Source: Burkholderiales bacterium (lineage in GTDB: Bacteria; Pseudomonadota; Gammaproteobacteria; Burkholderiales; Burkholderiaceae_C). From it: a DNA stretch of 35,705 nt. Position 1 is the first letter of the stretch. Each line of letters starts with the position of its first letter. A model generated the notes under the pieces. It made no database searches, was not told the origin of the DNA, and saw only the letters and a list, made by a program, of their open reading frames with translations. The stretch covers positions 1 through 35,705 of the forward strand of contig RXJV01000021.1 of NCBI GenBank assembly GCA_003963075.1, given 5' to 3'. The translations under genes were made by a program, and so were the position numbers. Shown piece after piece: positions 1-35,705 of this stretch.

Positions 1-132
1 TGGGAGGCGGCGCCGTGCGCAGCCCGCTGGATTGCCTGCCAACTACCGAACTGCCGCAAAGCGGACCTTGGTGAACTTCCGCAATCAGCCTGCAGCCGCC
101 CCTCGTCGCATTGCGCCATCACAGCCCGCTCT

Positions 133-1518
133 TCAGGCCCCCGGCAGCCTCAGCCTCGCAATGCAGCCCTGCGGCACGGCCGCCAACAGTTCGGCGCTGC
201 CGTGATGTCGCTCGGCAATCTCCCTCACGATGGCCAGGCCCAGGCCGCAGCCCTCGCCATGCGGCGCGCCCCGAACAAAGCGCTCGAAGGCGCGTGCGCG
301 AAGCTCGGGCGCCAGGCCCGGGCCGTTGTCCTCGACGTCGATGCGCACCGCGTCGCGTGTGCGCCTGAGCCTCACGGTGATGGCGGCGCCCCGGCCGGCG
401 TAGTGCACGGCGTTGTCGATCAGGTTGACCAAGGCCTCGCGCAGCAGCAGCTCCACGCCCTGCACGCTCACGCCCTCGTCGACCACCTCGACGCCCAGGT
501 CACAGCCGGCGGCCAGCGCGCGTGGCACCGCGCCGGCGGTGGTCTCGCGCACCAGCCGGGCGCAATCCACCAGCGCCCAGCCCTGCACCGCGACCGCCTC
601 GGGCTCGGCGCGGGCCAGCGTCAGCAGCTGCGACACCAGCCGCGCAGCGCGCACCGCGCTCTCGTGCACGCGCTGAAGGCGCTGGCGCTGCGCCGGGTCG
701 GCCGCGCCTTCCAGCGCCAGCTCGGTCTGACTCTTGAGGCCCGCCAGCGGGGTGCGCAACTGGTGGGCGGCGTCGCTGATGAAACGGCGCTGCGTGGCCA
801 GGCTGTGCTGCACCTGGCCGAGCAGTTCGTTGACGGCGCCGGCCAGCGCTCCCACTTCGGGCGGCGCGGCTCGCAGCTGCACCGGGTCCAGCGCATCGGC
901 GCGCCGGCCCTCCATTTCACGCTGCAGCTCGGCCAGTGGGCGCAGGCCGCGGCGAACGCCCGCCCACACACCCATGCTCATCAACGCCACCAGCAGCGAC
1001 AGCGGCAGCGCGGTGTCCAGCAGCATCTGGCGCGCCAACAGCTCGCGCGGTGCGCTGGAGCGGGCAATCTGCACGCGCATGGTGGAGTCCGCCGCGCCCG
1101 CGGCGCCGAGGTGCAGGTCCAGCGACACCATGCGCAGGCGCTCGTTCGCCACCCTCGCGTCGTAGTACACCGGCTCGTTGAGCACCGGGTGCCCGGGTGG
1201 CGCGGGCAGCCGGGCATCGCCCAGCAGCAGCGCCCCGGGCGGCGAGCTGACGAGGTAGAGCACGCGGTCGTCGGGGTCGGCCGCAAGGATGTCCTGAGCC
1301 GAACTCGGCAGGTCGATGAACAGGCCGCTGGCGGTCGGCTTGATCTGGCGCGCCAGCGCCCGCGCCGACTGCAGCAGGCTGGCATCGACCAGTTCGTCGG
1401 CATGCCGCGTGGCCAGCCGGTAGGCACCGAAGGCGGCCACCAGCCACAGCACGAACTGCGGCAGCAACAGCCACAGCAGCAGTTGCCGATGCAGCGAGCG
1501 GCCCTGGGCTGGCTTCAC
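133..1518 (-). CDS. Sensor histidine kinase, TctE/QseC-like
   Basis: Membrane sensor kinase of 461 residues that should phosphorylate the response regulator encoded just upstream. The N-terminus has a hydrophobic segment (LLLWLLLPQFVLWLVAAFGA), then a periplasmic region resembling the 2CSK_N domain of TctE-type kinases, then a second membrane segment (PLSLLVALMSMGVW) and a HAMP-like linker. The cytoplasmic part shows the H-box (SDAAHQLRTPL), N-box (LVNLIDNAVHYA), DNGPGL, FERF and GCGLGLAIV. I chose the GTG at 1518 because its first bases overlap the TGA of the regulator gene (GTGA) and it directly precedes the first membrane segment; an ATG further upstream at 1650 would lie wholly inside the regulator. 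TctE kinases usually sense tricarboxylates, but no tctABC transporter is visible here, so the signal is unknown. Confidence 0.9.
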   Translation of the reverse strand: MKPAQGRSLHRQLLLWLLLPQFVLWLVAAFGAYRLATRHADELVDASLLQSARALARQIKPTASGLFIDLPSSAQDILAADPDDRVLYLVSSPPGALLLGDARLPAPPGHPVLNEPVYYDARVANERLRMVSLDLHLGAAGAADSTMRVQIARSSAPRELLARQMLLDTALPLSLLVALMSMGVWAGVRRGLRPLAELQREMEGRRADALDPVQLRAAPPEVGALAGAVNELLGQVQHSLATQRRFISDAAHQLRTPLAGLKSQTELALEGAADPAQRQRLQRVHESAVRAARLVSQLLTLARAEPEAVAVQGWALVDCARLVRETTAGAVPRALAAGCDLGVEVVDEGVSVQGVELLLREALVNLIDNAVHYAGRGAAITVRLRRTRDAVRIDVEDNGPGLAPELRARAFERFVRGAPHGEGCGLGLAIVREIAERHHGSAELLAAVPQGCIARLRLPGA

Positions 1519-2177
1519 GCGCTGGTGGCGGTGGCTTCGAGCAGATAGCCCAGGCCACGCACAGTGCGCACGGCCACGCCCGAGCCGTCGAGCTTCTTGC
1601 GCAGCCGGTGGATGTAGACCTCGATGGAGCCGCTGTCCTCGCTGCCCCAAGCCTCGACGATCTGGGGTTTGGTGACGACCCGGTCACGCTCGGTGAGCAG
1701 CAGCTCCAGCAGCGTCCACTCCCGCGGGCTCAGCTCCACCGGCTCGCCGGCCACCGTCGCTCGGCGCGCGCTGCGGTCCAGGCTCAGGCCGCGCAGCTGG
1801 ATGGCCGGGCCCGCCGGGCGGCCGCGGCGCAGCAGCGCCTGCAGGCGCGCTTCCAGTTCGGGGAAGTCGAAGGGCTTGGTCAGGTAGTCGTCCGCACCGG
1901 CCTGCAGGCCTGCGACGCGATGCTCGAGCGCGTCCAGCGCGGTCAACACCAGGATGGGCAGGCTGCGGCCGGCCTCGCGCACGCGCTTGAGCACGGTCAG
2001 GCCGTCCACCATCGGAAGCCCGAGGTCCAGCACCGCGATGTCGAAGTCCTGCTTGCGCAGCAGGTACTCCGCCACCGCGCCGTTGTCGGCCCACTCGACC
2101 TTGAATGACGCGCGGCCCAACTGCTGCTGCAGCGCATCGGCCAACACGGTGTCGTCTTCGACAAGCAACAGGTTCAT
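1515..2177 (-). CDS. Response regulator, OmpR/TctD-like
   Basis: DNA-binding response regulator of 220 residues. The receiver domain (about 1-115) has acidic residues E7/D8/D9, the phospho-acceptor D51 in VLDLGLP, T79 and K101 (YLTKPFDF). The C-terminal winged helix (about 125-215) carries SPREWTLLELLL and VEVYIHRLRKKL-type recognition sequence (here IEVYIHRLRKKL) and ends in VRTVRGLGYLLE. It is translated first in a two-gene operon and its stop overlaps the kinase start. Its targets are not evident; the adjacent PEP-CTERM gene is transcribed divergently from the same 229-base intergenic region and is one candidate. Confidence 0.93.
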   Translation of the reverse strand: MNLLLVEDDTVLADALQQQLGRASFKVEWADNGAVAEYLLRKQDFDIAVLDLGLPMVDGLTVLKRVREAGRSLPILVLTALDALEHRVAGLQAGADDYLTKPFDFPELEARLQALLRRGRPAGPAIQLRGLSLDRSARRATVAGEPVELSPREWTLLELLLTERDRVVTKPQIVEAWGSEDSGSIEVYIHRLRKKLDGSGVAVRTVRGLGYLLEATATSA

Positions 2178-2406
2178 CGGCGGAACTGTAGCGGCGCTGC
2201 GGCAAGCGGCGTGCGCACCAGCTACAGCGTTCGAATCCGTGTTGCGACCTCGCCCGCTTTCACTTGCCGGCCGCAGTGGAAGACAGGTGCAACTGTGTCA
2301 GTCCGGAGGGAACCCATGGTCCGTTCGGATCCCACATGATCTAGGGGTCGAACTTCAATGTGATCGCGGGTTCAATCCGTGGAAAAGCATCACCGGAGTC
2401 CACGCC

Positions 2407-3294
2407 ATGAACTGCACGCTGCGTTCTCGTTCGCTCCCCACGTGGTGCGCCTCGGCAATGTTGCTCGTTGTTGCGAGCACGGCTGCTTTGCCGGCGCGAG
2501 CGCAGGGCATCGACTCGCTGGCTCAGTTCCGCAACGACGTCTGGAAGCAGACCGACAGCGGCACGGTGACCCCAATCGGCAGCTTCTTCGGGCAGCGGGC
2601 AAACACCTACTCGACGGAGCTCAGTGGCGGCGTTTTTTCAGACCCCTTCGGCAACAGCTTTCCGCTCACGCTTGCGGGCTTCGTGACCGACCCCGTTGGC
2701 CTGCTGAAGGCCTATGACTACCAGACCGGCTATTTCGCGAATCGCGCCGCGATGGATGCCGCCTTCGGGCTCGGCACCTACAGGGCCACGCTGACCGGCT
2801 CGGGCACGACGACGGCCGGTGCGTCCATCACCGCGGACTCGCTGGACCGCTACGCGAACAACCTGCCGCAGCTGAGCGGTGATTCCTTTTCGCGCCTTCA
2901 AGGTGCCGATGCAGCGACCGACCTCACCGTGACCTTCGATGCGACGAACAACCTTGGCGTCACCGGCGTGAATGGCAGCTACATCTTTTTCAAGGTGATG
3001 GCATCCGACGGGGCGGTCGTGTTCGCACGGGATTTCCAGCCGGATTCGCTGACGTCGGTGACGATCCCGGCCCAGACCCTGCTGCCCGGAGCCTCGTACC
3101 GCTTCGATCTGGACTATTCGAATCGCACCATCGTGCCTGCCGAAGGCGGTGCGGTTCGCCCGGGAACATTGGCCTACGACGTACGCGTCTTTGGCAACTT
3201 CGCCACCGCGGCGGCCGTGCCCGAACCCCAGTCGCTCTGGCTGATGGCTGTCGGTGGCCTGGCACTTGTGGCCTGGAAACGCCGGCGGGCATAG
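2407..3294 (+). CDS. PEP-CTERM sorting-domain exported protein
   Basis: Protein of 295 residues with an N-terminal signal peptide (hydrophobic run ending ALPARAQG, residues about 12-34) and a C-terminal PEP-CTERM signal: VPEP at about residue 271, a hydrophobic helix (LWLMAVGGLALVAW) and a KRRRA tail. In the known system, exosortase (EpsH/XrtA) recognises this tail and the protein is delivered to the cell surface, typically with exopolysaccharide. The middle is rich in Gly, Thr, Asp and Asn, beta-strand-like, with no catalytic motif I recognise. The ATG at 2407 follows CCGGAG by 8 bases. No exosortase gene lies in the window. Function unknown; the sorting call is secure. Confidence 0.88.
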   Translation: MNCTLRSRSLPTWCASAMLLVVASTAALPARAQGIDSLAQFRNDVWKQTDSGTVTPIGSFFGQRANTYSTELSGGVFSDPFGNSFPLTLAGFVTDPVGLLKAYDYQTGYFANRAAMDAAFGLGTYRATLTGSGTTTAGASITADSLDRYANNLPQLSGDSFSRLQGADAATDLTVTFDATNNLGVTGVNGSYIFFKVMASDGAVVFARDFQPDSLTSVTIPAQTLLPGASYRFDLDYSNRTIVPAEGGAVRPGTLAYDVRVFGNFATAAAVPEPQSLWLMAVGGLALVAWKRRRA

Positions 3295-3641
3295 CCGCCG
3301 AGCCGAGGGGCGCGGCCGATTCAAAACAGCGCTGCGTCCGGAATCAGCCCCGCCTGCTTCGTCGCCGGCGCGTCCCGCCGCATCTCCAGCCGCGAATTGC
3401 CATCAGACCCGCCGATCATCCCGGTGCGGGTGACGCGGCCCATCACAGCCTGCGTCGACGGCCGCCCTGGGCCGCGGGCGCGCGATGTGCCAGTTCGGCG
3501 AACCGCAAAGCCAGCCCTGGCATGGCCATGGGCCGCCCTGACCAGGCGGAGCTGCGTGGCTGCGGTCCAGGCGCCACGCGATCTCCCTTGCGGCACCGCC
3601 ACTGATGTTCAAACCCGATTGAAACAGCCAAATCACCCACA

Positions 3642-3661
3642 CCAAGCAAGCGCTTGCTTGG
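3642..3661. promoter_or_regulatory. 20-bp perfect palindrome, probable TetR operator
   Basis: CCAAGCAAGCGCTTGCTTGG is its own reverse complement over all 20 bases. It ends 29 bases before the TetR start codon and overlaps a possible -35 element, which is the usual arrangement for an autoregulated TetR-family efflux operon. That the adjacent TetR protein binds it is inferred from position. Confidence 0.8.
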
Positions 3662-3682
3662 ATTGGGGAACTCCCTTAGAGT
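3654..3682 (+). promoter_or_regulatory. Candidate sigma-70 promoter of the efflux operon
   Basis: TTGCTT (3654-3659), a 17-base spacer and TAGAGT (3677-3682) give a fair sigma-70 match. The -35 hexamer lies inside the palindrome, so a bound repressor would block polymerase. The predicted transcript start falls almost at the ATG at 3691, and no Shine-Dalgarno sequence is visible, so the message may be leaderless or nearly so. Confidence 0.5.
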
Positions 3683-3690
3683 GCGCGCCC

Positions 3691-4329
3691 ATGGCTGTAC
3701 TCACCCCCTCCACCACCGGCTCGCTGGCGCCGCGCGAACGCCTGCTGGCGGTGGCTGCCCGGCTGTTCGGCGAGCGCGGCCTCGACCCCGTCACGACGCG
3801 CGAGATCTGCGCCGCCGCCGGCGTGAACCCCGGCGCCATCCATTACCACTTCGGTGACAAGGACGGCCTCTACCGCGAGGTGCTGCGCCTGCCGATCCAG
3901 GCCCCGAGCCAGGAGCTGCAGGGCTTCGATGCGCCCGAGCTGAGCCTGCACGAGGCGATCCGGCGCTTTCTGCAGCCCTTCCTGACCGACGACGACGCCT
4001 GCAGCGCCCAGCTCTTCCTGCGCGAGATGCAGGCGCCGAGCGCGATCTTTCTGGAGTCGGTCGCGCGGGACGTCGCGCCCATCTTCGAGCGCTTCGTCGG
4101 CCTGCTGGCCCGCCACGCCGGCATGGCCGAACCGACGCCGGCCCTCGTCCAGCTCGCGATGGGCCTGCAGGCCATGGCTCACGACTACGCGATGAGCCGG
4201 CCGCTGATGGACGCCTTCTACCCCGGCCTGCTGGCCGACGACCCGCGGCTGGAACAGACCGGCCGCCGCCTCGCGGACTGGGGCTGCGCCCTGGTCGAGT
4301 TCGAACGCCAACGCCACGCCAACCGATGA
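3691..4329 (+). CDS. TetR-family repressor of RND efflux operon
   Basis: Repressor of 212 residues. The helix-turn-helix is at about residues 12-58 (AARLFGERGLDPVTTREICAAAGVNPGAIHYHFGDKDGLY), a clear TetR_N domain. The C-terminal ligand domain (LFLREMQAPSAIFLESVARDVAPIFERF) resembles the CecR/DUF1956 type, an assignment I hold loosely. The frame is open further upstream, but the ATG at 3691 is chosen because the domain begins there and the palindrome and promoter lie just before it. Its last bases overlap the next start (ATGA at 4326), so it is co-transcribed with the pump and probably represses its own operon until a pump substrate binds. Confidence 0.92.
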   Translation: MAVLTPSTTGSLAPRERLLAVAARLFGERGLDPVTTREICAAAGVNPGAIHYHFGDKDGLYREVLRLPIQAPSQELQGFDAPELSLHEAIRRFLQPFLTDDDACSAQLFLREMQAPSAIFLESVARDVAPIFERFVGLLARHAGMAEPTPALVQLAMGLQAMAHDYAMSRPLMDAFYPGLLADDPRLEQTGRRLADWGCALVEFERQRHANR

Positions 4330-5831
4330 AACGCCTCGCCCTTCTGCCGGCCACCGCCCTGGCCGTCACCCTGCTGTTGGCCGGCTGCTCCACGCTGCCG
4401 CCCGCCCCGCCGCCGGACACTGCCGCGATTCCCGCCGCCTGGCGCTCGCCCCTGCCCCATGGCGGCAGCGCTGCCGAGCTGGCCCGCTGGTGGCAGGCCT
4501 TTGACGACCCCGCCCTGGCACGGCTGGTCGAGCGCGCGCAGGCCGCCAGCCCGACGCTGGCCCAGGCCGCGGCCCGGCGCCGCCAGGCCGAAGCCGGTGC
4601 CGCCCAGGCCCGCGCCGGGTTGATGCCCCAGATCGGCGCCCAGGGCCAGGCCCAGCGCGGCAATTCGCTGAACGGCCTGCCGGGCGCCAGCAGCCTGCTC
4701 AGCGCCAAGCTCAGCGCCAGCTGGGAGGTCGACCTCTTCAGCGGCCAGCGCGCCGGCGCCGATGCCGCTGCGGCACTGGCCGGCGCCGCCACGGCCGACT
4801 GGCATGCCGCCCGTGTCAGCCTGGCCGCCGATGTGGCCCAGGCCTATGTGCAGCTGCGGCTGGCCCAGGCTCGTGAGGAAGCGGCGGAGCTGGACACCCG
4901 CTTTGCCGAACAGATCGCCGGGTGGGGCCGGCAGCAGCAGGCCGCCGGCCTGATCAGCGCCAGCGATGCCGCCCTGCTGAACACCTCGCGCGCCGTCGCC
5001 GCCGCCGGCCGCAGCCAGTCGCGGGCCGAGGCCCAGATCGCGCTGCAGACCCTGGCCCTGCTGTGCGGCAGCACGGCCGACAGCCTGACCGCCGAGCTGG
5101 CGCCGCCGCCGGTGGCCAGCGAGGGCCTGGCGCTGCGCCGCAGCCAGCCGCATGCACCGGCCTTTGACGTCAACGCCCTGCCCGCCGGCTTGCTGGCCCA
5201 GCGGCCCGACGTGGCGGCGGCCCACCAGCGCTGGCTGGCGGCGCTGCTGCAAAAGCGCCAGGCCGATGCCCAGCGCTGGCCGCAGCTCAACCTGTCGGCC
5301 CTGGCGGGCGGCGACCTGTTGCGCGTGGGCGGCCGCAGCCAGAACACCCGCCCGTGGTCGCTCGGGCCGACGCTGACGCTGCCGCTGTTCGATGGTGGCG
5401 CGCTGCTGGCCTCGGCCGAGGGCGCGCAGGCCGCTGCCGATGCGGCCGGCGCCGCGCTGCAGGCCCAGTGGCAGGCGGCCGTCGCCGAGGTCGAGGAGGC
5501 CCTGCAGCGCGTGGCCGCCGGCGCCGAGCGCGAACGCGAGGTGGACGCCGTGCGCCGCGAGTGGGAGGGCATTGCCCGCCGCACCGGCGCCCAGGCCCTG
5601 GCCGGGCTGCAAAGCGGCACCCAACGCAACACCACCTTCCGCAATGCGCTGGCCGCCTACGACGCCGTGCTGGGTGTGCGCGCCGAGCAGGCCCTGGCCT
5701 GGATCCGCCTCTACCGCACCCTGGGCGGCGGCTGGCAGACGACCGCCCAGCCGACGGCCACCCCCACGCCCACCCCCACGGCCGCCCCCGCCGACCCAAC
5801 CACCCCCACCCCCCCGCTGGCCAGCCGCTGA
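4326..5831 (+). CDS. RND efflux outer-membrane lipoprotein (NodT/OprM type)
   Basis: Outer-membrane channel subunit of 501 residues that would connect the adaptor and permease to the cell exterior. A lipoprotein signal is present (LLLAGC, lipid-modified Cys21), followed by a WW-containing segment and two long outer membrane efflux protein repeats rich in Ala, Gln and Arg (about 60-280 and 290-470), including AQRPDVAAAHQRW and LPLFDGG, which are typical of the OprM/NodT family. It overlaps the TetR gene by four bases and the adaptor starts 3 bases after its stop. Oddity: the last 27 or so residues are a Pro/Thr-rich low-complexity tail (TPTPTPTAAP) not usual for the family. Confidence 0.93.
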   Translation: MKRLALLPATALAVTLLLAGCSTLPPAPPPDTAAIPAAWRSPLPHGGSAAELARWWQAFDDPALARLVERAQAASPTLAQAAARRRQAEAGAAQARAGLMPQIGAQGQAQRGNSLNGLPGASSLLSAKLSASWEVDLFSGQRAGADAAAALAGAATADWHAARVSLAADVAQAYVQLRLAQAREEAAELDTRFAEQIAGWGRQQQAAGLISASDAALLNTSRAVAAAGRSQSRAEAQIALQTLALLCGSTADSLTAELAPPPVASEGLALRRSQPHAPAFDVNALPAGLLAQRPDVAAAHQRWLAALLQKRQADAQRWPQLNLSALAGGDLLRVGGRSQNTRPWSLGPTLTLPLFDGGALLASAEGAQAAADAAGAALQAQWQAAVAEVEEALQRVAAGAEREREVDAVRREWEGIARRTGAQALAGLQSGTQRNTTFRNALAAYDAVLGVRAEQALAWIRLYRTLGGGWQTTAQPTATPTPTPTAAPADPTTPTPPLASR

Positions 5832-5834
5832 CCC

Positions 5835-6935
5835 ATGAAGCACCGCACCCCCCTCACCGCCGCGGCCCTGTCGGCCGCATTGACCGTGGCCCTGGCGGCC
5901 GGCTTTCTGCTGGCCCTGTCCGGCCCCGCCCAGGCGGACTCGGCCACCAGCGCCCCGGCCCGGCCGGCGTTGACGGTCAAGCGCACCATCGCCCAGACGG
6001 CCACCTGGCCGCTGACGCTGTCGGCCACCGGCTCCATCGCGCCCTGGCAGGAGGTCGTCATCGGCGCCGAAATCGGTGGCCAGCGGCTCGCCGAGCTGCG
6101 CGTCGACGTGGGTGACCGCGTCAAGAAGGGCCAGCTGCTGGCGCGGCTGTCGCCCGGCACGCTGGAGGCCGACCTGGCCGCCGGCCGCGCCGCGCTGCTG
6201 GAGGCCGAGGCCTCCGCCCGCGAATCCCGCCAGACCGCCGAGCGCGTGAAGACCCTGCAGGGCAGCGAGGCGCTGTCGCCCCAAGCCATCGACCAGGCCG
6301 TTGCCGCCGAGGCCGCGGGCCAGGCCCGTGTGGCCGCCGCCAAGGCCCGGGTGCAGGCCGACGAGCTGCGCCTGGCCTACACCCAGGTCAAGGCGCCGGA
6401 CGACGGCGTCATCAGCGCCCGCATCGCCACGCCCGGCGCGCTGGTGCAGCCGGGCCAGGAGCTGTTCCGGCTGCAGCGCCAGGGCCGCCTGGAATGGCGG
6501 GCCGAGGTGCCGGGCGCCGAGCTGGCGCCGCTGAAGCCGGGCCAGCTGGTGCGCCTGCAGCCCAGCGGCGCGCCCGCCGTGGAAGGCCGCGTGCGCCGGG
6601 TGGCGCCGGCGGTGGATGCCCAGACCCGCAACGGCCTGGTCTATGTGGACCTGAAGCCGGGCGAGGCCCTGCGCGCCGGCCTGTTCGCGCGCGGTGACTT
6701 CGTGCTCGGCGAGCGCCCCGCGTTGACCCTGCCGCAGACCGCGGTGCTGCTGCGCGACGGCTTCAGCTATGTGTTCCGCATCGAGGGCAGTCAGGTGAGC
6801 CAGACCAAGGTGGAGGTCGGCCGCCGCGAGGGCAGCCGGGTGGAGATCCGCCAGGGGCTGCAGGCCGGCGCGGCGGTGGTCGAGGCGGGCGTGGGCTTCC
6901 TCGCCGATGGCGACACCGTTCGCATCGCACCCTGA
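5835..6935 (+). CDS. RND efflux periplasmic adaptor subunit
   Basis: Membrane-fusion protein of 366 residues that bridges the inner-membrane pump and the outer-membrane channel. The signal peptide ends near AQADS (about residue 35). The biotinyl-lipoyl half-motifs (GDRVKKGQLLARL and IATPGALVQPGQELFRL) flank an alpha-hairpin (about 105-175), followed by a beta-barrel domain (RVRRVAPAVDAQTRNGLVYVDL) and a membrane-proximal domain ending in FLADGDTVRIAP. This is the HlyD/AcrA family order. It lies between the channel and permease genes with 3- and 11-base gaps, so the three subunits are clearly co-expressed. Confidence 0.93.
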   Translation: MKHRTPLTAAALSAALTVALAAGFLLALSGPAQADSATSAPARPALTVKRTIAQTATWPLTLSATGSIAPWQEVVIGAEIGGQRLAELRVDVGDRVKKGQLLARLSPGTLEADLAAGRAALLEAEASARESRQTAERVKTLQGSEALSPQAIDQAVAAEAAGQARVAAAKARVQADELRLAYTQVKAPDDGVISARIATPGALVQPGQELFRLQRQGRLEWRAEVPGAELAPLKPGQLVRLQPSGAPAVEGRVRRVAPAVDAQTRNGLVYVDLKPGEALRAGLFARGDFVLGERPALTLPQTAVLLRDGFSYVFRIEGSQVSQTKVEVGRREGSRVEIRQGLQAGAAVVEAGVGFLADGDTVRIAP

Positions 6936-6946
6936 GGAGGCGGGCC

Positions 6947-9900
6947 ATGTTCAATGTTTCGCGCTGGTCCATCGCCAACCCGGTGCCGGCCATCATGCTC
7001 TTCATCATGCTGACTGCCGCCGGGCTCTACGGCTTCCAGCGGATGAAGATCCAGCAGTTCCCCGACATCGAGCTGCCCACCATCGTCGTCAGCGCCTCGC
7101 TGCCCGGCGCCGCGCCGGCGCAGATGGAAACCGAGGTGGCGCGCAAGATCGAGAACTCGGTCGCCAGCGCCCAGGGCGTCAAGCATGTCTACACCAAGGT
7201 CCAGGACGGCCTGGCCACGGTGACCGTGGAGTACCGGCTGGAACGCCCGCTGCAGGAGGCCCTGGACGACACCCGCGATGCGGTGGCGCGCATCCGCGCC
7301 GAGCTGCCGGCCGACCTGCGCGATCCGGTCATCACCAAGATGAATCTGTCGGGCCTGCCGGTGCTGACCTACACCGTGTCGTCCGAGCGCATGGACGACG
7401 AGGCACTGTCCTGGTTTGTCGACAACCAGGTCGCCAAGCGGCTGCTGGCGGTGCGCGGCGTGGGTTCGGTGGCTCGGGTGGGCGGCGTGACGCGCGAGGT
7501 GCGCATCGAGCTGGACCCGCAGCGCCTGCTGGCCCTGGGCGTGACCGCAGCCCAGGTGTCGCGCCAGCTCAAGCAGGTGCAGCAGGAGGCCCCCGGCGGC
7601 CGGGCCCAGCTGGGTGGCGCCGAGCAGTCGTTGCGCACCATCGCCACGGTCAAGAGCGCCGAGGAAGTGGCGGCGCTCGACATCCCGCTGGGCGACGGCC
7701 GCCGCGTGCGGCTGGACCAGGTGGCAAGCGTGCGCGACACCGTGGCCGAGCGCCGCAGCGGCGCCTTCCTGAACGGCAAGCCGGTGGTGGGCTTCGAGAT
7801 CGTCCGCGCCCGGGGTGCCGGCGAGGTCGATGTGGCCAAGCGCCTCAAGCCGGCGCTGGAGGAGCTCAAGGCCGCCCACCCGGACGTGACCGTCACCGAG
7901 GCCTTCAACTTCGTCGACCCGGTGATCGAGAACTACCACGGCAGCATGTCGCTGCTGCTGGAGGGCGCGCTGCTGGCCGTCGTCGTCGTGTGGTTCTTCC
8001 TGCGCGACTGGCGGGCCACGCTGGTCAGCGCGGTGGCGCTGCCGCTGTCGGCCATCCCGACCTTCTGGGTGATGGAGATGATGGGCTTCACGCTCAATGT
8101 CGTGACGCTGCTGAGCCTGTCCCTCGTCATCGGCGTGCTGGTGGACGATGCCATCGTCGAGATCGAGAACATCATGCGCCACCTCAACATGGGCAAGACG
8201 CCGCTGGAGGCGGCGCGCGAGGCGGCGGACGAAATCGGCCTGGCCGTGATCGCGACCACCTTCACGTTGATCGCGGTCTTCCTGCCCACGGCCTTCATGA
8301 GCGGCATCGTGGGCAAGTTCTTCGTGCAGTTCGGCTGGACGGCATCGATCGCGGTGTTCTTCTCACTGGTCGTCGCGCGGCTGCTCACGCCGATGATGGC
8401 GGCCTATCTGCTCAAGCCCTCGACGCGGCCGCACACCGAGCCCTTCTGGATGCCGGCCTACATGAAGGCGGCGCGCTGGGCCTTCACGCACAAGGGCAAG
8501 ACCCTGGCCATCACGGCGGCCTTCAGCGTGGCCGCCTGCACGCCGCTGTTCATGGGCAAGGTGCCCGGCGCGTTTTTGCCGCCGGACGACCTGAGCCAGA
8601 GCCAGATCAACCTGGAGCTGCCGCCCGGCAGCACCTATGAGGAGACCCGCGCCATCGCCGCGCAGGCCCATGCCGTGGCGGCCGCCCACCCACACGTGAA
8701 GCTGGTCTACACCGCCGTGGGCGGCGGCAATGCCGGCGGCGACCCGTTCTCGATGGGCGGCGCGCCCGAGGCCCGCAAGGCCACACTGACGCTCAATCTG
8801 ACGCCCCGACAGGAGCGCCGCGGCATCAGCAAGCAGCAGATCGAGCAGGAGCTGCGCGAACAGTTGCAAGGCATCGCCGGCGCACGCATCAAGGTGAGCC
8901 TGGGCGGCTCCAACAACAAATACCAGCTCGTGCTCGCCGGCGAGGATGGCGAGGCCCTGGCCGCCCATGCCGCCAAGGTGGAGCAGGAGCTGCGCCGCCT
9001 GCCCGACATCGGCCAGGTCATCAGCAGCTCCAGCCTGCAACGCCCCGAGCTGATCGTGCGGCCCGATGCCGCGCGTGCGGCCGACCTCGGCGTGTCTACC
9101 GCCGCGATCGCCGAGACCCTGCGCATCGCCACCGCCGGCGACTACGACCAGCTGCTGCCCAAGCTCAACCTGAGCCAGCGCCAGGTGCCCATCGTCGTGC
9201 GCCTGCCCGACGCGGCGCGCGCCGACCTCGCGCTGCTCGGCGAGCTGACCCTGCCCGGCGCCCGTGGCCCGGTGCCGCTGCGCCAGGTGGCCGAGCTGCA
9301 GCTCACCAGCGGCCCGGCCGAGATCGACCGCTACGACCGGCTGCGCAATATCAACTTCGAGATCGAGCTCAACGGCCTGCCGCTGTCCGAGGTGCAGGCC
9401 GCCGCAGCGGCCCTGCCCAGCGTCGCCAACCTGCCGCCGGGCATCCGCAAGGCCGAGATCGGTGACGCCGAGGCCTTTGCGGAACTCGGCCAGGGTTTCG
9501 CGCTCGCGATGGGCACCGGCGTGGCCTGCATCTACATCGTGCTGGTGCTGCTGTTTCACGCCTGGGTGCAGCCGGTCACCATCCTCGGCGCGCTGGTGCT
9601 GTCCGTCCCGGGCGCCATCCTGGCGCTGTTCGTGACCGACACCGACCTTTCCATGCCGGCCATGATCGGCATGATCATGCTGATGGGCATCGCGACCAAG
9701 AACTCCATCCTGCTGGTGGAGTACGCCCTCGTCGCTCAGCGCGAGCAGGGCCTGTCACGCCTGGAGGCACTGCTCGACGCCTGCCACAAGCGCGCCCGCC
9801 CGATCATCATGACGACCCTTGCCATGGGCGCCGGCATGATGCCCATCGCCCTGGGCTTTGGCACCGACCCGAGCTTCCGCGCACCGATGGCCATCGTCGT

Positions 9901-10060
9901 GATCGGCGGCCTGGTCACCTCGACCTTCCTGAGCCTGCTGGTGATCCCGGTGCTGTACGAGGTGGTGGACGACTGCATCCAGGGCCTCGGCGCTGGGCGG
10001 CGCGCGAAGACGCCGCCTGCCGCCGCGGCGCCGGGCCTGAAGGGAGAAGAGCCGGCGTGA
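6947..10060 (+). CDS. RND efflux transporter permease (HAE-1/AcrB family)
   Basis: Proton-driven inner-membrane drug-efflux pump of 1037 residues, normal for AcrB/MexB relatives. It has the N-terminal transmembrane helix, two large periplasmic loops (about 35-330 and 555-860) and two blocks of membrane helices. The proton-relay aspartates are in VIGVLVDDAIVEIEN (about 395-410) and the partner lysine is in GIATKNSILLVEY (about 915-930). A strong AGGAGG overlaps the adaptor stop codon and serves this ATG. The periplasmic loops and the DDAIVEIEN sequence favour organic substrates over heavy metals, but the substrate cannot be named. A short GC hairpin follows the gene. Confidence 0.95.
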   Translation: MFNVSRWSIANPVPAIMLFIMLTAAGLYGFQRMKIQQFPDIELPTIVVSASLPGAAPAQMETEVARKIENSVASAQGVKHVYTKVQDGLATVTVEYRLERPLQEALDDTRDAVARIRAELPADLRDPVITKMNLSGLPVLTYTVSSERMDDEALSWFVDNQVAKRLLAVRGVGSVARVGGVTREVRIELDPQRLLALGVTAAQVSRQLKQVQQEAPGGRAQLGGAEQSLRTIATVKSAEEVAALDIPLGDGRRVRLDQVASVRDTVAERRSGAFLNGKPVVGFEIVRARGAGEVDVAKRLKPALEELKAAHPDVTVTEAFNFVDPVIENYHGSMSLLLEGALLAVVVVWFFLRDWRATLVSAVALPLSAIPTFWVMEMMGFTLNVVTLLSLSLVIGVLVDDAIVEIENIMRHLNMGKTPLEAAREAADEIGLAVIATTFTLIAVFLPTAFMSGIVGKFFVQFGWTASIAVFFSLVVARLLTPMMAAYLLKPSTRPHTEPFWMPAYMKAARWAFTHKGKTLAITAAFSVAACTPLFMGKVPGAFLPPDDLSQSQINLELPPGSTYEETRAIAAQAHAVAAAHPHVKLVYTAVGGGNAGGDPFSMGGAPEARKATLTLNLTPRQERRGISKQQIEQELREQLQGIAGARIKVSLGGSNNKYQLVLAGEDGEALAAHAAKVEQELRRLPDIGQVISSSSLQRPELIVRPDAARAADLGVSTAAIAETLRIATAGDYDQLLPKLNLSQRQVPIVVRLPDAARADLALLGELTLPGARGPVPLRQVAELQLTSGPAEIDRYDRLRNINFEIELNGLPLSEVQAAAAALPSVANLPPGIRKAEIGDAEAFAELGQGFALAMGTGVACIYIVLVLLFHAWVQPVTILGALVLSVPGAILALFVTDTDLSMPAMIGMIMLMGIATKNSILLVEYALVAQREQGLSRLEALLDACHKRARPIIMTTLAMGAGMMPIALGFGTDPSFRAPMAIVVIGGLVTSTFLSLLVIPVLYEVVDDCIQGLGAGRRAKTPPAAAAPGLKGEEPA

Positions 10061-10066
10061 GGGGAT

Positions 10067-10083
10067 GCGGCCCGCGGGGCCGC
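10067..10083. terminator. GC hairpin between convergent genes
   Basis: GCGGCCC (10067-10073) pairs with GGGCCGC (10077-10083) across a 3-base loop in the 47-base gap between the permease gene and the convergent GH16 gene. There is no T-run on either strand, so termination would be weak or factor-assisted. Confidence 0.4.
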
Positions 10084-10107
10084 CGCCGCTGATGCCGGCG
10101 CGTCCGC

Positions 10108-11001
10108 TCAGTTCTCCTTGTAGATCCGCACCCAGTCGACTTTCATCTGCGCCGGGAACACGGTGCTGGCATCCGGCGAACCGGGCCAGTCGCCGCCGAC
10201 CGCCAGGTTGAGGACGACGAAAAATGGCTTCTCGAACACCCAGCTGGTGCCGGCCGGCAGGTTGGCCGGTGCGAGGCGGTGGTACTCGACGCCGTCCACC
10301 TGCCAGATGATCTCGTTGGGCCGCTTGATGATGGTGTAGGTGTGGAACTCGCCGGACACCGGCTTGCCCAGATCCAGCGGCTTGCCGATGCCCTGGGCGC
10401 CCGAGTAGCCGGGGCCGTGCAGGGTGCCGTAGACGGTGTTGGGCGTCTTGCCCACGAATTCCATGATGTCGATCTCGCCAGCCTTGGGCCAGCCGGCCGA
10501 CGCGAGGTCGGTGCCGAGGGCCCAGAAGGCCGGCCAGATGCCGGCGCCCGCGGGCAGCTGCAGGCGCGCCTCGACCTTGCCGTAGGTGAAGCTGACCTTG
10601 CCATTGGTGTGGATGCGGGCCGAGGTGTAGGCACAGGGCGAACCGTTCCAGCAGGGGCCGGCATTGCTGGCCTTCTCGGCGGTGATGACGAGGTTGCCGT
10701 TGCCGTCGGTCTGGGCATTGCGGGCGTTGGCGGTGTAGTACTCCAGTTCATGGTTGCCCCAGCCGCCGGTCTCGGCATTGCCGAGGTCGTAGGTCCAGTT
10801 GGCGGGCTTGGGCACGGTGCCGGCGGCATCGTTGAACTCGTCGCTCCAGACCAGCGTCCAGGTGCTCGGCGGCGCGGGGCTGGGCGCGGGGCTGGGGGCC
10901 GCGGTCGCGGCACCGCCGCCGCCGCCGCAGGCGGTCAGCACGGCAGCGATGGCGGGCAGCAGATGGCGCCTGGGGCTGGGGGCAGGGGTGAGCTGGGGCA
11001 T
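10108..11001 (-). CDS. GH16 family glucanase lipoprotein (laminarinase-like)
   Basis: Secreted lipoprotein of 297 residues that likely cleaves internal beta-1,3 (or mixed-linkage) bonds of glucans. Lipobox LTAC places the lipid on Cys25. A Gly/Ala/Pro/Ser linker (to about residue 46) precedes a single GH16 domain (WTLVWSDEF to WVRIYKEN at the C-terminus). The catalytic GEIDIMEFVG motif supplies nucleophile E176, D178 and acid/base E181, the usual ExDxxE arrangement; GIWPAFWALG and YGTLHGPGY fit the laminarinase subfamily. The ATG at 11001 is preceded by GGAG at a good distance; an upstream in-frame ATG lies inside the GH1 gene. It follows the GH1 gene by 35 bases, probably in one operon. Exact linkage specificity is not proven by sequence. 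Confidence 0.92.
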   Translation of the reverse strand: MPQLTPAPSPRRHLLPAIAAVLTACGGGGGAATAAPSPAPSPAPPSTWTLVWSDEFNDAAGTVPKPANWTYDLGNAETGGWGNHELEYYTANARNAQTDGNGNLVITAEKASNAGPCWNGSPCAYTSARIHTNGKVSFTYGKVEARLQLPAGAGIWPAFWALGTDLASAGWPKAGEIDIMEFVGKTPNTVYGTLHGPGYSGAQGIGKPLDLGKPVSGEFHTYTIIKRPNEIIWQVDGVEYHRLAPANLPAGTSWVFEKPFFVVLNLAVGGDWPGSPDASTVFPAQMKVDWVRIYKEN

Positions 11002-11036
11002 GGGATGTCTCCGGTTGTTGTGGTTTGAAAGTTGGT

Positions 11037-12404
11037 TCAGCCGCGCCAGGCACGCAGGAAGGCGCGGTACCACTCGGCACTCGCCTTGGGTGTGCGCTGC
11101 AGGGTCTGGTAGTCGACATGGACGATGCCGAAGCGCTTGAGGTAGCCGCTCGCCCATTCAAAGTTGTCCATCAGGCTCCAGACCATGTAGCCGGCCACGG
11201 GCACGCCCTGCTGCAGGGCAGTGGCCAGTGCGGCGATGTGGCTGCGCAGATAGGCGGTGCGGTCGTCGTCCTGCACGCGGCCGTCGCGGACCGCGCTGTC
11301 CTTGAAGGCGCCGCCGTTCTCGGTTACGTAGATCGGCGGCAGGCCGGGGTAGTCGCGCTGCAGTTGCACGAGCAGGTCGGTCAAGCCCTGGGGATAGATC
11401 TCCCAGTCCATGTCGGTCACGGGCAGGTCACGGCCCTTGGCGTTCCAGTCCTCGCCGCTGGCGCTGACGACGCTGCGGGTGTAGTAGTTGATGCCGAGGT
11501 AGTCCATGGGCTGGGCGATGGCCGCGAGGTCACCCGGCTGCACCACGGGCGCGTCGGGCCCGAGCTCGGCCAGCACGCTCTCGGGGTAGTGGCCCTTGAA
11601 CAGGGGCTCGGTGTACCAGCGCCGGCTGCGGGCGTCGGCCCGATCGGCCGCCTCGATGTCTGCCGGCATGGCCGTGGCCGGCACCGTGGACGCGAGGTTG
11701 AGCACGATGCCGAGCTTGCTGCGGGCGCCGTCGGCCCGCAGTGCCTGCATCGCCAGCCCGTGCGACAGCAGCAGGTGGTGGGACACCTGGGCGGCGACCT
11801 TGCGGCTCTTGATGCCGGGCGCGAAATTGCCCTGCTCGTGGCCCAGCGTCGCGATGACCCAGGGCTCGTTGTGCGTGGTGATGCCGTCGAGCCGGTCGCC
11901 CAGCCGCGCCTGCACATGGCGGGCGTAGTCGACGAAGCGGTGCACCGTGTCGCGGTCGTTCCAGCCGCCGCGGTCCTGCAGGCCCTGCGGCAGGTCCCAG
12001 TGGTTGAGCGTGGCCCAGGCGTCGATGCCGCGTTGCCTGAGCCCGTCGACGAGGCGTTCGTAGAAGTCCAGGCCCTGTGGGTTGAAGGCGCCATGGCCCA
12101 GCGCCTGCACGCGCGGCCAGGCGATGGAGAAGCGGTAGCAGTTGACGCCCAGCGATGCGATCAGGTCCAGGTCTTCGTCCAGGCGGTGGAAATGGTCGCA
12201 GGCCAGGTCGGCGTTGCTGCCGTCGGCGATCGCACCGGGCTGCCTGCAGAAGCGGTCCCAGACCGACTCGCCCTTGCCGTCGGCGTGCGCGGCGCCCTCG
12301 ATCTGGAAGCTGCTGGTGGCCACGCCCCAGGTGAAGTGGCGCGGGAACTGGCGGTGCAGGGGAGGTAGAGGCATGAAGCGGGTGGTCATTGAAAGCGCTT
12401 TCAT
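11037..12404 (-). CDS. GH1 beta-glucosidase
   Basis: Family 1 glycosidase of 455 residues (from the ATG at 12404) that would release glucose from the oligosaccharides made by the GH16 enzyme. There is no signal peptide, so it acts in the cytoplasm. Motifs in order: FTWGVATSSFQIEGA near the N-terminus, TLNHWDLPQGLQDRGGW, acid/base E180 in THNEPW and nucleophile E362 in YVTENGG. The start is uncertain: the ATG at 12404 has GGAG four bases upstream and the operator TGAAAGCGCTTTCA would then cover codons 1-5, whereas an ATG at 12389 begins right after the operator but has no ribosome site. It is divergent from the lacI-family gene and followed by the GH16 gene. Confidence 0.93.
   Translation of the reverse strand: MKALSMTTRFMPLPPLHRQFPRHFTWGVATSSFQIEGAAHADGKGESVWDRFCRQPGAIADGSNADLACDHFHRLDEDLDLIASLGVNCYRFSIAWPRVQALGHGAFNPQGLDFYERLVDGLRQRGIDAWATLNHWDLPQGLQDRGGWNDRDTVHRFVDYARHVQARLGDRLDGITTHNEPWVIATLGHEQGNFAPGIKSRKVAAQVSHHLLLSHGLAMQALRADGARSKLGIVLNLASTVPATAMPADIEAADRADARSRRWYTEPLFKGHYPESVLAELGPDAPVVQPGDLAAIAQPMDYLGINYYTRSVVSASGEDWNAKGRDLPVTDMDWEIYPQGLTDLLVQLQRDYPGLPPIYVTENGGAFKDSAVRDGRVQDDDRTAYLRSHIAALATALQQGVPVAGYMVWSLMDNFEWASGYLKRFGIVHVDYQTLQRTPKASAEWYRAFLRAWRG
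12390..12403. promoter_or_regulatory. LacI-family operator at GH1 start
   Basis: TGAAAGCGCTTTCA, a perfect 14-base palindrome with the central CG expected of LacI/GalR/CcpA-type operators. It is identical to the site at 13877-13890 before the TonB receptor. It lies at or just before the GH1 start codon, so a bound repressor would block initiation or act as a roadblock. Confidence 0.85.
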
Positions 12405-12436
12405 GATTCTCCAGCAAGCCGCCGGATTCCTCAGCC

Positions 12437-12448
12437 GCACAAACCCTA
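12437..12448. promoter_or_regulatory. Shared 12-mer GCACAAACCCTA (copy 1)
   Basis: GCACAAACCCTA occurs here in the gap between the GH1 and lacI-family genes and again at 13794-13805 before the TonB receptor. It may be a second regulator's site or a promoter element. Nothing in the sequence identifies the protein involved. Confidence 0.35.
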
Positions 12449-12517
12449 GACGGGCTGCGATGCACGCTGCGCCGCCGGCGCCACCCCTACACTGAGCAGC
12501 CGACCCGCCCTTTGCCG

Positions 12518-13567
12518 ATGACCGCCAGAACCCAGCCTGCCAAGCGAGCGCTCTCGAACCGCCCCGAAGGCGTGGTCACGCTGGAACGGGTGGCCGAGCA
12601 GGCCGGCGTGTCGCCGAGCACCGTATCGCGCATCCTCAACGGCACTGCGGCGGTGAGCCAGGCCAAGAAGGACGCGGTGCAGGCCGCGATCCAGGCGCTG
12701 GGCTTCCGGCCCAACCCGGTGGCCCGCGGCCTGGCCGGCGGGCGCACCCTGTCCATCGGGGTGGTCACGCAGATCATCTCCAGCCCCTTCTATGGCGAGG
12801 CGCTGCTCGGCATCGAGCGCGAGCTGGAACGCGCCGGCTATGTGCCGCTGTTCGTGTCCGGCAACTGGCACGAGGACGATGAACGCAAGGCCATCGAGAC
12901 CCTGCTGTCACGCCGGGTGGACGGCGTCATCGTGCTGGCCGGGCGCCTGTCCGACGCGGAGCTGACCCAGGTCGCCGACACGCTGCCGATGATCGTCGTC
13001 GGCCGCCAGCTTTCGGGCCCGCAGCTCTACAGCTTCAGCTTCGACAACCGCGCCGGCGCCCGCGCGGCGACCCAGCATCTCATCGAGCAGGGCCACCGAC
13101 GCATCGCCTTCATCTCGGGCGACCTGCTGCACGACGATGCGGTCGAACGCCAGAACGGCTATTTCGATGCCCTGGCGGCGGCCGGCATCGCGGCCGACCC
13201 CGACCTCATCGTGCAGGGCGACTACACCGAGGCCGGCGGCATGCTGGCCGTCAGCCGGCTGCTGGAGCGCGACCAGCACTTCACCGCGCTGTTCGCGTCC
13301 AACGACCAGATGGCCATCGGCGCCTGCCTGGGGCTGCACCGCCGCAACCTGCGCGTGCCGGACGACGTTTCCCTGGTCGGCTTCGACGACCTGATCATGG
13401 CGCGCTATGCGATGCCGCCGCTGACCACCGTGCGCCAGTCGGTCTACGAGATCGGCGCCGAGGCCGCCACCGCGATGCTCAGCCTGCTGCGCGGCAACCG
13501 GCCGGAGGTGCAACTGCCGGCGCCGGCCCTGGTGGTGCGCGAGAGCACGCGGCGCATGCTGCGCTGA
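12518..13567 (+). CDS. LacI-family transcriptional regulator of the glucan locus
   Basis: Regulator of 349 residues. The helix-turn-helix and hinge (VTLERVAEQAGVSPSTVSRILNG to GFRPNPVARGLAGGRT, about residues 20-78) are followed by a periplasmic-binding-protein-like sugar domain (IGVVTQIISSPFYGEALLGIE, FISGDLLHDDAVERQNGY, FASNDQMAIGA, LVGFDDL). LacI proteins of this kind usually repress until a sugar binds. Three strong copies and one weaker copy of a matching palindrome flank the GH1 gene, this gene and the TonB receptor, making it the likely local regulator. The ATG at 12518 is chosen; a TTG two codons earlier is possible. The ribosome site is weak. Confidence 0.92.
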   Translation: MTARTQPAKRALSNRPEGVVTLERVAEQAGVSPSTVSRILNGTAAVSQAKKDAVQAAIQALGFRPNPVARGLAGGRTLSIGVVTQIISSPFYGEALLGIERELERAGYVPLFVSGNWHEDDERKAIETLLSRRVDGVIVLAGRLSDAELTQVADTLPMIVVGRQLSGPQLYSFSFDNRAGARAATQHLIEQGHRRIAFISGDLLHDDAVERQNGYFDALAAAGIAADPDLIVQGDYTEAGGMLAVSRLLERDQHFTALFASNDQMAIGACLGLHRRNLRVPDDVSLVGFDDLIMARYAMPPLTTVRQSVYEIGAEAATAMLSLLRGNRPEVQLPAPALVVRESTRRMLR

Positions 13568-13663
13568 ACCGGCAGCGACACCGCCGCTCGACGGCTCCTG
13601 CCCGCCCGCCGGGTGGGTCTGCACACCCGACGCCTCCACCGCCGGATCTGGGTCGGCCTCAAA

Positions 13664-13677
13664 AGAAACCGCTTTCA
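13664..13677. promoter_or_regulatory. Weak LacI-type operator copy
   Basis: AGAAACCGCTTTCA differs from TGAAAGCGCTTTCA at two positions, keeping one perfect half-site. It lies about 97 bases after the lacI-family stop codon. It could be an auxiliary site for looping; its occupancy is speculative. Confidence 0.4.
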
Positions 13678-13793
13678 GCTCTGCCGCCGCACCGGCAGTC
13701 CAGCACACCGCAACGGTGGCACGTCCAGCACGACGAGCGCATCCGCGCCCGGTGAATGCGGGTGAAGCCACGCATAACGACGCCATCAACCTG

Positions 13794-13805
13794 GCACAAA
13801 CCCTA
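13794..13805. promoter_or_regulatory. Shared 12-mer GCACAAACCCTA (copy 2)
   Basis: Second copy of the 12-mer also found at 12437-12448. It lies 45 bases before operator 1 of the receptor, upstream of the presumed promoter, which would suit an activator site. Confidence 0.35.
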
Positions 13806-13850
13806 AGCCTCCGTTGCCCGAGCGCGCCAAACCAAGGGTGTTGCCTAGGT

Positions 13851-13864
13851 TGAAAGCGCTTCCA
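13851..13864. promoter_or_regulatory. LacI-family operator 1 of the TonB receptor
   Basis: TGAAAGCGCTTCCA, one base away from the perfect palindrome TGAAAGCGCTTTCA. It overlaps the candidate -35 TTGAAA. Its centre is 26 bases from operator 2. Confidence 0.75.
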
Positions 13865-13876
13865 ATCACGTATTCT

Positions 13877-13890
13877 TGAAAGCGCTTTCA
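13877..13890. promoter_or_regulatory. LacI-family operator 2 of the TonB receptor
   Basis: TGAAAGCGCTTTCA, identical to the GH1 operator at 12390-12403. It sits just after the candidate -10 element, over the expected transcript start, 50 bases before the receptor ATG. Confidence 0.85.
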
Positions 13891-13939
13891 GTTTCTGCCA
13901 AGACATCCACGACAAGATAACGACCCAGGAGACATGTGA

Positions 13940-16939
13940 ATGAGACAGCCCCGTCCTGCCCTTCGCCTTACCCACCTGGCCGCGGCCAGCGGCCTGCTGT
14001 TCGCCGGCGCCACCGCCCAGGCGCAGCTGCCCAACCAGGGCCCCACGCCCGCCACTTCGGCGCCGCAGGCGCTGGCCGGCACGACGCAGCTGGAGACGGT
14101 CATCGTGACCGGCATCCGCCGGTCGCTGGAAACCTCGGTCAACCTGAAGCGCTCGTCGTCGGGCCTGGTGGACGGCATCGTCGCTGAGGACATCGGCAAG
14201 TTCCCCGACACCAACCTGGCCGAGTCGCTGAGCCGCATCTCCGGCGTGTCCATCGACCGCGCCAACGGCGAGGGCACCCGCGTCACCGTGCGCGGCATGG
14301 GCCCGGACTTCAACCTGGTGCTGCTCAACGGCCGCCAGATGCCCGGCGCCAGCATCGACGGCAGCGCGCCCAGCTCGCGCTCATTCGACTTCTCCAACCT
14401 CGCCGCCGACGGTGTCGCCGCGCTGGAGGTCTACAAGACCAGCCGTGCCAGCAGCCCGACCGGCGGCATGGGCGCCACCATCAACGTCCGCACCCAGCGC
14501 CCGCTCGACATCAAGGAAACCATCGCCCAGGTCGGCGTCAAGCTGGTCAGCGACGACTCGGCCCGCCGCCTGCCCGGCGAGGAGCAGGGCAAGCGGGTCA
14601 CGCCGGAACTCAGCGGCATCTACAGCACGCAGAACAGCGACGGCAGCTTCGGCATCGCGCTGATGGGCACCTACCAGGTCCGCGACTCCGGCTATTCCCA
14701 GGCCAACGTCAGCAGCGGCTGGAAGAGCTTCACCGGCAATATCGACAACCAGGACTGGGCCGGCGGCAATGCCGCCTGGGGTGGCCTGCCACCGGCTTCG
14801 GCGAACACGATCAAGAACCGCCCGGGCAAGGACGCCATCTACAGCGTGCCGCAGAACCTGAACTACTCGTTCACCGGCGTGCACCGCGAGCGCCTGAACG
14901 GCCAGCTCGTGATGCAGTTCAAGCCGACCAAGGACCTGGTGGGCACGCTGGACTTCGTGATGTCCGAGCAGAAGTTCCGCCAGCGCCGCAACGACATCTC
15001 GGCCTGGTTCAACTACGCCGGCCAGTTTGGCGAATACCAGACCGGCTCGCCCTCCTCGCCCATCATCTACGGCGAGACGATGACGAACTCGGACGTGGCG
15101 ATGAGCGCGTCCCGCATCCAGACCAAGAACAAGAACCAGCAGATCGGCCTGAACCTGAAATGGAAGGCGACCGACGCGCTGAGCTTCGACCTCGACGCCC
15201 ACCACTCCACCGCCACCTCGGGCGCCGATGACCCGCTGGGCACGGCCGTGACCCTGGGCACCGCGTCGCTGAACCGCGGCGACACCTCGGTGGACTTCAG
15301 CAACAAGTTCCCGGTGCTGATGATCAAGGGCGGCACCCTGAACCCGGCGCTGCAGGAACTGCAGGGTTCGGTGTTCGGCAACAGCTACCAGCGCAACGAA
15401 GTCAACCAGCTGCAGGCCAAGGGCAACTGGAAAATCAACAGCGACAGCAGCCTGGACTTCGGCCTGTCGCTGACCGAAGTGAAGAACCGGTCGGCCTTTG
15501 CCAACGTCCAGCGCGACTCCTGGGGCGCCAACAAAGCCGGCGGCCCCGCCGCGATGCCGAAGGACATCTGGCGCGCCGAGTCCATCAGCAAGTACTTCAG
15601 CCGCATCCCGGGCTCCAATGACCCGCGGCTGTTCAACCAGTTCTTCTATTTCAACTTCGAGGACCTGCGCGCGGCGGCCATCAAGGCGCTCGGTTCCGAC
15701 GCGCTGCTGAAGGCCTCGTTCGACTTCAAGGACGACTTCAACACCACCGAAAAGTCGCAGGCCCTGTTCGGCCAGTACAACCTCAGCTGGGACTGGGGCG
15801 TGCCGATGGACCTGTCCGCCGGTCTGCGCTACGAGCGCACCCAGGTGAACTCGCCCAGCGTCGAATCCGTGCCCTCCGCCGTCCGCTGGGTCTCGGCCAA
15901 CGAAATCCCCATCACCTTCAGTGGCACCACCAACGCCTCGCGTGACGGCAGCTATGGCTATGCCCTGCCCTCCATCGACTGGAGCGCCGACCTGACGCCC
16001 GACACCAAGCTGCGCGTCAGCTTCGGCAAGACCATCGGCCGGCCGGGCTGGAACGCCATCCAGGGCGGGCGCACGCTCGACGGCCTGGCGCGCATCGACG
16101 GCGGCAGCGGCAACGTCGGCAACCCCAACCTGAAGCCGCTGCAGTCGACCAACTTCGACCTCTCGGCCGAGCATTACTACGCCAAGAGCAGCTACATCGC
16201 GGCCAGCTACTTCACGAAGTCGATCAAGGACTACAACGAAGCGGTCATCACGCCCCAGACCATCCCGGGCCTGACCACCCCGATCGGCGGCGCCTACTAC
16301 CAAAAGGCGATCCAGGCCGGCGGCTGCAAGGCGAATGAATCGGGTTGCATCCGCGACTACATCTTCGCCAACTTCGCCGGCTCGCCCGGTGTGAACGCGG
16401 CGAGCCAGATCATCACCGGCCAGCCGACCGACCCGCTGCTGGTGTTCAAGATGGGCACCTTCCAGAACAACCAGCGCAAGAGCCGCCTCAACGGCATCGA
16501 GCTGAACGCGCAGCACATCTTCGGCAACACCGGCTTCGGCGTGTCGGCCAACTTCACCAAGGTGCGCTCCAACCTCAGCTACGACAACAACAAGGTCGGC
16601 GCGCAGACGGATGTGCTAGTGGGCCTGGGCAACTCGGGCAACCTGGTGGGCTTCTACGAGAACGACACCTACACCGCGCGGCTGGCCTACAACTGGCGCG
16701 GCCAGTTCCTGGCGGCCAACTTCGGCGGCACGGATGGCGCACAGCCGCTGTATGTCGAGCCCTATGGCCAGTTCGACCTGAGCCTGGGCTACAACTTCGA
16801 CAAGCGTCTGCGCCTGCAGTTCGAGGCCATCAACCTGACCGACGAGTACACGCGCACCCACCTTCGCAACGAGAACCAGATCGGCGCGGTGACCCAGCTC
16901 GGCCGCCGCATCATGATCGGGGCTCGGTACAAGTTCTAG
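13940..16939 (+). CDS. TonB-dependent receptor, Xanthomonas/Caulobacter type
   Basis: Outer-membrane, TonB-energised importer of 999 residues, probably for glucan oligosaccharides. The signal peptide ends near ATAQAQ (about residue 30), the TonB box is ETVIVTGIR (about 52-60), and the plug domain (about 65-180) carries DIGKFPDTNLAESLSRISGVSIDR and VTVRGMGPDFNLVLLNGRQ, typical of the TIGR01782-like class linked to glycan loci. The beta-barrel follows, with C-terminal strands FEAINLTDEY and IMIGARYKF ending in the expected terminal aromatic residue. AGGAG precedes the ATG by 8 bases. It is under two LacI-type operators and is followed by a terminator before the halogenase genes. Substrate is inferred from the GH16/GH1 neighbours. 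Confidence 0.94.
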   Translation: MRQPRPALRLTHLAAASGLLFAGATAQAQLPNQGPTPATSAPQALAGTTQLETVIVTGIRRSLETSVNLKRSSSGLVDGIVAEDIGKFPDTNLAESLSRISGVSIDRANGEGTRVTVRGMGPDFNLVLLNGRQMPGASIDGSAPSSRSFDFSNLAADGVAALEVYKTSRASSPTGGMGATINVRTQRPLDIKETIAQVGVKLVSDDSARRLPGEEQGKRVTPELSGIYSTQNSDGSFGIALMGTYQVRDSGYSQANVSSGWKSFTGNIDNQDWAGGNAAWGGLPPASANTIKNRPGKDAIYSVPQNLNYSFTGVHRERLNGQLVMQFKPTKDLVGTLDFVMSEQKFRQRRNDISAWFNYAGQFGEYQTGSPSSPIIYGETMTNSDVAMSASRIQTKNKNQQIGLNLKWKATDALSFDLDAHHSTATSGADDPLGTAVTLGTASLNRGDTSVDFSNKFPVLMIKGGTLNPALQELQGSVFGNSYQRNEVNQLQAKGNWKINSDSSLDFGLSLTEVKNRSAFANVQRDSWGANKAGGPAAMPKDIWRAESISKYFSRIPGSNDPRLFNQFFYFNFEDLRAAAIKALGSDALLKASFDFKDDFNTTEKSQALFGQYNLSWDWGVPMDLSAGLRYERTQVNSPSVESVPSAVRWVSANEIPITFSGTTNASRDGSYGYALPSIDWSADLTPDTKLRVSFGKTIGRPGWNAIQGGRTLDGLARIDGGSGNVGNPNLKPLQSTNFDLSAEHYYAKSSYIAASYFTKSIKDYNEAVITPQTIPGLTTPIGGAYYQKAIQAGGCKANESGCIRDYIFANFAGSPGVNAASQIITGQPTDPLLVFKMGTFQNNQRKSRLNGIELNAQHIFGNTGFGVSANFTKVRSNLSYDNNKVGAQTDVLVGLGNSGNLVGFYENDTYTARLAYNWRGQFLAANFGGTDGAQPLYVEPYGQFDLSLGYNFDKRLRLQFEAINLTDEYTRTHLRNENQIGAVTQLGRRIMIGARYKF

Positions 16940-16948
16940 GCCTCGAAA

Positions 16949-16976
16949 GCCTGCCGGCCGCCCCAGGCCGGCAGGC
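16949..16976 (+). terminator. Strong GC hairpin after the TonB receptor
   Basis: GCCTGCCGGCC (16949-16959) pairs perfectly with GGCCGGCAGGC (16966-16976) over an 11-bp stem with a 6-base loop, ten bases after the receptor stop. No T-run follows, so it may protect the receptor message 3' end or pause polymerase. Confidence 0.6.
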
Positions 16977-16999
16977 CCTGTGGCATAAAGCTCTGGTTC

Positions 17000-17026
17000 G
17001 GCGGCGCCAGCGGTGCGGGCGCCGCC
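17000..17026 (+). repeat. Second GC inverted repeat in the receptor-halogenase gap
   Basis: GGCGGCGCC (17000-17008) pairs with GGCGCCGCC (17018-17026), a 9-bp stem with a 9-base loop. It is followed directly by the palindrome TCGCCGATCGGCGA (17031-17044). Together with the hairpins on either side it makes this gap almost entirely foldable RNA. Confidence 0.5.
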
Positions 17027-17044
17027 TGGTTCGCCGATCGGCGA

Positions 17045-17066
17045 GGCCGCGCAAGCGGCCCTTTTT
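17045..17066 (+). terminator. Intrinsic terminator/attenuator before halogenase 1
   Basis: GGCCGC, a GCAA tetraloop and GCGGCC (17045-17060) are followed by CTTTTTGTT, a standard rho-independent terminator. It ends about 5 bases before the ribosome site of the halogenase gene, so halogenase expression would depend on readthrough or on a promoter overlapping this gap. Confidence 0.75.
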
Positions 17067-17081
17067 GTTCCAGGAGCCCGT

Positions 17082-18629
17082 GTGGACGACCGTATTCGCG
17101 ACGTGGTGGTGCTGGGCGGTGGCTCGGCAGGCTGGCTGGTGGCCGGCCTGCTCGCCGCCGAGCATGGCGACAGCCTGCGCATCACCCTGGTCGAATCGAC
17201 CGACGTGCCCACCATCGGTGTCGGCGAGGGCACCTGGCCGTCGATGCGCGACACGCTGCGCCGCATCGGCCTGTCCGAGCCCGAATTCATCCGCCGCTGC
17301 CAGGTCAGCTTCAAGCAGGGCTCGCGCTTCGACGGCTGGGCCCGCGGCGCGGCCGGCGACGCCGGCGACCGCTACTACCACCCCTTCATGCTGCCGGCCG
17401 GCTGGGGCGAGGCCGACCTGGTGCCCGCCTGGCTGGCCACCCAGCCCGACCGGCCTTTCGCCGATGTGGTCAGCCCGTCGGTGCAGGTCTGCGAAGCCGG
17501 CTGCGCGCCCAAGCAGGTGCAGACGCCCGCCTACGGCGCCGTCGCCAACTACGCCTACCACTTCGACGCCGGCCTGTTCGGCGAGATGCTGCGCGAGCAC
17601 GCCGTCCGGCAGCTCGGCGTGCGGCATGTCGTCGACCATGTCGACGCCGTCCTCAGCCACGACCACGGCGAGCGCGCCGGCGACCTCGCCGCGCTGCGCA
17701 CCCGCGCGCACGGCGACCTGGCGGCGGACCTGTTCATCGACTGCTCGGGCCTGCGCGCCCGGCTGATCGGCGAGCACTTCGGCGTGCCGCTGAAGAGCGA
17801 GCGCGAGGTGCTGTTCAACGACGCCGCGCTGGCCGTGCAGGTGCCCTATGCCCGGCCCGATGCGCCGCTGGCCACCTGCACCATCGCCACCGCCTGGGCC
17901 CAGGGCTGGTGCTGGGACATCGGCCTGCCGCACCGCCGCGGCGTCGGCTGCGTGTTCTCGCGCGCCCACGCCAGCGAGGACGAGGCCCAGGCCGCGCTGC
18001 AGGCCTACCTCGACGCCACCGGCGCCCCGGCCGAGCGGCCCACACCGCGCCTGATCCGCTACGACCCCGGCTACCGCCGGCAGTTCTGGGTGCGCAACTG
18101 CCTGGCCATCGGCCTGTCCAGCGGCTTCATCGAACCGCTGGAGGCCTCGGCCCTCGCGCTGGTGGAGCTGGCCGCGCAGCGCCTGTGCGACGAACTGCCG
18201 ATGACGCCCGCCAGCATGGCCGCCGTCGCGCGCCGCTACAACGACGACTTCGCCTACCGCTGGGCCCGCGTCATCGACTTCCTGAAGCTGCACTACGCAC
18301 TCACCCAGCGCGACGACAGCGCCTACTGGCGCGCCCACCGCGACCCCACCACCTGGCCCCAGCGCCTGCGCGAGCTGCTGCCGCAATGGCGGCTGCGCCC
18401 GCCGGCGCGGCACGACTTCGGCCGCATCGACGAGGTCTTCCCCGCCGCCAGCTACCAGTACGTGCTCTACGGCATGGGTTTCCGGCCAGACACCCAGCCC
18501 CTGCCCGACGCCAAGCTCGCCGCCGCCCGCGCCTGTTTCGACGACGCCGCGCGCCAGGCCCGCCGCTTCGTGCCTGGCCTGCCGGGCCACCGCGCCCTCA
18601 TCGATCACATCCAACGCGCCGCGTCATGA
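17082..18629 (+). CDS. Flavin-dependent tryptophan-halogenase-like protein 1
   Basis: FADH2-dependent halogenase-like protein of 515 residues. It has the FAD-binding GGGSAGW (12-18), the expected catalytic lysine K78 in VSFKQGSRFDGW, and a GFIEPLEAS segment at the position of the Trp-halogenase GFVEPLEST. The family signature WxWxIP is altered: residues 276-281 read WCWDIG, with Gly for Pro, so this belongs to a divergent subgroup. The GTG start at 17082 has AGGAG five bases upstream; the longer open frame has no ribosome site. It overlaps the SapC gene by four bases (ATGA). No flavin reductase is in the window. The natural substrate of such receptor-linked halogenases is unknown; free tryptophan is not assured. 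Confidence 0.88.
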   Translation: MDDRIRDVVVLGGGSAGWLVAGLLAAEHGDSLRITLVESTDVPTIGVGEGTWPSMRDTLRRIGLSEPEFIRRCQVSFKQGSRFDGWARGAAGDAGDRYYHPFMLPAGWGEADLVPAWLATQPDRPFADVVSPSVQVCEAGCAPKQVQTPAYGAVANYAYHFDAGLFGEMLREHAVRQLGVRHVVDHVDAVLSHDHGERAGDLAALRTRAHGDLAADLFIDCSGLRARLIGEHFGVPLKSEREVLFNDAALAVQVPYARPDAPLATCTIATAWAQGWCWDIGLPHRRGVGCVFSRAHASEDEAQAALQAYLDATGAPAERPTPRLIRYDPGYRRQFWVRNCLAIGLSSGFIEPLEASALALVELAAQRLCDELPMTPASMAAVARRYNDDFAYRWARVIDFLKLHYALTQRDDSAYWRAHRDPTTWPQRLRELLPQWRLRPPARHDFGRIDEVFPAASYQYVLYGMGFRPDTQPLPDAKLAAARACFDDAARQARRFVPGLPGHRALIDHIQRAAS

Positions 18630-19333
18630 ACCCCGCCCTGCTCGACAACATCACCCACCGCCACCTGCGCATCCACACCGAGCGCGCAGCCCAGCGCGGC
18701 GATGCCCGCCACTTCGCGCTGGCGCTGCCGGCGGAGTTCCGGCAGCTGCAGGCCCACTTCCCCATCGTCTTCCAGCTCGTGGACGGCGGCACCGGCTTCC
18801 AGCCCGTGGCGCTGTTCGGGCTGGAGGAGGGCCAGAACGTCTTCCTGACCGACACCGGCTGGGATGCGCCCGTCGTGCCCATGGCCCTGCAGCGCGACCC
18901 GTTCCTGATCGGCCGCGGCCCCGACGACAGCCTGCAGCTGCACATCGACCTCGACAGCCCGCGCATCGTCCGCGCGCACGAGGGCGAGGTCGGCACCGCC
19001 CTGTTCATGCCGCACGGCGGCTTCAGCGACTACCTCGACCATGTCGTGCAGCTGATGGAGCACCTGCATGCGCAGGCCCAGCAGCTGCCGGCCTTCATCG
19101 AGGCCCTCACCCGCCACCAGCTGCTCGAACCCTTCGCGATCGACATCGAAACGCCCGACGGAGAACAGCAGCGCCTGACCGGCCTGTTCACCATCCACGA
19201 GGAGCGCCTGGCCGCGCTGCCCGGCGCCGCCCTGGAGGCCCTGGCCCGCGACGGCCACCTGCTGCCGATCTACATGCAGATCGCGTCGCTCGCCCAACTG
19301 CCCGTCTTGCTCGAGCGTTCTCGCCGCCGCTGA
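18626..19333 (+). CDS. SapC-like protein
   Basis: Protein of 235 residues matching the SapC family (PF07277-type), recognisable by FALALPAEFRQLQAHFPIVFQ near residue 30, then the FPxxL/LDTGWD-like and QRDPFLIG segments, FMPHGGFSDYLDHVVQLMEHLHAQ and the C-terminal LLPIYMQIASLAQL. There is no signal peptide or membrane segment, so it is probably cytoplasmic. The name comes from Campylobacter surface-array loci, but the biochemical role is not established. Its ATG overlaps the halogenase 1 stop, and the cupin gene starts 5 bases after its stop. Recurrent association with TonB receptors and halogenases suggests it works with them. Confidence 0.88.
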   Translation: MNPALLDNITHRHLRIHTERAAQRGDARHFALALPAEFRQLQAHFPIVFQLVDGGTGFQPVALFGLEEGQNVFLTDTGWDAPVVPMALQRDPFLIGRGPDDSLQLHIDLDSPRIVRAHEGEVGTALFMPHGGFSDYLDHVVQLMEHLHAQAQQLPAFIEALTRHQLLEPFAIDIETPDGEQQRLTGLFTIHEERLAALPGAALEALARDGHLLPIYMQIASLAQLPVLLERSRRR

Positions 19334-19338
19334 CCTCC

Positions 19339-20346
19339 ATGCGCGCCATCCCCGACTGGACCGGCCCCTTCGACCCCAACCAGCTCCCCGCCGAGCTGCT
19401 GACGGCCGAGCGGCCCTATGTCGTGCGCGGGGGCTTCGCGCACTGGCCGGTGGTCCAGGCCGCGAACCAGTCCGACGAGGCCCTGGCCCGCTACCTGATG
19501 GGGTTCTACAACGGCGTGCGCATCGGCCTGTTCCAGCTCGCGCCCGAGGCGCGCGGGCGGGTGTTCTACGCCGACGACAGCCTCAGCAGCTTCAACTTCC
19601 ACCGCTACGCCGCCACGCTGGACCAGGTGCTCACCGGCCTGTTGGGCGTCGCCGGCACGCCCGAGCCGCCGGCGCTCTATGTCGGCTCCACCACCGTCGA
19701 GGCCGTGCTGCCCGGCTTTCTCGATGCCAACGGCCTGGGCCTCGGCGCGCGTGATGCCCTCGTCAGCCTGTGGCTGGGCAACCGCACCCGCATCGCCGCG
19801 CACTACGACCTGCCGGACAACCTCGCCATCGTCGCCGCCGGCCGGCGGCGCTTCACCGTCTTCCCGCCCGAGCAGCTGCCCAACCTCTACCTCGGCCCGC
19901 TGGACCCGACCCCCGCCGGCCAGCCGGTCAGCCTGGTGGATTTCCACCGGCCGGACTTCGAGCGCTTCCCGCGCTTCCGCGACGCGCTGGCGGCGGGCGA
20001 AGCGGCCGAGCTGGCGCCGGGCGATGCGGTCTACATCCCCAGCATGTGGTTCCACCATGTCGAGGGCCTGGCCCCGTTGAACCTGCTGATCAATGCCTGG
20101 TGGCGCCAGACCGCCGACCATGTCGACTCGCCGCTCAGCACCCTGCGCCTGGCCCTGATGACGCTGCGCGACCTGCCCGAAAAAGAAAAGCGCATCTGGC
20201 GGCACCACTTCCAGCACTTCGTCTTCGAGGCCAATGAAGACACCTGGGCCCATATCCCGCCCGCAGCCCGCGGCCTGCTCGGGCCGATTGACGAGACCTT
20301 GTCCCGCCAGGCCCGCACCCAACTCCTCAACCAACTGAAGCGATGA
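19339..20346 (+). CDS. Cupin_8/JmjC-like Fe(II)/2-oxoglutarate oxygenase homologue
   Basis: Protein of 335 residues with a cupin-like JmjC fold. Candidate iron ligands are H155 and D157 (AAHYDLPDN) and the distal histidine in WFHHVEGL (H239 or H240, most likely H240), separated by a strand-rich stretch containing FTVFPPEQLPNLYLGP, which is typical of cupin_8 proteins such as FIH-type hydroxylases. Known members hydroxylate proteins or peptides; whether this one is active is unknown. It lies between the SapC gene (5-base gap) and halogenase 2 (ATGA overlap), so it is translated with them. It has no export signal. Confidence 0.87.
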   Translation: MRAIPDWTGPFDPNQLPAELLTAERPYVVRGGFAHWPVVQAANQSDEALARYLMGFYNGVRIGLFQLAPEARGRVFYADDSLSSFNFHRYAATLDQVLTGLLGVAGTPEPPALYVGSTTVEAVLPGFLDANGLGLGARDALVSLWLGNRTRIAAHYDLPDNLAIVAAGRRRFTVFPPEQLPNLYLGPLDPTPAGQPVSLVDFHRPDFERFPRFRDALAAGEAAELAPGDAVYIPSMWFHHVEGLAPLNLLINAWWRQTADHVDSPLSTLRLALMTLRDLPEKEKRIWRHHFQHFVFEANEDTWAHIPPAARGLLGPIDETLSRQARTQLLNQLKR

Positions 20347-21893
20347 ACACCACCCAGCCTTTCAAGCGCGTCCTCATTGCCGGCGGCGGCACCGCCGGCT
20401 GGATGATGGCCGCGCTGATGAGCAAACTGCTCGGCAAGCAGCTCGACATCAAGCTCGTCGAGTCCGAGGAGATCGGCACCGTCGGCGTCGGCGAGGCCAC
20501 CATCCCGGCGCTGCACACCTTCCACAACCTGCTCGGCATCAACGAGGCCGAGTTCATGGCCGCCACCAACGCCACCTTCAAGCTCGGCATCAACTTCGAG
20601 GGCTGGAAGGACGTCGGCCAAAACTACTTCCACTCCTTCGGCACCACCGGCACCGACCACTGGAGCGCCGGCTTCCAGCACTTCTGGCTCAAGGGCCGCA
20701 CGCTGGGCCTGGCCAAGACCTACACCGACTACAACCCCGAGACGGTGGCCGCCTTTGCCAACCGCTTCGCCCACCTGCCGCGCAACGGCCTGAACTACGC
20801 CTACCACCTGGACGCCGGCCGCTACGCCAAATACCTGCGCGCGATGAGCGAGGCCTGCGGCGTGCAGCGCATCGAGGGCAAGATCGCCCGGGTGCTCAAG
20901 CATGGCCGCGAGGCCGGCGCCGCGCGCGAGGGCGACCTCGCCGCGCTGCAGATGCAAGACGGCAGCCGCCTGGAGGCTGACTTCTTCATCGACTGCACCG
21001 GCTTTCGCTCCCTGCTGCTGGGCGAGGCCCTGGGCGTGGGCTACGAGGACTGGTCCTACTGGCTGCCCTGCGACAGCGCCGTGGCCGTGCAGACGGCCTC
21101 CGTGCGCGAGGCCTGGCCTTACACCCGCTCCATTGCCCACCCCTTCGGCTGGCAGTGGCGCATCCCGCTGCAGCACCGCGTGGGCAACGGCCTGGTCTAC
21201 AGCAGCAAGGAGCTCAGCGACGCCGACGCCCCCGAGATGCTCAAGCGAAACGTCGAAGGCGAGCTGCTGACCCAGCCGCGCATCATCAAGTTCCTGCCCG
21301 GCCAGCGCGACAAGGTCTGGGCCCGCAACTGCGTGGCCGTCGGCCTGGCCAGCGGCTTCGTCGAGCCGCTGGAGTCCACCAGCATCCACCTCATCCAGCG
21401 CGCGGCCATCCGGCTGATGCAGCTCTTCCCGGCCGGCGGCATCCAGCAGGGCGATGTGGACGAGTTCAACCTGCAGTCCAAGCGCGAGCTGGAGCACATC
21501 CGCGACTTCATCGTCTTGCACTACCACGTCAACGCCCGCATCGACTCGGCGCTCTGGAAGCATGTGCGCGAGATGGACATCCTGCCCTCGCTGCGCCACC
21601 GCATCGAGCTGTTCCGCGAGGCCGGCCGCGTGTTCCGCCCCAGCGACGAGCTCTTTGCCGAGAACTCCTGGGTGCAGGTCATGATGGGCCAGGGCATCAC
21701 GCCCGAGCGCTACCACCCCGTGGCCGACCTGATGGGCCGCCAGGAGCTGGGCAACTTCCTCGGCGACATCCACCTCAAGGTGGCGCGCACCGTGGCCGGC
21801 CTGCCCGGCCACCAGGCCTATGTCGAGCAGCTCTGCGCGCCCTACCGCAGCGCCACCACGGCCCAGCTCGCCGCCACGCCGCTGCGGGCTTGA
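20343..21893 (+). CDS. Flavin-dependent tryptophan-halogenase-like protein 2
   Basis: Halogenase-like protein of 516 residues, paralogous to but clearly distinct from the first. FAD-binding GGGTAGW is at 14-20, the expected catalytic lysine is K80 in ATFKLGINFEGW, the signature WQWRIP is intact near residue 270, and GFVEPLESTSIHLI keeps the Glu-Ser pair of classical Trp halogenases. All hallmarks for FADH2-driven hypohalous acid chemistry are thus present. It is the last gene of the coupled set; a T-tailed terminator lies about 150 bases downstream. The reductase partner would have to be supplied from elsewhere in the genome. The substrate is unknown. Confidence 0.9.
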   Translation: MNTTQPFKRVLIAGGGTAGWMMAALMSKLLGKQLDIKLVESEEIGTVGVGEATIPALHTFHNLLGINEAEFMAATNATFKLGINFEGWKDVGQNYFHSFGTTGTDHWSAGFQHFWLKGRTLGLAKTYTDYNPETVAAFANRFAHLPRNGLNYAYHLDAGRYAKYLRAMSEACGVQRIEGKIARVLKHGREAGAAREGDLAALQMQDGSRLEADFFIDCTGFRSLLLGEALGVGYEDWSYWLPCDSAVAVQTASVREAWPYTRSIAHPFGWQWRIPLQHRVGNGLVYSSKELSDADAPEMLKRNVEGELLTQPRIIKFLPGQRDKVWARNCVAVGLASGFVEPLESTSIHLIQRAAIRLMQLFPAGGIQQGDVDEFNLQSKRELEHIRDFIVLHYHVNARIDSALWKHVREMDILPSLRHRIELFREAGRVFRPSDELFAENSWVQVMMGQGITPERYHPVADLMGRQELGNFLGDIHLKVARTVAGLPGHQAYVEQLCAPYRSATTAQLAATPLRA

Positions 21894-21905
21894 AAACCCC
21901 AGCGC

Positions 21906-21986
21906 ATGCCCGACATTCCGAACCGGCTCACACTCTCGACCATCATGAAGCTCAACCACACGACCCAAGCCCGCCTCAGCCCCTGA
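21906..21986 (+). CDS. Possible 26-residue leader peptide
   Basis: Frame MPDIPNRLTLSTIMKLNHTT plus six residues, ending TGA at 21986; an internal ATG at 21945 would give 13 residues. It stops 18 bases before the first hairpin of the EF-G leader, the right distance for ribosome-controlled folding. No strong Shine-Dalgarno sequence is visible, and no codon is strikingly repeated, so coding status is doubtful. Confidence 0.25.
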   Translation: MPDIPNRLTLSTIMKLNHTTQARLSP

Positions 21987-22004
21987 GCGCCCTTCGACCG
22001 TGTT

Positions 22005-22025
22005 CGGAAGGCGCGCTGCCTTCCG
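22005..22025 (+). repeat. Hairpin 1 of the EF-G2 leader
   Basis: CGGAAGGC (22005-22012) pairs with GCCTTCCG (22018-22025) over a 5-base loop. It has no T-run and could serve as the anti-antiterminator of an attenuator. Confidence 0.5.
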
Positions 22026-22039
22026 GTTCAGCACCCAGC

Positions 22040-22078
22040 AACCCCGGCAGGCCCGCACCTCCCGGGGTTTTGTTTTTT
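22040..22078 (+). terminator. Intrinsic terminator after halogenase operon / before EF-G2
   Basis: AACCCCGG (22040-22047) pairs with CCGGGGTT (22062-22069) across a 14-base loop and is followed by TTGTTTTTT. This is the clearest rho-independent terminator in the window. It ends the halogenase operon and may also act on transcripts reading into the EF-G gene. Confidence 0.8.
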
Positions 22079-22097
22079 CTGTAGTCCGAGTTCCGCC

Positions 22098-22205
22098 ATG
22101 TTCACCCGCACCTTCGACAAGCTGATCGCCACGATTCCCGAGCGCCGGAGCGCCGCTCGGCCCTGCTTGTCGCCCATGCGCTTCGGCGTCCTGACCTCGC
22201 GCTAG
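22098..22205 (+). CDS. Possible 35-residue small protein
   Basis: Frame beginning MFTRTFDKLIATIPERRSAA and ending at a TAG at 22203-22205, between the terminator and the EF-G gene. It is basic, with an amphipathic start. There is no strong ribosome site (GAG about 10 bases upstream only). I recognise no family; it may be chance. Confidence 0.25.
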   Translation: MFTRTFDKLIATIPERRSAARPCLSPMRFGVLTSR

Positions 22206-22219
22206 CCCTGTGATTCCAC

Positions 22220-22239
22220 GGGGCTGGCAAGCCAACCCC
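22220..22239 (+). repeat. Small hairpin near the EF-G2 ribosome site
   Basis: GGGG-c-TGGC pairs with GCCA-a-CCCC around a 2-base AA loop (likely opening to a larger loop). It ends about 6 bases before AGGA, so it could influence ribosome access. Confidence 0.35.
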
Positions 22240-22254
22240 GAATCAGGAATCACC

Positions 22255-24279
22255 ATGAACTCGAACACCACCTTCCGCAACCTGCGCAACATCGGCGTCA
22301 TTGCCCACGTCGACGCCGGCAAGACCACCACCACCGAACGCATCCTGTTCTACACGGGCGAGAACCACCGCATTGGCGAAGTCCACGACGGCGCCACGAC
22401 GATGGACTTCGACCCCCAGGAGCGCGCGCGCGGCATCACCATCCACAGCGCGGCCACCACCGTGCACTGGCGCGGCACGCAAGTGAATCTGATCGACACG
22501 CCCGGACACATCGACTTCAACGTCGAGGTGCGCCGCTCCCTGCGCGTGCTCGACGGGGCCGTCGTCGTCTTCGACGGCGTGGCCGGCGTCGAGCCCCAGA
22601 CCGAGACCAACTGGCGCCTCGCGGACGACTACCGCGTGCCCCGCATCGCCTTCGTCAACAAGCTGGACCGCACGGGTGCGGACTTCCAGCGCGTCGTCTC
22701 GATGATGCAGGAGCGCCTGGGTGCGCGCGCGCTGCCGCTGCAGCTGCCCATCGGCGCCGAGGGCGAGTTCCGTGGCGTCGTGGACCTGCTCACCCTGCGC
22801 GCCCTCGTCTGGGACCGCGACGACGCCTCCGCGCCCCCGCGCGTGGCCGACATTCCGCCCGAGCTGCTCACCGCCGCCCAGGACGCCCGCGCACGCCTGG
22901 TGGAAGCCATCGTCGAGCGCGACGACGCGCTGCTCGACGCCTGGCTGCGCGGCGAACAGCCGTCGGTCGACGCGCTGCGCGCCGGCCTGCGCGCCGCCAC
23001 CGTCGCGGGCGAGCTCGCGCCCGTGCTCGCCGGCTCGGCCTTCCGCAACCGCGGCGTCGAGCCGCTGCTGGACGCCGTCGTCGACTACGTCCCGCGCCCC
23101 GGCGAAGCCCCCGGCGCGGTGGGCACGCACGCCCCGCGTGACGGCCTCTCCGCCCTTGCCTTCAAGCTCACCGCCGACGACCACGGCACGATGGTGTTCG
23201 TGCGCGTCTATGCCGGCACGCTCAAGCGCGGCGACACGGTCTGGAACGCCAGCACCGGCCAGGCCGAGCGCGTCTCGCGGCTGTACGAGATCCACGCCGA
23301 CCGCCGCGTCGAGCGCGAAAGCCTCGCTGCGGGCGACATCGCCGGCCTCGTCGGCCTGAAGGACGTGCTCACCGGCCACACCCTAGCCGCCCACAAGGGC
23401 GCGCCCGTGCTGGAAAGCATTGCCGTGCCCGAGGCCGTCATCGACGTCGCCATCGAGCCCCGCAGCCAGGACGGCGCCGCCGCACTCGCCAAGGGCCTGG
23501 GCGTGCTCGTGCGCGAAGACCCGTCGTTGCGCCTGCGCCAGGACGCCGACTCCGGCCAGACCCTGCTCTCCGGCATGGGCGAGCTGCAGCTCGAAGTGGC
23601 GGTGGAAAAGCTGCGCTCACGCTTCGGCGTGGACGTGGCCGTGGGCCGGCCCCAGGTGGCCTACCGCGAGACCATCACCGCCCCGGCCGAGCTGCGCCAT
23701 GTGCACAAGAAGCAAAGCGGCGGCCCCGGCCAGTTCGCCGAGCTGACGCTGCGCCTCGCGCCGCTGCCGCGGGGCGAGGGCCTGCGCTTTGCCAGCACCG
23801 TGGTGGGCGGCGCCATCCCGCGCGAGTTCATCCCGGCGGTGGAGGCCGGCATCCGCCGCGCCGCCCAGGCCGGCCCGCTGGCCGGCCACCCGCTGGTGGA
23901 CTTCGAGGCCACGCTCGTGGACGGCAGCGCCCACGTGCGCGACTCCTCGGCCCTGGCCTTCGAGCTGGCCGCCGCCACCGCGCTGCGCGAGGCCGCGCTG
24001 AAGGCCGCGCCCGTGGTGCTGGAGCCGGTGATGGCCGTGGAGGTCATCACCCCGGCGGAAAGCCTGGGCGACGTCATCGGCGACCTGCTGCGCCGCCGCG
24101 GCCAGGTGCAGGGCCAGGACGCGCGCGGCAACGCGGTCGTCGTCACGGCCCATGTGCCGCTGGAGCGCATGTTTGGCTACATCGGCCAGCTGCGCGCCCT
24201 CAGCTCGGGCCGCGCGCAGTTCACGATGCAGCTGAGCCACTACGCCGAGGTACCGGCGCGGGTGGCTATGGCGGCATGA
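22255..24279 (+). CDS. fusA2: Elongation factor G, second-type paralogue
   Basis: Ribosomal translocase GTPase of 674 residues, slightly shorter than the roughly 700 of housekeeping EF-G. GTPase motifs: G1 AHVDAGKT (17-24), RGIT (59-62), DTPGH (81-85) and NKLD (135-138); domain II starts near ALAFKLTADDHGTMVFVRVY, domain IV has HVHKKQSGGPGQF and the C-terminal domain ends MFGYIGQLRALSSGRAQFTM. The ATG at 22255 follows AGGA by 7 bases. It is not next to rpsL, rpsG or tuf, as the housekeeping gene is, so it is probably a specialised copy (recycling, stress or antibiotic tolerance). A degenerate copy of its 3' end lies at 25437-25705. The symbol is a label of convenience. Confidence 0.88.
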   Translation: MNSNTTFRNLRNIGVIAHVDAGKTTTTERILFYTGENHRIGEVHDGATTMDFDPQERARGITIHSAATTVHWRGTQVNLIDTPGHIDFNVEVRRSLRVLDGAVVVFDGVAGVEPQTETNWRLADDYRVPRIAFVNKLDRTGADFQRVVSMMQERLGARALPLQLPIGAEGEFRGVVDLLTLRALVWDRDDASAPPRVADIPPELLTAAQDARARLVEAIVERDDALLDAWLRGEQPSVDALRAGLRAATVAGELAPVLAGSAFRNRGVEPLLDAVVDYVPRPGEAPGAVGTHAPRDGLSALAFKLTADDHGTMVFVRVYAGTLKRGDTVWNASTGQAERVSRLYEIHADRRVERESLAAGDIAGLVGLKDVLTGHTLAAHKGAPVLESIAVPEAVIDVAIEPRSQDGAAALAKGLGVLVREDPSLRLRQDADSGQTLLSGMGELQLEVAVEKLRSRFGVDVAVGRPQVAYRETITAPAELRHVHKKQSGGPGQFAELTLRLAPLPRGEGLRFASTVVGGAIPREFIPAVEAGIRRAAQAGPLAGHPLVDFEATLVDGSAHVRDSSALAFELAAATALREAALKAAPVVLEPVMAVEVITPAESLGDVIGDLLRRRGQVQGQDARGNAVVVTAHVPLERMFGYIGQLRALSSGRAQFTMQLSHYAEVPARVAMAA

Positions 24280-24430
24280 CGTGAGGTGGGAGGTGGACCG
24301 GAGGGTCTGCCTCCCGCCTGTTCCGCGGGGTGCCAGACCCGGGCGGGCGACTGCCGCTCTCGCAGCGGTTGCGGTCCGTCGGTTTGCCGAGCTCGAAGGG
24401 CGGAAGCGGTCGCTCAACGTTCGCGCTCAA

Positions 24431-24462
24431 CCGACCGAGCCAGCGTAGTTGGCAAGGGTCGG
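24431..24462 (-). terminator. Nested hairpin downstream of a small exported-protein gene
   Basis: CCGACC (24431-24436) pairs with GGTCGG (24457-24462), with an inner GCCA/TGGC pairing. It lies 27 bases past the minus-strand stop codon at 24489. There is no T-run, so termination is only possible. Confidence 0.35.
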
Positions 24463-24488
24463 ATGGAGCAAAGAGTTAGCCAGCACTA

Positions 24489-25040
24489 TCAGCACCCAAA
24501 GTTTTTGGTCTTGTCTTGCGCCACCGTCTCTTGCGCCAACAGGCGAATGGTGGAGTACGCCATTCCGTAGCTTCGATGGTCGCATTCGATACTGCTCGTG
24601 TATTCCTTGAGTACGACTTCCACAGGGAATTCATACCTAGGCGCGCTTCCTTGCAGCACCCCGTTGGCGCGCTCGGCGCCTAGCAAGGAAACAAGAATTG
24701 ACCGTGGCTCTTTGGCTATCCAAAGAGCCGCGACAGGTGCAGGGTAGTAGCCCAAAGCCTGTGGGAGCTTTCCGCGTGACGATGCATCCGGTTCAAAGAA
24801 TGCCTGGCCTACCTCGTCCGTTTGCTCCGCACCCCCCGGAACGCGATCGAACTCGATCACCAGCAATCCCGCTAGCTTCAACTTGCCACGCCAGCAAGCG
24901 GAGTCTTGGCCAAAATCTCTCGGGCAGCGGGATCGCGTGAGTGCCGAGTCTCCTTTCGTGTACTCCGCCCGCAGCGAAACCTCCGCGGCATTGCCGGTCG
25001 TAGCGGCAACGAGAACCGCAATGGCGGCAAGAACCTTCAT
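24489..25040 (-). CDS. Hypothetical exported protein
   Basis: Unrecognised protein of 183 residues. The signal peptide is clear (MKVLAAIAVLVAATTGNAAE, cleavage near residue 20). The mature part has four cysteines in positions that could form two disulfides (CPRDFGQDSAC; IEC; final FGC). I chose the ATG at 25040 because the signal peptide starts there; an open extension to 25106 lacks a hydrophobic start. By eye its base composition is noticeably lower in G+C than flanking genes and its codon use is less biased, which suggests acquisition from elsewhere. It lies alone between the EF-G gene and a broken transposase. No function is proposed. Confidence 0.65.
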   Translation of the reverse strand: MKVLAAIAVLVAATTGNAAEVSLRAEYTKGDSALTRSRCPRDFGQDSACWRGKLKLAGLLVIEFDRVPGGAEQTDEVGQAFFEPDASSRGKLPQALGYYPAPVAALWIAKEPRSILVSLLGAERANGVLQGSAPRYEFPVEVVLKEYTSSIECDHRSYGMAYSTIRLLAQETVAQDKTKNFGC

Positions 25041-25159
25041 GCTGCTTAACGAATGAAAGGGACTTCCCCGTCCCGAACCAGCCGCGTTGCGGCCAACGGC
25101 AACCAAGTGCCACGATGGGAAGTGCGATCTCTCATCAACTCATTTGGAAGGGGAAGTCC

Positions 25160-25440
25160 ATAACGATTCTGACCGTGGGTATCGACCTCGCCAAGAACGT
25201 TTTCGCGGTTCATGGTATCAACGAGGCCGGCAAGGCCGAACTGATCCGCCCGGCCGTGCCGCGCGACAAGCTGCATGAACTTGTCGCCCGCCTGCAGCCA
25301 CGAGGCCGGCAGGTAGGGCGTCTGCTGCAGGCCTCGGGCCACACCGTGCGGCTGATCGCGCCGAAGTTCGTCACGCCCTACCGCATGACCGGCAAGCGCA
25401 GCAACTACGAGGCGGGCGACGCCGCAGCGATCTGCAAGGC
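25160..25440 (+). pseudogene. IS110-family transposase fragment with foreign patch
   Basis: Begins with the IS110 DEDD-domain start ITILTVGIDLAKNVFAVHGI and continues to DKLHELVARLQP, then resumes at LLQASGHTVRLIAPKFVTPY and runs to GDAAAICKA. The stretch between, where intact IS110 transposases have the conserved Glu of a CxxGMEAC-type motif, is missing. In its place 25289-25332 matches the GH35 remnant at 27055-27098. The later KNDAAD motif is also altered (SNYEAGD). The C-terminal Ser-containing domain is gone; the frame runs directly into an EF-G fragment. It cannot be an active transposase, and no IS ends were found. Confidence 0.8.
25289..25332. repeat. 44-bp patch duplicated from the GH35 remnant
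   Basis: Aligns without gaps to 27055-27098 at 40 of 44 positions, including 22 identical bases (25295-25316 and 27061-27082). In the GH35 fragment it encodes, on the minus strand, QQTLYLPASWLKAG; here the minus strand reads QQTPYLPASWLQAG inside the IS110 fragment. Confidence 0.85.
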
Positions 25441-25705
25441 CGCGCTGAAGACCTTGCCCGTAGTGCTGGCACTCGTGATGGCGGTCGAAGTGATCGCGCC
25501 GCCCGAAGCGCTGGGCGAAGTCAGCGGCGACCTGCTGCGCCGCCGCGGCCAGGGGCAGGGCCAGGACGCCCGCGGCCCCGCGGTCGTCGTGACCGCGCAT
25601 GTACCGCTGGCAGATGTTCGGCTACATCGGCTCACTGCGCGCCCTCAGCTCGGGCCGCGCGCAGTTCACCATGCAGCGGAGCCGCCACGCCGAGGTGCCG
25701 GCCCG
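25437..25705 (+). pseudogene. Degenerate copy of the EF-G C-terminus
   Basis: Aligns to 23993-24270 of the EF-G gene at about 85% by hand, with better conservation in the second half. Readable parts are PVVLALVMAVEVIAPPEAL, GDLLRRRGQGQGQDARG, then after a small deletion and frameshift near 25607 (CTGGAGCGCATG reduced to CTGGCAGATG) MFGYIGSLRALSSGRAQFTM. It joins the IS110 fragment at the shared sequence AGGCCGCGCTGAAG, a microhomology junction. The divergence suggests it came from an old duplication or a related paralogue, not a fresh copy. Confidence 0.85.
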
Positions 25706-25712
25706 GACGCCG

Positions 25713-26114
25713 CTACGGCTTCAACACGCCCTCACCCACCTTGCGCCCGCCCTCGAGCATGACGAAGGAGAGGTCTTTCTCGGGCGCCTGGAAGTCGTCG
25801 ATGCAGACCACGCCGACCGTCGCGGTGTCGCCAGGCTCCACCTTGTCCTGCGGCTTCGGAATGCGAATGGCGCAAGTCACCTCCGGCCGGCCAACAAATT
25901 GGAGCTGTGGGCGGTAGCCTTCGTAGAACGGGTTGTCGCGCCCAAGCTTGCCGTCACGTTTGAGCAGCGTGATGGACGCCGGAACTTCCTTGCCTTTTGA
26001 AAAGGACAGGAGGGTCACCTTCGCATCGGCGGCAGCCGCCATGGATGACGTGAAGAGTGGGCCCGCCGCGGCGAGGGCGCAAAACAGGAATTTGCTTGTC
26101 AAGGGATGCTCCAT
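25713..26114 (-). CDS. Hypothetical exported protein
   Basis: Unrecognised protein of 133 residues, with a signal peptide (MEHPLTSKFLFCALAAAGPL, cleavage near AAAADA, about residue 29). The mature part is about 100 residues with two cysteines (VTCAIRIP and VVCIDDF) that may form a disulfide, and a beta-rich pattern. The ATG at 26114 is chosen because the signal peptide starts there. Its stop lies 8 bases beyond the EF-G fragment, in the opposite orientation. It may be part of the inserted material; function unknown. Confidence 0.65.
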   Translation of the reverse strand: MEHPLTSKFLFCALAAAGPLFTSSMAAAADAKVTLLSFSKGKEVPASITLLKRDGKLGRDNPFYEGYRPQLQFVGRPEVTCAIRIPKPQDKVEPGDTATVGVVCIDDFQAPEKDLSFVMLEGGRKVGEGVLKP

Positions 26115-26228
26115 GTGCAGGAACCCTGGGGCCGCGTGCTGCTCGGGAACGCATCGCGAGGGGCAGTTCATGCACCCACGGCAGATGCTTTGGTGAAGAC
26201 CCGGCCCCGCGGGCGTTGGTTTGCGGCG

Positions 26229-26726
26229 CTACTTGGCCGGATGCGCTTTCTCGAAGGCGCTGATGTCCTGGGAGATGCGATCGACCAGCTCGTTGGGCAC
26301 CGTCAGCGACAACTGGTAGTGCGCGATGCGCAGGCCCTGCTTGCCATTGCGGATGACGCCGGAGGCCTGGCAGAGGCCCATCTGGGTCTCCAGCTGCTCA
26401 TCGAACCAGATCCAGCGCCCGTCTTCGGAGGAGGCGATGTGGCGCTTGGTGGCCTTGAAGGCCCAGGCACTGGGCTTTGCGAAGTAAGGTGCGGCCCAGC
26501 GCTTGAAGTCGTCGCGGACCCAGCGTTCGGTCTTGTCGGTCCCGATGTAGACGCCATCCGGCGCGATCTTGTCGAAGTAGGCCTGGCGCGAGTGGGCGGC
26601 ATCGTCATGCCATTCATCGAGGAAGGCGGCAACCCGCTGACGCAACGCGTCGTTGGCATCCACCGCATGGGCATGCGTGGCCCACAAAGCCAGCCACAGG
26701 CCCACGGTCAAAAGGATTCGCTTCAT
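26229..26726 (-). CDS. SnoaL-like/NTF2-fold exported protein
   Basis: Protein of 165 residues with a signal peptide (MKRILLTVGLWLALWATHAH, cleavage near AHA-VD) and an NTF2-like domain of the SnoaL_3/DUF4440 kind: an N-terminal helix pair (ALRQRVAAFLDEWHDDAAHS), YFDKIAPDGVYIGTDKTERW, then a curved sheet with GRWIWFDEQLET and LRIAHYQLSLTVPNEL. Such proteins bind or turn over small ligands, but the pocket here is not diagnostic. AAGGA is correctly placed before the ATG at 26726. Possibly co-transcribed with the small exported protein downstream (114-base gap). Confidence 0.75.
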   Translation of the reverse strand: MKRILLTVGLWLALWATHAHAVDANDALRQRVAAFLDEWHDDAAHSRQAYFDKIAPDGVYIGTDKTERWVRDDFKRWAAPYFAKPSAWAFKATKRHIASSEDGRWIWFDEQLETQMGLCQASGVIRNGKQGLRIAHYQLSLTVPNELVDRISQDISAFEKAHPAK

Positions 26727-26955
26727 CAGTTGTCCTTGGCGAGGTTGAGCGTGACACCCGCTCGGCCCGAGGGATGGTATGCGCAAGCGGCAGGCGCACG
26801 GCTGAACCCCTCCTGCGGGCCGCGTGCAGACACACGCGCCGCCCGTGACGGGCCCCGCCCCGGCCGACGCGGCCACAAGACCGCGTTCGACGTGGCAGGT
26901 GCGTCGCCAGGCGCATGCCACCGGCGCGGTCACGGGCCCACGGGTCTCCCACCCC

Positions 26956-27237
26956 TCAACGCCGCCGTTCGTACACCGGCTCCGCCAGGCCCTGCATCGT
27001 CATCCCCGCCGCGCCCGGCGGCTCGGTCGTGAACACCAGCACCTCGTTCGCCCCCGCCTTCAGCCACGAGGCCGGCAGGTAGAGGGTCTGCTGCGGGCCG
27101 AGGGACCAGAAGCGGCCCAGGTGGTGGCCGTTGACCCAGACCTGGCCGTGGCCCCAGCCGCGGGTGTCGACAAAGCTGTCCACCGGCGCGGCGAGCTGCA
27201 GCGTGCCGCGCCAGCAGCCGGGCTCGCCTGGAGGGCA
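26956..27237 (-). pseudogene. GH35 beta-galactosidase C-terminal remnant
   Basis: About 94 residues remain: GCWRGTLQLAAPVDSFVDTR, GWGHGQVWVNGHHLGRFWSL, GPQQTLYLPASWLKAGANEV and LVFTTEPPG. This is the conserved C-terminal galactose-binding-like domain of GH35 beta-galactosidases, where GWGKGxVWVNGxNLGRYW and PQQTLYxP are hallmarks. The catalytic barrel is absent: upstream on the same strand lies truD, 34 bases away. The frame stays open into truD antisense, but the homology ends near 27237. It is the source-like sequence for the patch in the IS110 fragment. Confidence 0.82.
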
Positions 27238-27271
27238 GAGGCGCGGGCGCGGCGCCGGCGCAGAGCCCCCG

Positions 27272-28285
27272 TCAGTCGCCCGCCGCCGCCTCGCCCTCGG
27301 CCTGCCGGTCGGCCTCGGTCGTCCGCAGGACTTCGGCCAGCACGGACGTGGCATAGGTCCCCGCCGGCAACGCGAACGCCAGCAACAGTTGATCGGGCTG
27401 CGGCCAGTCCCAGACCAGGTCCACGGGGCAGGCCACCAGCGCGCGGCGTTCCTGGTCCAGGCCGGCGTGCTCCATGCCGTCACACAGCGCCGCGTGGCGC
27501 GCTGCCACGTCGTTCTCCAAGGCCTGTGCCTCGTCGGCGGTGGTCACGCGGCCCCGCCCCCAGAGCGGCCCGGTGGGCCGGCCGGCGTCGTCCAGCACGT
27601 CACCGGGCAGGGCCTGGCCCCACAGCCCCTGGTGGATGCGCTGGGCCAGCACCTCATTGAAGACGAAGGAGCGCACCGCCGACAGGTAGAGGCCCTTCTT
27701 CTTCGGGTGGCGCACCCGGATCTCGCGCGCCAGCATGGCCCGGCCCTGTTCGACATTGCCGCCATCAAAGCCGAAGCGCTGGGCGCCGAAGTAGTTGGGC
27801 ACGCCCTGGGCCGCGATGGCCCGGAGGTTGGCCTCGATGGCGTCGCGGCTTCCGGTCACGTCGCGCAGCACGATGCGGAACCGGTTGCCCTGCAGATCGC
27901 CGGGGCGCAGCTTCTTCACATGGCGGCTCTGGCTCAGCACGCGGAACTCCGGGTGCTGAAGCACCGTGAGGTCCGGCGTCTCGCCCTTCGGCCGGTAGAG
28001 GCTGAACCACTGGCGCGTGACGGCGTGGCGGTCCTTCAGGCCGGCATAGCCGACGTCAAAGGTCTGCACACCCGCTGCCGCTGCCAGCTGCTCGGCCACG
28101 AAGGCGGTGTTGGCGCCGTTCTTCTCCACCTCCAGCCAGACATGCTCGCCGGCCCCGGAGGGCAGCTGCAGCGGCAGCTCGGTGACGATGAAGTCCTCGT
28201 TGACGTGCTTCAGCGTGCCGGTGGCGCCGGTGGCGGGGTAGGCCGTGGGCCAGGAGGGGAGAGTCGTGTAGGAAGCGTCGGACAT
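27272..28285 (-). CDS. truD: tRNA pseudouridine(13) synthase TruD
   Basis: Cytoplasmic RNA-modifying enzyme of 337 residues that converts U13 of some tRNAs to pseudouridine. Diagnostic TruD motifs: NEDFIVTELPL near residue 29, the catalytic aspartate in YAGLKDRHAVTRQWFSL (about residue 85), NRFRIVLRDV, and VPNYFGAQRFG (about 165) characteristic of the family. The length is near the usual 340-350. It stands alone on the minus strand, divergent from the VOC gene, with a GH35 remnant directly downstream. In other proteobacteria truD is often near surE/ispF; that context is absent. Confidence 0.94.
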   Translation of the reverse strand: MSDASYTTLPSWPTAYPATGATGTLKHVNEDFIVTELPLQLPSGAGEHVWLEVEKNGANTAFVAEQLAAAAGVQTFDVGYAGLKDRHAVTRQWFSLYRPKGETPDLTVLQHPEFRVLSQSRHVKKLRPGDLQGNRFRIVLRDVTGSRDAIEANLRAIAAQGVPNYFGAQRFGFDGGNVEQGRAMLAREIRVRHPKKKGLYLSAVRSFVFNEVLAQRIHQGLWGQALPGDVLDDAGRPTGPLWGRGRVTTADEAQALENDVAARHAALCDGMEHAGLDQERRALVACPVDLVWDWPQPDQLLLAFALPAGTYATSVLAEVLRTTEADRQAEGEAAAGD

Positions 28286-28455
28286 GAGCGGCGGGGCGTG
28301 CCCGCTGTCGATGGGGCGGGCCGGGGAGCCCGCCCGCAGGCCATGGATGCCGTGATTCTCGCCGGGCCTGCGGCCTGGGCGCCCACCTACGCGGCGCAGC
28401 CGGCGATCCGTTTGGCTCTCAGCCCTGATGCCGAGAGCATCCCCCGGAGCCCCGC

Positions 28456-28857
28456 ATGACCACCACCTGCACCGTCGGAGCGTTCGCCATCGTTCCCAGC
28501 AACGACTTGGCCGCCGCGCTTCCGTTCTGGGAACGCCTGGGCTTTCAGCGCACGGGCGGCGACGCGAGCTACGTCATCATGACGGGCTGGGACTGCGAGG
28601 TTCATCTCACGCAGGCCGGCAGTGGCCCCTGGAGGGTGCCGGCCGAGCACAACCCTTTCGGCGTGTTCATCCGCACCCCGCAGGTCGACGCCATCGCCGC
28701 ACGGGTGGACGACCTCATCATCCGGCCCGGCGGAATCCTGCGCCACCGCGAGTGGGGGTTGTACGAGGTGGGGGTGTGCGGTCCGGATGGGCTGTTGGTC
28801 CGCATCGGCTGGCCCTCCCACCTCATGCAGGAAGGCTCACTGCCTGCCGGCGCCTGA
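28456..28857 (+). CDS. VOC-family (glyoxalase/bleomycin-resistance-like) protein
   Basis: Small cytoplasmic protein of 133 residues with the paired beta-alpha-beta-beta-beta pattern of the vicinal oxygen chelate fold: FAIVPSNDLAAALPFWERLGF at the start and EWGLYEVGVCGPDGLLVRIGW at the end. It resembles bleomycin-resistance-type binding proteins (ALPFWERLGF, EVHLTQ), which sequester drugs without metal, but also unassigned VOC proteins. The ATG at 28456 follows GGAG by 6 bases or so. Divergent from truD across 170 bases. No specific substrate can be given. Confidence 0.82.
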   Translation: MTTTCTVGAFAIVPSNDLAAALPFWERLGFQRTGGDASYVIMTGWDCEVHLTQAGSGPWRVPAEHNPFGVFIRTPQVDAIAARVDDLIIRPGGILRHREWGLYEVGVCGPDGLLVRIGWPSHLMQEGSLPAGA

Positions 28858-28969
28858 TGCCGCCTTGGCAGCCGACGTGTTTGCCAAACGGCCCCGCAGT
28901 CACTTCGGCAACCCGCGAGCGTCCAGCACGCTGAATTCTTCAGTTCATTGGCCAATCTACGGAGGTGCC

Positions 28970-29038
28970 ATGCAACTGAAACGGCGGGCAGGCAAAGCGA
29001 GGCGGCACCGTCTGGAAAAAGTTCGCACCGTGCCGTGA
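28970..29038 (+). CDS. Possible 22-residue basic peptide
   Basis: MQLKRRAGKARRHRLEKVRT plus two residues, ending TGA. It has one of the best ribosome sites in the window (GGAGGTGCC before ATG), and nine of 22 residues are Arg or Lys. It could be the surviving start of a lost gene or a real small basic peptide. It lies between the two VOC genes. Confidence 0.3.
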   Translation: MQLKRRAGKARRHRLEKVRTVP

Positions 29039-29092
29039 CGCCGCCGCCAAGCGCTACATTGGCCTCGTCGAGTTCATTTCCGAGGAGCACGC

Positions 29093-29557
29093 ATGCGCTC
29101 TCACCTTTTCTTTGCCTTCCTGTTAGGAGCAATCACCATGGCGAGCACGGCCCAAGCGGCACCCGATCAAACGCCCGGCCGCATCACCGGTGTCGGCGGC
29201 GTTTTCATCAAGGCCAAGGACCCCAAGGCGCTTGCCGCGTGGTACCGCGACGTCCTGGGCATGCCGGTCCAGCCTTGGGGCGGTGCCGCGCTGCGCAACG
29301 ACGCGCCCGGCCACCCGGCCAAGACGGCCTGGAGCGTCTTCGACACGTCATCCGATCACTTCGCGCCCTCCACCAGCGCCTTCATGATCAACTATGCCGT
29401 CGACGATATGGACGCCATGGTCAAGCGCCTGCAGGAGCATGCCGTGACGATCCTCAAGCGCACCGACGACGACCCGTTCGGCCGCTTCGCCTGGATCGTT
29501 GATCCTGAAGGCAACAAGGTTGAGCTCTGGGAACCCAAGCGCCAGCCTGCGCCCTGA
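29093..29557 (+). CDS. VOC-family protein with signal peptide
   Basis: VOC-fold protein of 154 residues: GVGGVFIKAKDPKALAAWYR, DVLGMPVQPWG, then INYAVDDMDAMVKRLQEH and WIVDPEGNKVELWEP, the usual glyoxalase-like ending with a likely metal-ligand Glu. The full-length start at 29093 (preceded by GAGGAG) gives a signal peptide ending STAQA-AP, so export to the periplasm. A second ATG at 29138, with its own AGGAG (29125-29129), would give a cytoplasmic form starting MASTAQAAPDQ. Substrate unknown. Confidence 0.83.
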   Translation: MRSHLFFAFLLGAITMASTAQAAPDQTPGRITGVGGVFIKAKDPKALAAWYRDVLGMPVQPWGGAALRNDAPGHPAKTAWSVFDTSSDHFAPSTSAFMINYAVDDMDAMVKRLQEHAVTILKRTDDDPFGRFAWIVDPEGNKVELWEPKRQPAP

Positions 29558-29724
29558 GGCGAAGGATCGCCGGCAGAAGAGCGATTGAACGAGCGCTCCG
29601 ATGGCCTGCAAGCGAGAGCAGCTTCCAGGCACGGGCGTTCGCAGCGCAGTGAACACGCACGACACCGGCTGACAACGATGCGAACGGCAACGGCGCAATG
29701 ACGCCGCTACCCTTCTCTCGCATC

Positions 29725-29746
29725 GCGGGCAGCACGGTCAGCCCGC
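29725..29746 (-). terminator. Weak hairpin downstream of the RidA gene
   Basis: GCGGGC (29725-29730) pairs with GCCCGC (29741-29746) in the convergent gap after the VOC gene and the RidA gene. It has a 10-base loop and no T-run. Confidence 0.3.
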
Positions 29747-29754
29747 TCAACCCC

Positions 29755-30153
29755 TCACGGCACCACCGCCGTCACCTCGATCTCCACCTTGGCCCGGTCC
29801 TCCATCAACGCCGACACCTGCACCGCGCTCATCGCGATGCCGTAGTCGCGGCCCAGCACCTCGCGGTAGGCCTGGCCTACCTCGCGGCCGCGGGCGAGGT
29901 ACTCGCGCTTGTCGACGAGGTACCAGGTCATGCGCACGATGTGCTCGGGCGCGGCGCCGGCCTCGGCCAGCACGGCGCGCACGTTCAGCAGGGCCTGGCG
30001 CACCTGGGCGATGAAGTCGTCGCTGTCGAACTCGCAACGCTCGTTCCAGCCGATCTGGCCGGCCACGAACACCTGGCGGCCACTGGCCGCGACGCCGTTG
30101 GCATAGCCGCGGGGCGGGGCCCAGCCGGGCGGTTGCAGGACTTGCTTGGTCAT
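29755..30153 (-). CDS. RidA-family enamine/imine deaminase
   Basis: Protein of 132 residues of the RidA/YjgF family, small cytoplasmic trimers that hydrolyse reactive enamines and imines. Recognisable segments: GRQVFVAGQIGW, FIAQVRQALLNVRAVLAEAGA, VRMTWYLVDKREYL and VEIEVTAVVP at the C-terminus. Its ATG overlaps the thioesterase stop (ATGA). As the last gene of a 2-aminobenzoate operon it plausibly deaminates an enamine such as the 2-amino-5-oxocyclohexene-type intermediate made by the monooxygenase/reductase; that role is inferred from context. Confidence 0.9.
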   Translation of the reverse strand: MTKQVLQPPGWAPPRGYANGVAASGRQVFVAGQIGWNERCEFDSDDFIAQVRQALLNVRAVLAEAGAAPEHIVRMTWYLVDKREYLARGREVGQAYREVLGRDYGIAMSAVQVSALMEDRAKVEIEVTAVVP

Positions 30154-30587
30154 GGGGTCATCTCCTGGGCGCGCTGCAGCGCGGCGCGCAGCGCGTCGGG
30201 CAAAGCGTGGGGTCGGTGGGTGTCGAGCGAGGTGCAGACGAGCACCTGGCCGAACTCGACGCGGGTGCCGTCGTCACCATCAAACGCGACGGCCAGCGTG
30301 ATCGAGCTGCCACCCACGCGCTGCAGGCGGATGCGCTGCTGCAGCCGGTCGCCGTGGCGGCTGATGCGTTTGAAGCGGGTGTCGAGCTGCGCAGTGGGCA
30401 TGCCCAGGCCGCGCTCGGCGATGAGCTGCTCGAAGGGCTGGCCCAGGCCCTGGGCGAACCAGTCCTCGACCAGCTCGTTGAGCATCTCGAAGTAGCGCGG
30501 GTAGAACACGATGCCGGCCGGGTCGCAGTGGCCGAAGCGCACGCGCTGCTCGCGCTGGAAGACCACGGCGCCCGTCATGCCGTCCAT
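30150..30587 (-). CDS. Acyl-CoA thioesterase, 4HBT hotdog family
   Basis: Hotdog-fold thioesterase of 145 residues. The active-site sequence RFGHCDPAGIVFYPRYFEML (about 15-34) contains the aspartate typical of 4-hydroxybenzoyl-CoA thioesterases. It would hydrolyse aromatic or alicyclic CoA esters, perhaps rescuing CoA from dead-end intermediates of the pathway. The ATG at 30587 shares one base with the ligase stop (TGATG); an ATG at 30578 is an alternative. It overlaps the RidA gene by four bases. Cytoplasmic. Confidence 0.88.
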   Translation of the reverse strand: MDGMTGAVVFQREQRVRFGHCDPAGIVFYPRYFEMLNELVEDWFAQGLGQPFEQLIAERGLGMPTAQLDTRFKRISRHGDRLQQRIRLQRVGGSSITLAVAFDGDDGTRVEFGQVLVCTSLDTHRPHALPDALRAALQRAQEMTP

Positions 30588-32191
30588 CACGCCGGCTCCC
30601 GCAGCTTGAAGCGCTGCAGCTTGCCGGTCTCGGTGCGCGGCAGCTTGTCGCGAAACTCGATGGCGCGCGGGTATTTGTAGGGCGCGATGGTGGCCTTCAC
30701 ATGGGCCTGCAGCGCGGCCACGTCGGGCGCGTGGCCCTCGCGCAGCACGACGAAGGCCTTCACGAGCTGGCCGCGCTCCTCGTCGGGCACACCGATGACG
30801 GCGCACTCGGCCACGGCTGGGTGGCTCAGCAGCGCGGCCTCCACTTCGGGGCCGGCGATGTTGTAACCGCCGGAGATGATCATGTCGTCGGTGCGGGCCT
30901 GGTAGACGAAGTCACCGTCCTCGTCGAGCAGGTAGGCGTCGCCGGTGAGGTTCCAGCCGTCGTGCACATACTGCCGCTGCCGGTCGTCGGCGAGGTAGCG
31001 GCAGCCGGTGGGGCCCTTCACGGCCAGACGGCCGATCTGGCCGCGCGGCAGCGGGCGGCCGTCGTCGTCGAGGATGCAGGCCTGGTAGCCCGGCACGGGG
31101 CGACCGGTGGCGCCGGGCTTGACGGTGGCCTCGGTGTGCGAGATGAAGATGTGCAGCAGCTCGGTCGCGCCGATGCCGTCGATCAGCTCCAGACCGGATT
31201 TCTCCTTCCACAGCGCACGCGTCGCCGCGGGCAGGGCCTCGCCGGCGCTCACGCATTTGCGCAGGGCCCTGAGGTCATGCTGTGCCACCAGCGGCGCCAT
31301 CGCGCGGTAGGAGGTGGGCGCGGTGAAGCAGACCGTCGCGCGGTGCTCGGCGATCGCAGCCAGCAGCAGCTCGGGGCTGGCTTTTTCCAGCAGCACGGCC
31401 GAGGCGCCCACGCTCATCGGGAACAGCAGCAGGCCACCCAGGCCGAAGGTGAAGGCCAGCGGCGGGCTGCCGATGAAGACATCCTCCGCCGTGGCCTGCA
31501 GGCAGTGCGGCGGCCAGCAGCGGCAGATGGCCAGCACATCGCGGTGGAAGTGCATCGTGCCCTTGGGCTGGCCCGTGGTGCCGGAGGTGAAGGCGATCAG
31601 CGCGCAGTCGTCGCTCGCGGTGTCGACGTTGGTGAACATGGCCGGCTGGCGCTCGGCGCGCGCCTCCAGGCCGTCGGGCGCGCTGCTGCGGAAGTGGACG
31701 ATGTGCTTCAGCACCGGGTGCTGGGCCTGGGCGGCGGCGAGTTCGTCGGCCAGCGCGGCGTCGCACAGCGCATGCGTCACCTCGGCCTTGGCGATGACCT
31801 TGCCCAGCTCGCCGGCGCGCAGCAGCGGCATCGTCGCCACCGCGATCGCCCCGGCCTTGATGACCGCGAACCAGCAGGCCGCCAACTGCGGCGTGTTGGT
31901 GCCGCGCAGCAGCACCCGATGGCCGGGCACCACGCCCAAATCGTGGACCAGCACGTTGGCGATGCGGTTGGCCTCGGCCTGCAGCTCGGCATAGGTCCAG
32001 CGCATACCGGCGCCCTGCAGGCAGGGCCGCTGGCCCTGGCCCTGCTCGACCCAGCGGTCCAGCAGCTCGGTGGCCGCGTTCAGCCGCGGGCCGAACTGCA
32101 GCTCGGGCCGGTCGAACACCAGCTCGGGCCATTGCTCCGGCGGCGGCAGGTGGTCGCGGGCAAAGCTGTCCAGGTGGGCGGATGGATGCAT
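30587..32191 (-). CDS. 2-aminobenzoate/benzoate-type CoA ligase
   Basis: AMP-forming acyl-CoA synthetase of 534 residues that should activate 2-aminobenzoate (or a close relative) to its CoA ester, the first step of the pathway. ANL-family motifs: ATP-binding TSGTTGQPKGTMHFH (about 205-220), GIGATELLHIF (about 345), TGDAYLLDEDGDF, RTDDMIISGGYNI and the C-terminal PRTETGKLQRFKL with the adenylation lysine. The start MHPSAHLDSFARDHLPPPEQ with WPEL resembles benzoate/2-aminobenzoate-CoA ligases. It follows the acyl-CoA dehydrogenase by 1 base. Anthranilate specificity is inferred from the operon; benzoate analogues remain possible. Confidence 0.88.
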   Translation of the reverse strand: MHPSAHLDSFARDHLPPPEQWPELVFDRPELQFGPRLNAATELLDRWVEQGQGQRPCLQGAGMRWTYAELQAEANRIANVLVHDLGVVPGHRVLLRGTNTPQLAACWFAVIKAGAIAVATMPLLRAGELGKVIAKAEVTHALCDAALADELAAAQAQHPVLKHIVHFRSSAPDGLEARAERQPAMFTNVDTASDDCALIAFTSGTTGQPKGTMHFHRDVLAICRCWPPHCLQATAEDVFIGSPPLAFTFGLGGLLLFPMSVGASAVLLEKASPELLLAAIAEHRATVCFTAPTSYRAMAPLVAQHDLRALRKCVSAGEALPAATRALWKEKSGLELIDGIGATELLHIFISHTEATVKPGATGRPVPGYQACILDDDGRPLPRGQIGRLAVKGPTGCRYLADDRQRQYVHDGWNLTGDAYLLDEDGDFVYQARTDDMIISGGYNIAGPEVEAALLSHPAVAECAVIGVPDEERGQLVKAFVVLREGHAPDVAALQAHVKATIAPYKYPRAIEFRDKLPRTETGKLQRFKLREPA

Positions 32192-32192
32192 G

Positions 32193-33347
32193 TCAGCCTT
32201 TCAAGAGCTCGCGCCCGATGATGAGTTGCTGCACTTCGCTGGCGCCTTCGTAGATGCGCAGCGCCCGGATCTCGCGGTAGAGGGATTCGACGATCTCGCC
32301 GCGGCGCACGCCCCGGCCGCCGAAGAGCTGCACCGCCGCGTCGATCACGCGCTGCGCGCCCTCGGTGGCCATCAGCTTGGCCATGGCGGCTTCCTTGGTG
32401 ATCGTGCGGCCCTGGTCGCGCAGCCAGGCGGCGCGGTAGACCAGCAGGGCCGAGGCCTCCACCGTGCAGGCCATGTCGGCCAGCTTGGCCTGCGTCAGCG
32501 GCAGGTCGGCCAGCCGCGCGCCGAACATCGGCCGGGCCTTCGCCTGGGCCAGGCCCTCCTGCAGCGCGCGGCGGGCAAAGCCGAGCGCCGCCGCTGCCAC
32601 CGAGGTGCGGAATACATCGAGCGTGCGCATCGCCAGCTTGAAGCCCTCGCCCGGCGCCCCCAGCATCTGGCGCTTCGGCACGCGGCAGTTCGTGAAGCGC
32701 AGGCGCGCGAGCGGATGCGGCGCGATGACATCGATGCGCTCGGCAATCTCGAAGCCGGGCAGGCCGGCGTCGACGATGAAGGCCGAGATGCCGCGCGAGC
32801 CGCGCACCGTCCCGGGGGCCGCTTCACCCTCTCCCGTGCGGGCGAACAGCACGTAGAAGTCGGCGATGCCGCCGTTGGAAATCCAGGTCTTCTCGCCGTT
32901 GAGCAGGTAGTCGTCGCCCTCGGCCGTGGCGGTGCATTGCATCGCCGCCACGTCCGAGCCGGCCTCGGGTTCCGACAGCGCAAACGCGGCCAGCACCTCG
33001 CCCCGCGCCACCCGCGGCAGGTAGTGGGCCCGCTGCGCCGCCGTGCCCGCCAGCGAGATCGCGCCCGAGCCCAGGCCCTGCATCGCAAAGGCGAAGTCGG
33101 CCAGGCCGTCGTGGGCGGCCAGGGTCTCGCGGATCAGGCATATCGCGCGGGTGTCGATGGCCTCGCCCTCGCCGGCCACGGCATGCCGCAGCCAGCCGGC
33201 GGCCCCGAGCTGGGCGACCAGCGCGCGGCATTGGGTGTCGACATCGGCGTCGTGGTCGACATGCAGATGCTCGGCGCACCAGGCGTCCAGCGCCGCGGCC
33301 AGCTCGCGGTGCTTGGCGTCGAAGAAGGGCCAGTCGAGGTGCTCCAT
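32193..33347 (-). CDS. Acyl-CoA dehydrogenase
   Basis: FAD-dependent dehydrogenase of 384 residues. Family signatures: [15 protein letters not shown] (about 117-131), [16 protein letters not shown] (about 150), [20 protein letters not shown] (about 345) and the C-terminal [16 protein letters not shown] with the region of the catalytic glutamate. It would dehydrogenate an alicyclic or ring-opened acyl-CoA after the initial ring attack. It is separated by 1 base from the hydratase-like gene upstream and from the ligase gene downstream. The exact substrate is not determinable from sequence. Confidence 0.92.
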
Positions 33348-33348
33348 C

Positions 33349-34188
33349 TCAGTTGCCTTCGAAGCTCGGCTTCTGCTTGGCCGCGAAGGCTACAAACGCG
33401 CGGTGGAAGTCCTGGGTCAGCATGCACAGCGCCTGGGCCTGGGCCTCGGCCTCGATCGCCTCGTCCACGCCCATGGACCACTCCTGGTGCAGCATGCGCT
33501 TGGTCATCGCATGCGCGAAGCTGGGGCCCGCCGCGATCTCGCCGGCCCAGGCCAGGGCCTCGACCAGCAGCTGGTCGGGCTCGGCAAGGCGGTTGAGCCA
33601 ACCCCAGGCCAGGCCCTCCTCGCCGCCCAGGCTGCGGCCGCTGTAGAGCAGGTCAGACGCGCGGCCCTGGCCAACGATGCGCGGCAGCAGCGCGCAGGCG
33701 CCCATGTCGCAGCCGGCCAGGCCCACACGGGTGAACAGGAAGGCCGTCTTGCTGCGCGCCGTGCCCACGCGCAGGTCCGAGGCCATGGCCATGATGGCGC
33801 CCGCGCCGGCGCAGACACCATCCACCGCCGCGATGAGGGGCTGCGGGCAGGCGCGCATGGCCTTGACGAGATCTCCCGTCATGCGCGTGAAGGCCAGCAG
33901 CTCGGGCGCGGTCATGCCCGTCAGCGGGCCGATGATTTCGTGCACGTCGCCGCCGGAGCAGAAGTTGCCGCCAGCGCCCTGCACGACGATGGCCTTGACG
34001 TCCTCGACATAGGCCAGCGTGCGGAACAGGTCGCGCAGCTCGGCATAGCTCTCGAAGGTGAGCGGATTCTTGCGCTCGGGCCGGTTGAGCGTGACGAAGC
34101 CGACCGCGCCCTGCTGCTGCCACAGAAAATGCTGGGGCGCGTAGCCGGCGAGGCTGCGCTGGTTACCCGAGGCCAGATGGGGGTTCAT
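33349..34188 (-). CDS. Enoyl-CoA hydratase-like protein
   Basis: Crotonase-fold protein of 279 residues. Oxyanion-hole segments are [13 protein letters not shown] and [16 protein letters not shown]. The two glutamates of classical enoyl-CoA hydratases appear replaced: the GGGCEL position reads GAGAIM, and the PEI..G position reads [20 protein letters not shown], so the chemistry is probably not simple hydration; ring hydrolysis or isomerisation are possibilities. The ATG overlaps the MarR stop (ATGA). It belongs to the 2-aminobenzoyl-CoA operon between the regulator and the dehydrogenase. Confidence 0.87.
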
Positions 34189-34664
34189 GGGATGTCCTTC
34201 AGATGGGTCTTGAGCTGAGCCAGCAGGGCGTAGACCTCGGTCTTCTGCGCCGGCGTCCAGCCCGCGAACAGCTCGACGATCCAGCCCTCGTGGGTGGCGG
34301 CCATGCGCTTGAACTGGCGCCGGCCCTGGGGCGTGAGCTTGACGATGAAGCTGCGCCGGTCCTCGGGGCGGGTCTCGCGCACGACCAGGCCTTCGGCTTC
34401 GAGCTGGTCGGTGATGCCGGTCACGTTGCCGCCGGTCACCATCAGCCGCTGCGACAGCTCGCGCATCGTCAGGCCGTCGGGGTGGCGTTCGAGCTGGGCC
34501 AGCAGGTCAAAGCGCGGCAGCGTGGTGCCGAACTCGGCGCGCAGGCGCTGGCGGATCTGGTCTTCCACGCGCGTGGTGCAGGACAGCAGCCGCAGCCACA
34601 GGCGCAGGGCCTGGTGGTCGTCGGCGGACGCGCGGGTTTCGAGGTCCAGGGGTTCCGAGCTCAT
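34185..34664 (-). CDS. MarR-family regulator inside the catabolic operon
   Basis: Winged-helix regulator of 159 residues: [20 protein letters not shown], the recognition helix [20 protein letters not shown] and the wing [17 protein letters not shown]. MarR proteins in aromatic-CoA operons usually sense the aryl-CoA and derepress; here it is encoded in the middle of the operon, so it would be co-induced with the enzymes. The ATG at 34664 shares a base with the SDR stop (TGATG) and has GGAG upstream. No operator can be assigned because the operon promoter lies beyond the window. Confidence 0.9.
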
Positions 34665-35395
34665 CACATCGTCTCCCCGCCATCCACGGCGATGGCCTGG
34701 CCGTTGACGCCCGGGCTGTGGATCAGCCAGGCCACGGTGGCGGCCACCTCGTCGGGCTGGATCAACCGGCCCTGCGGGTTGGCCCGGGCGAGCTCGGCGC
34801 GCGCTTCGCTCGCCGTGCGGCCGGTCTTGGCGACGATGTTGTCGATGGCGCTGGCGACGATGTCGGTCTCGGTGTAGCCGGGGCAGACGGCATTGACCGT
34901 CACGCCCTTGGCCGCCACCTCCAGGGCCAGCGCCCGCGTGAGGCCCAGCACGCCATGCTTGGCCGCGCAGTAGGCCGCCACATAGGCATAGCCCTTCAGC
35001 GCCGCCGTGCTGGCCACGTTGACGATGCGGCCCTGCCGGCGGGCCAGCATGCCGGGCAGCACCGCGCGGCTGCAGAGGAAGGTGCCGGTGAGGTTGACGT
35101 TGAGCAGGCGCTGCCAGAGGTCCAGCGAGGTCTTGCTGAACGGCGCCGTCTCGACCTGGCCGGCGTTGTTGATGAGGAAGTCCACCTCGCCCACGGCCGC
35201 AAAGGCCGCGGCGACGCTGGCTTCGTCCGCCACATCGCAGACCTGGACTGCCGCATCGCCGAGCACCGCCTGCTGGGCGCGCAGCCGGTCGAGGTGGCGG
35301 CCCATCAGCGTGACCCGCAGCCCGTCGGCCCGCAGCCGCTGCGCCACCGCGGCACCGATGCCGCTGCCGCCGCCGGTGATGACCGCATGCTTCAT
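34664..35395 (-). CDS. Short-chain dehydrogenase/reductase
   Basis: NAD(P)-dependent oxidoreductase of 243 residues. Cofactor motif ITGGGSGIG (about 6-14), NNAG (about 80), active-site Ser in VASTAALKG and Tyr/Lys in YCAAK (about 150), then [14 protein letters not shown]. In the 2-aminobenzoyl-CoA pathway this would be the 3-hydroxyacyl-CoA dehydrogenase-type step. It overlaps the monooxygenase/reductase gene by four bases (ATGA) and the MarR gene by one, so all are translated together. The substrate is inferred. Confidence 0.92.
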
Positions 35396-35705
35396 ACGCC
35401 CAGCGCCTTGTTGGCCTGCTCGGCCGCGGCCACGCTGCCGCCGCGCAGGCGCTCGAACTCGCGCTCCAGCGGCGCCTTGCCGGACCGGTAGGGCGCGGGC
35501 CAGTCCAGGCCGATGGGCCCGCGGTAGCCGATGCGCGCGGCCTCGGCCAGCGTCCAGGCCGGGTGGGCCAGATGCGGGCGGCCGATGGCGCAGAGGTCGG
35601 CCCGCCCCGACGCGATGATGCTGTTGACGTGGTCGGCCTCGGAGATCGCACCGACCGCCATCGTCGCGATGCCGACGCGGTTGCGAATGCCCTCGGCCAG
35701 GGGCG
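35392..35705 (-). CDS. 2-aminobenzoyl-CoA monooxygenase/reductase-type protein, C-terminal end (partial)
   Basis: The gene runs in from beyond the right edge; only about the last 104 residues are seen. The sequence [20 protein letters not shown] then [20 protein letters not shown] and [12 protein letters not shown] is the end of an old-yellow-enzyme-like reductase domain as found at the C-terminus of bifunctional 2-aminobenzoyl-CoA monooxygenase/reductase (also annotated salicylyl-CoA 5-hydroxylase/oxidoreductase). Known members dearomatise the CoA ester using O2 and NADH. The N-terminal flavin monooxygenase half must be checked outside the window. A stand-alone OYE is an alternative, but the gene context favours the fusion. 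Confidence 0.78.

Follow-up and report, generated by a model that had tools for sequence, protein, structure and literature searches.

Five genes with one fixed order were identified on the + strand of the window, the whole analysed stretch of 35,705 nucleotides: a TonB-dependent receptor, hal1, SapC, cupin_8 and hal2. We read this locus as one copy of a widespread cytoplasmic cassette that would modify the receptor precursor, and give this reading a probability of about 0.45. The co-occurrence of the four families with TonB receptors, a survey of which had been suggested in the first-pass annotation, extends well beyond the window. The exact five-gene order recurs in 54 other loci, namely in 48 of 80 named loci, taken as the top 80 matches of the query and thus biased towards close relatives, and in 6 of 100 SapC-centred loci, which were picked from the listed matches and not at random. 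Judged by organism name, the carriers presumably belong to Alpha-, Beta- and Gammaproteobacteria. The five-gene order is not a product of chance.

The gene and family calls made earlier for all five genes were borne out by profile scores. The receptor (13940..16939, 999 aa) is of TIGR01782 type with 601.5 bits against a cut-off of 310. It is followed by hal1 (PF04820, 2PYX-type, 17082..18629, 387 bits), SapC (PF07277, 18626..19333, 208.6 bits against a cut-off of 28.9), cupin_8 (PF13621, 19339..20346, 213 bits), an FIH-like hydroxylase of the Fe(II)/2-oxoglutarate type with the triad H155, D157 and H239, and hal2 (PF04820, Xcc4156/BrvH-type halogenase, 20343..21893, 602 bits). The spacings of -4 (18629/18626), +5 (19333/19339) and -4 (20346/20343) were reproduced. 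The start of hal1 had to be corrected: the listed open reading frame begins at 17013, but the most likely start is a GTG at 17082 with AGGAG at 17072-17076 upstream, resulting in a gap of 142 nt between receptor and hal1. Judged by eye, export signals appear to be absent from the coupled enzymes and SapC. In front of the receptor a LacI-family regulator (12512..13567, +, PF00356/PF13377) is located. The neighbouring genes for a GH1 beta-glucosidase-type enzyme (11037..12440, -, PF00232 beginning at residue 29 of the open reading frame as listed, the true start probably lying below 12390) and a GH16 beta-glucanase-type enzyme (10108..11157, -, PF00722) are the basis for the former designation as a beta-glucan locus.

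The linkage of halogenase genes to receptors was examined in nine genomes, eight of them chosen for carrying the module; G048 and G295 were left out of this count. A TIGR01782 receptor lies at most 6 kb away from 43 of the 47 PF04820 genes, compared to about 2.4 expected, and for 42 of these genes it is located upstream on the same strand. The remaining four halogenases are without such a receptor within this distance, and 62 of the 92 TIGR01782 receptors are without a halogenase within 6 kb. In all ten annotated plasmid regions opened, the gene immediately upstream of the set likewise encodes a receptor. Among the loci tallied, the same-strand chain behind the receptor contained halogenase, SapC and cupin (72), halogenase and SapC (11), halogenase only (9), cupin only (6), cupin and SapC (4), cupin and halogenase (3) or none of them (10), and in no case SapC only. 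Two of the nine loci with halogenase only carry partners convergent on the other strand, a SapC in L122 and two cupins in L017. The glycan enzymes near the modules differ and are of beta-glucan, starch, chitin, xylan or agar type; alpha-amylase, pullulanase, GH97, GH20, GH43, GH95, GH3, galactosidase and agarase were detected as neighbours. As the receptors are accompanied by a halogenase alone, by a cupin alone or by combinations, next to variable glycan enzymes, the constant partner is the receptor and not the cargo. The coupling proposed in the first-pass annotation is strengthened: the pairing of enzyme and receptor is independent of the glycan, and single-enzyme forms exist. In a tree of 146 receptors, all 69 receptors of four- and five-gene modules fall into one clade, which also holds four otherwise linked receptors and one unlinked receptor. 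Gene distances within the module are correlated (r 0.79-0.91), values to which shared ancestry alone can lead. Natural fusions between the four families were not found in the open reading frames searched.

Hal2 aligns with Xcc4156 over the full length (668 bits) without large insertion and without the long substrate-binding loops of tryptophan halogenases. It shares GxGxxG, the lysine and WxWxIP with Xcc4156 and BrvH (PDB 6Y1W, 6FRL). Among 69 module sequences GGGxAGW, the catalytic lysine and EP[LI]E are kept in 69 each and WxWxIP in 66; hal2 of the window has all of them. At the position occupied by asparagine in Xcc4156 and serine in BrvH, serine was found in 58, asparagine in 6, threonine in 4 and glycine in 1 of these sequences. 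By its sequence, hal2 belongs to the Xcc4156/BrvH class, and halogenase activity is predicted. For Xcc4156, PMC7336383 describes short substrate-binding loops and an open pocket; free tryptophan is not accepted, and the substrate proposed by the authors is a peptide or a larger molecule. MibH, the tryptophan halogenase of a lanthipeptide, is likewise a flavin halogenase and acts on a Trp-bearing peptide, but the Xcc4156-type enzymes do not cluster with it (PMC8269204, PMC7336383, both as far as available).

The cupin_8 protein was previously annotated as a probable Fe(II)/2-oxoglutarate hydroxylase, which fits the triad and an FIH-like fold. All 69 module members keep the HxD...H metal triad, and in another count it was present in 40 of 40 sequences. 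The structure model (pLDDT 94.2) shows the JmjC/FIH fold, with a Foldseek match to FIH at E 8.7e-21 and TM 0.61. All 50 PDB matches listed are FIH, JMJD5, JMJD7 or TYW5, with TM-scores of 0.53-0.65 by query length. These four are hydroxylases of proteins or tRNA. Triad and fold are the same as in the protein hydroxylases FIH and JMJD5/JMJD7, and protein hydroxylation is predicted from sequence and model. FIH, however, is a human enzyme that has been solved in complex with HIF, Notch or ankyrin-type peptides, whereas cupin_8 is bacterial and receptor-linked. Modification of a protein or peptide, as already proposed, agrees with the conserved receptor-bound set and with the solved relatives of the enzymes, which fit a macromolecular substrate.

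SapC has an S-layer role in Campylobacter. For the SapC of the window a confident structure model was obtained, for which neither the PDB nor viral models gave a match at E ≤0.001, nor was a solved relative found by profile; hence, the fold may be new. SapC as a protein of the module only was rejected by the 100 SapC-centred loci: 18 carry a TIGR01782-like receptor and a halogenase above 300 bits, 4 a halogenase without receptor and 76 neither. Outside the module, SapC often adjoins outer-membrane, secretion or foldase genes. The 59 upstream neighbours scanned, taken from 67 after removal of short ones and of a halogenase located at a contig edge, and with four giant open reading frames cut to about 1,000 aa, include TBDT (5), ShlB (4), RTX (3), Omp85 (3) and PpiC (6); of the downstream neighbours, 62 of 71 were taken. 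DUF6445 was found between receptor and halogenase in one plasmid and behind the halogenase in L161. Its relationship to SapC obtained no support (hhalign probability 0.1, E 0.59).

The receptor itself had been named as a possible substrate. This part of the earlier proposal was not strengthened by the receptor sequences. Among the columns with a fixed aromatic residue, none gives a clean division between linked and unlinked receptors. Columns conserved in at least 93% of 75 halogenase-linked receptors were checked against six lineages with inferred halogenase loss, where loss means absence from the fetched locus and a copy elsewhere could act in trans. The receptor tree implies about six such losses, and each conserved aromatic residue disappeared in two of them at most. 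W261 is replaced by Y in a halogenase-less Duganella group, but also in L230, which keeps hal2. In the loss lineages, conserved aromatic columns deviate in 12 of 132 cases compared to 26 of 840 for other conserved columns (p 0.003), and in the sister-lineage control in 6 of 132 compared to 36 of 840 (p 0.82); this signal is weak, two divergent lineages, L239 and L245, supplying 9 of the 12 deviations. Twelve contrasts of linked and unlinked receptors gave no convincing W/Y/H column. The best W/Y column (near 641) and the best S column each reached 5 of 12 contrasts. Since 15 residue classes were tried and the maxima were also reached in 4 and 5 of 100 label swaps, respectively, they were not accepted. 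The W+Y content was higher in 5 of 12 contrasts and showed no consistent rise. A single conserved target residue of the receptor is not accepted.

Regulation by LacI, formerly stated as given, is predicted from putative operators. The near-palindrome TGAAAGCGCTTCCA (13851..13864) and the palindrome TGAAAGCGCTTTCA (13877..13890) are located upstream of the receptor, and TGAAAGCGCTTTCA occurs again before GH1 (12390..12403); three LacI-type palindromes were found at the locus compared to 0.33 expected. CG-centred palindromes upstream of the receptor were detected in 51 of 69 module loci and in 0 of 69 interior controls. Directly 3' of the receptor gene an 11-bp hairpin without T-run follows (16949..16976, +). 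Stems of at least 8 bp within 120 nt past the receptor stop are present in 59 of 69 module loci and are rarer after the stops of SapC (16/69), cupin_8 (24/69) and hal2 (26/69). A terminator-like stem, GGCCGCGCAAGCGGCC, then CTTTTTG, lies between receptor and hal1 (17045..17060, +); with six such sites in the scanned region compared to 4.8 expected, it is weak on its own. Terminator-like sites behind the receptor were found in 31 of 55 five-gene loci and in 0 of 55 interior controls. They are also present behind 21 of 46 unlinked receptors and 19 of 28 linked receptors of the nine genomes. Thus, the hairpin may be the receptor's own 3' end.

For the proposed modification of the receptor precursor, the following course is conceivable. 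A glycan would induce the operon through LacI, as the palindromes suggest. The receptor would be made in bulk, and the structures in the gap to hal1 may let less transcript reach the enzymes. Before Sec export, while the receptor precursor is still unfolded in the cytoplasm, it would be the target of hal2, cupin_8 and the optional hal1. Here, hal2 would put a halogen, perhaps bromine, on an aromatic side chain, cupin_8 would add a hydroxyl and SapC may be a helper joining enzyme and client. The receptor as client and the residues touched are what we infer, as is the benefit, which might lie in a tuned glycan-binding or plug surface.

Classic PF04820 enzymes make small molecules. Hence, the set could instead produce or alter a small molecule of indole, phenolic or siderophore-like type. 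The receptor may import this molecule, or it may function as a signal or weapon in the vicinity of the receptor system. In agreement with this, free indole is an in vitro substrate of Xcc4156 and BrvH, the solved relatives of hal2 (PMC5945002, PMC7336383). However, no biosynthetic cluster was detected among the first 25 families of the neighbour scan (65 of 89 open reading frames in 21 loci) or in the ten plasmid regions, the cargo enzymes differ between loci, and the fold modelled for cupin_8 is of FIH type. Moreover, the parts occur singly: a metabolic pathway needs its steps together, receptor-acting enzymes do not, and the separable parts favour the receptor as client. We consider a small-molecule product rather unlikely. 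The same enzyme chemistry could also serve another exported protein, such as a glycoside hydrolase, a part of TonB/ExbBD or a small peptide, and the neighbours of SapC outside the module would be in line with it. As it is the receptor that invariably adjoins the enzymes in the minimal pairs, and the glycoside hydrolases vary, such a client appears improbable.

Of the two FADH2 halogenases assumed in the first-pass annotation, hal2 alone is secure, because hal1 lacks the WxWxIP signature. WxWDIG was found instead in 54 of 55 hal1 sequences and WIWDIA in one, and 54 of 55 carry EPLEAS where halogenases have EPLEST. On these motifs hal1 is a separate class. WxWDI[GA] and EPLEA are common to hal1 and the halogenase structures 2PYX, 9LTB and 9LU2; 2PYX is presumably a Shewanella protein, and the open-licence literature searched yielded no publication on 9LTB or 9LU2. 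Consequently, the halogenase-like proteins, above all hal1, might be flavin monooxygenases or redox partners, acting like QhpG and LodB, which are oxygenases of Trp residues. Hal1 has weak matches to both, but with 36.3 of 240 bits for QhpG and 23.2 of 400 bits for LodB it stays below the NCBIfam cut-offs of these equivalogs. However, the presumed catalytic lysine and glutamate are present in all 55 hal1 sequences, and hal2 retains WxWxIP nearly throughout. A role other than halogenation thus seems quite unlikely.

In our search, limited to open-licence literature and in part to incomplete texts, no description of the receptor/halogenase/SapC/cupin_8 set was found. Xcc4156 and BrvH, unlike hal2, are described in the available texts as isolated enzymes with no established natural substrate and without mention of SapC or a receptor. 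The receptor linkage of halogenases, given as known in the first-pass annotation, does not appear in the available parts of PMC5945002 (no 'receptor'), PMC8269204 (no TonB, SapC or cupin) and PMC7336383 (no TonB, SapC, receptor or cupin). The main text of PMC2996990 contains no terms of the halogenase set, the available parts of PMC11337851 and PMC11340318 nothing on the set, and PMC3377617 is unrelated by its title. CUT loci of Xanthomonas and Caulobacter likewise combine a regulator, a TIGR01782-type receptor and glycoside hydrolases, but halogenase, SapC or cupin are absent from the main text of PMC1790865.

In general, the close linkage of the halogenase genes in the nine, mostly module-selected genomes stands beside a literature that, in the texts available, gives this class no natural substrate. 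According to these findings, chemical modification before export is a possibility for some sugar receptors. More tentatively, a general modular system is possible, in which many glycan TonB receptors would have their own halogenase, FIH-like hydroxylase and SapC helper, by which the precursor would be halogenated and hydroxylated in the cytoplasm. Receptors with halogenase only, cupin only, both or neither occur naturally, which makes the substrate question directly testable. If the proposal is true, the Xcc4156/BrvH and 2PYX classes of orphan halogenases would gain a physiological substrate, and SapC a role. To our knowledge, enzymatic halogenation would also be new for outer-membrane proteins of bacteria.

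In the window, lacI (12512-13567, + strand) is followed on the same strand by the TIGR01782 TonB receptor gene (13940-16939), hal1 (likely 17082-18629), sapC (18626-19333), cupin_8 (19339-20346) and hal2 (20343-21893). GH1 and GH16 genes lie ahead of lacI on the - strand, and an EF-G-type GTPase gene (22210-24279) is located directly downstream of this five-gene module. A TetR/CecR-type regulator, an outer-membrane factor, an HlyD-type adaptor and an RND permease are encoded in series at 3397-10060 and form an efflux pump operon. CG-centred LacI-type palindromes were detected at 12390, 13851 and 13877 (three found, 0.33 expected). Such palindromes occurred 5' of the receptor gene in 51 of 69 module loci (55 five-gene loci and 14 four-gene loci without hal1), but in none of 69 interior stretches.

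The first-pass annotation proposed a survey for co-occurrence of these families. Fourteen module cupin_8 proteins were used as queries against named genomes and gave at least 580 relatives, of which the best 80 were retained. The nearest named relatives of the window's cupin_8 gene among these 80 belong to Pelomonas and other Burkholderiales. The exact five-gene order recurred in 48 of the 80; with six further loci and the window, these are the 55 five-gene loci compared here. Seven lacked hal1. The remainder comprised receptor-cupin pairs (six), receptor-SapC-cupin (four), receptor-cupin-halogenase (two), halogenase-SapC-cupin-halogenase with no receptor within the stretch examined (seven) and other arrangements (six). 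The window's own genome contains a four-gene sister module without hal1 (L015, contig C164), whose receptor, SapC, cupin_8 and hal2 are 46, 51, 54 and 62% identical to those of the window. At a further locus of this genome (L017, contig C77) a receptor and a halogenase gene, the latter product 36% identical to hal1, share one strand; two tandem cupin_8 genes are convergent with them, and a second receptor is present.

The constant partner of the enzyme set is the receptor. In nine genomes, eight of them selected for a module already seen, 43 of 47 halogenase genes were found less than 6 kb from a TIGR01782 receptor gene (about 2.4 expected), and for 42 of the 47 the receptor was upstream on the same strand. 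Of the TIGR01782 receptors in these genomes, 30/92 were halogenase-linked and 62/92 were not. A TonB receptor was also directly upstream of the set in 10/10 annotated plasmid regions, a non-random choice from Proteobacteria only (3/27 SapC and 7/64 halogenase records). Behind the receptors, all mixtures of halogenase, cupin and SapC except SapC alone were found among the loci tallied, which were reached via SapC, cupin or halogenase, so that their frequencies are not those of nature. The neighbouring glycan enzymes vary: GH16 and GH1 in the window, elsewhere alpha-amylase, pullulanase, GH97, GH20, GH43, GH95, GH3, galactosidases and agarase. DUF6445 is encoded between receptor and halogenase at L357:5309-6004 and behind a halogenase at L161:13062-13769; it may be another interchangeable component of the set.

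In a tree of 146 receptors, all 69 module receptors fell into one clade, together with four other linked receptors and one unlinked receptor. A finer tree of 90 receptors, with some weakly supported nodes, suggests about six independent losses of both halogenases and more numerous losses of hal1. Within the five-gene set the gene distances correlate (0.79-0.91), a pattern for which co-inheritance accounts.

The window was described earlier as encoding two FADH2 halogenases. For hal2 this holds: the signature WxWxIP is retained in 66/69 sequences, and the alignment with the solved halogenase Xcc4156 spans the full length. Xcc4156 is reported to have an open pocket and not to accept free Trp, and the authors propose that it acts on a peptide or something larger (PMC7336383). 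For hal1 the description was too firm. Its signature differs and is equally conserved (WxWDIG 54/55, EPLEAS 54/55), in essence common to the solved relative 2PYX; Lys and Glu are retained. From its sequence hal1 is only a putative halogenase, and the name is withheld. The HxD...H triad of cupin_8 is present in 69/69 module sequences. All 50 listed matches of its model (pLDDT 94.2) to solved structures were to FIH, TYW5, JMJD7 or JMJD5; normalised by query length, the TM-scores were modest (0.53-0.65).

A search of the PDB and the viral library with the SapC model (pLDDT 95.5) gave no structural relative, and sequence profiles gave none either. SapC was present in 139/397 sampled genomes of the phylum, mostly outside the module setting: among 100 loci centred on SapC and chosen from the matches listed, 18 had both a receptor and a strong halogenase and 76 had neither. 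Non-module sapC genes in L083, L090, L093, L099, L110 and L117 adjoin ORFs of about 2,900 amino acids reaching the locus end, which may encode giant secreted proteins; in L083, sapC is flanked on its opposite side by an HlyD-type gene. FAD-linked oxidases (FAD_binding_4 and FAD-oxidase_C) accounted for 17/59 upstream neighbours of non-module sapC, a recurring pair.

The gap between receptor and hal1 genes folds strongly (z -3.9) and contains a terminator-like site, within an unremarkable scan total (6 versus 4.8 expected). Comparison between loci was more informative: such sites were detected 3' of the receptor gene in 31/55 five-gene and 4/14 four-gene loci, compared with 0/69 interiors. Stems of at least 8 bp followed the receptor stop in 59/69 loci (5.7 in shuffles); after the other stops the counts were 4/55 (hal1), 16/69 (SapC), 24/69 (cupin_8) and 26/69 (hal2). 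Unlinked receptors also carry terminator-like sites (21/46). The feature is therefore read as the receptor 3' end, tolerated by the enzyme genes and giving much receptor and little enzyme.

In the simplest account, each enzyme would act independently in the cytoplasm, a compartment that supplies FADH2, Fe(II) and 2-oxoglutarate; the substrate would be the receptor precursor, and SapC would be a client-binding helper. The data directly show association, gene order, co-inheritance, conserved catalytic residues and operator-like sites; client, chemistry, SapC role and benefit are what we infer. Against this account, the receptor comparisons revealed no single residue tracking the enzymes. The one sign in its favour is that aromatic receptor columns deviated more in halogenase-loss lineages than in sister lineages, an effect carried by two divergent groups. 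A modification, if there is one, may be placed in variable loops, may not be the same in all receptors, or may have been released from constraint too recently for drift to show. PF13469 sulfotransferase families were matched by 3/65 ORFs around halogenase-linked receptors; Tyr sulfation would be a modification of related kind. The halogenase, SapC and cupin_8 families are already known singly, and a search of the open-licence literature found no account of the set as a receptor-bound system. There is a real chance that the set represents a new kind of receptor modification.
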